The notes under the pieces: generated by a model | Told to the model about the DNA's origin: nothing | The model's database searches: none | What the model saw: the letters and a program-made list of their open reading frames with translations, nothing else | Shown here: positions 1 to 64,000 of the stretch, one piece after another | Position numbering within the stretch: position 1 is the stretch's first letter | Layout of the letters: each line of letters opens with the position of its first letter | Program-made: the position numbers and the translations under genes | Origin: Isoetes taiwanensis | Taxonomy: Eukaryota > Streptophyta > Lycopodiopsida > Isoetales > Isoetaceae | Direction of reading: 5' to 3' | NCBI GenBank assembly: GCA_021234155.1 | Contig: JAJEKV010000010.1 | Location: forward strand, 19,877,418 to 19,941,417 | Length of the DNA: 64,000 nucleotides

Positions 1-630
1 ATAGAGAAAACACATTCGAGTGACAACTTGAGAATAGGCACAATAGGCACATCTTGAGATACAGTTTCCCCAACCGGCCAATTTCACCTATCTCGTCATG
101 TACACAAAGGGACGAACTGGGCGCCCGGCCCAATTTGGTCGTGATTGTAGAAGAACTGTAAAGAAGGCAGAGACTCGGCGCCCGCCCAATTTAGCTGCCA
201 TAGAGAAAACACAGTCGAGTGACAACTTCAGGGCCGCCCAATTTGTCTCTTTGTGTAGATGAAACTGAACGAGGTAGACACTAAAAGAACCCCTTTTGAT
301 TGAAGGGACGAGGGTTGGACTGCACACCTGAGTGGAATTATCATTGAGCTACCAAAACAAATACAATCGAGCATTGGAAGGGCCTGAATGCAGATAAGGG
401 CGGACTTATCAGGGTAGTTCTTGGGGACAAACAAACGACCATGGAGAAAACAGGAGGCACACAATTCCTGCACACCAATTTCAGGAAAAGGAAGGACTGC
501 ATCGAAACTTAGAGTTTATGAACATTTATAAATGTGACAGTAGATGTCATAGTCCAAACTTCAAAAATGTGACCGAACTACCACCTCGGTGAATGATGAG
601 GAGTAAATCAACAGGCGCCATCGAAAAGGC

Positions 631-738
631 GTGAATGAAGAGGTGTGAATGATCAGGCGTGAATGAAGAGGTGTGAATGAACAGGCGTGCTTGAAGAGGT
701 GTGAATGGACACCCGCGAATGAAAAGGCGTGAATGATT
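631..738. repeat. 14-bp tandem repeat (8 units)
   Basis: Eight degenerate copies of a 14-bp unit close to GTGAATGAAGAGGT start at 631, 645, 659, 673, 687, 701, 715 and 729, an exact 14-bp period. It lies upstream of the putative leader exon of the H3-tail/ParB gene. Long minus-strand reading frames across it come from the repeat, not from a gene. Confidence 0.8.
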
Positions 739-844
739 ACATCCCTTCAGATTAAATTTGCAGCAATTACACATCGAGCTATGACGAATAAAACAGAGGA
801 GCAGCACAAACCTTTGGAGATTTCGTGGCCATGAGTATGAAGCG

Positions 845-1056
845 TTGAAGATGTTCTCATCCCTATCCTGTCGCCGCACTACACTCCCGAACCAGCTGTC
901 GGCTTCGGATCGAGCACTTGGCGCCTTGTGTTTCTCGGCCGCTTGCCGCCATCCTGTTGGCGCCTTCCTTTGTTCACTGTCCTATCGCCTGGGAACCCCT
1001 GTACACCAAGGAATCTTAGCAGTTGATGGCATCTCGCCCCACCACAGGAGGCAAAG
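845..1056 (+). other. Putative 5' leader exon of the 1464-5363 gene
   Basis: This GC-rich stretch ends in a good donor (AAAG|GTAAGC at 1057). A matching acceptor (TTCTGCAG) ends at 1455, nine bases before the ATG at 1464. Splicing would give a leader exon followed by the exon carrying the ATG. The open frame in the leader does not join the main frame, so it would be untranslated. The 5' end is unknown. The intron (1057-1455) holds two full palindromic repeats and a roughly 50-bp direct duplication (1255-1305 and 1378-1428). Confidence 0.35.
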
Positions 1057-1463
1057 GTAAGCTGGACTACTATCTTTCTTAATATAGACTTGAGCGCCTG
1101 CCTGATTGAGTATGCCATATCATAAACCTCGGGGTATCCTACTTTTGCTTTGAGGAAATTGGGCTGTGGCTGACAAATTAACCTCTTCTAAATGCCTCAC
1201 TGGTCCCCACAAATGCATATCTGTGTGTAGAACTTCATAGGGCACCCAATCGCCCAATTTGGCCTCTATGATGCAACCATCTCTTCAGCCCCAAGTCTCA
1301 CCATGAATTGAGTGGGTGTAAATTGGGCGGGCGCCCAATTTGGTGTGCATAGGGATCCGGCCAAATTGGGCGGGCGCCCAATTTGGCCTCTATGATGCAA
1401 CCGTCTCTTCAGCCCCAAGTCTCGCAAGTTCTAACACTACTTTTTCGTTCTGCAGGAATTATT

Positions 1464-4400
1464 ATGGCGCGAACAAAGCAGACTGCTCGGGTTCCTGGTC
1501 CCGCACCCAAATTTGCAGAGGCTATTGCAAGAGAGGATGCAAGAACAGAAGAAGAGAAAGATCTGTTTGCTGGCATCCAGGTAGTGCCCAATGAAGTTTT
1601 GATGGTTGCTGAGGAATGGTACTGGTGCATAGAGATAGGGAATATTCATCCTGGGTCCCAGACAAACCACCTCAAGGATCTTTTGCTTTTCTTTGGCAAG
1701 AAGGGGACAGGAAAAATGAACTCGGCGGGTATCGTCATCGACATGGAGGTCTCACCTGAGAACAATCATGACTTCCTCATCGATGTTGAAGACACCGTAG
1801 ATCGGGCTTTCGTCCGTTATAAGGTTCCACTTTCTGAGCCATGTATGATGAACGCAAGTATAAAGGAAAGCTCACAATCTTGCGGTCATAGAGGATGGGC
1901 ACTAGACTCATATGAAAGTTTAGGGCGCTCAGGCATCAAATCAAGAACTGATATCTTGGATGGCTACTACGCTGTCAGGTAGTGGATATTAGAACACAAA
2001 CAGAACAGGTCGAAAGCACTGTTCACGGAGTATCAAGGCAAAAACCAACCTAAAGTATACGATACTAAGTGGCTTAAGTCTAGATACAAGAAGAGTGACA
2101 CAGCACAAGCGCAGGCGCCAGCGCCCATGGAGACCGAGACAGCAGCAAAGAAGGCGAGGACACCTGCTACATCTATTCCCCGTAAAGCTGCCCCTAAACT
2201 TGTATTGGAAAACATGTCGAGAACAGCAAGGTCGCCCCAGGTGAGTGCAGAAGAGGACCAGTCGTCTGAAGAGGAACCCTCTAAGCGCAGAGGAAGACAT
2301 TTAGCTGGTCCGTCCAAGAGGCGCAAGCGGGACATCTCACCACAGAGCCCAAACAGTTCTGAGAGGGAGTCTTTATCTGCTTCTTCATCTGAAGAACGGG
2401 AGACTAGCCGGCAGATCGTGCAGTTCACTCAATCTGGTGGCGACGTCACACAGGAGAGCAGACATGAGTTGTCACAGAGCGCCATTGCAAGCATCAAGCA
2501 CAGGTAGAGAATCTACCCTCTGGGGGTGGGCTTCGAGATTGAAGCCGATGTGTTCAAGATGCATAAAGCCCCGGCAAATATGACTTGTAGGGTCATAAGT
2601 CCAGAGCACTTGGACACTCTCTATGAATCGTTTATCAGCCATCAGATGCACCCTCCCTGTGCTGATGTCGTGCCGTTCGATCCACAGAAGGGCGAGCAAT
2701 TAAGTGGAAGAAGGCAGAGGACCTGCAAAATGCAGAATTTTGGATTGTAAATGGCAACCATACGACCACGATTGCTCAACTGCTTGTCACACAAGCTCTG
2801 GCATGGCTTCCTGAAAGGAAGCACTTGGCAGAACTAATATTCTTTTTCTATGCCAAAAGGAAATGCCGAAGTCTGGCGGGACATCTCCAAAGAATCGAAA
2901 GCACGTTAAATTGTCACCCGGAGAATAATGATATAACAAAGAAGACTATACACGAATAAATATTCTTCGAAGAAATTCAGCAGCTTCGAAACCAGTGGGC
3001 ATTCTACGGGAAGCCTAAGAAGGGCAAACGCGGGCACTCCGTCGGTGGAGCTTATTCTGTGAGTGCACTACCACCATTATTTTTGACAGTTCGTGCTATC
3101 CACCAGTGCCAAATTGAAGCCGCCCAATTTCGGCTATTGACACTGTTCAAAGTGGTGGCCGCCCAATTTCCCTGAACGAGTGCAAATTGGGCGCCCGCCC
3201 TATTTGGGACCCGTTTAGGGAAATTGGGCGCCCGCCCAGTTTCAGCTCAGTGTCGAATGGTCTGAAATTGGGCGGGCGCCCAATTTGGGACTGCTAGTGC
3301 ACGCAAATTAAGATGATGTGTATGGGCCTTATCTAATGCCCTCTGTGTCATGCAGGATTGGAAAGCTGTCGCGCTGCAAACAATTAAAGAGTCAACTATG
3401 CGTGACTACGACTACTTTGTATATCTTGATAACGAATCGTGGTCAATGTGCACCGAAGTTGCCCAGTTATTTTACGAAGACCGGTTGAAGGATGAGAAGG
3501 GAGAAAGAATTGAAGTGAAAGATAGGCTTAGACTTTTCACCAACAATTCCTGTCGCCCATTAAAGTCCATGCATCCTCTAGATCTACAAAGGCTGATGAA
3601 GGAGATCAAGGATGGCACCACATTCCTGAAGGGAAGCAAGGATTATACTGGAAGACGTACCATGAAAGTCAGAGCCTTAGAGCTGAAGAAGATTGGAACA
3701 ATGGAGCGGGCCCTTGTCAGATACATGAAGGATGTGAAGAAACTTCCTTTTCAAGACATGGCTGCCTTGAGGCAAGCTCATCCGATATTCACAGAGAATC
3801 TGATGCTTATGTTCGCGAGTAGTATCAGTGGATGGGCATAAGGACGCAAAGAGATGGAGAAGGAAAGCTTTCCGGAGTCCCTCTACAGCAAAGTAGATGA
3901 ATATCTTCTTGGGCCAGTTGAGGAGGGTGGCAAACCGTTCAAGTGTTTCCATGTTAGTCCGCGAGGTTTGTGCGTGGATGTGGTGAACACTTTTGCCCGC
4001 TTCATTGGATGCGACTTCAGATATACAAAGAAATGGCCAAAGGAAGATTATGAAAAATTCCTTGACCAGCTTAGCACGATGACGGACCAGCAGCTTTACT
4101 GGATAGCTATATTTATTACGCCGGACCGCCTCAATGAGTGCCTATCCGCCATGAAGACAATAGACGGTGGCAGCCGTGTTTGGGTTGGTTCCTACCAGGA
4201 CCCCCCGGCCAGAACTGCTTCTACCTCTAGAGTTCGAGAGTTGCAATGTCTTGTCCTGCTAATGTATGTTGCCAGAGACGCAGCGGCTCTGCCATCTGTA
4301 CAGGAAATAAATATTTGCTTCGCCAATTCCGACCATCCTAAGCAATATGCTAAGTTTCCCAAGCATTTGCGAGAAAAACAGGACATCGAAAAGAATTTGC

Positions 4401-5363
4401 CTGACCATGAGTGTGCAGCAGGTATGCATTTCAAATTGGGCGCCCGCCCAATTTTGTTGTTGACTATGAATGTTTTTAACATTTGTTTTCCCTGAAGCTT
4501 ATTGGCTGTATCGTCCTTGGTGCGACAAGGGTGCAGCAGGTGGGGGAGGAGTACTCGTGCAGAATCAGTTGGAAAGTAGGACGTGCACCTATCTAGTACA
4601 GAAGTTGATGTTGGAAGGTTGCACTGTTCTCGACTTCTTTTCCGGTGGTGCTTTTAGCCGAGCTGCAGTGTGCGAGGGCTATAAAACATTGTCTTTTGAG
4701 ACAGATGAGAAGCTGGAAATTAAGCTTGTACAGATATTCAAGCAACTCGATGTCATGTTAGACGAGAAAAAATCAAGAGCTCGGGCACTACAAAAGATCA
4801 AAGAGGGAAAGAAAAAGCCCTCTACTTCTAAAAATGTTCCTCAGCCTCAGCTTCCTGCTCCTGAGACATCTTGTCCGTTCTCCTCTACAACCATAAACGA
4901 AGTGCAATCCATTCTGAGACAGGACAAGAGCTCGATTCAGATAGAGTTTAAAAAGGCAGCGGCCCTTGGCTCTCAGGATTTTGAACTATTTAGGAGAAGA
5001 AAAGAGAACATCAACGCACTGGCAGGGACGGCACTGGTGAATACTCAGGACATGATTGAGGCGACCTCAAAGTTCGAGGAAGAGGTTGCTAGGGATCCAG
5101 AGTCTGTCGTTGTCATGGAAACACAGGAAGGGGACAATCAGGATGGAGAGGATGTGGTCCCCAACACATTGAACAGTCAAGATGTAGAGGAAGAGGTCGC
5201 GAACACAGAAGACAATCAGGGTGCAGATGAGGAGAATGAGGAACTGGGGTCCGAAGATTTTAGGCAAAGAATGGAAAAGATCAAAGAGGCAGCACAACAC
5301 CCTCCGCCCCAGCATGAAGAACCCAGCAAGGATCATTCAGAAGAGGTGCCTCCAGACAAATGA
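1464..5363 (+). pseudogene. H3-tail-bearing ParB-like / N6-N4 methyltransferase-like fusion gene (broken copy)
   Basis: Three exons are visible: 1464-3058, 3356-4421 and 4498-5363, with introns GTGAGT...TGCAG (3059-3355) and GTATGC...GAAG (4422-4497). The product starts MARTKQTARVPGPAPKF, so residues 2-9 equal the histone H3 N-terminus. A Ser/Glu/Arg-rich basic segment with PSKRRKRD (about 2270-2330) looks like a nuclear signal. A ParB-like region follows: RVISPEHLDTLYESF, then ADVVPFDPQ, then WIVNGNHTTTIAQ. The C-terminal half has the order of beta-class N6/N4 DNA methyltransferases and ends in a SAM-site-like GCTVLDFFSGGAFSRAAV, but DPPY is absent (VDVVNTFA stands near its place). An acidic Glu/Asp tail closes the protein at TGA. 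Breaks: TAG 1980, TAG 2505, -1 shift near 2700, TAA 2957, TAA 3839. Domain calls are motif readings by eye; function is inferred. Confidence 0.7.
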
Positions 5364-5789
5364 GCGATTTAAAAATATGGGAAATATGTTATGAACATTT
5401 GTAATTACTTCTTTTTCAGAAATGATAATGTTGCCCTCATTTCCTTGTCTTAATATTCTCTAGTTTACTTTCCTAACCAAATTGGGCGGGTGCCCAATTT
5501 GGTTACCCGTAGAAACTAAAACCTTTAATTTTATTTATTTCATGACCAATCTTGTTGCTGTTAACTGGAGACCTTCGCTATCCTCGGCCAGAAATTGGGA
5601 GGGCGCCCAATTTACTAGCAGAGGAAACGTCATCAAACGTGAAGTGAAGTGGAGGTGCAGAAACAGTGTAGATCAAAGAGCAGACCCTCAGGAATTACTC
5701 AGGTACGTTACATTATATAATATTGACTATGCTTATTACATCCTTACATCATTATTATATCCTTGTCAGGTACAGTAGTCTACAACGAT

Positions 5790-6032
5790 TCACTCGTCGT
5801 CAACGCCTGCCAAGGCGATGCCATTCAGCTCAAAGATCTGCTGATCAGGAAGCCAATACAGGTGGATCACAACACGAGTGAGCTTTCTGCAAGCACTCGC
5901 AGGTCCATCTGCTTTGGACTGGAGCCATGGATCAAGACTAACACCATTCATATAGCACTGGTTAATATCGTTGTAGCTCAAGTAGCACTTGAAGGATCGG
6001 ATGTTCTCTGGACGATCTGGCAAGGAAGCCAT
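5790..6032 (-). CDS. Small protein, unknown family, paralog of 6338-6589
   Basis: An 80-residue frame starts at an ATG (MASLPDRPENIRSFKCY) and ends with TGA. I do not recognise the family. Coding status rests on its similarity to the neighbouring small ORF on the same strand. Both share C-x8-QC, nine residues, W, then 18-19 residues, IHL-x-W, Q five residues on, and AGV near the end. There is no signal peptide or membrane segment. A TATA-like CTATAAAAG lies only about 30 bp before the ATG, so the leader would be very short. The gene faces the 3' end of the ParB/methyltransferase gene. Confidence 0.5.
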   Translation of the reverse strand: MASLPDRPENIRSFKCYLSYNDINQCYMNGVSLDPWLQSKADGPASACRKLTRVVIHLYWLPDQQIFELNGIALAGVDDE

Positions 6033-6055
6033 GAGAGATGAATGCAGTGGAGCTG

Positions 6056-6064
6056 CTTTTATAG
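6056..6064 (-). promoter_or_regulatory. TATA box of the 5790-6032 ORF
   Basis: The minus strand reads CTATAAAAG about 30 bp upstream of the ATG at 6032. Spacing is tight but compatible with a plant core promoter. Confidence 0.4.
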
Positions 6065-6337
6065 TGGTGAAAAATTATTGATGTCAATTATTGGCGTACA
6101 TTCTAGCGCCAGTATTGACCATATACGGTATACTTGTACAGCCACGCGAAATTGGGCGGGCGCCCAATTTCGCGTACCATTCACTATGCACATTCAAGGG
6201 GAACCATAATTGGGCAAAGTGGGCGGGCGCCCAATTTCACGGGACATGTTGGACAAGTTGCACATATAGAAGACAAGTTGTACTAATACTTTATCTCATA
6301 GATGATTACAGTCTGATTACAACAAGATGACAAGCGT

Positions 6338-6589
6338 TCATTTAGGGGGACTCTTCCGAGTCATTTTCCCGGGCACCCCAGCGATCTTCTCTATCATGTA
6401 CATTTGATGCTCTCTATTCCATATCAGATGGATGATAACATCGAACGGATCAGGATAATGGCGAGGATTTAGAGCGACTGTGGTCATCCAGTCTTCCATG
6501 GGTATCTCTCGCTCGCGGCACTGCTTGAAGTTTTCGTGATTTATCTTGCAGGTGATGGAATCATGTTCAGGACCAGAATGAGACCACAT
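6338..6589 (-). CDS. Small protein, unknown family, paralog of 5790-6032
   Basis: An 83-residue frame starts at the ATG at 6589 (MWSHSGPEHDSITCK) and ends at 6338. It aligns with the 5790-6032 product: C-x8-QC, nine residues, W, 18 residues, IHL-x-W and W-x4-Q keep almost the same spacing, while most other positions differ. Two diverged copies with conserved Cys, Trp and His positions suggest selection on a small folded domain. Unlike its neighbour it ends in a basic KMTRKSPPK tail. A TATA box lies 50 bp upstream. Two palindromic repeats separate the two genes. No function can be assigned. Confidence 0.5.
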   Translation of the reverse strand: MWSHSGPEHDSITCKINHENFKQCREREIPMEDWMTTVALNPRHYPDPFDVIIHLIWNREHQMYMIEKIAGVPGKMTRKSPPK

Positions 6590-6632
6590 GGCTAGACGAA
6601 GGCCAAATTTGATGGACAAAATTGGTTTGAGA

Positions 6633-6643
6633 TATATTTATAC
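6633..6643 (-). promoter_or_regulatory. TATA box of the 6338-6589 ORF
   Basis: The minus strand reads GTATAAATATA about 50 bp upstream of the ATG at 6589, leaving room for a leader of about 20 nt. Confidence 0.5.
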
Positions 6644-7690
6644 CCACCATAATTATTGATGGTATTGTACGCAAAGATTATTGGATATACATACTACTCG
6701 TATATACACAAGGCTCCCAAAAAAGAATCAATACCATTTTTTCACAACAATTTTTACATGAAACCACTAAAATAAAGTGATATCACTAAGTGGGTTAATA
6801 TGTTGAATAACTGCTGCCAGTTAAATAGCATGGTTCCTACTTATGATTTGTTATTCTAGTTTATTAGCATTGTTCACCTTCATAGTTATTTATGGTAGTT
6901 TGTTTCTCTAGTTGATAATAGTGCTTTATTACTGTGTTTTGGATATGTGATACAGTTTATAATATAGACCTTAAACCACTAACGAAATTTGTTTTAATTG
7001 AATATGCATCTAGTGTGGTTTCGAGAAAAAGTTGTCTATGTCTTTTCATAGGAATCAATGTTCTTCCATGCAACAAAATGTGCCAATTTTTTATGAAAAT
7101 ATTATAGGTTAAATGGTAATGGTTTTGCCATCAAAATAGTAAGGGCTTGCATCTTTAAATTGGGACAAATCAATATTGCTTTGGAAATGTAATTACTACA
7201 GATTTACTAAATATAAGAAGGCATACTCAACATGGAAATCATTGCCACTATGTATACATAATGATTTTGAGTTTCTCCATCAAACATTCAGTGGTTTTGT
7301 TATACGAAATTGGTATTGGTTTCTATAACAAATCAAGAAATGCTCATTGTACATCCAACTATTGTTTTAGAACAAAAGGAGATCATCTACATGCAAGTTT
7401 AGTTAGCATAATGTTTTTTGTTTATTCAAGCAGAATAAACATTGATGATCGATTTAGTAGGTTCAAGGTGCCCAGGGATTTGAACCCTAATATTTCCATT
7501 TTTCCCAAGCATAAGCATAATGACTCGTCACTCCCAACTCTTATTAGTTTGCATTCTAGTGCATTTAACTAAGAATCATTTAGCAAAGAACCGCTACTAG
7601 AATGTTATTATGCAGGAATTAGGAATTGGCAAATGATATAGCAGAGCTATCTTGCAATGATTTCTTGCAATGATTTCTCTCAAGACAGCC
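6644..7690. other. AT-rich intergenic DNA
   Basis: No recognisable gene. An open frame at 7261-7572 (+) has no recognisable motif and no paralog here. I see no terminal repeats. Confidence 0.5.
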
Positions 7691-7997
7691 GATGAGGAAA
7701 AAGCAAAGGAACAAGGCATTTGGCTGTGGCAGGACTATGGCAAGTTTCTGGAACCAATTTAGCAATGTCTTTCAAGGGAACAGCCACAAATGCTTAATAA
7801 ATAAAGTCAATCACAGATTTGAACCCCTGCAAACAGAACATAGAGCTTTTAATCTATTTGGGAGTTGTGAGCTAGAAATATCAAATGTAAACGATGCAGA
7901 GACCTTGGGACGTGCCAAAACTGCTGCAGACCATAGCTGTGTGTTCGCAGATGCTGACATTAGGATTACAGGGCTGCAAGTTACAGTTATTCGCCAT

Positions 7998-8200
7998 ACT
8001 TCTGTGCAAGAAGAAGAATAATATGCAAATAAAATGGTTATTTTGGAAGCAAAGAGAGACATGTAAAAATCTAATAGAGTACAAGGGTGCTTAACTACAC
8101 CGTCTGTGCAAGAAGCAGAATAACATGCAAATAAAATAGTTCTCTTGGAAGCAGAGGGAGATATGTGAAAATCTAACAGAGTACAAGCAAGGGTGCTTAT
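7998..8200. repeat. Tandem duplication, about 95-bp unit
   Basis: The segment starting TGTGCAAGAAG(A/C)AGAATAA and ending in AAGGGTGCTTA occurs twice (about 8001-8094 and 8104-8200) at roughly 85-90 % identity by eye. Neither copy resembles a known RNA gene. Confidence 0.8.
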
Positions 8201-8404
8201 CTATCACCGCCTATACAGTGTTGGATCCTGGAAATCTCAAACTCAGTTCATTCCACAAAGAAAACTTTAAGTCAAATGAAAGATTAAGGCAGCAAAGAAC
8301 TTCACATGTGTAGCTCGCTGGTTTATGGCATAGCCGGATCAAAGAGTAGATCTGTAAATAATGAAGTTGGGCTTCCAGAAGAAAACCTTCAAATCATCAA
8401 GGAT

Positions 8405-8842
8405 TCACAGACCAGAGTAGTTCCCTACATTCAAATTGGACAGAGCAGTTAATCGACTATTAAACTCAAGGGAAACGAAAGAAAGCACGAGCATGCCTTG
8501 GGTCTGCCGGAAGACTCTGGTGTTCATTGCCAGAGACAGCCGCAAGCTGAGCGCCTCATCTGCCATTGCCATCGCAAACGTTTCATTGAATCTTTCCATC
8601 CAGCAAGTTCCTGTATTTCAAACATAACAGTTCTGTTACTCGATCTAAAGGAAAAATCAAGAGTAAAAGGAAGGAGGAACAAAATACTTGTGCGTAGAGT
8701 ATGCCCACCAGATGGTAACTGCCATAGCCATGGCTCCCATAGCCATGGCGTTGAAGAAGCCGGCCGTAGCCCGAAGCGCGCGGGAAATCATCATATGATC
8801 CATAAACCTCTTATTCAACGCCTCATTTGCGGTTTCCCGCAA
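8405..8842 (-). other. Two possible minus-strand exons, unknown product
   Basis: One open block (8657-8842) reads NKRFMDHMMISRALRATAGF followed by an Ala/Met-rich hydrophobic run that could be a membrane segment. A second (8405-8612) follows a good acceptor (GAAATACAG at about 8613) and reads MERFNETFAMAMADEALSLR. They could be exons of one gene, but the donor is weak (GTATTT) and I recognise neither part. Confidence 0.22.
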
Positions 8843-8890
8843 TGTTTTTCATTTTTTCTATTTAATTTCTATCCTTATCCCTATCCCTAT

Positions 8891-9420
8891 CTTCTTCAAA
8901 TACAAGACTATCAACACTATGTATACATCAATACAAACGTACCAGGTTTTGTTTTGGTAGGTTTGTGTGGGACTCTACAACCCATATGATTGTAGAATAA
9001 TCTAGTATCACTTCAAATCTCAGGGGAACTTTCTCTCAATATATGATTTATTCCACCAATCTTTGTGGAGTTGTGTCTTATAAACACAAGACTTCCCACC
9101 TTTGTGGGGATCATCAGTATACGACGTTGGATTTGAGAATATGTTGTAAGGCTAAGCTAGTGTGTTCAATGTTAAGTGTAAAATTTTATTGTCTTCTTCA
9201 AATAAACGAGTATGAAGAATATGTACGCATCAATATAATCATATAATGTTTTATTTTGATAGGTTTTTGTGGAAATCTACAATCCATACGATTGTAGAAT
9301 AACCTACTATCAGTTCAAATTTTATGAGAACTTTCTCTCGATATATGATTCATTCCACTTATCTTTGTGGAGTTGTATCCTATAGCACAAGACTCCCTAC
9401 CTTTGTGGGGATCATCGGTC
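8891..9420. repeat. Two-copy tandem repeat, 302-bp period
   Basis: Copy 1 (about 8891-9117) and copy 2 (about 9193-9420) share CTTCTTCAAA, GATTGTAGAATAA, ACTTTCTCTC, ATATATGATT and CTTTGTGGAGTTGT in the same order. Both end at GTGGGGATCATC. Divergence is moderate. Confidence 0.75.
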
Positions 9421-9775
9421 AACTATTTCTTTGCACATTTTTGCAACGTTGTCATCTAAGCCTCGTGCATAACATATCCACACATGATTGTTATGAAGTG
9501 TTTGTCAATACATGACATGCATTAGAATGTTATGCTAATATTGCTCTATTAAGATGTTCATGGGCATGGTTTCTAGTTGTGGACATATTGCAATTGACTT
9601 CACATTTTCAAGTAATGTCACCCAAAAGATTTATCTTAATAAGCATGAAGGAATGTTAGTTTGTGGGAATGCACAACTTTAATTCTCAAAAACTAAATAA
9701 ACGTGTAAAGTGGTGCCTCACAATATCTAATGCCTCTTACTGACGATAAAAATCATCCTATTCTATTCTTTCGAG

Positions 9776-11080
9776 ATGGCTCGCAACAAGCTAGACATCG
9801 TGCGACTGGACATGCAAGGAAGGTACGAAACGAAGGTTCGACTGTGCAGTTGCATCCAGAAGGCCAGAGTTACCCCAGGATACATGTTTGAGGGGTGGAC
9901 AATTGATCAAACATTCGGATACATGCTATGTATAGACTAGCACGCTAGCCAAGGAGTGCCTTGGGTGGAAGGTCGAATAGTTTCCCATATCAAGCCGAGT
10001 TTGGTTATAGATGGTCATAATAATTGGTCCCTAAAGTAAAAGGGGTGCTCTGGACTCATGCATGAAGTCAAAATTGCATTTCGAGCTCACTAGAGAGGCT
10101 TAACTATGGGAACATGCCATTTCCCCGTCGTGCCCTTACGTCAGAAGGGGGAAAATTTCGTGGTTAGGACATCCGTGCAATGAATGTCCATCTTCTCTTT
10201 TTAGAGACATTTCATAGGATATGAGCTATCATTTGAACGGTGGGATTAGGAGATGACGCGCTTTTGATGCCCTGACACCTAAACCCTACTAAATCATTAG
10301 GGTTTAGGTTTTGGCAGCCTTCGCTGCCTCGGAAGTGGTTAAGAACTTGCGTGCAGGGTTTTCTCAAGGGTACGAAGAGAGAGCCCAAGAGAGAGAACAA
10401 AAAAACCCTCCTTGGGCACTACTTTCAACCTTGCCCCCTCGCGATGGCTCGCAACAAGCTAGGTATCGTGCGACTAGACATGCAAGGAAGGCACGAAACG
10501 AAGGTTCAACTGTGTAGAGGCTTAACTGTGGGAACACGCCATTTTCCCGTCGTGCCCTTACGTCAGAAAGGGAAAAAAATGGGGGTTAGCACATCTGTGC
10601 AATGGATGTCCATTTTTTTCTTTTTGGAAACGTTTGATGGGACATGAGCTACCACCTGGACGGTGGGATTAGGAAATGGTGCAGTTTTGGTGCCCTGACA
10701 CCTAAACCCTACTTAATTTGTAGGGTTTAGGTTTTGGCAGGCTTTCGTGCCTCGGAAGTGGTCAAGAGCTTGCGTGCAAGGTTTTATTGAAGGTCCAAAG
10801 AGAAAGCCCAGGAGAGAGAACAAAAAAAACCCTCATTGGGCACCGATTTCGAACTTGCCCCGGCGCGATGGCTCGTAGTAAGCTAGACATCATCCGACTG
10901 GACATGCAGGAAACGATGGTTCGACTGTGCAGTTGCATCTAGAAGGATGGAGTTACCTCAGGACACATGTGCCGGATTGCTAAGTACATGCTATGTCTAG
11001 ACTAGCACACTAGCTAAGGAGTGCATTAGGTGGAAGGTCGAATAGTTTTCGATATCAAGTCGAGTTTGGTTTGATTGTGC
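9776..11080 (+). repeat. Three diverged copies of a telo-box hairpin repeat
   Basis: Copies begin with ATGGCTCG at 9776, 10444 and 10868. Copy 2 lacks about 240 bp found in copy 1. The first ATG opens MARNKLDIVRLDMQ, a short frame that soon stops. Copies 1 and 2 contain a perfect 12-bp inverted repeat, ACCTAAACCCTA / TAGGGTTTAGGT, with a 9-bp loop (10277-10309 and 10700-10732). AAACCCTA is the plant telo-box, known from promoters of translation-related genes. The repeat may derive from the 5' region of such a gene or from a non-autonomous element; no terminal repeats were found. Confidence 0.7.
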
Positions 11081-12843
11081 AGTTGCATCCAACTCTCAAA
11101 TTCATATGTATACAACACAAGTTTTGGAATTGCAAGTTTGTGCAAGGGAATAGTTGGCTCATTGTTTACATTAGCATAAGCAACTCGATATTGCGAGAAG
11201 GGTTAGGCAATTACATATTGTGTGGCGCCATTTTACATGCTTGTCTATGTTTGTTGGGATTAAAGTAAGTTTATGAATTCCATAAGACACAAAGTAAATA
11301 GTGGTTCTCCCTAATAGATCAATGCTAAACACAACCTAGATATTTCCAAATACAAAAAACTAGCCCTAACAATCCATTTTTAGCATTATACTTTTGTGAA
11401 TTTGAACTGTAAATCCATTGTTTGTGTCATGCAAACAAATAATACGAGTTTTCATTCAGAAAAGAATCATTGAAACTATCATTAGAGTAGGAATTATTAT
11501 GTGCAAGCAACTTTTAAATCCCTCCCCAAACCCATTCTACCCCATTCTACCCTTTGCTCCAAGCCTCTACTGCTAGTTGTCCCCAAGTTTTCACCACACC
11601 ATGCCTACTTAACACTCAAAATGGCCACTCAAATAGTCAACTATATATACAACTTGATCGAGGGGCACCTGCAGATGATCTAACCGAATTTGTGAAACTG
11701 AATATAAAAATATGGTAAGGGATCTAGTTGAATTTAGATAATTAATTGTACAAATATGGTAGGGGATTTAGAGGAATTTATAGAAAAAGTGTATGTATGG
11801 TAGAGGGTGTATCTAGAGTTTCGAAAAAAAATCCTATAAGGGTTTTTTTTCTAGTTTTTTTTTTTACTATATAAGGGTCGTTTTCTTTAACTCCGTGCAT
11901 GCACATGCCATATGGGCTTTACATTAGCTACATCCTCTGGTTACAAACTGCAGGGTGCAAAAATGGGAATTAGTTATTAAATAGCATGGTTCAAAAGCAA
12001 TAATTGACGTTTTAGAGTAGTTTAAGTGCTTAAATGCAGATGTAATATTCCATACTACATTGCAGTATGAGAAAGGACACAAGGTTTTTGAACTTGTGAA
12101 CTCTCTAGAAGGCCTTGTACCTAAGGCCGGTCAACTAAATTTTGCTTCCTGGTGGTAGGTAATGTGCTTTATTTTTTGCCCCAACTATTCTTTTCTATTC
12201 TAAAGTATTGGATCAGGCTTGCAAATTTTGTTGACAATGTATGGCTGTTATATGTCAAAAAATATGGACTTTTGAATGATCGAAGAAAAAAAGATATTGT
12301 TTTTATTCATGGTTCTTGAACATAGTAAACTTCTTCAAATTTTGCCATTATTCATCTAGGAACTATAACAAACCATTACTATTTTTTATAAGCTGGCAAT
12401 AGTTTTTATAAACCACAATGGTACACAAGTCTTATAATAAAACCATCTCATTAACTATGACCAGTTTTAGCAAACCATTGTAACATTAGAACTAGCATTA
12501 TTAACCATGTTCTAAGCCACTATAAGTTTTGACAGACCACTATAGGATGTGGTTTTCTTCTATCAAATAAATTGCCGTATAAAAAACCACATCTACCATG
12601 ATTTCTAGATGATTTGTTAATGCTTTTATATGGTAGTTCATTTTTGGGGGCCTTGTGATACACCCAATAATGCTGCTACAGTGGTCATCAATAATTCCAT
12701 GGCTATAAATATAGCCGCATTCGAGGGCACATCACATTCCTTTGCCATGTCTCGCCGTCTTCAGAGGCCCCATCTTGACACCCTCACTTGCCTTATGGCA
12801 GAAAGATAATAGATAGTAATAGATAATATTAAACATGGACGTT
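11081..12843. other. AT-rich intergenic DNA
   Basis: No gene or RNA gene recognised. Short poly-T and poly-A runs are frequent, and 11690-11800 has loosely repeated TATGGTA(G/A)GGG.. segments. Confidence 0.5.
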
Positions 12844-13527
12844 TCAGTCAATATCCAGTTCCACCGCAATTAGATCCCCCAGATCGAACTCTGTTATGGC
12901 TTGTCTGCTATACAGATCCAGCCAGCCATCCAATTCTCCCATTGGATAGGGAGTGTTGAGGATGAGTTTGGTTACCAAACCCACACGCTCCCTTTTTTCC
13001 TTCTTGTAAAGCTTCTTAAATATGGACCGGAACCTGTTGTGCAGCCAAACATCGTCCATTTTCAGCAACCTCTTCAGAGCTCCTGCCCTGTAAATATGGC
13101 GTTTCAAGGAAATCAAACAGCCTTCCAGCTCTACCCTGCTGAGGTGATCCGGCTCATCACCATCCTTCATCAACTCTCCACGACGAAGGAGCTTCATCAG
13201 TTGGTGTCTCATTTCTTCTGTGCCATTTTCGTTTATCTCGTTCTGCACCTCAAGCTGAAGCTGATTCGCATGAGCTAATATTGGCTGGGAGATATGGCAC
13301 TGCATTTCGCTCATTGTGAATCCATCGCTGCGCCTAGTTCGGACCATTCTGACTGTCCCGACTATGAATCTACACTGTGCAGATTTGCGAATGCCGGTTG
13401 GTGCGGCGAGACCATGTCCAGTGAAGGCGCTTGGGCGGGAAACAAACTCGGATATCACTTCTTTGGCATAGTAGATAAAGGGCCTGCCAACTCACCTACC
13501 TGCACGCATTTCGAAATTTTGCATCAT
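12844..13527 (-). pseudogene. Hypothetical protein gene with one premature TGA
   Basis: A frame of about 227 codons runs from ATGATG at 13527 to a stop at 12844, interrupted only by TGA at 13492-13494. The frame downstream of that stop alone has 204 codons. The TGA could come from CGA (Arg) by C-to-T change at a CpG. The protein is Lys/Arg-rich with a helical middle (EMRHQLMKLLRRGELMK) and later NRFRSIFKKLYKKEKRERVG. An A/T-rich ATATAAGGG on the minus strand near 13540 may be the TATA box, placing the ATG close to the start site. I do not recognise the family. It could still be translated from a later start. Confidence 0.5.
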
Positions 13528-14346
13528 TCCACCAAATAAAACCCTTATATTCTAAAAAATCGGGTCCATTTGGGAGTCATATGGACTTAGGCAAAGTCCA
13601 CAATTAATGAAATTATGCTTTATTCAGCATATGCAGATATTAAAAGATAAGTAAGTGCATTCTAATTATGTGGTATTACTAACAATGCTTGTTTGAACAA
13701 ACTGGGCTTGAAATTTTAAAGGGATATTATTGTCACCTTATATCATCATCTCATTGTCGCCGCCACCACCACGGGAGTTCTATGGTTAAAAGTATGCCAC
13801 CAGCTACAATTACATGTGTCTTTAATTATCTCCCCCCAGTAAGGACCTAGAAGACTTAACTGAGAGTTGAAAAATAGGCCTACGACTTTTTTGCAAGAAA
13901 TATCTTGTATGAACAAACTTGTATGAATAAACCATCTTTTTTTGCATTAATGCACTTTTATTCAGTATATTTGTTTGCCACCTACTCTTGTATTAGGTAT
14001 AGGTAACATGGCAATTTCAATGAATATAGAGGGTAAAATCTTTCAAATTTCAAACATGCTCTAATGCAATCTCTATCAATAGATTGTCTTCCCATTGTTT
14101 GCTTCATTTAGACCCAACCCCCTAGGGAAGTTTCAACAAAAACATTATCGTGTTGAGAGTAATCGTGGCATTTGAATTGTACTGTTTTTGTTTTTATGTA
14201 AAGAATGATTTTTGACATTGAAATATTTTTGGAATTGTACAGCTTTTCTTTTGCAAAAGAATGATTTTTGACATTGAAAAAAATAGGATTTCAATTGGCA
14301 ATCCAAAGGGTCAAACAAAATGGTTGACAAAGTGTATGTGTGTATG
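13528..14346. other. Intergenic DNA downstream of the laccase pseudogene
   Basis: No gene recognised. The segment AAAGAATGATTTTTGACATT occurs twice in tandem (about 14200 and 14258). Confidence 0.5.
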
Positions 14347-16540
14347 CTAGCAAGTGGGCAAATGAGGAGGTGGTGGAGGAAGGACGTGATCTGCTTGGGC
14401 ACCATTGGTAACGATAAAAGCAGTCTCCATTCCCCATGAAACGTGTCCATCAAAGTGGCAATGCATCAACCAAACGCCTAAACCACAAAATCAAAAGAAC
14501 TTGTCAGCAAACAAAACTGGCAATGTATGCAATTAAGGTAACTTGCAAAGGGATACAAACCTGGGTTATCGGCCTTGAATCTCAAAGCAGTAACCTGGGT
14601 TTGCAACTGTAATGAATAGGTCTGTTTCTAAGGCATTGTTGATGACTCTGAGAAGATGTCGTCGACCCTTCTTAACATGTACAATCTCTGTGTCTGCCAA
14701 GGAAAAAAAAAGGTAGAAATATATATGAGTACGAATTCATGAGGATTCAACCTGCTAAATTATGTTTGTGTGTAACTTTTAAACTTACCATGGGCCGAGC
14801 AGTTGAAGAGGGGACCAGGATGACCATTGATCAGGTAAGCATTCGACAAGGCAGGAGCTACTCCCTTTATCCTTGCCTCATTTTCAACCTGCTCAAGATC
14901 TTCATTCCACCATTCCCCTGAAAAATCAAGAGCCACTTTCCTGTCAGAAATCTTCTAATAAAACCCAGAAATGCTATTAACTTGGCAAAAGTCCCCTGAT
15001 TATTACCAAGTAATAAAGTGTGTGCTCCATGAGGTTTTCAAAACGGAAGTCTTTTAAGGTAGGGTGACCACAAATGGTGCCCTGTCCTTTATTGGCCCCC
15101 GTCCGTCACAAAAAAAGGCCCTGTTTAGGGCTTATGTTGGCGCCTCTCTGCACCAACGATTTGGCGCCTAAAGACTTGGAACTGCTCCCCTTGCCATTCG
15201 AATTGCTCCCCATGGCATTCAAAGTGGACGTGACATATTGCGGTGGCTGCCCTAGCAAGATTAAATGGTGGCTGCCTAGAAACAACTACTTTTTATGGTC
15301 TGCAAGAATTCTGGCGCGGTAAGTCACACAACCATTTTGCTTTATGCAACCTTTTGTTTTTGGAGGGCAAGTAATTGTGGCTCTGCCATGCAAGTGGCTG
15401 CGTGCAGTTGCTTGCCCTCCCTTACTAATTGTTTCATGGTTGCTGCAGAGGGGATGTTTGGGAATGGCAATTTTGTGCCATGAAGGTTCAATTCCTTCCA
15501 TCCCCTATAACAGGCCTAGGTTCTTTGGTGGCGGTTGGCTATAGATTGGAAGACATAGAGGAATGATGGTAAGCACCTTCGGGTTGTTAGTGTGTCCATT
15601 AGTGCTGCTGTGTATCTCCATTTCATGCTCTAACATACACCAAATGTGGTGTTGCAGGTCACCAAAAGCTACATTGAAGGTAGCTATTTAGGGGGGGCCA
15701 ATCATGGTCACAGGGCACCAAATGGGGTGCTGAACCCCCCTCCACTAGGCAGCTTGTAGCTCTTAGGTTATAGGGCCTCTGGCTATGAAACCTACATCAT
15801 TTTGTAGGTTAGCATCTGGCCTACATGCTGATCCAATTTTTTTTGCAATTGGACATAATAGCTGCAAGTTATAAGCATTGGTGCCCTTAAAGGCACCAAA
15901 CCTGGTCACCCTACCTTATTAGCAGGAGGGTCTATGATAAATGCTCCATACACTGTGCCCCTCAGCCAGGATATATGCGCATGCCAAAACAGAGTTCCTT
16001 GTTGATCTGGCACAGTGAAGTTGTATATGTAGGATCTACCAGTTTGAATCGGACACTGCGTTATATACGCAGGACCATCTGCCCAGGATGAAAATCTTTG
16101 GTTTATTCCATGCCTGCAATAAAGACCACACCGTCCTTTTTTGTCATTTAAGGAAAAGCTCTTTAAGTAACTTAACTTAGTTAGCTTAATGACAAAACAC
16201 AAACTGACCAGTGAATTGTCACATTATGTGAAACCAAATTCGTTACATTCACAATAACTCTATCGCCTTTAGTGATATGAATGGTTGGTCCAGGTGATTG
16301 ACCATTTACTGCTACAATTTGCTTACTGTGGCACGCAACTGTGTAGTTTGCATAATCAATCTGTTTAAAAATACTCAAGTATCAGAAATCAGAACTGCTG
16401 AGCAGTTAGTAGCATCGGAACATAAGGTACAAAGACTGAACCTGAAAATTGTAGTAACGAGTAACTGCGTCTGTGCTATGGAAGCAACTTAGGCAGACTA
16501 GAAGCAGAGGCAAAACGATTCCGAGTCCAGAAATCTTCAT
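14347..16540 (-). pseudogene. Laccase (multicopper oxidase) pseudogene
   Basis: Plant laccases are secreted copper oxidases that polymerise phenolics such as monolignols. Exon 1 (16442-16540) encodes a signal peptide (MKISGLGIVLPLLLVCLSCF, cleavage likely after HSTDA). Exon 2 (16209-16360, 152 bp) ends in VTIHW, which with exon 3 forms the copper motif HWHG. Exon 3 (15007-16113) has HAHISW; without its inserted element it is 245 bp. Exon 4 (14789-14917) is 129 bp and starts EWWNED. Exon 5 (14561-14693) is only 133 bp: GRRHLLRVINNALETDLFIT is followed at once, out of frame, by TALRFKADNPG. The last exon (14347-14477) has HCHFDGH and ends PPPPHLPTC. Defects: an 860-bp insertion and a TGA in exon 3, and loss of most of exon 5 including the expected third copper motif. 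Sizes 152/245/129 match plant laccases as I know them. Confidence 0.92.
15057..15916. mobile_element. 860-bp non-autonomous TIR element, TA target duplication
   Basis: The ends are inverted copies: AGGTAGGGTGACCA then four variable bases then TGGTGCC. TA flanks each end (15055-15056 and 15917-15918). Removing the element and one TA restores the laccase exon 3 frame (PPANKRLPF) and a 245-bp exon. There is no transposase. The TA duplication points to mobilisation by a Tc1/mariner-type enzyme, although the length is large for a MITE. A subterminal palindrome, TTGGTGCC around TTTAAGGGCACC, lies near 15885. Confidence 0.88.
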
Positions 16541-16603
16541 AGCGATATTCTTATTTTCTTCGTATTGAGTGCGTTGGATTGGCTGATCCATGAACAGGCT
16601 CAC

Positions 16604-16616
16604 TCTATTTATATGA
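16604..16616 (-). promoter_or_regulatory. TATA box of the laccase pseudogene
   Basis: The minus strand reads TCATATAAATAGA about 65 bp before the ATG at 16540, which gives a short leader typical of a plant core promoter. Confidence 0.6.
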
Positions 16617-17336
16617 GAAAATATGGACTGGGCCATAGTTACTAAGAATGCAACAGTCGCACACGCCAACTTACATGTCGGATTTAACTAAGTCAAGGGT
16701 ATCTAGACAATTAGCAATTGACTTAGCTCCACTTGCCTTATTATGTAGGAAGTTTCTTTAGCCTTAACAAAGCTAGACGATAAAAACACTACATCCCATG
16801 CACGCGTCTTTGCCAGCTACCTTTATTTTATTTATCAAAGTTATACCATGTTGACATATTGCTCATACCTCAACATCTCAACAATCTCCATCCAACCATT
16901 AGAAACTACACGACAAACATGGTCCCTTCCTATCTGGCTTCATTAACATTGTAACATGTGGGCGTATCGTTTTCATATTCAATATGTGAATATTCAAGCC
17001 ACACGTTGGAGTAACTTATTTGAGTGTAGCATAAGCAAGTAAAAACTTCAAAAGAAGTTATCCGTCCATGTTGATATGCTCCCTAGCAAATAAGTATCTT
17101 CTTCATGCTATGCCATTTTGGAGGTTTCTCCAATTGAATGTTCCAGGAGAACCTTGGCAACACTTGCTTCAAACTCATGCTTGCTGATTTTCTTCCCTCC
17201 AGACCCTTTTTTTCCTTTTATTGCTTCGCTAATAACAAGAGCCTTTACGGACAATCACATCATCTTTTTTGTTGCCTTGAGTTAAGGAATCAACATCATG
17301 CTCTTGTTTATCCTTTATCAGATCATCCATTAGATC
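16617..17336. other. Intergenic DNA
   Basis: Upstream side of the laccase pseudogene. No further gene recognised. Confidence 0.5.
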
Positions 17337-18295
17337 CTAGAGGAAGCGCACCTGCCACAATTGCTGCTCTTTGGGTGACAATGGGGCTGCATGTGCATCC
17401 AAGATGGGATCATGAGCAACCTCGCCTATCTTGAAAGAAGCCTTGCCCTTCTTCGAATCTTGTAGCAGCTCTATTTTGTCACTGGAGACTGGGGTGGGCT
17501 GATCCACCTTATGAGCAAGAGAAGGAAGAAGAGCGCTGCTAGAAGGGGCCACATGAGCTAGGAGAGCAGCAAAGGCAGAGTGAGGAGGCATAGGCTTAGA
17601 AGAGAAAGCATATTGAAGGCATTCAAACATAGCAGAGGCCGATGGGACATGGGTATCAGGGGCTGCAAGAGGGACATCAGAGGCAGCAGCAGGGATTGGG
17701 CTCACAACAAGAGCAACCCAGTCCTTGAAGCTCCCACTGGGAACCTCATCAGACACAATCTCCCTTGGATTCAGCTGCTGCAAATCCAGAATATTAGATG
17801 GGTCTAAGCCCATGGGGAGCCCATCATCAATGCACTTGCATTTCTCATTGGAAGATGGCAGGGGAGCTAGTCCCTGTTGGCTTCGCGTTGGAGCAGGCAA
17901 GATTGGAGATGGCGGGGGAGCTAGTCCATGTTGCTCTCTCGTTGGGGCAGACAAAAGTGCAGGAGAGTGCTGCCAAAGGACAGGGAGGTCCCATATTCAG
18001 CTTGAGCAGAGTTGGGAAGATCCAAATCATTTGATGGGTCCATGCCCTTAGGGAGCTTGTCCTCCCCGCCATAAGCACTATTATATCCAGCATTGAGGCC
18101 AGATAGGAAGCTTGTCCCTATTACCATCTCGTTGTTGCAGCCAAGGGACAGAGAGGTCCCTTTTACAGTGTCGAAAGCTGCAAGGAGGGGACAAAAAGGA
18201 TGCTTACAACAGCCAGAAGAAGACAAAGGGGCCCCACTAGAAGGGGTTAGAAAGGGGATCCTTGTTGCACCCAGACCCAAACTCTTGTGTGGCAA
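17337..18295 (-). pseudogene. Decayed Pro/Ser/Ala-rich ORF with internal repeats
   Basis: Two overlapping minus-strand frames (18295-17921 and 17954-17337) join by one frameshift near 17950 into about 320 codons. Internal repeats show common origin of segments: LPKGMDPSNDLDL against LPMGLDPSNILDL, and GTSLSLG against GTSLSFG. Composition is low complexity, without membrane or catalytic motifs. It may be the first ORF of a lost LINE or a disordered host protein; I cannot assign it. Confidence 0.4.
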
Positions 18296-20351
18296 CTGTG
18301 GAGGGGGAATGTCAACCAGAATAACCTCCTGGGAAGACTCCCCTAAATAACTGCCATAACGAACTGCAGCCCAAGATTATCAAGGTGGCAAATCCTATTC
18401 GCCACCTCAGGGTTATGGAGAGAAATACGAGCTTTTTCCTCCATATCTTTTTTCCTCCATTCAATTTAATTCTCAGACACACACACTATACAAATTGAGA
18501 GTCGCACTCACACACATCATTCTCAAACATACGTTACATCTAATGAGACTCGCACTCGCCCACTTCATTCTTAGCACATATTACATAGGTATGTGCCCAT
18601 CGATGGTCCATAACTACTTATTATAAACTTGATTATTTTTGTGTGGTAACCAAAAAAAAAAAAAAATGTTAGATTTTTTATTTACTTATATTCCAACAGG
18701 CCAAAAAGGAGGACAATTTCTAAAAATTGCAATTCGTCATCATTAGAATAGCCTTTCTTCTAGAAATGTAGTATGTCAATTATTTTTTCCTTTAAGGATA
18801 CCATGCTCCAAAACTAGATCTCGTCACAAAGACTAGGTTCTCAATGAACAGATGCCGATCTGCTGCTCATGCATTTTAACTTTCGATCTTCGATCTATTT
18901 TTTTTCTCCTGTTGGCATGATTATGTTAATTCTGAGCAAGATCTCCAGCAACCCACACACAGTCAATTCCCATTGGATCTTTATTTCCAATTCTGCCTGC
19001 AGTAACCAGACAAGCTAATCACACACATCGCCATCCCATAGAGCCTGAACAACCAAATTTGAAATGCCAATTTAGACCAATGCGATATGTTGCCTACAGA
19101 TCTGATTCTTGCAGCATTGATGAGTAGATCCGCATATTTGCATCTTCACATGGATGATTCGACACCAAACGAATACAAATACTAATTTTCTAGCTTATTC
19201 TATTCCTTCCGCATTTTGCTTCTTTTGTCTCCATGAATCACCTGTGTTGCTTTGTCATCATCTATTATTATAGCATATATTTAACACGGTACAAGCTGAT
19301 TATACCTACAACTCTCCTTAGCTTATACACTCAATGGCATCAATCCGAGCCCTCAGATCATTATTCTGGGACGGGACGCGCAGCTATATACGTGCTTGTC
19401 ATTCTTGTGGCTAGTTATGGGCGTCTTCTCACAACAGCATCTCTTTCCTTGTCCATTGCTTCTCTCCTTTCTTTCCAAATCTTTATTGTGTCTCTCCTTT
19501 CTTTTCAAACCTTCTGTAGCCCTTTTCATGCTTAAGTCTCTCTTCTGCTCCTAACGATGATTTTCTTGCTAGCTTTTTTATGCTTTTGTAGCAATTATAT
19601 GCTGAATTCCCTTCTTCATTAATGATCTCGGTTTTAGTCTTCTAGGAGCTCATATTCATAGGTCGCATCAGATTGGGATAGGTATGATTTTTTATGCCCT
19701 TTAGAAAAGCATCAACAGGTTATCAACTACCGGAGATAACTATTTTGTTAGATTCATGCATGTCCTTTCTGTTTTAACTTCTTATTACAGGAGTAGACTA
19801 CAAGAGCATCAGATACCTCTATTGTTGGATTTAGATTCATGCATTTATCTATTGTTATATTTCGATTCTTGTACTATTACATTCATGCATCATTCTGTTG
19901 TTAGATTTCAATGTTAGATTTACGTTCATGCTTTACTAGATCGGCCCACAGGTGCTGGGATTTTTTTCAGCGATTCGCTTGATTTTTCCAGTTGATCCAG
20001 CATCGGCACATTTATTCCAAAGTTCCAATCTCCGATCTATTCTTTCCAGCGGTCTACTCCAGCATGTTGTGACATTTCCCACAGGATCATTTCTCTGCCT
20101 TTTTATCCATGTAAGTTACTCTAATTCGATTTTGTGGCTGCCTTTTTATCAAGGCAGTTTGTGTGGCTGTGTTTTTATCAGGCGTTGGATATTGTTGGAT
20201 TTAAATTCCTGCATTAATCTATTATTGGATTTAGATTCATAATACGGTTGATTTGGATCGGGCAACACGTTCTACATGTAGAGCAACGAGTCAGGAGGGC
20301 AACATCCGGTGTTTGGGGAAGTGTCAATACTTCGAAAGAAACATTGTACAT
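18296..20351. other. AT-rich intergenic DNA
   Basis: No gene recognised. Loose repeats of TTGTTGGATTTAGATTCATGC occur between about 19820 and 20240, similar in style to plant leader introns. Confidence 0.45.
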
Positions 20352-20361
20352 CGTTTCAATT

Positions 20362-20808
20362 GAAAGACCATATATATCATCCGAGATGTGGTTAATCCGA
20401 ACACCCGTTATCAGCCATTGTGGTTAATCCGGACCTGCGCAGTTTGAAGCCCAAAAACCAACTGTTTTTGCCCTTTTTTTGATCGATTCTGCTCTATTTC
20501 GCCTTAAATCTCTTTCTCTCTTCATCAATCTAACATAAAAGTGGCATACAAAGCGATTGGCATGGCTTTTAAAGCGGATCAAACCGCCTACGGGCGAGCA
20601 AAGAAGTGATCTCGATCAAAATTTCACGCCGCCGCAGTACGGTTCTACGCTTGGTTTTTGTCGGGATTAACCACTTTTTGTCCGGGATTAACCGCTTTTG
20701 GCTGATATCGGATGTCCGGATTAACCACCCTGGCTGATACCGGATGTCCGGATTAACCACTCTATTTTGTCCGGATTAACCACATCCCGGATGATATATA
20801 CGGAGTTC
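20362..20808. mobile_element. Mutator-like MITE with 10-bp target duplication
   Basis: The ends are inverted copies over roughly 40 bp, including TATATATCATCCG and GATGTGGTTAATCCG. The direct repeat CGTTTCAATT flanks them (20352-20361 and 20809-20818). Several internal copies of GGATTAACC(A/G)C lie toward the right half. A long TIR and a 9-10 bp duplication are the signature of Mutator-type elements. There is no transposase. Open frames inside are products of the repeats. Confidence 0.8.
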
Positions 20809-20818
20809 CGTTTCAATT

Positions 20819-23086
20819 CATACTAGATTACATTTATTTGTTTCGTTCCATTCTCCAGGGAGTTAAGATGCCACAATGATTTCTGCAAATTCTTCTGATA
20901 AGCCGTTATTCTTATTTCATTGGGTCCTTTCGTCCTAGTCCTGTTGACTGTTGGGATTTCATGATAGCTATATTAATCTACAAGTCTGCAGACCTTTTTC
21001 TTCTACTTTGTAGTATTTGTCTGTTTCTAATCTACTCCTGATAGAGCTTTATGATTAAATTTTGAGCTTATGACTCTACACATGACAAGAGCATCAACTT
21101 TCTAACAAGTCGAGCTTTGATCCTTCTGTTTACTGCCATCCCGCTTCAAAATATTCACATGAACCGTGGAGGAGTAGTTTTTCGCTTTGCTGCTATTTAG
21201 CCTCGCTTGATTTTGCAGATTTTACCTAGACCTTGGCCTTGCAGAGCTTCAAGCGTAAAGACGTAGCATTATTTGATATATATGGAGCATGTGTTTATAT
21301 GGCATTGTTAACCTTGAATGCACAATCAATGAACACCTCTAATTTGGTTGGCAAGTTACGGCACATTCACATATGCAAGGGGTCCTTTACAAGAAACGTC
21401 TACCTGTATGCCATTTTTTCTACCTCTGCTCATTGTGAACCCACTTTGGTTGTAGCTGAATGTATCTGCAAATTCAAACCACGGACCTATACAACTCAAA
21501 CTCTGTTACATAACTTGAAAGCCTACAGTTTCTGCGTAGTCATTTATAGTCATTTCCATAAGGAGTAAGTTAATAGTCAGTTCCGATATCCTTTTAAGTT
21601 CTAAGTTCCGATAGATGCCATTTGGTGGGAGTTTTTGCATCTACACATCTGGGGGATCTCAATTTATGTTGTTTGGGGCATAGTACCTCCTCTATTTTTA
21701 ATTTTTATACGGTTTTATACATGTCCATATAGTATGCTATCTTAGTCGTTCATGATATTGTTTTCCTATATGGTTTGTCTTTTCTGCATTCTTTACTAGT
21801 GTGGGGGTTCGAGTGACGAACTTGTCTTTGCTTCTATGTGAAGGTTATATAGTTTACAATTCGTTGGGTTTCGTTGCGTTCTTGATGGTGGTGCTTACCT
21901 GGGTTTAAAAATTTCCTCCGTGCTCGATTTTCAGAGCTCAATTCGCATTTTTTAATCTCTCTTTGACACTTCTTGGGGCATCATCATGCCATGTATTGTT
22001 GGAGATAAACTTTCTCTAATCTTGTTACTAGTTTGTAGTGGTTTTGCCATTCTTGGGAAGATATGATTTGTGACATGGACATCTTCATCAGTTGCAAGTT
22101 CTGCACATCCTCGGGACGTCACATCTGTCATATACCTTGGGTCAATTTTACAAACATGGTGATATTCAATATGGTAGGACTTGTGGAACTTTTTGCCTTT
22201 AAATTTTCAAATTTTCTGGTTGCCGTTATGTTTATATTCTTGTGCGTTGGGATTTGATGCATCTTTTATATAAGTTGAGATATTTCTTTCAATGATTATA
22301 AAGATCTGCATATTGCTATTGTTTTTTTGGACATATTTCTTTGCATTTTTTTTTGTTTGAGTTGGGCGATTCTAGGGATATGCATTATGTCTTTAAACCC
22401 GATCCGGGTGAGCAGCACCTTTAGTTTTCGATTGGGCCATATTTTATATGTTTGCATTTTCTTATGATCTGAGGAATATTTGTATATTTATCACACTATT
22501 GAGTCATCATTTCCATATGTCTTTGCCCTTCGCTTTTTGAGTTTAGATATTCTGAAGATATTGATTCTTTATCATTATGCTCTCATTTCATAATATTGTA
22601 CATTATATTTTCTTTGCATCTTGTGAGTTTGATGTTTATAAGACTATTGATTCTTTGTCATTATGCTATCATTTTCATATGCTTTTTTATTCAAATTCGG
22701 TCCGCACACGCATGATAGTCCAATACCATTAATGGCCATCTGTAGTGATTCCCCTTATTTTCTAGGGTCTAACGTTATTGATGCCACGTCTAGCAGATAT
22801 TATATAGTTTTTTGCACGTTGAAGTTGAAGGGTGTGGCTTGTTTCGTCTTATGTGTGCATCCATATTTACCTCCTTGAAGTAAATTCAAGGATTAAACAA
22901 CTAATTTGAATGATGTTTATGACTAACTAGACTTGAGATAAGCAATGGTGTACCATTTGAATGAAATTATGAAATCATATTAGCCATACCATGGTACTTC
23001 GACCATTGAATAAAACACTGTTCATTGGGCCTTTATCTTCAGTATTATGACTTATTTCCCGAGAACACAAGCACACAATGGAATAT
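20819..23086. other. AT-rich intergenic DNA
   Basis: No convincing gene. An open frame at 21233-21568 (+) follows a CAG acceptor-like site but has no recognisable motif. Confidence 0.45.
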
Positions 23087-23290
23087 TCAATCGTGTCTCC
23101 ACCAGCCACCGAATCTTTGATCTACATCTTTATTTATAGGGCCAGACCTCACCGCATGGTGCAGATCCGGCCGCTTTGCAGTCTCCATAGCAATAGGAAC
23201 TCGGTTACTCTGTATTACTATATTTGAATCAATATTCCCTCCACCGATATGCACCCTGTAATAATACTTAACTTCAACGGTTCCATAATT
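23087..23290 (-). other. Short open segment, possible orphan exon
   Basis: A minus-strand frame of about 68 codons reads NYGTVEVKYYYRVHIGGG and ends QRFGGWWRHD-stop. It has coding-like composition but no good ATG. A TATA-like TTATATAAC lies upstream near 23317, inside a short inverted repeat. Unassigned. Confidence 0.25.
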
Positions 23291-23504
23291 CACCTCTTTA
23301 GAAATAACCTATGTTATATAAACCATAGGCCATAGGTTATGCATGCTCTAGTTAATCTTCAACCTGTATTTTGCATGTGCCCCATAGAGCTATGTCTGTA
23401 TCTGTGCAACCATGCTAGTTTCTCTGTTCTCAGATATCTTGAAAGAATCATTTTCTTCCAACATTTCCCCTTTCTTTCAAATATCTGATATATATTATTT
23501 GAGC

Positions 23505-23700
23505 TACATACAACTGTCACAATAAGGACCAATAACTCTTCTATCTACTACTATCTATAAAATTATTGCAAAAGCCTATGCAGAAAGACTTAAACAGGTT
23601 TTGGAATTGAGAATAGATGCGGCTCAGTCAGGCTTTCTTCCAGGTCGGCAAATTTTTCATAATATAGTGGTAGCATATGAAGGAGTTCATTGGGCCCAAT
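23505..23700 (+). mobile_element. LINE B, left part (L1-type reverse transcriptase fragment)
   Basis: Translation gives YKIIAKAYAERLKQVLELR followed by QSGFLPGRQIFHNIVVAYEG, the conserved reverse-transcriptase block of plant L1-type LINEs. One extra base near 23531 breaks the preceding RPITLLS block. Sequence farther upstream is not recognisable, so the copy is probably 5'-truncated here. The missing continuation is found at 61986. Confidence 0.85.
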
Positions 23701-24376
23701 GTTCAGGTCAAAGTCTCGGATCCAGGCCGAGGTTGAGGAGGCTAAGGCCACGGCCCGAGGAGCACAGGCCGCCCTCCTGTCAGAGGTTGCGGAGGCCGCC
23801 ACTGTGAGACAAGGATTCCAGGCTGCTTTGGAAGCTAGCCAGGCAGAACTGAGCGCTCTTCGGAGTAAGGATTTAGCACGAGATCGGGAGCTACAGGAGC
23901 TTCGGGCGGCCATTGCCCAGCAAGGCAAGGGCCTCCATGCCGAGGCACATGAGCAACTCCGCCATTGCACGCGGGAGATGGCAAGACATGACAACGTCCT
24001 GCAAGAGCTGAGCTCCAGACTCCAGAGAACAGAAACCACAGCAAAGAACACACCAACCCTGCGAACCCACCAACCTACAGGACGTCAACCTGGAACGCAT
24101 GCTGCGGACACATCAGATCACGCCGGGCCGCCACCACCCCGGCGCCGGCCACAGCCTATGCCTCACCCACCTCAACCAACACCTGGTGCGGCCCCTGCCA
24201 AACTTCAGGAACAGAGACGCAGGAGCCGCAATGTGGTAGTGCGAGGCCTGACGGAGGAGTCGGGAGAACATCTCACTTCCCGACTCCAGACACAGATCTT
24301 GGACCGGATGATGTTCCCAGCACCTGTGACCATTGGAAAGGCGAGTCGTCATGGAATTCAGCGCCCTGATCGCCCA
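23701..24376 (+). mobile_element. LINE A, left part: ORF1 (coiled coil plus RNA-binding region)
   Basis: The frame (23690 on) has a long heptad-rich coiled coil (QAEVEEAKATARGAQAALLS to about residue 100), a Pro-rich linker, and RRRSRNVVVRGLTEESGEH, which resembles the RRM-like start of LINE ORF1 proteins. These proteins bind element RNA. The start of ORF1 is missing, so the copy is 5'-truncated. The frame leaves LINE sequence after CGC CCA at 24376 and resumes at CGG (58124). Base composition is far richer in G+C than the surrounding LINE B. The exact junction with LINE B is uncertain by about 20 bp. Confidence 0.8.
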
Positions 24377-24407
24377 CACACTGACCCCGATTTTTGGTCC
24401 ACAGTTG
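24377..24407. repeat. Left terminal inverted repeat of the 33.7-kb element
   Basis: 31 bp matching the right end in inverted orientation with four mismatches (positions 7, 14, 27 and 30). Confidence 0.85.
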
Positions 24408-25400
24408 TTTTTTTGTTGTACGGAAGTGTTGTTTTATGCCAAAAACAACACCAAAATGGTCCTAAAAGATCACGTGGTCCGTTTATCCGGATTTGCACAA
24501 ACGGACAGTGGTTTTTTTTGGAAGAAAAGGTCTACACGTGGAAAATTGGCGCAAATATTTTTTTTTTCTAACATGTCTTTTTTCTTGACTATTGTTTTTT
24601 GCTACTTTTTATCCACGTGTTGTTTTTATGTAATGTGGTTTTATGAGGTTCTAGGTGTTGTTTGTCTTCAAAATAACAGATGTAGGTTTAAGCATTTATA
24701 CATGTGGACCACTTAATATCAACACTATAAATAAAAGACTAAAGAAATAGCCACATGTAGGAGAAGGGAAAAAACACCACTTTTTTGCATAAACCATGTA
24801 TTGTTATCTCCAAAGTACACTAGTTGTTCTATATTTTTTGAGCCAATTTACAATAGCCAAAAAAAAAATTATAGGGTTGTATATTGTTGTTTTAGGCATT
24901 TGAGACGTGTACTTTTTAGTAACTCAATATGTAGAGGAACAATTTTGTATGCATTGCTATATCTAAATTAAACATGTTGTTCTATACTTTTTGGACCAAT
25001 TTACAACACCCAAAAGAAAACTATAGAGTTGAATATTGTTCTTTTAGGCATTTGAGACATGTCATTTTTGTGAACTCAATGTGTAGAGAAACAATTTTAT
25101 TTGAGAAGAAACACGTTGCTATATGGCTTTCCAACAGTCCAAAAGAATCCTGTTTGGTTGTTTTATGCATTTAGACATGTAGCATTTAGAAAAGCAATAG
25201 GTGGAGAAACAGTGATGTCCTTTAAAGAGCATGTTGTTTTATACGTGGAAAACCTGTTTACAATACCTGAAATAAAGCTACAGATATAATATTCTTGTTT
25301 TAGACCCTTTTAGACATGTGAATAAGGTAATTCTACACAATGTCCCATCTAAAAAGCATTGTGGTTTCAAGGGTTTCTATTTAAAGTATGTGATGTTTCT
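24408..25400. repeat. Left subterminal repeat region
   Basis: AT-rich DNA with two to three diverged tandem copies of a block running from GTTGTTCTATA(C/T)TTTTTG through GGCATTTGAGAC(A/G)TGT (about 24820-24915, 24975-25062, weaker after 25105). ACATGT or ACACGTG motifs recur. Subterminal arrays of this kind bind the TNPA-type protein in known CACTA elements. No gene. Confidence 0.6.
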
Positions 25401-25677
25401 CACAGTTTCTGTGTGAAAGGTCTAATGTTTTTCTTTTCTTCTACACGTGTTTCTTAGTATTGTATTCTTCTCACTTTTAGATATTGTTGCATATTTCTTG
25501 GTGCAGCATTTTAATTTGTTGTCTCTGCCTCCTAAACATATATTCTATCATACATTCTTAATTACAGCAAGAGACAATATGAACAAATCTTTTATATTAT
25601 GGAACGAAAAGTGAACACAAGATGCATAGAGCACAACTGCCCATAATTTACGCGTTATGATTGTCTTGTGCTGATAG

Positions 25678-25816
25678 AGCATTACCAAAAAGAGACCTGT
25701 AGGCATCTTCTCATGCAGCTTGATCTGGACCTGGCTGCGGTGTTCCGCCTACCTCCAGTGAAGATGCAGATTCTGGTAGGCCGTCATATCCGAAATATTG
25801 ATTGCCTTAGTGGCGG
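25678..25816 (+). other. Isolated coding exon inside the element
   Basis: An acceptor-like CTGATAG is followed by an open stretch reading HYQKETCRHLLMQLDLDLAA and FRLPPVKMQILVGRH, ending at a strong donor (GGCGG|GTAAGT at 25817). No partner exon is obvious. It may be a captured host exon or a remnant of an element gene. Unassigned. Confidence 0.4.
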
Positions 25817-26405
25817 GTAAGTGCGCATACACATAATTCACGAGCTTACTTTTTTCTTCCCACCGCTTAATACAAAACTAAGCGATCAAGTGCGGCGACA
25901 ACCCTTTTGGATCGATGGTTGTGGCCTAAGCATGCCTGTTAGAATGGGAAACTATTAACTCATGGCTCTCGCAAAAATCAGCCAGAAGTAATCTCATGCA
26001 CTGTAATACATCTTTGAAATGCTCTAGCATCAATGTCCGAACCGATGTCATCCATTAAAACAACGTAGTATCTTGATGGTCAGTTGTTCCCCGCGGGTTC
26101 ATGTGTGCACATTAATCATATCTATTGTCATTTCGTATTTCGATAATTAAAAGCATATCACTTACAATAACCCCAAAGATTTGAACTCATAGTTTTGGGG
26201 ATGACATACAGCGGACCGTATCCATGATTGTTCCTGGATGAAATTGCACCACATTTCTAAGCAATTTGAGAGTGCATATACAGAACAGAAACTAAAAATT
26301 TTACCTGGCTTTGATGAACACCTGGCTATGAGAAACAAAAGATTTCACTTGCCGTGCACTGAACATGTATGAGGACGTTTCTCTGCAACAATTAATGTTA
26401 TCTTT

Positions 26406-26558
26406 GGATTATAGTTGCAGGGATGGCGTCAGTGAATCCCAATTCGCAAGTTTTCTCAATGTAGACTTGGTCGTTCAACTTGCATCTTGCTGCCAACTCT
26501 ACAAATGAGAACACTTGCGAACTGGGCATCGCAGACGCCATCCCTGCAGCTATAATCC
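26406..26558. ncRNA. miRNA-like foldback
   Basis: Two 53-nt arms (26406-26458 and 26506-26558) are inverted copies with about seven mismatches, separated by a 47-nt loop. Both contain GCAGGGATGGCGTC and TTCGCAAGT. Size, scattered mismatches and loop fit a plant miRNA precursor or a young inverted duplication. It does not match a miRNA I know. The strand of transcription is unknown. Confidence 0.5.
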
Positions 26559-26988
26559 AATAAACTTCATTAAACTTGATAACTTGAGACATGGTAGAGA
26601 ACTATAAAAAACCATAAAGCGATAAATACCTGAATAGAAGAAGCTGTGGAGGAAAATGTTTTGGTCTGGTACCTAGTCAGCAAATTCCTTCACAATCGAG
26701 CAGGCCCTAGTAAATAGCAATGGTCAATAACAAAAGCAAGCAGATTTTTTGTAGATTTCTAAAGCAAGGATGAAGTCCTCATTACCTGGTCTTGCGTCGC
26801 TCCAAATGTTTGCTGCCGGCGAAGCCTATGCCAACAAGTAAGCCTAATATGGATGGCTACTTACAGACCATACAAAAACAGAGTAATACTCAACGAATTT
26901 TTTAAGTTAAACGAGATTTTTCTGTTTGGTTACAGAAGTTTGAAGTTCAAAATGACCTTGACAGATATTTGGGACAGAGCGATATATA

Positions 26989-27080
26989 ATTCAAAGCATC
27001 TATTATCCGAACTGTTACATAATTCAAAGCATCTATTATCCGAACTGTTACAAATTCAAAGCATATATTATCCAGACTGC
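26989..27080. repeat. 32-bp tandem repeat (3 units)
   Basis: AATTCAAAGCAT(C/A)TATTATC starts at 26989, 27021 and 27053, an exact 32-bp period. Confidence 0.85.
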
Positions 27081-27320
27081 TATAGATCTTAGAAGATCAG
27101 AAACAGAAGTCACAAAGGTTTAGAAGTTCAAAAAACAAAAAGAAGTAGCATGTCACATAAGATTATGTGCTTAATCACTAGTTCAGAGAGTATTGTGATC
27201 AGAAGATGAAAGCTAAATCAGGAGAACGGGTAACATAAAAGCTACATAAGGAGAAGCCGGGCTGTCCTCAAATTTTTGCCATCCCATGCATCGTCTCTAA
27301 CGAAAGCAGCACCGCGCAAC

Positions 27321-30300
27321 TCAAGCATTGCTCCTTAACGAACAATGCGTGAGCTCGTCTATCTTGATGTTTTTCAGGTGGAACTTGCCATCATGCTTCT
27401 CCTTACAGAAGGACATGATCCGGTTGGCCGAAAGGCGCCTATCTTGAAGGACAAACTGGGCAAGATTTCTTAAATCATGGACTCCGCTTTCGCAGCTTAT
27501 TCTTCCATGTTTTTGGAAGATGATAGACCGGGATATCGTACTCTTCCTCATCTTCGTCCCATTTGCGCACCTGTGAAGAAAGTATTAAAGCTGATTACCT
27601 TGCAACAGTCATAACAAAAAGCTAGAATTAAAATCATGATCGCTAGAAACAAGCATCTTAACCTAGAGCTCCCATTAAAATTCATGTTTAAACACTATTG
27701 CGACCTAGTTTAACTAGAAAGGACGTACCAATTTGGGAGACCAGGTAATATGCTTTGGAGGATAGGCAACCATCGCTTTGATGATATCAGGTCCCGCTTT
27801 ATCCGTGACCCCTTGGATAAGTATCTCTAACTCCCCCTCGTGTGACTTGACTCTGCCTCGGGCGACCTTCTCTCCATCTTCATTCATAAGAATGATGTTG
27901 TCCCCTTTGTGGAACTTGTCATCGTCATCCTGTCATCAGTGAGGCATTAGAAAATAATGTTGCAACAAAACGCATTATAACGAAGCACTAATTCTACAAC
28001 TTACGTCCTCTGCAGCTTCGTCCTCCTTGTCGCTACCAGCATGTTGTTCATGTGGAGTTGACCTAGTTGCAGGCCTTCTTGCCAATCCTCCCCCCCGCCA
28101 TCCGTAACTTCAACCCGCGGTCGGGGTTAAGTAATGTCCACTTGAAGTAGTGGCGTTGGCGGAATTTCCGCTGCTACAACCTTTCACGCCCGTTGCTAGA
28201 GCCCGCGACGCCCTTCGATTTGGAAAACGAAACAAAACAAGTTCACGAATGTGCCAAGGTACCTACCATTGGGGATTGACGCGGCTTGTTCCTCGGGCTG
28301 GCCGTTGATGCCGCCGCGAAACCAGCACTTAGCCTTGCCCTCCGGCGTAAAGAGAACATGTTAAAATGAGCGAGACCACACAAAGTTGCAGAATTGAACT
28401 ACAAAGTGCCTCTACCTTCCGTCTCCCCCCATTCGCGGCAAGGACTTCCCCATTCAAATCTGTCATACACTCCGCCGGATGACCTTCTCCTATTGGATAA
28501 ATGTCCAAAGAATGTAAATGACAAGAAAATGCAAATATCTACTGAAACAACGATTCGAAAGTAAATTTAAGACAACCTCGATTGTAAATACTAATTTCAA
28601 TGACCAATCACGAGAAAATGAAGCACGTGCGCAATCAATTTACCTCTACTTCCGTGATTAGAAAGCGGTATGTTTAGCCCCGGGACAAACATTGTTTGCA
28701 ATGTGTCTTTCGAGTGACAATCGTCTTTGACGATTTGCCGAGCTTTGATACCATCCCCACGGCAATACCATGTACAATGGCCGTCCCAACGTGATCGGTG
28801 AGGTCCTCATAGTATTTCTCTCTCTTTTGCAACGCTAAGCATACACGCCGATCACGTAATTTCAGCTCCCTTTAGCTCGAACAATCGTCGAATTCCAACG
28901 AGGGAAGGCGATGGTTTCACCAAAGTCATAATAATTTCTTTGAGGCCCTCGCTTCTTGAGCATGTCCTTGAGCCGAGCCCTCTTATCGTGCAAGTATGTC
29001 GAAATCCTCGCAATTAAAAGAGGAAGAAAAGGAAGTATCGATATTTAGCAAGCATCAAAGAATTAATACAATTGTGATTGCTCATTTTTCGGTCAGCCCC
29101 TTTTCTGATTTTTTATGGAAGTTTTTAGCCCATTCATTAGGGCGAGGTAAACAATCTTTCGCATGATTCAATCAACCACTATTGAATTATCTGAGAATAA
29201 ATGGCGAGATAGTTTAACAACTAGAAGCTGGAATTTGCAAGCAAAATAGGATCGAAGTTGTTGGACCTCTGGTACATGTACTCAATCTTCGTCCCAGCTA
29301 AAAGAAAGCCCTGGTCTAGATCTTATCTTTGGCAATGAAAACCTAAACCTCAAGAATGGAACCCCGGATCCGCCATGAATGGATTGAGGGAAAAGTATGG
29401 AGCACTTTGAGGAACCCATTGGAGGGCAAACATTTCATACTCCCAAAGTTTGGTACACCAAAGTTACAACATCCCACATTCTAGATCCGGAGTTAAAAAA
29501 TAGGAAAACTTTACTATGCGCGAAATAAAGAGTAACCTATTTGTAATCTGTAGCAACTCATTCTAGATCTGAACTCAAAAGACAGGAAACTTTTACAGTA
29601 ATGTAATGCTCGAAACAAAGAGTAACCTACTAACACTTTCACCTCTGTAATCACGGCACTAGCAACTTAAAGAAAGTTAAAAATAATCCAAAGAATCCAG
29701 TTACCCTCAGGTAACGAACTCGGGCTAGGCAAACGAGAGCATCCATCCTGGAACTTCACAGCCTTGAGAGAACCGCTTGCAAGTATCTCTTCAGCCACGT
29801 TAGCCCTCAAGTTTCTCTCCTCCATGTTGTCCTTGCTAAAATTCACTTCATCATAAATGGGGAAGTGTTTGTCTGCCCACTCCCGGATTACGCCCAGCTG
29901 TTCAAGCAATGCTCCACTCTGCTCATCATACCCACATCTCTTTAAATCCAAATGAGTGTAGCCCCTTTCGCCCCTTTGCCTGTAAATGAGTTTTGGATCG
30001 ATAGAAAGGTCTTTATTTACGGTTAGATTCGACCGCATCAAAACGCCCTGTAAAGATGAGCCGATTCTTTGTACACGGGTTGATGTTTTTGGATATGCCG
30101 AAGGCCCTTGCACAGATGGGGACGTGCCTTTCGGTCCAGAAATCTCCTCGGCTATTCCCACCAAAGAACTGGCAATGCCTATTGGAACGGCAGCCCCAGG
30201 AATCTGCATCCAATGCTCAAGTTTGAGCCTTAAGAAGGCCATTCCATTAACTCTTCCCTTCTCTAAAGCTTGCCTGATGATCTTTCGATCATCCTCCCAA

Positions 30301-30608
30301 TCCTCCCCTGCAAACATGCCCGCAATATGTTCAAAAATCTTATCCCAACTCCAAGATTTGAATTCTGCTTGAGAAACCCCGGATTGAGCCATCAGCCAGG
30401 ATTTCGTAGTCGGAGGAAGTGGAGGAGAAGGAGTAGGAAATGGAGAAAGAACTGTGGAATCCCTGACCCAATCGAACCCATCTCCCGATGTACTGCTGCC
30501 GCGATCATTCATTCCTCCGCTCCCTCCACAATAATTTCGGATAATTTCGGATTTGGGTGGGCGGACCTCGCGGACCTGCCACATAAGGTGGAAATTTGCA
30601 TGGTTCAA
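27321..30608 (-). pseudogene. Multi-exon gene of the 33.7-kb element, candidate CACTA accessory (TNPA-like) protein
   Basis: Several minus-strand blocks have splice sites. The largest (about 30530-29700) reads DWEDDRKIIRQALEKGRVNG and ends at SSLPEG|GTAACT. The next (about 29050-28640) holds YLHDKRARLKDMLKKRG and KYYEDLTDHVGTAIVHGIAV, with frame breaks. Smaller ones follow: about 28490-28417 (HPAECMTDLNGEV), about 28348-28268 (KCWFRGGINGQPEEQ), about 28110-28015 (ending SDKEDEAAED|GTAAG), 27929-27729 (DDDDKFHKGDNIILMNEDG...PPKHITWSPKL) and 27570 on (VRKWDEDEEEYDIPVYHLP), where the frame shifts. The 27929-27729 exon resembles the C-terminal module of plant En/Spm accessory proteins (G..V.L...VA.G...ITW). 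That assignment is by eye and tentative. Confidence 0.5.
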
Positions 30609-30727
30609 TGGTTATAAGAAATTAATAATTTTTACCCCATGCACTTACACCCTAATGTGTTACCTCAACATTGTGCTTAAAAACCCTAATGTGTCACCTG
30701 AACTAGCATGTTGTTGTTATGAACAAA

Positions 30728-31090
30728 TCATGAAGGTGGACCAATGTTACAAGCCATTATTGTGGCAAATATAGCATTGAAAATGTGAATGTGAACAAGA
30801 AGCTGACGCGTTAGCCCCATTGGATCATTGAAAGCGGTAGCAAATATTATGCCGCTCAATGGGTGCGATACCCAAGTGAAGTTGGAACCAACCATGCGAC
30901 CGTAGTTGATCCCGGCCCAGTCATCTGCCACATCCCATGAAATAATGCATCGATCTCGTCTGGCCTTCGTTGAAAAAAAGAAGAGGGCAATACAGACAAG
31001 CTCGTCACATAGTAATGTTGTCTCGTCTAACATGTTGCAAGTGTCCTGATTTTTAGGTGTCCTGGTTTTGTAACTCATGACAGTCAGCGT
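30728..31090 (-). other. Open segment of about 120 codons, possible exon
   Basis: The frame reads KNQDTCNMLDETTLLCDELV, SWDVADDWAGINYGRM and SGIIFATAFNDPMGL. Its upstream part (beyond 31100) runs into satellite and is not real. It may be another exon of the element gene or captured host sequence. Unassigned. Confidence 0.3.
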
Positions 31091-31129
31091 AAAGCGGAAA
31101 GAGAGGATGAACCTTAAGAACAGGTTCCT

Positions 31130-31805
31130 GGGCCTAGGTGGCATTTGGAGCCCACGTGGCATGTCTAAGCCATCCTGGCATGTTGGAGCCCACGTGGCAC
31201 GTTCGAGCCCACGTGTCATGTTGGAGCGTAGGTGGCATGTTGGAGCCTAGGTGGCATGTTGGAGCCACCTTGGCATGTTGGAGCCTAGGTGGCATGTTGG
31301 AGCCACCTTGGCATGTTGGAGCCTGCGTGGCATGTTGAAGCCTTGGTGGCATGATGGAGCCTAGGTGGCATATTTGAGCCACCTTGGCATGCTTGAGCCT
31401 AGGTGGCACGTTGGAGCCAACTTGGCATGTTGGAGCCTTTGTGGCATGTTGGAGCTCACGTGGCATGTTGGAGCCGGTGGCATGTTGGAGCCTAGGTGGC
31501 ATGCTGGGTGGCATGTTGGAGCCTGGGTGGCATGTTGGAGCGTAGGTGGCATGTTGGAGCCTAGGTGGCATGTTGGAGCCACCTTGGCATGTTGGAGCCT
31601 AGGTGGCATGTTGGAGCCACCTTGACATGTTGGAGCCTGGGTGGCATGTTGGAGCGTAGGTGGCATGTTGGAGCCTAGGTGGCATGTTAGAGCTCACGTG
31701 GCATGTTGGAGCCCAGGTTGCATGTTACAGCCTAGGTGGCATGCTAGGTGGCATGTTGGAGCCCACGTGGCATGTTGGAGCGTAGGTGGCGTGTTGGAGC
31801 CTAGG
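31130..31805 (+). repeat. 19-bp satellite, part 1
   Basis: About 35 units of GGTGGCATGTTGGAGCCTA with variants at the CCTAGG core (CCCACG, CCACCT, CTCACG). The array stops at CTAGG (31801-31805), the target duplication of the gypsy element, and resumes at 42980 in the same phase. Confidence 0.95.
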
Positions 31806-34224
31806 TGTTGAAGGCTTTTTTGGCAAAACCTCCAACCTAATGGTTTAGAACCTCCAGGTTGCTTAAGGCAACCACTCTGAATCACCAAAACACGGAAAAG
31901 TCAATGAAATTTCAAGATCGATCGCTTTCCCTGAAGCAAAAAAAATGGTCTGACCATAAACTTGTGCCATTTAAAATCAAATCAAGCAAATCAATTGATT
32001 TTTTGATAGAGATCTTCTTAACAGATGTGGGAATCAGTGTTCAAAAGTCTAGATAGAGCTGAGATAAGCAAGGTTCTCAAAATCACACTTATTTGGGTCA
32101 AAAATTGGTCAATACCCAAAGAAAAACAAGCTATTTTTGCTTGATTGAAGATGGAACAAGTTTTTTTTTTTTGTTTTGGAAATTTGAGATATCTCGATGG
32201 TGGTGTCTAGATTGAAGGCAACTTAAAAATTGCGGGGAAATTAACAACCTAAAGGGTAGAATTTGATTAAAATCTCCTATCACCGACCGCAAGAACCCGA
32301 GAGCAACTTTACCTAATATGAAATCTAATTGGCTTTTTGTGTTTTTTCAAGTGTATCAGTTCGGAAATACCCTCTAGTTATAGTGCATAAAAATTTCAAA
32401 CTAAATTATTTTTAGTTTTCTGAAAATCAAGGATTAAACTCAAGAACAATCACCACACCTAATTTTTTCTAAGGTCGATTTTCATTCAAGAAGCTATTCA
32501 AAAGATCAACATCAATTTCCCCCCGAAGCCTAATGGTCTCGGGAAAACAATCAAACAGATCAAATTGTCAATAATCTCAAAAGTGGTCGATAATCTCAAT
32601 AGCCCGTCAATTCTTCCGAATTTGGAGGCTAGAGGAGCAAATGCAAAGATAGGAATCGATCAATCCGGCTCGGAAAAGCTTCAAGTCGACGTTCTTCACG
32701 ATACAACCCCGAGAAAACAATGCAAGATCTCAATCCATCTTAAACGGCCCTGTTTGGTTCAAATCTTGGCAAATTCTCGTTTGAAATTCAAATTTTGTTT
32801 GTTTATGAGTCGGTATGGATGCGTGTAGGTGAATGGAGGGTGCGAGAGCTATGATTAAGCGGTGTAATTCCAACCAATTTTCCGGATCTTGGCCTTCATC
32901 GAAAATTAGGGTTCTTGAAAAATAGTCCAAATATCCCACAGGCATGTTTAGAAAAAGCAGACTAGTGTATAAAAGGAATTTTACCGCAATTCCTTCCGAA
33001 TAAACGTGCCATTATGAAGGGGGAACCGGCCCGTGCCCGGCCCCCATGCAACCGGCCCGTGCCCGGCCCCCATGCCCCATGGTGCCACGTGGAGGGTGTG
33101 GATTGGTGGATGAGCTGGCAGGGGGGGAGGTAGAAAATGCTAGGTGGGGTAGAATAGGAAATTTTTTTTAATTTTTTATAGAAAGGCACGAATCTCAAGG
33201 CAATAATCCAAAGGCCAAGATAAAGGATATTAGCATATTCTCCCATCTCAATTGGAATCTTTTGCTAGGAATAATTTTTTGCATAGCTTAACCATAGGAT
33301 GTGAAATATGGCAAAAAAAGATGACTAGGCAATTGTGATGGCATATGACATGGCAATGGTGATGACTAGGCAAATGACATGGCAATGTATCTTGACTCAA
33401 TTTTTGTCTAGCCAAAAACTTTTTCAACTTATGGATGTGGATGACACGTGTATGGCATATATGATGATGAGGAGGATGATGTGCAAATGACATGGCACTC
33501 CCAAGTGGCAATATTACATAGAATCATAATCAACTTGAAAAATGGAAGCCCTTTAGCCATTTTTAATTTTTGAACTTGGGGATGGAGGGAGTATGATGTA
33601 AGTGATGATGAGGAATGATGGAGATGTGAGGTGGCTTCAAGGTTATACGTGGCACAATGCCACCTTTATGCATAACTTTTGCAAATTTCTTGACCATTTT
33701 TCTTTTTGGAAGCTTATCATGGAAATGAATGTATGGAGTTATGGAAGAGATGAGAGTGAAGCTTTTTTTTGGCTAGACAAAAATGTTGTCAATTGGAAAA
33801 CAAGGTTGATTGAGGATGTACCAACTTGGAAATCAAGGAAAGAAGGTGGTATGGGGTGAAATAATGGTATAGGAATTTGCCTCAATATGAACTTGATCTA
33901 GAGTTATTTTGCACATACCATGGAACTCTTGGGGGTCTTCAAAACCTTCTTATGTCTTCAAAGTAAATGTTTGTGTCCTTTGCTCTCTTGTTTGCTCAAA
34001 TATGATGACTTGACTTTTTCTTGCTCCTTGTGACCATTTAATTTGATCTAATGAAATAGCTTCCATGAATGTCCTTCCTTAGTCTTCATCAAAAAAATTC
34101 TTCAATGATCCACGAAACAAAATAATCCTTCAAGAGTGTAATCAGCTTAAAATCAAAGCATTGGCAGACTTGTCTTCTTCTTGTGTTGTACAATTTCCTC
34201 TTTGCCGCCACAAAATGTGGCAAA
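31806..34224 (-). repeat. 3' LTR of the gypsy element
   Basis: Aligns over its whole length with 40591-42979. Differences are clustered: a duplicated CCGGCCCGTGCCCGGCCCCC block near 33030, and small exchanges near 32090, 32210, 34110 and 34165. A stem CCACA/TGTGG sits at the outer end. Confidence 0.92.
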
Positions 34225-34449
34225 GATCATGCTAAAAAGAAAGAGGAAGTTGGTTCGCCAAACTCCCCATACTTCAACCTCACAGCTTCAAAGATGTTGA
34301 GAAGTTTGCCTTGATGGGAAGTTGAACTAGGCACTTCGAGGGAAATGAATGTGGCAAGGAGGTGAAGTCATATGGAATAAATAGGCCAACAAGTGAGCGG
34401 ATGGAAGTATGACAATGGTCGGGTGCACCGCATGGAAATAAAAATGTTC

Positions 34450-34930
34450 AAAGCATTTGCAAGCCCGCTTGGTGGGATGTTGATTTGGCGTGTTTGCTAA
34501 AGGGATAGGAATATGAAAAGAAGAGTATATGATAAGGCTTGATGCTAGGTAGGACCACAAATGTGCAGATGAATGATGGCCAACCTGGTGCACCTGCATG
34601 ACAAATAAAGATGATTAGCATTTGCAAGCCCGCTTGGTGGGATGTTGATTTTGGCGGTGCTTGCTAAAGGAATAGGAATATGAAAAGAAGAGTATATGAT
34701 AAGGCTTGATGCTAGGTAGGACCACAAATGTGCAGATGAATAATGGCCACTGATGCACGCATGACAAATAAAGATGATTAGCATTTGCAAGCCCGCTTGT
34801 GTGGGATGTTGATTTGGCGAGCTTGCTAGAAGGACATGATCATGAAGTGAAGGTAAGGAATAAGGCTCGGATCTTTGGGCGGGATCACTAATGCACAGAT
34901 GAATGATGGTCAGACTGGTGAACCTGCATG
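34450..34930 (-). repeat. About 164-bp tandem repeat between integrase and 3' LTR (3 units)
   Basis: TTTGCAAGCCCGCTTG begins units at about 34455, 34620 and 34785; the first two units are nearly identical, the third diverged. Tandem repeats in the 3' untranslated part are common in large plant gypsy elements. Confidence 0.85.
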
Positions 34931-35732
34931 GAAAATATTCAACCTCTTGAAGACAACATCCCGGATTTGCTAAACCCCGTTAAAAGCTACACATGACATT
35001 TTAAGCAAAGAATAAAGTCAGAATAATACTTAATCAATCACAAAGAACATACTGAGAACAAAATGTTTTTGATGTTTTTGATGTTTTATCTTTTATAATT
35101 TTTCTCAAAGTTGAATTTATGTCTAAACACACTTAAATCCTAATTTAAGTTAAGGATGCATCTTTGATTATGCAAACAAACATAGGGCAACATGTTGTTG
35201 CCAATACCTCTTCAAATGTAGAATGTTGATAGGATTTGGCGACTTATAGTTATCTTCCACAGATCTTAACCAAAGATGAATCTCGGCCCTGCTACACCTA
35301 TAACTTCAAAAAGGACCCTCCCATAAATTCTCAAATTTGCTTGCAACCTTCTCCTTGCTTTATTCCATTTCAAAACCAATTCCCCTTCCTTGAATAATCC
35401 TTGGAGCTTGTGAGCAGCTTTAAAAGCTGCAACATCCTTGGCCTTTTAATCATAACAAGCATTTTTTCGCTTCATATATCTGTGCTCATCCAATTGCATC
35501 AGCCTTACACACCTTTCCCTCACGCCTTCTTCCATTTTCAGATTGATTCTATGAGCCAACCTTAATGAAGGTAACTCGAGCTCTATAGGAACCACGATTC
35601 CACACCATAAACCAAGCTAAATGGAGTATGATTGGTAGAATTTTTTCTTGTAGTTCTATAAGCCCACAATGCATCATAAAGTTTTTCATGCCAATCTCTT
35701 TTTGACAAACTAATGGTTTTTGCAATATGGAC

Positions 35733-36270
35733 TTAAGAACCTTGTTTGTTGATTCCGCTTGGCCATTTCCCCCGTGGATAGTAGGCTGAACTCTTTACAT
35801 GCTTAACCTTAAGGATCTCTAGGAGTGTAGCAATAACTTGATTTACAAACTGAGTTCCTCTGTCAGATATAATTTTAAAAGGTATCCCAAACCTGCTGCA
35901 AATATTTTCATGCAGGAACCTAGCAGTTGTAAAAGCATTTGCTTCCCTAAGAGGTACAGCTTCTGCCCATTTAGTGAAGTAATCTGTTGCAACCAAGATA
36001 TATTGATGTTGAGCAGATGAAGGGGGATCTAAGGGTCCTATAAAATCCAAACCCCAAACTTGGAATGGTCCAGTGATACAATGGCGTGAAAGTGGTGCCG
36101 GTTGCAATATTCTTTTTCCAAAAATCTGCACTTATGACAACTTTTAATTTTATTATAACAATCTTTAAACAAGGTTGGCCAAAAATACCCGACCTCATGA
36201 TCTTCTTTGTTTGTAGTATCTACAAAGATAATGGCCTCCACAAATGCCTTCATGGCATGCCTCTATGATT
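35733..36270 (-). pseudogene. Integrase of the gypsy element
   Basis: Starts with an HHCC zinc-binding region (GYFWPTLFKDCYNKIKSCHKC). The core has the first Asp in VWGLDFIGPLDPP, then YFTKWAEAVPLREANA, and the second Asp in IISDRGTQFVN. Integrase inserts the cDNA into chromatin. The frame shifts around 36140 and the C-terminal end after YYPRGKW is lost. Confidence 0.88.
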
Positions 36271-36389
36271 AATTCAGCCTCACCCTTGTCAACACACCGA
36301 AAGCAAAGACACCCTTCTTTATCCACCTTGCATAGCACACCTTCAATGAGCCTAAAAGTTTTACACTTTTCCTTGAACCTCCTCCGTGG

Positions 36390-37700
36390 TTGCTATTCAG
36401 ATCTTTTGGTATCTCAAAGATGCTCCAAAAAATTCTTAATGTCAACCCGCCAATCAATCATCATCTCACGCCAAAAAGCTACTATGTTAGTTGTATTTTC
36501 CTCATTCAAACCTTCTTGATCTTCATACTTAAACATCATATTAGGCAAATAAGCACTAGGATCTTCAAGAACTTTAATTACTTTAATGTCAATATCATAA
36601 TTTTGTACCTTACAAGCCCATCTCGCATAACTTTGCCTTTGGTAAATTTTTGCAAACAATAGTGTCAATGGGTTTTGCTTCATGAAAACCTGGGTATGAT
36701 AAGCGGTAAGTGTCCATGCTTTTCCAATAAGAACATTAGTGCAAAGAAGACTTTTTTTCTAATCTTTGATATCTAAGTTCTCAGGTCGGACAGCATTTTG
36801 CTTGAAAAGGCTATAATTCCATGTTCCTCAGAAAGGGCTATACCTATGGCTCTCTTGGTCACACTTATATATATGAAAGTTTTTGTAAGATCGGGAGGTT
36901 TTAAAATAGTAGGATTGCAAAGGGTTTCTATAATTTCCTCAAAAGCTCTCTGGCAAACATCATCCCATTTTATAAAAATATACTTACTCTCTTCCTTGGA
37001 GTATTTACCAACCCTGGTCAACCTGGCTATAGGACAAATAATGTGTGATAAGTGAGGCACATATATCCTAAGAAAACTTGTCATCCCCATAAAACCTTTA
37101 ACCTTTTTGAGGGTTTCTGGTGGTGTCAACTTCTTCAAGGCTTCCAATTTCCTGCAGCCACCCGGATCCCTTTGAGTTGATATCTCATGTCCAAGAAGAT
37201 CCCCTTTAGAACAGAAGAAAACACATTTCTTAGGATTTAGGCTCACTCCACTTCCCTGCATAATGAACATATTTTTGTTAGCAAACCGAAATGATCTCTC
37301 GATAAATGTGCCTAAACACAAATCATCCGTAAAACACCCCCAAGTAATTGACAGCATCTCCTTGAAAATAGTGTCCATAGCTCTCTCGAAAAGTGGGAGC
37401 ATTCATTAGTCCAAAAGGCATTTTTTTTCATTGCAAAATTACCCCAAGGTGTAATGAAAGCAGTCTTTGGTTGATCCTCCTCCTTTATATCGATTTGATT
37501 GAAACCCGAAAAACCATCCAAGAATGAAAACATTTCCTTACTCCTTTCACTGCATATAGCACTTCCTCTAAAAAAGGTAGAGGATAACAGTCCTTAATTG
37601 TGGCTTTGTTGAGCTCCCTATAATCAATGCATATCCTAATTGTCTTATTCTTTTTTCTCAAATGTGTACTATACAAGATAACCATTCGGATTCATAATTT
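36390..37700 (-). pseudogene. Reverse transcriptase and RNase H of the gypsy element
   Basis: The first RT block is RICIDYRELNKATIKDCYPLP (37690-37600). The polymerase site is TDD in CFTDDLCLGTF near 37320. VKGFMGMTSFLRIYVPHLS leads to the connection domain and to RNase H (FIYISVTKRAIGIALSEEH) up to about 36400. At least two frameshifts (near 37530 and 37400) and stops break it. RT and RNase H make the element's cDNA in a cytoplasmic particle. Confidence 0.88.
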
Positions 37701-38116
37701 CGCGCTATTACCCCAAAGATCCTTCATCCTATTCAATTCTTCCCTAATCAAGGTCATCAATGATCCATTTATCCTCCTCGGGTTTTTTGTATTATTGGCT
37801 TAACTCCTTCCTTTGTTTTTATCTCAAATTCACAAATCTTCTTGTCAACCCCTTTCAGCCTCATCATAATCCCAAGCAAATACATCACTCCATTCTTCAA
37901 AAAAATCTCTTACCCTACTCTCATCCTCTTCCCCGAAATAAATCCCCTACATAAAGAGTCCTTTTCCCCGATTATTCTTTTTTATCTTCAGCTCCCCTGG
38001 CCTGTTTTTCCTCACTAGCATTAATCACTAATATGGGATACAACTGGCCGTAATTTTTTCCTCTCCAATTCTTCCTCATTGATGGCACCTTCAGCCTAGA
38101 TGCTCTAATAGAACAC

Positions 38117-38490
38117 TTACGCAAAGTGCATCACCTCTGAATTAAACTCCCTTGGTATATGATGTATCTCCCATCTTTTGAAATCCAATAATTCTCCCAA
38201 AACTTCATCCCTTAAGAAAATCATATCCAGATTCTTTGACTGATATTCTCCCAATACACTGTTTGCAAACAAGCCGAGAATCTCCAAATATAACCAGCTC
38301 ATTAATTCCCAAATGTTTGGCTTCTTGTAAGCCCCGCTAATAGAGCTCAGATTCTGCCACATTTGATGTTATCCCTGAGTAAATTCTGCCAACTTTAGCC
38401 AAAAGCTTGTTAGAGTTATCTCTCGATAATTGCGTAAGAAGCGCAACATTCAATTTTTTGATATACCTCCATCAAACCACATGTATGCAT
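38117..38490 (-). pseudogene. Additional RNase H-like domain placed between protease and RT
   Basis: Fragments in two frames give FDGGISKN at the start, then GLQEAKHLGINELVIFGDSR, then LKDEVLGELLDFKRWEIHHI and PREFNSEV. This is the pattern of the archaeal-type RNase H carried by some plant retroelements (DG, E, GDS, R..N). It lies 5' of the RT, whereas the familiar plant Tat elements carry it 3' of integrase. Frameshift near 38350. Confidence 0.7.
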
Positions 38491-38929
38491 GTTCACCAGA
38501 TTTTTAGCTTACCCTCTTCTATTGAACATGTTGCAATTGTAGGAACAGAAATCTCATATTCTCCACAAGGATTTTGGGATAGCATGTCTATCTCTAAGAA
38601 ATTTAAGGCCTCCAGTTCTCCAACCCCTGTTGTAGAGAGTCACTTTCTTTTTCCCATCTGAAATAATACATTCTCCCTTGGACCACACCGGCCTTGCATC
38701 CACAGTGTAGACAACCATTTCCCGCCCAAAAGTAGATCATAAATATCGAAAGATTCTCATCAACCCTTCAAAAGCTACCACCACAAAACTAGCAGCCACA
38801 ATAATACCCTCAATGTCAACTAAAACACTACTAATTATCCCTATAGGATGAATTTTTGTGTTAGAGAATGATTTCAAAACCATAGGTGCTCGCGTCTATC
38901 ACATTCCAAACCACAAGATTTCATTATGT

Positions 38930-38990
38930 GATGTGGCATCACATTCAAAGGGGAACCACCATCTAATAATACTTTGGTTAGAACTTTTTA
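38930..38990 (-). pseudogene. Protease motif of the gypsy element
   Basis: KVLTKVLLDGGSPLNVM is the active-site region of a gypsy aspartic protease (canonical DTGS, here DGGS as in many plant elements). Surrounding frames contain several stops. Confidence 0.7.
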
Positions 38991-39516
38991 CCAATGTTTG
39001 CAACACAAGTAAAAGGCCTCGGATCAGCATCATCATCCGGGATAATACAAGCTCACCAACATGATTAGTAAACATATCCTCTTTTTCCTCATTTAAACTC
39101 AACAACTTTTTTCTGTAAGAGGGAGCAATCCTTAGCAAGGTTAGTAAGTCTATGCTTATCTTAGAATTTTTTAGCAAAATCTCCAAATCTTCTCCTTCTT
39201 TATCTTTTCTTGCAAATTTTTGGTTTTGGAGGAGGTGGTACTACCTGAATAATTTCATCTTTCCTCTCCTTATCTTGATGAACAACTTTTTGAGCAAGGG
39301 GATGAGATAATACCTGATTGCCTTCAAAATCTTTACCTCTTCTGCATTCCCTTCTTTGGTTACAAATTACGCTTCTTTGCCTTTGGATTCCAAAGATTCC
39401 TCGAGTGTGTACTGACCAAAATCTCTTCTTGATCCTCCATTTCCTCGCACAAATCGATAGATGCACTTGTTTCGTTTGCTTTGGCTAACTCTTGTCTAGC
39501 AAAATACTCTTTGACA

Positions 39517-39608
39517 CTACACTTATCTTCAAGATGACCTATGCCCTTACAAAAAGTACAAACAGGACATTCTTTACCATAATGCCCTCTCCTACCACAC
39601 TTAAGGCA
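39517..39608 (-). pseudogene. Nucleocapsid CCHC zinc knuckles
   Basis: CLKCGRRGHYGKEC and CTFCKGIGHLEDKC are two C-x2-C-x4-H-x4-C knuckles that bind element RNA. Confidence 0.9.
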
Positions 39609-39899
39609 AGGCCTATAATAACAAACTTCAGAAGAATGACTATCCCTTAGACAATGAATGCATGGGGGAAAGACCCTTTTCTCAGGTTTGATGCCTTCAA
39701 CTCTTGAAGTTGTTTAGTCACTTCAGCCAATGCCTCACCATCTTGAGCAACTCAGATTTTGAATGCAGAGGGATAATTGCCTCCTCACCTTGGTAGTTCT
39801 CTTCTCCTTTCGCACAAAGATAGATTGGCACCGATGTTGTGTATTCCTGCTCAAATTCCGTGAAAAAGGATCATTAGTAAATCGCATCATAGGTTCGGG

Positions 39900-40546
39900 G
39901 TTGAACAGAAATAAACATCTGCTAATTCTCAGAGCTTTAGTAAAGGCCTTATGTATGGTGTCAAATCCTTCGTAATCCTCAGATCCCGGTCATCTTCTTG
40001 TGCACCCTAGGTCTGTCACTTAATCCATTTATAAAAGCCGCTACTAAATCCAAAGTATGATGGAGGACATGCTCGGGTTTGGCATTTTAACAAATATGCA
40101 TTAAACCTTTTCGGATATTGATGAATAGTCTCACCATGCTTGATGTGGAATGAGTGTAGCTCCAGAGCTAATTCTCTTGGCTTAACCAATTTCCCAAATC
40201 TGGTTAGAAACTTAGGCACAATATCTTCCCATGTTCTAGTACCTAAAGCAGTCACATAATCCAACCATGCTCTTACCTCCTCATTCTTGAAACATTTCTT
40301 GAATTCGAGAGCTTGCAGCCTTTCTTGTGTCCATAATCCTGGTAATATTCCTCAAAAACCTTCAAAAAATAATTAGCATTTATGCTAGGATCAAAAGTTG
40401 GTGCAGGAACTGGCACACTAAGCTCATAAGATTGATGGAGACAAGTGTTCCCCAATACATTGATTCCTTGGGGCATGCAGAACTCCTCGTGGTTTTCTTT
40501 GTGCCTCCGGCTGCGCCAAGATGATCATTTCCCTTCTTGGTGCCAT
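39900..40546 (-). pseudogene. Gag of the gypsy element
   Basis: An ATG at 40546 (MAPRREMIILAQPEAQRKPR) lies 45 bp inside the 5' LTR. The capsid part reads EVRAWLDYVTALGTRTWEDI and PRELALELHSFHIKHGETI, which is the retrotransposon gag fold of plant gypsy elements. Frame breaks occur near 40424 and 40270. Confidence 0.8.
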
Positions 40547-40590
40547 TAATTCTTCTTCAAAGTATAGTAATCTCGGTAGAACCTCCAAAA

Positions 40591-42979
40591 TGTTGAAGGC
40601 TTTTTGGCAAAACCTCCAACCTAATGGTTTAGAACCTCCGTGTTGCTTAAGGCAACCACTCTGAATCACCAAAACCCGAAAAGTCAATGAAATTTCAAGA
40701 TCGATCGCTTTCCCTGAAGCAAAAAAAAAATGGTCTGACCATAAACTTGTGCCATTTAAAATCAAATCAAGCAAATCAATTGATTTTTGATAGAGATCTT
40801 CTTTAATGATGTGGGAATCGGTGTTCAAAAGTCTAGATAGAGCTGAGATAAGCAAGGTTCTCAAAATCACACTTCCGACTGGGTCAAAATTGGTCAATAC
40901 CAGCAACAGCAAGCTATTTTTTGCAGATTGAAGATGGAACAAGTTTTTTTTTTTTGTTTTGGAAATTTGAGATATCTCTGACTGGTGTCTAGATTGAAGG
41001 CAACTTAAAAATTGCAGGAAATTAACAACCTAAAGGGTAGAATTTGATTAAAATCTCCTATCACCGACCGGCAAGAACCCGAGAGCAACTTTACCTAATA
41101 TGAAATCTAATTGGCTTTTTTGTGTTTTTCAAGTGTATCAGTTCGGAAATACCCTCTAGTTATAGTGCATAAAAATTTCAAACTAAATTATTTTTTAGTT
41201 TTTCAAAATCAAGGATTAAACTCAAGAACAATCACCACACTAATTTTTTTCTAAGGTCGATTTTCATTCAAGAAGCTATTCAAAAGATCAACATCAATTT
41301 CCCCGAGTCTAATGGTCTCGTGAAAAACAATCAAACAGATCAAATTGTCAATAATCTCAAAAGTGGTCGATAATCTCAATAGCCCGCCAATTCTTCCGAA
41401 TTTGGAGGCTAGAGGAGCAAATGCAAAGATAGGAATCAGTCAATCCGCCGGAAAAGCTTCAAGTCGACGTTCTTCACGATACAACCCCGTAAAAAACAAT
41501 GCAAGATCTCAATCCATCTTAAACGGCCCTGTTTCAGTTCAAATCTTGGCAAATTCCTCGCTTTGAAATTCAAATTTTTGTTTGTTTATGAGTCGGTATG
41601 GATGCGTGTAGGTGAATGGAGGGTGCAGAGCTATGATTAAGCAGGTAATTCCAACCAATTTTCCGGATCTTGGCCTTCATCGAAAAATTAGGGTTCTTGA
41701 AAAATAGTCCAAATATCCCATGTGCATGTTTAGAAAAAAGCAGACTAGTGTATAAAAGGAATTTTACCGCAATTCCTTCCCGAATAAACGTGCCATTATG
41801 AAGGGGGAACCGCCCGCGGCCCGCCCCCATGCCCCATGGTGCCACGTGGAGGGGTGTGGATTGGTGGATGAGCCGGTGGGGGGAGGTAGAAAATGCTAGG
41901 TGGGGTAGAATAGGAAATTTTTTAATTTTTTATAGAAAGGCAACGAATCTCAAGGCAATAATCCAAAGGCCAAGATAAAGGATATTAGCATATTCTCCCA
42001 TCTCAATTGGAATCTTTTGCTAGGAATAATTTTTTGCATAGCTTAACCATAGGATGTGAAATATGGCAAAAAAAAAGATGACTAGGCAATTGTGATGGCA
42101 TATGACATGGCAATGGTGATGACTAGGCAAATGACATGGCAATGTATCTTGACTCAATTTTTTGTCTAGCCAAAAACTTTTTCAACTTATGGATGTGGAT
42201 GACACGTGTATGGCATATATGATGATGAGGAGGATGATGTGCAAATGACATGGCACTCCCAAGTGGCAATATTACATAGAATCATAATCAACTTGAAAAA
42301 ATGGAAGCCCTTTAGCCAATTTTAATTTTTGAACTTGGGGATGGAGGGAGTATGATGTAAGTGATGATGAGGAATGATGGAGATGTGAGGTGGCTTCCAA
42401 GGTTATACGTGGCACAATGCCACCTTTATGCATAACTTTTGCAAATTTCTTGACCATTTTTCTTTTTGGAAGCTTATCATGGAAATGAATGTATGGAGTT
42501 ATGGAAGAGATGAGAGTGAAGCTTTTTTTGGCTAGACAAAAAATGTTGTCAATTGGAAAACAAGGTTGATTGAGGATGTACCAACTTGGAAATCAAGGAA
42601 AGAAGGTGGTATGGGGTGAAATAATGGTATAGGAATTTGCCTCAATATGAACTTGATCTAGAGTTATTTTGCACATACCATGGAACTCTTGGGGGTCTTC
42701 AAAACCTTCTTATGTCTTCAAAGTAAATGTTTGTGTCCTTTGCTCTCTTGTTTGCTCAAATATGATGACTTGACTTTTTCTTGCTCCTTGTGACCATTTA
42801 ATTTGATCTAATGAAATAGCTTCCATGAATGTCCTTCCTTAGTCTTCATCAAAAAAATTCTTCAATGATCTGAAACAAAATAATCCTTCAAGAGTGTAAT
42901 CAGCTTAAAATCAGCATTGGCAGCTTGTCTTCTTCTTGTGTTGTACAATTTCCTCTTGCTGCCACAAAATGTGGCAGCA
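40591..42979 (-). repeat. 5' LTR of the gypsy element
   Basis: Partner of 31806-34224. Its outer end is a hairpin, TGCTGCCACA / TGTGGCAGCA. Next to it is the target duplication CTAGG (42980-42984). Confidence 0.92.
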
Positions 42980-45507
42980 CTAGGTGGCATGTTGGAGCCA
43001 CCTTGGCATGTTGGAGCCTAGGTGGCGTGTTGGAGCCACCTTGACATGTTGGAGCCTAGGCGGCATGTTGGAGCGTAGGTGGCATGTTGGAGCCTAGGTG
43101 GCATGTTAGAGCTCACGTGGCATGTTGGAGCCTACGTGGCATGTTGAAGCCCAGGTGGCATGTTGGAGCTGATGGTGGCATATTTGAGCCACCTTGGCAT
43201 GCTTGTGCCTAGGTGGCATGTTGGAGCCACCTTGGCATGTTGGAGCCTAGGTGGCACATTGGAGCCTAGGTGGCACATTGGAGCCTAGGTGGCATGCTAG
43301 AGCTCACGAGGCATGTTGGAGCTGACGTGGCATGTTGGAGCCATGTTGGCATGTTGGGACTAGGTGGCATGTTTGACTAATGGAGCCTACGTGGCATGTT
43401 GAAGCCATATGTGGTGGCATGTTGGAGCCTAGGTGGCATATTTGAGCCACCTTGGCATGCTTGAGCCTAGGTGGCACGTTGGAGCCAACTTGGCATGTTG
43501 GAGCTCACGTGGCATGTTGGAGCCTGTGTGGCATGTTGCGCCTCAGGTGGCATGCTAGGTGGCATGTTGGCATGCTAGGTGACATGTTGGAGCCCACGTG
43601 GCATGTTGGGGCCAAGATGGCACGCTGGAGCCTAGGTGGCATGCTAGAGCTCACGAGGCATGTTGGAGCCTAGTTGGCATGTTGGAGCCCGTGTGGCATG
43701 TTGGAGCTCACGTGGGCACGCTTTGAGCCCGGTGGCATGTGGAGCCTAGGTGGCATGCTAGGTGGCATGTTGGAGCCCACACGGGCAAGTCGGCATGTTG
43801 GAGCCCACGCGGGCACGTTGGAGCCTAGGTGGCATGTTTGAGCCACCTTGGCACGCCTTGAGCCTAGGTGGCATGTTGGAGGCACCTTGGCATGTTGGAG
43901 CCTAGGTGGCATGTTGGAGCCTGGGTGGCACGTTGGAGCCCAGGTGGCATGCTAGAGCTCACGAGGCATGTTGGAGCCTAGTTGGCATGTTGGAGCATAC
44001 GTGGCATGTTGGAGCCTAGGTGGCATGTTGGAGCCTATGTGGCATGTTGGAGCCTAGGTGGCATGTTGGAGCTCACGTGGCATGTTGGAGCCTAGGTGGC
44101 ATGTTTTAGCCACCTTGGCACGCTTTGAGCCGGATAATGGCATGTTGGAGCCACCTTGGCATGTTGGAGCCCGGTGGCATGTTGGAGCCTAGGTGGCATA
44201 TTTGAGCCACCTTGGCATGCTTGAGCCTAGTTGGCATGTTGGAGCCCAGGTGGCATGTTGGAGCTCACGCGGCACGCTTTGAGCCCAGGTGGCATGTTGG
44301 AGCCTAGGTGGCATGCTAGGTGGCATGTTGGAGCCCACGTGGCAAGCTGGCATGTTGGAGCCTACGTGGCACGTTGGAGCCTAGGTGGCATGTTTGAGCC
44401 TAGGTGGCATGTTGGAGGCACCTTGGCATGTTGGAGCCCGGGTGGCATGTTGGAGCCTAGGTGGCACGTTGGAGCCTAGGTGGCATGCTAGAGCTCACGA
44501 GGCATGTTGGAGCCTAGTTGGCATGTTGGAGCCTACGTGGCATGTTGGAGCCTAGCTGGCATGTTGGAGCCTATGTGGCATGTTGGTGCCTAGGTGGCAT
44601 GTTGGAGCTCACGTGGCATGTTGGAGCCTAGGTGGCATGTTTTAGCCACCTTGGCACGCTTTGAGCGATAATGGCATGTTGGAGCCACCTTGGCATGTTG
44701 GAGCCGAGGTGGCATGTTGGAGCCTAGGTGGCATATTTGAGCCTAGGTGGCACGTTGGAGCCAACTTGGCATGTTGGAGCTCACGTGGCATGTTGGAGCC
44801 CAGGTGGCATGTTGGAGCCTAGGTGGCATTCTAGGTGGCATGTTGGAGCCTACGTGGCATGTTGGAGCCAAGGTGGCACGTTGGAGCCTAGGTGGCATGC
44901 TAGAGCTCACGAGGCATGTTGGAGCCTAGTTGGCATGTTGGAGCCTACTTGGCATGTTGAAGCCTTGGTGGGATGTTGGAGCCTAGGTGGCATAATTGAG
45001 CCACCTTTGCATGGTGGAGCCTAGGTGGCATGTTGGAGCCAACTTGGCATGTTGGAGCTCACGTGGCATGTTGGAGCCCAGGTGGCATGTTGGAGCCTAG
45101 GTGGCATGCTAGGTGCCATGTTGGAGCCCACGTGGCATGTTGGAGCCGTAGGTGGCATGTTGGAGCCTAGTGGCATGTTGGAGCCAAGGTGGCACATTGG
45201 AGCCTAGGTGGCATGTTTTAAGCCACCTTGGCACGCTTTGAGCCTAGGTGGCATGTTGGAGCCACCTTGGCATGGTGGAGCCTAGGTGGCATGTTGGAGC
45301 CCACGTGGCACGCTTTGAGGCCGGTGGCACGCATTTGGAGCCTGTGTGGCATGTTGGTAAGTGGCATGTTGGAGCCCACGCGGCATGTTGGAGCCGTGGG
45401 TGGCATGTTGGAGCCTAGCTGGCATGTTCGAGCCTACGTGGCATGTTGGAGCCTAGGTGGCATGTTTGAGCCACCTTGGCACGCTTGGAGCCTAGGTGGC
45501 ATGTTCG
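42980..45507 (+). repeat. 19-bp satellite, part 2, with higher-order repeat
   Basis: More than 120 units of the same 19-bp satellite. A longer unit of about 533 bp (28 x 19) is visible: 43974-44165 recurs at 44507-44700 with the same variant order and the same oddity (GATAATGGCATG). Protein-like frames (MLEPTWHVGAHVACWSLGG) arise from the repeat. Confidence 0.95.
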
Positions 45508-47965
45508 CCCACCTAAACTTGGTCTCGAGGGTAATGTCGATGTTCGAGTCCATTGTCGATGACGCCTGGGTGGGAGAGTTGGGCCGTGGCCGCGAGACCC
45601 TAAAGAGAGGACCTTGGGGTCGGACTTCTTCTTCGAAGGCTTTAGGGCTCCGCTTTCTTCGGCTTCAAGGCCCTCCCACTACCTCATGACATTGTGCAAG
45701 ATCCTGGTCCAGCCTGATTGGTGTGGCCTCCAAAACGCAAAACCCCGTGGCGCTGCCGGGTTATTGTAGGGTTTTTATGGAGGTCGAGTTTTATCCAGCT
45801 TGCACTTGAGACATGGTCGAGAAGGTGGTATGTTGAAAACCACGGCAATGTAAACCTAATTAAAATGGGGTCCGGAATTGAGGCAAAGCTTTCCTACCGG
45901 TGCTCCTCCGGGAGGGCAAATGCCAATGCCTCCCTTCCCGAACCCGGTTTCCCTATCCGACCGTTGAATTCTCCATTCAAGTAACCTTTTTCGAATCGCA
46001 GGCTCAAAAGATTCAAGATCCGTCCGGAGAACATATAAAACCGCAAAGTGTCCTGCAATAACGGTGCGAGAAAACCAAGTGTTTTGTCGCTCGGGCAGTA
46101 CAAAGCCCCGAATGGAGATTTGACTTCGCCATGTCGTCCAAACAAAATTACCCTAGGGACCAAGTTAGGGGTCATTTTTGCAGCAAAGAAACCCTAACCC
46201 CTCTACGTGGCAAGATTCTCGAGACCCCTCCGCTAAGGCCAATTCACTACTTAACGTGTTGGACATGAGCTACTTTGGCGCTTCGAGGGAGGTGTGGGTG
46301 GTCTTACGCCACCTTTTAAACTTGGTCTCCAAGGTAATGTCGATGTTTCGAGTCCGCTTGGGTTGAGTCGACAGGTATCGTTCCGGGGTGGGAGAGTTGC
46401 CCGTCCATGGCCAGAGACCCTAAAGAGAGGACCTTGGGGTCGGACTTCTTCTGGAAGGCTTTAGGGCTCCGTCTTCTGGCTTCAAGGCCCTCCCACTACC
46501 TCATGACATTGTGCAAGATCCTGGTCCAATCTGACCAGGGTGTGGCCTCAAAACAAAAAACCCCTTGCGCTGCTAGGTTATTGTAGGGTTTACGTTATGG
46601 AGGTCGAAGTTTTATCGGGCTTGCACTTGGGACCGGTGTACCTTTTGAAACTTTTTGATCCCGCGCCATGGCAAACCTACTTGAATAACAGACTTTGGAT
46701 CTATTGGCGATCCCAATCATTCCAAAAATTTGCTACAACAATTGCATTTTGACTTCTAATTGCGCATTAATTTTTGGGAGCTCGTAAATCCGCACCCCAT
46801 TTCGCCGGGCTGTTGTTTCGGTTTTCAACCGCAGAGTTTTCAAAACCATGTCTCTGCCGTGCAATCAATAAAACTCGACCTCCATAACGTAAACCCTACA
46901 ATAACCGGGCAACGCATCGTGGTTTGTGTTTTGAGGCCACACCCGGTCGATTGGACCAGGATCTTGCACAATGTCATGAGGTAGTGGGAGGGCCTTGAAG
47001 CCGTAAGACGGAGCCCTAAAGCCTTCCGTAAGAAGTCCCACCCCAAGGTCCCTCTTTAGGGTCTCTCGCCATGGACGGGCAACTCTCCCACCCCCGAATC
47101 GCTATCCGACCGCCAATGGACTCGAACATCGACATTACCCCTCGAGACCAAGTTTCGCGGGCAGAAGACCACCCCGCCCCCGAAGCGCCAAAGTAGCTCA
47201 TGTCCAACACGCTCAGAAGTGAATTGGCCTTTAGCGGAGGGTGCGTACATCGCCAACGTAGAGGGTTCGTGGTTTTTTGCTGCAAAAATGACCGGGTAAC
47301 TTGGTCCCTAGGGTAATTTCGCTGTTTTAGGACGACATGGCTAAGTCAAATCTCCATTCCGGCCTTTGTACCGCCCGAACGACAAAAACACTTGGTTTTC
47401 TACACCGCCGACCGCAGGACACTTTGGCGGTTTTATATGTTCTCCGGGACAGTATCTTGAATCTTTTTGAGCCTCGCCAAGCAAGTTACTTGAATGGAGA
47501 ATTCAACGGCCGGATAGGGAAACCGGGTTCCCGGAAGGGAGGCATTGGCATTTGCCTCCCTGAGGAGCACCGTAGGAAAGCCTCGCCTCGTAATTCCGCA
47601 CCCCATTTCGCCGGGCCGCTGCTTTGGTTTTCAATCAGAAGCTTCTCACCATGTCTCAAGTGCAACCGATAAAACTCGACCTCCATAACGTGAAACCCTA
47701 CAATAACCCCGCAACGCATGTGGTTTGCGCTTTTGAGGCCACACCCCCGGTCGATTGGACCAGATCTTGCACAATGTCATGAGGTAGTGGAGGGCCTTGA
47801 AGCCGTAAGACGGAGCCCTAAAGCCTTCCGTAAGAAGTCCCACCCCAAGGTCCTCTCTTTAGGTCTCGCCACGGACGGGCAACTCTCCCACCCTTTAACC
47901 AAGGGCTATCCGACAATGGACTCGGAACATCGACATTACCCTGGAGACCAAGTTTCGTGGGCAGA
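45508..47965. repeat. Core of a 6-kb palindrome (units A-B-spacer-B'-A')
   Basis: Left arm: unit A (about 45508-46318) then unit B (about 46319-46640), which repeats the first third of A (AACTTGGTCTC, GGACCTTGGGGTCGGACTTC, CCCTCCCACTACCTCATGAC). Spacer: about 46641-46790. Right arm: B' (about 46791-47160) and A' (about 47161-47965) in reverse order and orientation. Arm identity is high but broken by many small gaps. No gene; open frames within are repeat products. Confidence 0.88.
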
Positions 47966-49108
47966 ACATGCCACCTAGGCTCAAGCGTGCCAAGGTGGCT
48001 CAAACATGCCACCTAGGCTCCAACATGCCACGTAGGCTCCAACATGCCACCTAGGCTCCAACATGCCACCCACGCCCAACATGCCACGGGCTCCAACATG
48101 CCACTTACCAACATGCCACCCGGGCCAAGCCGCACACGTGAGCTCCAACATGCCACCTAGGCTCCACCATGCCAAGGTGGCTCCAACATGCCACCTAGGC
48201 TCAAGCGTGCCAAGGTGGCTTAAACATGCCACCTAGGCTCCAATGTGCCACCTTGGCTCCAACATGCCACCTAGGCTCCAACATGCCACCCACGCCCAAC
48301 ATGCCACGTGGGCTCCAACATGGCACCTAGCATGCCACCTAGGCTCCAACATGCCACCTTGGCTCCAACATGCCACGTGAGCTCCAACATGCCAAGTTGG
48401 CTCCAACATGCCACCTAGGCTCCACCATGCCAAGGTGGCTCAATTATGCCACCTAGGCTCCAACATCCCACCTAGGCTTCAACATGCCAAGTAGGCTCCA
48501 ACATGCCAACTAGGCTCCAACATGCCTCGGGAGCTCTAGCATGCCACCTAGGCTCCAACGTGCCACCTTGGCTCCAACATGCCACGGGCTCCAACATGCC
48601 ACCCTAGAATGCCACCTAGGCTCCAACATGCCACCGGGCTCCAACATGCCACGTGAGCTCCAACATGCCAAGTTGGCTCCAACGTGCCACCTAGGCTCAA
48701 GCATGCCAAGGTGGCTCAAACATGCCACCTAGGCTCCAACATGCCACCGGCTCCAACATGCCAAGGTGGCTCCAACATGCCATTATCCGCCAAGCCGCTG
48801 CCAAGGTGGCTAAAACATGCCACCTAGGCTCCAACATGCCCACGGAGTCCAACATGCCACCTAGGCACCAACATGCCACATAGGCTCCAACATGCCGCCT
48901 AGGCTCCAACATGCCACGAGGCTCCAACATGCCAACTAGGCTCCAACATGCCTCGCGGAGCTCTAGCATGCCACCTAGGCTCCAACGTGCCACCTAGGCT
49001 CCAACATGCCACCTAGGCTCCAACATGCCAAGGTGCCTCCAACATGCCACCTAGGCTCATGCCAAGGCGTGCCAAGGTGGCTCAAACATGCCACCTAGGC
49101 TCCAACGT
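47966..49108 (-). repeat. 19-bp satellite, inverted arm
   Basis: About 60 units of the same satellite in the opposite orientation (CCACCTAGGCTCCAACATG), mirroring 42980-45507 across the core. Confidence 0.95.
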
Positions 49109-51150
49109 ACAACGAGGGCCAAGAAGCACCGTGCTTCAACCCATGGGTAAAGATGAGCAGTTTGGCCTTTGTTGTCGACATTGTTTAAAATAGCAAATTT
49201 TTTGGATTTGCAACCGCTAGTGCCTGACTATGTTAAATGTGTTGTTTTTCAATGTTTTTGATAAAAGCCGCACTCACAAATAATAAACTAAATAAAAGAA
49301 TGTTTTGGAGATTATCACAATAATCTCTAGAATATTCCAAATAATCTTCTAATATTCTAAAGATCATTACCTGCTTTTGACTTAACTAATTCTAACCGCC
49401 GCCAACCGGGCCGTAACTTGGTAACCTTTTGAGCCCCCGTGGTCCGAGGATTTTTCGTGGCCTTACAATTTATAATCTTAGGATTAATATTATAAGTTAA
49501 TAATATTTGAAATTACTATTGTAACACATTATTATTGGCAATAACCATTGTCGGGAGGTATAATAGGTTGTAACATTGATGATTTATAACGCTAGGTTTT
49601 TTATTTGTGAAAAACAGAATTCGTTTTCAAAGGTCGGAACCATCGATTCTACATCAAATTTTACCCTCCAAATTTCACGGATTTGCTAGAACTATGTCGG
49701 ATCAATGAAAAATATTCTCTAAACTATCTATCAATCCGTAACTAGGCATCAAAAACTTTGCATGCATTCCGTGATTTCGTTTTGATGTTTCTACATGGCC
49801 GCAGTAATCGCTCACTCAACCACATGGCATTATTTGACCGAAAAGGACAAACCAAATCACTCAACCATATGGCATTATTTGCTCCATTGCACTCTCTGTT
49901 ATAAGTTTATGACACCAACAGTAACTAACCTTGGTGCTTCAAAGAACAACACTTGATCTTGCAGCTTGAGCCTCCCTATCACTCATTTTGCCTTTCATTT
50001 GCTCTCCAAAATAGTTACAACCTTGAGAAGTAGAGCTTGAACTTTGGTGCCTCCGCTCTCCTATTCGGGGATAATGTAATTGCTTTTGTTTCATTTATGT
50101 ACTTTTTAAAACATGACATGTGATAACATGTGATAATGCAACTCCAACTGCCACCTTTTGGACTCCACTACCTTACCTTGTTATTTATTCTCGCTTTTGT
50201 TTTGGTTTAAAGATCTGCAGATCCTCGATGCGTAACTACTAGCCTCGCACTCCATCGGGCCAGTATGGATCTAACAGCTTATTACCATTGTACTACCATT
50301 GTACAATTTGGAGATTCAAAAGCTAGGACCCCATTGTACTCCTTTGGATATTCAAAAGCTAGGACCTCTCAGATTTGTTAGAACTGCCTCTATTAGGAGA
50401 TTCAGAATCGCTCTCTATTCGTAACTTTTCAAAACCGCCTCTATTCGAACTATCTGTAATAAGAGATTCATGACTCCATGAGAACCGCTCTACTACAAAA
50501 ATATGGAACCTAGTAATGGACAATATAATACGTGTAATGTAACTCCAAAGAAGGCCCAAATTTCATATGCTCATCCGCAAGTCGCTCTCGACTAGTTCAA
50601 ACATGTCCTATGGCAATATGGCTAACAAGCACTCAACCCTAATAACGCATTAATGAAAAACAACTAAGTGAGAAAAGAATTATCAGAAAGGGAATGCATA
50701 ATTTGTTGACAATGTTTGTAATATTTGTTGCTGCTCAGATCAGACAAGAATGATATAACCGCACCGCGACAGATTGATTATAGCAAAGTAACCCGCAATA
50801 AAAAAATATAACTCACACCCCGCATCGACCAAGATCATCAAACACTCTCCGGACTCCGCTTTCTTGCACCGCCGCGACCGTTAACTAGTACAAGAACTGG
50901 AAAACTGTTATAAACCAAGAGTCAAACATGATTAAAACTATATGCTCGCCATTTCTAGCATGCAACCGCAAAAGGCACGCTGTAATGTCATAGTAGGAGT
51001 TCTTAGCAGCAATGTTTCTTTAACAAAAGCCCTTCTTATTTCTGGTAAAATACATTGCTGATTGGCGCCTAATGGCCATCAGCATTCAAACTAGGCTTTT
51101 TCCTAGTTTATGTCATCTGTAGGGAATATATAACGTGTGCTTACCCTTCC
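49109..51150. other. AT-rich segment of the element
   Basis: No gene recognised. ATTCAAAAGCTAGGACC occurs twice near 50311 and 50350. GAATATTCC and TAATATTC near 49330 resemble heat-shock elements but lie by no promoter. Confidence 0.45.
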
Positions 51151-51156
51151 AATGAT

Positions 51157-52330
51157 TCACCGGCGGGGACTACGCATTTGATTGTGCCAAATGACTGCTC
51201 GAGTCTTTCTTTCTTCATAGTGGCGAACCAACCATGAGCATGGCTCTTCATCCATGTCATTCTCAATGTTCATAGGCCAGAAGTCTAATCGCGGTCGACA
51301 CTGCCCCATCCAAAGTTCGTCACCACGGGAGTGGCGCAATCTTACTATGTCCCCCTGGCATGGGTAGTGTGGAGGTATGCCCGGGCCACCTGGTGAAAGT
51401 AATCTCGAAGGAACTTCAAGTGTCCTGGTCTCTAGAACCACCTTTGTGCCATCTCTGTGACCCGCTAAAATGCAAACCTCTCTAAGGTGTGGTTGAGCTG
51501 CCCGATGCACTCGATGTCATTCCAACACTTCCTTGCAACACCACTTTCCCGGTGGTATATTTTCTCGACGCGATTTCCTTCAACAGGACATACCTTGTGG
51601 TAAAGACCTGTGAAACACAACGCTGATCCAGTGGTTGTGCTGAATATGATGATGTTAATCAGTCGACAATACCAATCATGAACATCCGTGTCTGAAGCAA
51701 CAGCGACCTGATCGCCAACCCGGAAGAGAGTTCCACGGAAGAAACAATGCTTGAACAGTCTCACTTCGTTGGATGTCAATTCCGTGTCATAATTATGGCA
51801 GCCAATAGCTCCATTCATGAGGCATCTCTGGGTCCGGCTTCTCCCGGCCAAGATTGGAGTCTCGCAATAATCTCGCCTCTCCTCCGAACACCTACAACCC
51901 AAAAATCGTAAGGCCCCTCTCATTTCTGGTGGCAATGTACCCTGCACGTAGGGATGTCACATTATAACAGTTCAGCGAGGACAATTCATGTACAAAAGAC
52001 CCAATTCATACAAACAGTAAGGGCAGTGAGCTTATAAATGTATCGCTGCAAGGGGAATCACAAGGTCACTTGCAAGGGGAATCACAAGGTTACTTGTACC
52101 TGACTGCAAGTCCCCTTCAAGTGATGACCGCAGCAAATTCTCCCACCTTTGTGGGTGTAGATCACCATTCCGCCTTGGATTCGAAAGCACACATAATCTC
52201 CGAGAAAAAAGTTTGTTCGCAAATTTTGCAAAAGTGAGCTCCATGTGCATGGGGTTGGTGCATATCTTGTTAACCTTCGAGAAGCTCTCCATCCTCGCTT
52301 AGTAAGTGGCGGAAGTTTACTAAGCAAACC
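51157..52330 (-). pseudogene. Decayed ORFs inside the element, unknown function
   Basis: Blocks on one strand read FANKLFLGDYVCFRIQGGM (about 52230), FRGTLFRVGDQVAVASDTDV, RLINIIIFSTTTGSALCFTG, ARKCWNDIECIGQL and VCILAGHRDGTKVVLETR. The arrangement recalls a BAH-like or transposase C-terminal module, but I cannot name it. Two frames are needed and the joins are uncertain. Confidence 0.35.
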
Positions 52331-52995
52331 CTAAATGTAAAGTAATTCAAGGTTGCATATACCAGTAACACCATGTCCCATCCAGCCCCAATCAGAAGGC
52401 GTAATGTCCTCAATCATGTGCCTCAACCAACATATGATGGATGATTTTGCTATTCTCTCCGAAGAAGGCTTCTCAGGCCATGATCCGCCAGAGACTTGCA
52501 GGTTAGCAAGACTTTCAAGGGCTACTTGGGACCAGCCACCATTCCTTGACCGGTCGTGAAATGAGACGACAACAATCAGCCAGCCATTTGATGAAAGAGC
52601 ATTCTTTCCTCCGAGATCAGACCACGTAAAACATATTCAAGATAAAACCGAAAGCAAAAGCTTGATGTTCGCCTCGCTTTCCAATACCCCCGCATGCGTA
52701 AAAAGGATCGCCTCGAAATCTTCTATTGCGTAAATACGGAGTTCGGTTATGTTTAACCTCGCTAATCGCCTCTCAACTTCCTTTGCGCCTTGAAGTGTCA
52801 CCGCCTCTCACCTCTAGCAACCCTGAAGGTGTCCCTCGTTGGTGTCTTTGGCCACACCGCATGAAGGAACAGTCCCAATTCAATTATACGGGTCGTGGGC
52901 CAGTGCCACAACTCTTGCTACAAAAAATAATCAAAATGTTAAACTAGACCACATTCAATACTAAGTCATTCCGTGGTTTGAACGGGTTAGCGCTT

Positions 52996-54590
52996 TTACC
53001 AAGGGCAACCGTGGTGCATCGTGATCAATGGGGTGATGCGCAGTAAGATCGCGGACCTTGCGAATGATGAAGTCGTGATGAGTGTGGACTTCCCCTTCAC
53101 GCCATGCTCCCTGAATGTTGCTTTGTCGCTTTTGTACCGGCCAATGGACTCAAGAATGAACTCCATTGTCTTTGGCTCATCCGGGAATCTTGACTTTGTG
53201 CAGCTCCTTGAAAATGCCACCATCCGCATTTAACATGGCAAGAACGGCATGGGTTTAGGCCACCCGCAAATGATATCAAGTGTAAGCAATGGGCCCGGCT
53301 TAGGCTAGCTGCACTCAAGGAAGTCACCGGTAAGCAACAATCGATAAGTCAACGGCTTTAATAGAGTAAGCAAGGACCTTATGGGTTTTGGCGACAAGAA
53401 TGAGCAATGTGGTCTCCCATGAAACCAAAGAAAGAAGTCCCGTGGATGAAATGCCTATTAAATTTCAAACCTTCAAGTCGGGATGTCGATAGCATAGTCC
53501 AATTCCACATCGCGGGCGTAACAACCGGTCAATCATTCTCACGATGATGTCCTCGAACTCGCCAAACACATCCGCCCCCACCCTCGACTAGCTCGCCGGG
53601 ATGTACATGAGCGGGAGAACAAAACCTCTCGACTCGGGCAAAGATCGGATCTCCATTTAGGACGACTAGAGAGTACGCTTCAACCGAATGCACTTTTGTT
53701 GACGCAGCTTGGAAGCCATCCCTGTGCAACATCGCTGCCCAATGGCGCGGGTCACCTGCAATGTATCTGGGCTCATATCTGAATTCATTGGAGCAATTTG
53801 CACATTCAACTGCAAAGCCGGTCCCATGCTCCTTCTTGTCCAAGACCGCAGTGGTGAACATCGGGCCAACATCTATGCCCGGGCCTCACACTTGGGGCAC
53901 ATTGCTGGAAGCTCTAACAATGCTTTTGATTCCATAGATCTTGTCGCCGCTTCCAAATTTTTCCGTGACAAAATGTTTCATGAACCGCCAAAACAATGCA
54001 ACTTAATCAACTATAACTTCTCCAAATGCACTGCCATGGTGCTTCCACACAAATGTCGTATCCTCCGTGCGCAGAGTCAACTGATTTTGCTGCCGGGCCA
54101 TCCCGCAACCTCCAAACCGTGGAAGTGAATTCCAACAAATCGATCCAAGACGGAGCACATCCGCCTAACACGGTTCGCCAAAGGAATCACAAAGAAATTG
54201 TACACTTTCCTTCCATGTGCTGCCGCAGTTGGGCAGACTCGCAATTGGAGCGCAGTAACAATGTTTCTCATCATCAACTACAGCAATGAATACATGGTTC
54301 TTCGATCCTTGAAAGCCCGCTTTGTGGTAGCAAATTGCATAACGCTGAATTGGTGTGAGGCCTGTGTGCTTTAGAAGACGCTTCATGCTCCTCTAACTAG
54401 AAGGGACTTTATGGCCATTGATAAAGCCGCCCCAGTTGCCCTTCCGGGAGATCGTGGAAGCTAGACTAGATTGTTTCGCGATCGCGCAGAATAGAACTCT
54501 AAGAATGTCGCCTCTCAAACTTTTCTGATCCCCGAAGTGCATCTCGAGGACATTCTCTAGCTTCATTATAGCCGTGGAGAATATGGTCAT
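52996..54590 (-). pseudogene. Decayed ORFs inside the element, candidate transposase remnant
   Basis: Coding-like blocks follow one another on the minus strand: MKRLLKHTGLTPIQRYAICY with STWKESVQFLCDSFGE (54386-54165), HFVTEKFGSGDKIYGIKS (about 53990), ECANCSNEFRYEPRYIAGDP with HRDGFQAASTKVHSVEAYSL (53820-53640), and DEPKTMEFILESIGRYKS (about 53180). A Cys-x2-Cys pair and a DGF motif are visible. This could be the lost large transposase (TNPD-type) or a captured gene. Confidence 0.35.
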
Positions 54591-56430
54591 CTACGGTTGC
54601 ATCCGTAGTATGACTGGTTTCAAAACCCCAAAGCGCATCATCATCCCTCCTCGCCTCCATCGCTGTCCAACCGATCTTCCACAAAGAAAGAAAAAACAAC
54701 GAGATGGCGATCACCTTCACAAACCGGCTCTTTTCCGAGCAACAAAAGCCCTCGGCCACAATAATATCTCGTGTCGCAGCCACCCCCGCTGCTTCCTCAC
54801 CGCCACCGCTGCAACCAACATGTCCCTCTTCCAGGCGTAGGCATTGCCACATCGCAGCCCTCAATCATGTTCACTTCAGCCCCAACATCGGCCAAGATTT
54901 GCATTACTTATGCGCAAATGCCGCAGATAATCTCAGACGCCTAAAAAGACAAGCCATGGGGATTGGCAAGAATACACCTTTGGCATTGGCAAATGCAATC
55001 CCTCACACGCTAGCCTTGGATTTTAAGGCTTGCCCTGAATGATGCCCATTTGGACTCTCTATCGCGGATCCCACCATGTTGAGTACGGAATCAAGACACC
55101 ACCGGATTCTTGGTTTCACACTTCCGCGTAAGCAGAGCTTCAGCTGCCTGCCTTGCTTGTGGATTGTGGCTTCTTCAAACCTAAACCTCTGCTACTCTTA
55201 GGCCATCCGGTAGCTAGAGAGCTCAGCTTTGAACGCCACTGCGGGACACTTCTAGTTTGCTGAATTGCGCCCAAAATGCACAAGATTGACAAGTGCAAGG
55301 TCTTCAATACAAGTAAAAATGCATCGTGCTTTTAAACAACTTGCCTACATTACCAAGTCGACAAAGATGCTCCTTTGGAGATGAGGTGCCCGAGATAGGA
55401 AGAGAAACAATCAAGACATGTATTTTTACTAGAATTTAATTTGAATCATGTATTGGTTTCAATGGCCAGCTTTTAACAAGTAAAAACAACCAAAGTTGTA
55501 AACTATGTAATTACAGGAAAATACAAGAGGTTGCAATACAAGAGGTTGAAGGAGCTTAACCAAAGCAAAGGAAGTAGTCCCTTTTGATCCCCTGATGGAA
55601 CCCCCCGTGGCATCTATAATTCTTTACTTCCTATCAAGTTCTAAAGGGCATAACTTCACTTAGGGTCCTCCTTCCTTCAAGATTCATGCATTCGAAAGCA
55701 CAAGATGGTGCAGCAATCCCGCTTTGTCATAAGCACCAAACATTCATGCGGATGTGGAGGTTCTCTTAGGAGTCTTAACAATTGTTTGCTTGTTGCATAA
55801 GTTGTCTAAGAAATTATGATTCTTCATACAGTCATGTCTTTGATACAAAGTTTTCTATGGAGATTATAACCTGTAAAAAAGGTCTGAAAGCACTTACAGC
55901 AGAACTCCAGCAAGTTTGCCATTTAAACAAGAATAAAGGCCCTTAAGAGATAATCTTTCCACCCAATCTTCAGCTGCCTGCAAAAACCTACCCTGTCAAT
56001 TCTATTGCATTCATACTCCTTAGGAAGCTTAGTCAACGATTTAAAGGATTCCTATGCAGAAGTATGACAAAGATATTCTGATGCAATCGTTTGGAATTAG
56101 GGAGCTGCCAAACTATAACGTCTAGCCACTAGTTTAGAGGATTACCATGCAGAGGAGCTCTGATACCTTCGTGGACTCGGAAGCAAGGTTTTCACGAGCA
56201 AAATTTTCCCGAGTTTGTGTTTAGGTTTAAGGTGTTAGCTGTGGTATTTTGCTTATGGCTCCAACAATTACATCTCTATTTCTTAGTGCAAATCGTATAA
56301 GTGCAATGGGAGGTGTTACATAAGGTTTCCCAAGGTTTATAGCATGTATTCGTATTTCACACCGTATTTTGTCGACGGTGGCGTCCAGGGTTTGGATATG
56401 CAGTGGGTTTTTTTTTTGTTGTTTTCACAG
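54591..56430. other. Element DNA without a recognised gene
   Basis: Weak minus-strand frames up to 54864 have no recognisable motif. 54865-56430 shows nothing convincing. Confidence 0.4.
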
Positions 56431-56562
56431 GGTCGGAACGCTAGCAAGGAGACCATGGAGTTGGAGTCGGGAGCCGAGAACCAGCTGGCGGTTTCGAGCG
56501 ACCACGTTGGAGGCGAGGAGGAAGAATCGGCATGGGCGGCCTTCTTTGGGCTTCTGTTCGAG
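56431..56562 (+). other. Isolated GC-rich exon near the right end of the element
   Basis: Exactly 132 bp (44 codons, phase 0) lie between a pyrimidine-rich acceptor (TTGTTGTTTTCACAG) and a strong donor (GAG|GTAAGTGAG). It reads METMELESGAENQ-like acidic sequence (SKETMELESGAENQLAVSSD) and ends AWAAFFGLLFE. G+C is much higher than the flanks. It looks like a captured host exon; source gene not recognised. Confidence 0.55.
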
Positions 56563-56639
56563 GTAAGTGAGAGCATAGTGCTAGGATTCTGCCTCTCAAT
56601 TTCGTTGCCTCTCCGCTATCTCTCTGCTCTGTGAATTTT

Positions 56640-58089
56640 GTTGCATTTCAAAGAACCATTGGATTCTTAGTGCAAATCGTCTAAGTGCAATAAGTTATCT
56701 TGTTTTTCAAATAACCATTGGATTCTTAGTGCAAATCGTTAGAAAGAACCATTGGATAAGATAAATTAGATACAATTAAAACCATTGGATGACGTGGATA
56801 ACTATTGGATCGCCTATAGCTTAACCTTAGTACCAACTAGATATAGGCATGGTTTAATGGTGTTCCACTAATGATATCCAAAATGGGGGGATAATGTTAG
56901 GATATTATGTAGTCTTGCCATTTTATAATGCTTGGGGATTTTTGCAATGGTCCTATATATTCCTCATAGACAATTACATCTCAAATTCTTAATGGTCTAA
57001 ATTATACCAAGATGTAGGAATGGTTTAATGGTGTTCCACTAACGATATCCAAAATGGGGAATAATATTAGGATATTGCATGGTCTTGCCATTTTAATGCT
57101 TGGGGATTTGTTGCAATGGTCCTTTCCTCCATGAAGAAATACATCTCACAATTCTTAATGGTTTGTTATGCAAAAATGTAGGCGTGGTTTAATGGTCTTT
57201 CTCTAACAATAACTTCTTTCCTTCTAACAATATCCAAAATGTTAGGATATTGTTAGGATTTTGCGTGGTCCTATGACATTAATGCTTAGGGATTTGTTGC
57301 AGCGGTCCTGCACCCCCTCAAGGAATACAAATCACATTCTTGATGGTTTTGTTATGCAAAAATAGGCGTTAAGTAATTGAAGTAGTTGAAGTAACTTGTC
57401 TTACATGGAATACTAGTATAAGGACATGTGATCGCACGTGCATCACATGTAGCAAATCAAGTACTGGCCCCTACCACTATAAAGACCCGTGATATGGAAG
57501 GATACGACATGTAGACAATCAAGTATTCTTTCCTACTTCTATAAAGACATGTGACAATAGAAGTATTACACATGTCGTAATTCATGTATTCTTTCCTACA
57601 ATGCCTTAGCAAATAAAGTACTCGTCCTACTACCATAAAGACATGTGACATGGAAGCATACGACATGTAGAGAATCAAGTATTCTTTCCTACTTCTATAA
57701 AGACATGTGACAATAGAAGTATTACACATGTTGTAATTCATGTATTCTTTCCTACAATGCTTTAGTAAATAAAGTACTCTGTCCTACTACTATAAAGACA
57801 TGTGAATGGAAGCATAGGACATGTAGAGAATCAAATATTCTTTCCTACATCTATAAAGACATGTGACAAATGTAATTATTAGACATGTAGAAATTCAAGT
57901 ATTCTTTTCCTACGGTGGATTGTATTATAAAATGACGTGTCAAAATAGAGGAAACAACAAAACAACAAAGTGGATGTTTTAGTCCACCAAAAAAAAGAAC
58001 ACCATTATTGAACAAAACCATACCTCCACAAATCCACATGTAGGATTCTTTGAAAACAGGACATGTAGACCTACCAAAACTGATGTTTT
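56640..58089. repeat. Right subterminal repeat region
   Basis: Two arrays. At about 56850-57350, three copies of a block of about 165 bp (GGTTTAATGGTGTTCCACTA, ATATCCAAAATG, CTTGGGGATTTGTTGCAATGGTCCT). At about 57440-57920, four to five copies of a block with TATTCTTTCCTAC, TATAAAGACATGTGAC and GACATGTAGA. ACATGT recurs as in the left subterminal region. Confidence 0.75.
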
Positions 58090-58120
58090 CCACAGTGGAC
58101 CAAAAACCGGGGTGAGTGTG
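58090..58120. repeat. Right terminal inverted repeat of the 33.7-kb element
   Basis: Ends GGACCAAAAACCGGGGTGAG TGTG; followed by the target duplication CCA at 58121-58123. Confidence 0.85.
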
Positions 58121-61100
58121 CCACGGGTGGTCATCTTCACAGTTGAGAGCGTGCCAGAGCGGGTGGCCATCCTGCGTCAGGGCCGGAAGTTGAAGGGGAC
58201 GGCTCTGTACGTTGACCGGGACTTGACCCCAAAGACAAAGAAGAGACCAAGGCGTGAGCTGGCCAAAGTCGTGGACCGCCGCAGACATGGAGGGGCGGCG
58301 AGGGGCTGGTCCGGGAAGGATGCGCCAATTCGACCAAACAAGGGATGCAGGCACTCCGGCCCCTCGAGTCCCCTCTGAGGGGGCCCCAGCGGCACAGGCA
58401 TCCACATCTTCCGCTCCCCCTGGGACCACCACTACCACCGGACCTGAAGTGGCGATGCATGCCACTAAATAGGGATCGTGCCTCGTGTGGTATCCCGGAA
58501 TTGCCCGGGCTTTCCATGGCGTAAGGGGCGAGCCTCAATTCCGCCGCCATGGACATGGACCTTATCTTCCTCATGGAAACATGGGAACATGCTTTGGTCA
58601 CAAAGCTACCCGATTTGCCGGGATACCAGCGCTACTCGCGTCTTCAATGAGTGCACCGGAAACGAGGACACGGGAGGAATTGCGTGTTATTACCGTGACT
58701 TTGGCCCAATCGGTCTCCCCCGTAAGGCGTAAAGGCACAACAGATAACCTGTGGGTACGAAAGTGCGCATCGATGGCAGCCCTCTCTTTGTGGCGGCTTG
58801 CTACTTCCCACATGCCGAGAGCAACTTTTACCACACGACTTGATGTGGATTGTGCAGAGCCCTATGTCGATCTATATGATGACATACGCCAGCATGCATA
58901 ATTGGGCAAGGTCATGTTGCTTGGAGATTTCACGCGCCAGCACAGGTGCAGAGCAGATCCCAAAATTCGCACCTCTAGCCGAGGATATGTTGCAAATGGA
59001 CCCCGCAGAGATGGTTTGGCCATAAGGCCGATGACGTGACCCGATGACACGCAGATGGGCCACCGCCGCTGTCGGGCAAGATCTTTGACCCGGTCATTTG
59101 CAATGGCGGGCACAAAGGGTCGCCCTCCACCGCTTCACTTGTAGACGTGGAGAACCAGGGGCGTGCACGCTGTGGTGGATTACGTGCATAGCAGACGAGC
59201 AATGCCTACACTTGATCACTGCGCCAGCAGTTCGGGACAGTGGCCGGGACGAGGAAGTAGACTCCACCATCAGCCCCCGTTTTGCATAGATAGATTGGCG
59301 AGCCAACCGAGCACCCATTGCCCCAACACCCCATGTACCCACGGTTAAGGCCCGACTATGATCATGCGGCGGTCTATGCGAGGATGCTTGAGCATGAGTC
59401 TGCGGGAGTGCCGCAACTCCCCACACTTCAACAGCCAGACGCCCGGTGAACCAGCTCTCTTCCGAGGGTAGGGGACAGATGCTTTGGGAGAGACCGCCTC
59501 TCGACGATCCACGGGGCTGCAACCACCTTCCCCGCAATCACCGGGTTCGATGATCTAATGTCGGGAGTTGAAACGATGGTTCGGGCCAAGTCTTTGGACC
59601 CCACCATTCGCCCAAGCAGCCGTCCGTCAATACCGCTCCTTCCTCAAGACCAAGAAAGCCGGTACTTTATGAGCACCAAAGAACAGATGCTTGGTCTTCT
59701 AGACCGCCACCCTAGGGCCTTCGGAGAAAGGTCTTGAGTAAGCCCCGCACTGCCCCACAAGAAATATTACCCCGAACAATGGGTGAGATACTTGCAGCAG
59801 TGTGATGACCCAATGGAAAGCCGCACCCGCACCTCCCAGACGGGCCTAGCAATCGGTCATTATTGAAGGGGATGTCATAATGGGGCGACGCCTCGCTAAC
59901 GGGAAGGGCAGATTTGGATGGTATGCGTGCAGAGCTTCTCAAGTGGGCGGGCCCCCAATGGTGCCGGTTCTCCAAAGACTCTTCAACAGGGGCATTGCAA
60001 GAAGGCTTCCCCACTTTGGACTACGAGTAGAGTTGTGCCCATATACAAAGCAGGGGACCCCCACAGCCCAGCCAACTATCATTACCATTATGGTCGGGAT
60101 TCGCTCTTTGCCAAGTTGCTTGCGGGATTCTTGGCGGCGATTGACACTTTGGGCAGAGGATGGAGAAGTGCGGGCTCAAGACGCCTTGTAAAGCTTAGCC
60201 CGGCATTCTACTATTGACCATATCTTCACTCTGCGAACACTCATAGAGGATAGCCGAATCGGCCTTGAATCATCTTGTTGCTTTGTGGATTTCGCAAAGG
60301 CTTTTGACGCGTTGCCTCGGGATAAGTTGTGGGACAGATTGAGATTTAGCTAGGGACCCCTGGCCGACTTGCGAGAATGCTATATACGAACTATAATGAG
60401 GCTTGCTCGGTCGTCTCACACCATCGGAGGAGCCCGTTGTTAGTAGCATTTGGGTGCGCCAAGGCTGCCCTCTATCCCCGACGCTCTTCTGGGCTTGTAC
60501 ATTGACCAGCTAGAAGAATGGCTAGTCGAAAGCACTGGGAGGCGCCAGTTGATGCACCACATAATCCGCAACTCATATATGCCGATGATGTTGGCCTGCC
60601 GCATATACCGGAAGGAGGACATGCAACGCCACCGGATGCTTTGGACACTTTCTCGCCAATTTATCGACATGAGAGTTAACTTGGCCAAGACAAGGGTGTC
60701 AGCTGGTCCCATCATCTCTCAAGCACCCACGCCTTCCCTCATTCACTTACCGGGGGGTGTAGTGGAGGTGGCTCGGGTCTTATAAGTATTTGGGCATTGA
60801 GTTTTCTACTACCACACACTGGGATGCATCCATCGTTACGGGTCACCGCAGCCGGAAAGCCCTCAGATGCAATGCAAAACAACAAATACAAGGCGAGTCA
60901 GATGCATGGGGTCACCAGCACACTTGTTCAGTGGCCTTGGTTGAACGGGTCCTCCTCTATGGGGCGTATGTGGGGGCCGGTGATATCCCTCACCACTTGG
61001 AACGATCTAGAGCAGTACGTAAAGCTTTCTTGGCCGGGCACCGGGAGTGAAATCCACGGTCCCATATCGATCTTGCTCCAAGAGACAGGCTTCCTTCCAT

Positions 61101-61985
61101 TCTGAGGGGGCGCTACTGAACGTCACATTATTTACTTCCGTAAGGTGGTGGCTATGGATGAAGCCCGGCTGCCCAACCTTGCTTTGCAAAGGGCGATGGG
61201 CCCGCAAATGACTCAAAGCCCTGGCTGGAAAGACAAGCAAGCCCAGGTGGTTCTCGCTATGGAATGTGCAGCACACGATGTGGACCGGTGCATACACCGA
61301 AGGAACGCTACGCTGCCTTGAAGCAAGATTTTGGATGCTTGCTTCATGGCCAAGCTTTGGGATGCAGAGGCCCCGTCACATGTCAAGGTGGCAAATTATC
61401 GACAATGAAAGTTAATCCCATGCTCACGAGGGCCCACACCACCACCTGCGCACCCATCTACCCATGAAAAAGCGCAGGGTGATTGCTTCCATTCAAGCAT
61501 GGTGCACACCACCTCCGCATTGAGACGGGGAGATGGATTCGGGAGCCGCGCGGAGGACAGAGTCCGGCTGGCCGCCAACAGAGCGCCATTGAGGATGAAA
61601 GTCACGCCCTCCGTGCCTCGTCCGGTCACGGGCATATCCGGCTCGGTATGCTCGGTTAGTTGTGCCCCATCGAGGCCTTGTATGAGCTAACGAGCACGGC
61701 CTCTCAGAGGGTTTGTTGGGATCAGACCTCCGGGAGGTAATGGATCTGTGACTCGTTATGCCCCCCTCGTCCGACATTAACCTCATTTGTACTTGTGATT
61801 ATGTATATAATCTGCGGCGATGTCAAAGATCCTTATTGCTACTAAGGTTTTTCCTAAAACCCTTGGGTGGGGGTTTTTAATCTCGGTAGTAATTTCTCGC
61901 TGCTCTCTCTCTTTGTACTTGGGTCCCATAGGCCAGTTGGTCTCCGTGGACGATAAAATCATATTCTATTCTATTCTATTCTATA
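58121..61985 (+). mobile_element. LINE A, right part: end of ORF1, decayed ORF2, 3' tail
   Basis: ORF1 resumes as RVVIFTVESVPERVAILRQG then RKLKGTALYVDRDLTPKTKK, the usual C-terminal domain. ORF2 is broken by many shifts. An endonuclease-like start (DLIFLMETWEHALVTKLPD, GGIACYYRD) lies near 58555-58700. RT blocks are VVPIYKAGDPHSPANY (about 60030), FVDFAKAFDALPRDKLWDRL (about 60290) and LLGLYIDQLEEWLVESTGR (about 60490). A late block reads ERVLLYGAYVG and VRKAFLAGHRE (about 60950). The 3' end has TTGGTCTCCGTGGACGATAA and an (ATTCT)n tail at about 61960-61980, after which LINE B resumes. Confidence 0.85.
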
Positions 61986-64000
61986 TTTAAAATTGGATTT
62001 TGCTAAAGCTTATGATAGTGTGAAGTGGACTTTCTTGGATGCCATGCTTTTGAAATTGGGATTTGGGTCTGGTTTTCGATGCATAAAATGTTGATTTCTG
62101 CTAAGGGGGTAGTATTGTATCATGGAGAACCATTGGTGCTTTTTCCAATTGAACGTGGAATAAGGCAAGGTTGCCCTCCCATAGACCGATTGGTCTCCGT
62201 GGACGATAAAAGTACCTTCCTTTAGCTCCTTTTTTGTTTACTCTAGTGGCAGAAGGACTTTCGCAATTATTGCATGAGGCTGAAAAGGATGGTTTGGTAA
62301 AGGGATTATTATTGGTGGAAGGTGAACAGGTTTTGGTTAATCAGACCTTCTTGCTAGTGGATGGTGAAAAGAATAATGTGCAGATAATCAAAAAGATTTT
62401 GGATATATTTTCAATTGCATCTGGTTGTCTCCTTAATTGGGCTAAGTGTAGTGCCTTATGGGTGGGGAAGGAAGCAGTTCCGCATTTTTTATATGAGTAT
62501 GCCTGGAAGGTTGTTTTACCATCTGCAAAGACAAAGCTTCTAGAAGTCCCCTTTGGTCTAGATATTGACATGAATGAAGCATGGGATGAAATTATCTTAA
62601 ATTTACAAAGGCAACTGATTTGGTGGAGAGGTTCAAAGTTATCCTTGGCAGGTAGAATTCAAGTAGCTAAGTCAGTATTGAACAATACGCATATTTATTT
62701 GGTTTCGGTTTATTGGCTCCAGCTTCTAAGTTTGCAGAGATAAAAAAGATTATAAGAGATTTTGTATGGTGTACCGATCAAGGAGGCACTGTGAAGATGG
62801 CGTGGAAGAAATGTATGTTGTTTAAACAACAAGGAGGACTTGGTATGTTGGATCTTTCTTTACAGGGTAAGTTCTTAGCTTCTAAGCTATTGTTCAGTTT
62901 GTTGAAAGATGATTGTGCATCACTAGGTATGAAGTTACTTAAACAATCAGTAAAGAAGTGTATGGTTTTTCATAAGCGAGGTATGAGAATTGAGCTCCCT
63001 TGGGCATTGTTATATCCATTGAAAGCTTATTCACATGCCTCTCCAGTACTGAAAGGCTTGCTTTGGGCCTGGAAGGTAGTCCAGCAGGTGATTACATTTG
63101 ATTGGGAAGCTTGTCTCCAGGCATCTTCCCCCTTTCTGTGGTTGCCTTTGTATACTCATGGACAGCTACACCCAGTTGTAGAATTTATGTATGTGCATTC
63201 CCAAGCGAGGTGAAGGAGAGCATGTATTATTTCTATTGAACAGTGGTATTTTGGTATTGACATTGCTCCTTGGCAATGGTTTCAGGAGACATATGGATTG
63301 TTGGATAAAGATATCACTATATGGGCTTATGTAGCAAGTGCTCTTCCTCTAATTAAGAAGGTGGGTACCAAGAGATGCTGGAACTTTGTTCAAGGTATTA
63401 AAGAAGGCAAGAAGCTAGTAAGTTCATGCTACAGATTGCTTACCTCCTCAAGTATTTTATCACCTTCTCGAAAATGGCACTTACAGACTTTGCCTTCTCA
63501 ATGGCAATCCATCTGGACCCTTGTTTGGTCTAAACATAATCCTCCAAAGGTAAATGTTCTACTTTGGCAGGTGATTCATCGCTCTTTGAGAGTTAATCAG
63601 ATGGTTCATCGCTTTAAGCCGGGAGTAAGCCCACTTTGCCCAATATGTGAGCGGTGCATTGAAACATTTGAGCACTGTTTATATTTGTGTGCAGAGCTGA
63701 GTAGTCTTAGGTCCTGGCTGCATTCTCTTTTTGGAGTATCTTTGGATAGTCAGCACTTTCTTTTGGGTATTTATCCAAATCAGTGGACTGCTTCTAAAAG
63801 GATTGCATTTCACATGGCAAAGTCTTGGCTAATATGGAGTGTATGGAAGCGAAGGCGAAGAAAGGTTTTTTATGATAAGCGTATTTCTTCTCAGGTGGTG
63901 CTTCAAGAAATTCGTAAGAAGTTGTATAATTGCTTTCAGATCTCCAATTGGCCTCCAATATGGAGTGATCATCTAAAAGTGTTTGATGCTTCAGGGACAT
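61986..64000 (+). mobile_element. LINE B, right part (L1-type ORF2), runs off the window
   Basis: ORF2 resumes with LKLDFAKAYDSVKWTFLDAM, then RGIRQGCPP (followed by a foreign insert), LAPFLFTLVAEGLSQLLHE, LLNWAKCSALWVGKEAV, LSLAGRIQVAKSVLNN and DFVWCTDQGGTVKMAWKKC. The C-terminal zf-RVT-like zinc region is at about 63480-63700 (WHLQTLPSQWQSIWTLVWS; CPICERCIETFEHCLYLC). In place of the catalytic Asp pair the sequence reads FLLVDGEKNN. Stop or frame changes lie near 62700 and 63211 (TGA, probably from CGA). Confidence 0.9.
62180..62219 (+). mobile_element. About 40-bp micro-insertion of LINE A 3' end into LINE B
   Basis: Between GCPP and LAPFLF of the LINE B RT lies ATAGACCGATTGGTCTCCG then TGGACGATAAAAGTACCTT. 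This matches the 3' terminus of LINE A near 61930 (ATAGGCCAGTTGGTCTCCG, TGGACGATAAAATC). Removing it, with a CC/CCT overlap as target duplication, rejoins the RT frame. It is an extremely 5'-truncated LINE copy. Confidence 0.75.

Follow-up and report, generated by a model that had tools for sequence, protein, structure and literature searches.

How transposable elements (TEs) persist against silencing is, to our knowledge, an open question, and we know of few countermeasures encoded by the elements themselves. Influenza NS1 is a histone mimic, and TnpA of Spm/CACTA is a transposase partner that binds the target site or the ends. We know of no H3 tail or methyltransferase motif in VANC, the accessory protein of Arabidopsis VANDAL elements. 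According to PMC5735166, VANC is TE-encoded, its targets are often tandem repeats and it causes TEs to lose DNA methylation throughout. The passages on Sola DNA transposons used from PMC10741241 describe a 4-bp target-site duplication (TSD), terminal inverted repeats (TIRs), sizes above 15 kb in some cases and presence in the moss Physcomitrella.

The 64,000-nt stretch analysed here (the window), from Isoetes taiwanensis, holds an element that also encodes an accessory protein. VANC targets are often tandem repeats (PMC5735166), whereas the Isoetes element has long strict palindromes; the proposed likeness lies in logic. With NS1-type histone mimics it shares a short H3-tail copy in an unrelated parasite protein, but here the protein is transposon-encoded, and in other frames of the Isoetes genome the tail is linked to an H3 fold.

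The window carries a decayed copy of a high-copy, autonomous Isoetes DNA transposon of ~12 kb, which hosts the accessory gene (Table 1). This copy begins ~3,470 bp outside the left edge of the window and ends at position 13,620, with the TSD TATT on both sides. All five elements whose two ends were read (the window copy, L011, L013, L023 and L027) have a TIR pair and a 4-bp TSD (TATT, ATTG, ATAT, TACT and ATGA), and the subfamily A TIR reads AAGCAYAATTTCATTAATTRTGGAC. Homology to the latter four copies starts at ~528 in L029 and enters the window, extending to 6709 in L011 and L013. Across the genome, exon 3 of the accessory gene matches at least 150 dispersed places (150 of 1,854 candidates scored). 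The transposase, a 1,004-codon open frame in L033 + L027, matches PF25273 (DUF7869; E = 2.3e-39, 972 residues scanned), which we take to be a transposase domain; a literature search for 'DUF7869' found nothing. The right-end gene makes up the 3' portion of an open frame of 215 codons (12844–13491). A hairpin near the right end had suggested a Helitron-like 3' end, a reading rejected because the left end gave a TIR pair and TSDs. The superfamily is perhaps Sola-like, given the shared 4-bp TSD, TIRs and large size (PMC10741241, in the passages used). However, the Isoetes transposase was matched to PF25273 only, and those passages of PMC10741241 mention neither accessory genes nor palindromes for Sola. 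The nested insertion is CACTA-like by its ends and separate from the DUF7869 element.

A first-pass annotation had proposed a spliced nuclear gene fusing a histone H3 tail, a ParB-like domain and a methyltransferase-like domain. GT/AG junctions were found for its three exons (1464–3058, 3356–4421 and 4498–5363), and MARTKQTAR, the basic stretch after it and an acidic tail closing with TGA are all present. The spliced, nuclear model stands, but it overlooked a coding exon (exon 0), and the window copy is broken. Joining 1026–1056 to 1456 yields MASRPTTGGKGIIMARTKQTAR.... Subfamilies A, B and C all keep exon 0 in the form M[AE][SK]RP..., and it is in frame with the tail in all 13 copies having both pieces; the acceptor AG is present in 11 of the 13 and mutated in L014 and L023, where the spacing was imposed for this count. 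L024 has the tail with exon 0 unrecognised, and L015 was left out of the comparison.

Decay of the window copy comprises four in-frame stops (1980, 2505, 2957 and 3839), a frameshift near 2690–2702 and the nested insertion. Across 12 clade-A copies, the commonest codons at the four stops are CAG (7), GAG (11), GAA (9) and GAA (8), respectively; the TAG at 1980 also occurs in one of these copies. A code reading TAA and TAG as Gln, under which the frame is readable (table 6), was rejected because of these sense codons; the stops reflect decay. An AlphaFold model of 107 residues of the window exon 3, made with no alignment, had a pLDDT of 47 and was set aside.

Table 1. Features of the transposon and its accessory gene, in window positions
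Feature	Position	Strand	Remarks
Left end, transposase gene, left TIR	about -3470 to -1		outside window; locus L029
Element, left and middle part	1..6706	+	homology to copies L011, L013, L023, L027
Imperfect palindrome copy	171..192		palindrome AAATTGGGCGSSCGCCCAATTT
Exon 0	1026..1056	+	MASRPTTGGK + G; donor GTAAGC; joins 1456
Exact palindrome	1320..1341		intron 0
Exact palindrome	1363..1384		intron 0
Exon 1	1456..3058	+	GIIMARTKQTAR, conserved N-terminal domain, basic linker and 'ParB-like' block
MARTKQTAR	1464..1490	+	identical to histone H3 residues 1–8 plus Met
Block called ParB-like	2588..2930	+	without profile support for ParB
Three palindromes	3184–3205, 3221–3242, 3265–3286		intron 1
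Exon 2	3356..4421	+	stop at 3839
Exact palindrome	4433..4454		intron 2
Exon 3	4498..5363	+	motif-I-like block, charged and acidic C-terminus; TGA 5361–5363
Like motif I of N6/N4 DNA methyltransferases	4626..4667 (about)	+	VLDFFSGGAFSRAA
Two palindromes	5479–5500, 5592–5613		3' of main gene
Small protein gene s1	5814..6032	-	~73 aa; tblastn
Two palindromes	6149–6170, 6216–6237		between small genes
Small protein gene s2	6344..6589	-	~82 aa; tblastn
Nested insertion	6707..12657		ends CACAAGGC...GCCTTGTG; 3-bp duplication ATA
Transposon right-end gene	12847..13314	-	open in window copy
Right TIR	13593..13620	-	TSD TATT next, 13621–13624

Among 21 sequences (20 copies and the window), the H3-like tail is exact in eight, reads MARTKSTAR in two, is damaged or altered in five and was unseen in six. 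All eight codons following the Met vary synonymously across subfamilies while the peptide is kept, and the match is therefore not due to chance. The transposon protein thus contains the conserved H3 N-terminal peptide of an H3-tail mimic; comparison of the H3 core with five elements of the DUF7869 transposon family gave chance matches only (E = 1.2 or worse). The H3-like N-terminus does not belong to a separate gene, but because exon 0 is spliced in frame ahead of it, ARTKQTAR falls at residue 11–15 and probably lies near, not at, the N-terminus. The Met conserved before ARTK makes a second start possible, which would give a free H3-like N-terminus.

Between subfamilies, pS is 0.72–0.88, near or at saturation, and pN is 0.075–0.306. 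dN/dS is 0.066 for exon 2 within subfamily B, 0.059 for exon 3 between subfamilies B and C, and 0.051 for the transposase between subfamilies A and C; for the remaining pairs between subfamilies, saturation leaves no dN/dS to report. Conservation of the protein is highest in 2588..2930 (pN 0.075–0.113). These rates show that strong purifying selection acts on the accessory protein in three subfamilies whose synonymous sites are saturated.

The methyltransferase-like C-terminal half proposed earlier was borne out only for a motif-I-like block, on weak evidence; the catalytic DPPY is absent. This block matches PHROG 498 (E = 0.0077), RsrI as the top PDB match (E = 0.11) and PF01555 in one of four members (E = 0.15); hhalign gave E = 1.1e-5 to 1.5e-4, against 0.081 for the best of 40 nulls. 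The match is one short motif, under curated cut-offs and lacking a residue of the GxG loop, and other weak matches reach an equal or better E. For an exon 2 + 3 profile the best PDB matches were ClpB chains (E = 0.026), with RsrI only at 1.2, and exon 2 alone matches the bacterial PH domain PF23492 (E = 0.0014, under its cut-off). Catalytic motif IV, [DNS]PP[YFWH], is absent from the exons scanned (exon 1 of L028, exons 2 and 3 of L022), and for this reason the protein is not classed as a methyltransferase. That its C-terminal part carries an N6/N4-methyltransferase motif I is weakly supported by these profile matches.

Four elements contain 20, 18, 33 and 17 near-identical 22-bp palindromes, some in tandem arrays and therefore not independent. 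None of the 88 lies in coding bases, which make up 58% of element length. None was found in the fetched flanks of the four elements, elsewhere in the window or in 20 shuffles of one element. Genome-wide, 2,161 exact palindromes were counted, against 0 for the reversed control. Within the palindrome are ATTGG/CCAAT and GCCCAATTT, sequences that resemble plant promoter boxes.

We tentatively favour, with confidence a little short of even, a predicted role for the accessory protein as a sequence-specific chromatin or anti-silencing factor, an H3-tail mimic targeted through the palindromes. The protein, or an element-encoded partner, would coat the element via the palindromes, and the non-catalytic methyltransferase-like part may help to bind DNA or a cofactor. 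By recruiting or titrating host proteins that read, demethylate or methylate the H3 tail, the ARTKQTAR segment would allow the element to escape silencing. A leaky second start at the MARTKQTAR Met could supply a form with a free H3-like N-terminus. Several observations weigh against such a role. The palindromes may instead serve the transposase, one of the element's small proteins or some host factor. The position at residue 11–15 would exclude readers that need a free N-terminus, as PHD fingers do. Subfamily C has ARTKSTAR, Lys9 is absent from the tail of the transposon protein, and the methyltransferase match is a single short sub-cut-off motif. The conserved peptide, together with dedicated palindromes in every complete element examined, makes the hypothesis concrete, with a binding site, a peptide and expected readers.

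The accessory gene shares the element with its own transposase and is under about equal constraint, as would suit a co-factor of transposition. Such a transposase partner would bind the target site or ends, with the palindromes as assembly sites and the H3-like segment tethering the complex to chromatin. We consider this unlikely; the palindromes occur along the entire element, in introns and between genes, with no clustering at its ends. We likewise doubt that the MARTKQTAR match is a relic of ancient capture, or convergence, without chromatin function, although only eight residues match, the downstream sequence is unlike H3 and exon 0 precedes the motif. The tail is kept against saturated synonymous divergence, though the protein as a whole is also highly identical and the comparison spans only three subfamilies, and, mostly extended to Lys9, it heads 18 of 20 other places fetched, which were found by the peptide itself.

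The ATTGG and CCAAT inside the palindrome, and the sites near the element's genes, could also point to host factors driving promoters, presumably of the CCAAT/NF-Y or TCP 'site II'-like kinds, with the main protein in an unrelated role. This seems distinctly unlikely to us, since introns and 3' regions of subfamilies saturated at synonymous sites retain both arms of the 22-bp palindrome strictly, which exceeds the need for a 5-bp box. Moreover, the first ~50 of the 2,161 exact genomic sites lie in kilobase-scale clusters resembling elements.

The ParB domain of the first-pass annotation did not hold up: no match was found in Pfam, PHROGs, NCBIfam or the PDB, nor to a phage ParB profile (hhalign E = 0.86, a comparison of limited power in which even P1 ParB, a genuine but distant member, scored no better than 0.011–0.031). 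Domestication in a plant nucleus is unsupported because the gene is part of a dispersed, transposase-bearing transposon. The Wolbachia phage WO protein ADW80149, a ParB–N6 adenine methyltransferase fusion, has a similar part order and matches the C-terminal motif I by profile, but the Isoetes protein has neither a ParB match nor DPPY and is encoded by a spliced eukaryotic transposon gene. Searches of viral contigs (37 and 137 candidate stretches) and of genome contigs (128 candidates) confirmed no relative, and when exons 2 + 3 of L022 were compared with a protein database, none of the 7,994 candidates scored reached E ≤ 10. That a host gene domesticated a phage ParB–methyltransferase module, as the part order of phage fusions and the motif I match might suggest, is highly improbable given the transposon context, copy number and decay, the missing ParB support and the lack of a confirmed relative in the viral or prokaryotic contigs searched.

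MARTKQTAR is encoded at 1,888 places in the I. taiwanensis genome. Of the 20 fetched, two belong to histone H3 and 18 to different frames; three of the latter were followed, and all three have H3-fold sequence downstream, one of them in an open frame, while two contain reverse-transcriptase or protease pieces. Because the same H3 tip heads other frames, some of them in jumping elements, these sequences suggest that transposons imitate histones in a lycophyte genome. With low confidence, we consider it possible that two unrelated transposon classes acquired the host H3 tail, in a predicted anti-silencing strategy of H3 mimicry that would also involve the element-specific palindromes. The DNA transposon would have set ARTK[Q/S]TAR in a DNA-targeting, methyltransferase-derived pseudoenzyme, and retroelements would carry a divergent H3 (tail ARTKQTARK, long charged linker, H3 fold). 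Either decoy or recruiting H3 tails, or a TE-encoded H3 deposited on TE DNA, could then rewrite Lys4/Lys9 chromatin at the elements. Our searches found no literature on transposon- or retrotransposon-encoded histones, but were too few to claim that none is published. If true at the scale of 1,888 places, histone mimicry by genomic parasites would be unusually widespread and would confound histone gene annotation in the Isoetes genome. The host H3 tail itself was read in L062 and L063.

The first-pass annotation had described positions 1464–5363 as a nuclear gene fusing a histone H3 tail, a ParB-like domain and a methyltransferase-like domain, possibly domesticated from a prokaryotic or viral module. 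Its exon chain is present with GT/AG intron borders, as are MARTKQTAR beginning at 1464, VLDFFSGGAFSRAA at about 4626 and a terminal TGA at 5361–5363; the copy is not intact, having stops at 1980, 2505, 2957 and 3839 and a frame shift near 2690–2702. We attribute these stops to decay because 12 copies of clade A, the window's subfamily, most commonly carry CAG (7/12), GAG (11/12), GAA (9/12) and GAA (8/12) there, the remainder showing other codons (one TAG), gaps or missing sequence. The proposed interpretation survives in part: weak profile matches mark a methyltransferase-like part, while ParB lacks profile support and the gene belongs to a transposon. This main gene is an accessory gene of that transposon; its H3-like peptide, its methyltransferase-like part and the accompanying palindromes make it unusual.

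Exon 3 matched at least 150 places in the genome (1,658,258,908 bases in 1,110 sequences; 150 of 1,854 first-look candidates scored). We fetched 20 copies; for the window and four of these copies the sequence was extended 4 kb to the left. Homology to the element extends from about 3,470 bp left of the window to position 13,620. The inverted-repeat ends of subfamily A read AAGCACAATTTCATTAATTATGGAC (left) and, in reverse, AAGCATAATTTCATTAATTGTGGAC (right), with slight variation outside this subfamily, and 4-bp duplications flank all five elements read at both ends (TATT in the window; ATTG, ATAT, TACT and ATGA). Four other elements (L011, L013, L023 and L027) measure 11.7–12.7 kb. In L033+L027 the left gene, encoded on the minus strand, has an open frame of 1,004 codons, and its product matches PF25273 DUF7869 (E = 2.3e-39; 972 residues scanned). 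A passage of PMC10741241 describes Sola elements as having a DDD transposase and 4-bp TSDs; the TSD length is common to the window's element, which is perhaps Sola-like. The right part carries a gene of at least 156 codons and three small genes (s1–s3), and tblastn relates s1 to s3. By eye, s2 also seems related to s1 and s3. Scanned against Pfam, s1, s2 and the s3 region read on the minus strand gave no match.

The copies divide into three subfamilies, A, B and C. Between them, pS is 0.72–0.88, at or near saturation, and non-synonymous differences amount to 0.075–0.306, the most conserved stretch being the block previously called ParB-like (pN 0.075–0.113). Nei–Gojobori estimates, calculated for open exon fragments from individual copies, gave dN/dS of 0.066 for exon 2 within subfamily B, 0.059 for exon 3 between B and C, and 0.051 for the transposase between A and C, the only comparisons that allow a ratio, other pairs being saturated. 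Selection acts on the main gene. At the right end (right thirds compared), L023 shares 92% and 90% identity with L027 and L028 of subfamily C, yet only about 68–69% across exons 2–3; L023 and its 94% relative L024 are mosaic elements, probably formed by recombination.

The tail start was seen in 15 of 21 sequences (20 copies plus the window) and not in six; MARTKQTAR is exact in eight, MARTKSTAR occurs in two, both of subfamily C, and five are altered or damaged. Each of the eight codons after Met has at least two synonymous forms among the copies. The host's real H3 starts MARTKQTARKSTGGKAP (L062 and L063). All three subfamilies keep an upstream exon 0, encoding MASRPTTGGK (A), MEKRPLKEGK, MESRPLKEGK or MESRPVKGGK (B) and MESRPTK (C). 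Joining its donor to the acceptor ahead of MARTK keeps the frame in 13/13 copies where both were found, a tally that leaves out copy L015; the acceptor AG is present in 11/13 and mutated in L014 and L023, where spacing was imposed. No exon 0 was recognised in L024. With this in-frame join, the H3-like motif would probably start at residue 11–15, and exon 0 argues against the N-terminus being simply a free H3 tail. Start-codon context follows a rule for position -3; because the exon-0 start has T there in subfamilies A and B (G in C), a second translation start at the conserved Met of MARTK is possible. In subfamily B, joining exon 0 (for example L022 1253–1283 and L023 1255–1285) gives an N-terminus that reads ...GKAPMARTKQTAR or ...GGKGPMARTKQTAR, echoing H3 GGKAP (residues 12–16) ahead of residues 1–8, which may be chance.

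Four libraries indicated the same short block in the METHYLTRANSFERASE-like part, all weakly: PHROG 498 DNA methyltransferase (E = 0.0077), NCBIfam RsmD (0.043), the PDB top match RsrI, an N6-adenine methylase (0.11), and the C-terminal end of PF01555 N6_N4_Mtase (0.15, 1/4 members). Unrelated matches were equally weak (Peptidase_M76, 0.043; PigL_N, 0.046); exon 3 also weakly matches Mce4_CUP1 (0.098), and exon 2 a bacterial PH domain (0.0014, yet below that domain's cut-off). A longer exon 2+3 profile placed ClpB chains top in the PDB (0.026), with RsrI at 1.2. Against a phage N6 methyltransferase profile, built from four ParB fusions, C-terminal portion only, and two further members (the WO protein being the only member itself checked with Pfam), exon-3 segments of the three subfamilies scored E = 1.1e-5, 1.5e-4 and 1.4e-4; the best null among 40 random segments of exons 1, 2 and transposase scored 0.081. 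The [DNS]PP[YFWH] motif is absent from exon 1 of L028 and exons 2 and 3 of the subfamily B copy L022. We read the exon-3 part as putatively methyltransferase-derived and probably non-catalytic. For ParB, the main protein had no match in Pfam, PHROGs, NCBIfam or the PDB; a phage ParB profile aligned to the block at hhalign E = 0.86, and hmmsearch gave no alignment there. Eight phage ParB domains match one another at 4e-17 to 5e-45, and P1 ParB, though a genuine remote family member, scored no better than 0.011–0.031 in the same comparison, which shows its limited power. A ParB domain, unsupported by these searches, may still be present.

The palindrome AAATTGGGCG(SS)CGCCCAATTT (at most three mismatches) occurs 20, 18, 33 and 17 times in L011, L013, L023 and L027, and was found neither in their fetched flanks (1.2–2.3 kb each) nor in 20 shuffles of one element, nor in the window beyond the element. 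All 88 fall outside the coding bases, although these make up 28,531 bp of the 49,508 bp total (binomial p = 1.5e-33, with sites non-independent owing to tandem copies). All 13 in the window's element are likewise non-coding: three in the interval from the left gene to exon 0, two, three and one in introns 0, 1 and 2, and four between the main gene and s2. Both arms are conserved in 13 tabulated sequences covering all three subfamilies, and exact palindromes number 2,161 genome-wide (reversed control, 0). We propose that the palindromes are bound by the main protein or by a different protein of the element, and that the H3-like segment would engage the host's readers or writers of H3 Lys4. A suitable working model may be VANC, from Arabidopsis VANDAL elements. 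According to PMC5735166, VANC is encoded by a TE and brings about loss of DNA methylation throughout TEs, and its targets are often arranged as tandem repeats.

A degenerate DNA pattern for MARTKQTAR found 1,888 exact places genome-wide (904 + 984 per strand; reversed control, 0), far exceeding the number expected for H3 genes. The total includes the window's family: 4 of about 100 listed places show its codons, one being copy L018. From those listed we fetched 20 others, not a random sample because they were picked for differing codons. Two are the histone H3 genes L062 and L063; the other 18 frames start MARTKQTAR and continue into unrelated, mostly charged sequence, several being broken. 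Lys9 follows in 15 of these 18, and 19/20 places have an in-frame stop within 60 codons upstream. Three places read about 5–6 kb further, L059+L066 (C63), L055+L065 (C35) and L054+L067 (C33), all have H3-fold sequence downstream (E = 8e-24, 2.6e-19 and 1.4e-18; identity 52–64%; tblastn, host H3 core), as does L048, fetched only to 1.2 kb (E = 2e-8). The fold is divergent in all four, and the tail starts MARTKQTARK in the three and MARTKQTARI in L048. In C63 the frame is open from MARTK to the fold (388 aa; Pfam Histone, E = 2.4e-21); in C35 and C33 it is interrupted. Reverse-transcriptase or aspartyl-protease pieces lie 3' of two of the three (RVT_1, E = 1.1e-6, 29.0 bits versus a cut-off of 29.6; RVP_2, E = 1.3e-4, above its cut-off); a neighbouring piece, RT-like in appearance, had no profile match. 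For the remaining place, frames resembling protease and gag were read by eye only. These frames are putative retroelements encoding a histone H3-like protein. No H3 fold was found in the window's DNA transposon; the sequences therefore indicate that mobile elements of two or more unrelated kinds carry H3 tails in Isoetes taiwanensis. Their shared tail may reflect common descent, repeated capture or convergence; a bolder reading would make H3 mimicry TE-wide.

Elsewhere in the window, one 19-bp minisatellite array holds about 133 copies.

Features of the window, by position
Feature	Position	Strand	Remarks
Main gene, exons 0–3	1026–1056, 1456–3058, 3356–4421, 4498–5363	plus	
Small genes s1, s2	5814–6589	minus	about 73–82 aa
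Nested insertion, unrelated to element	6707–12657		CACTA-like; ends CACAAGGC...GCCTTGTG; 3-bp duplication ATA
Small gene s3	about 12747–12797		about 73–82 aa; also in right part of L013
19-bp minisatellite arrays (CTAGGTGGCATGTTGGAGC and variants)	31132–31807, 42980–45505, 47965–49058		
Gypsy integrase/reverse transcriptase-like remnant	35486–37402	minus	by eye
LINE reverse transcriptase-like remnant	about 59787–63213	plus	by eye
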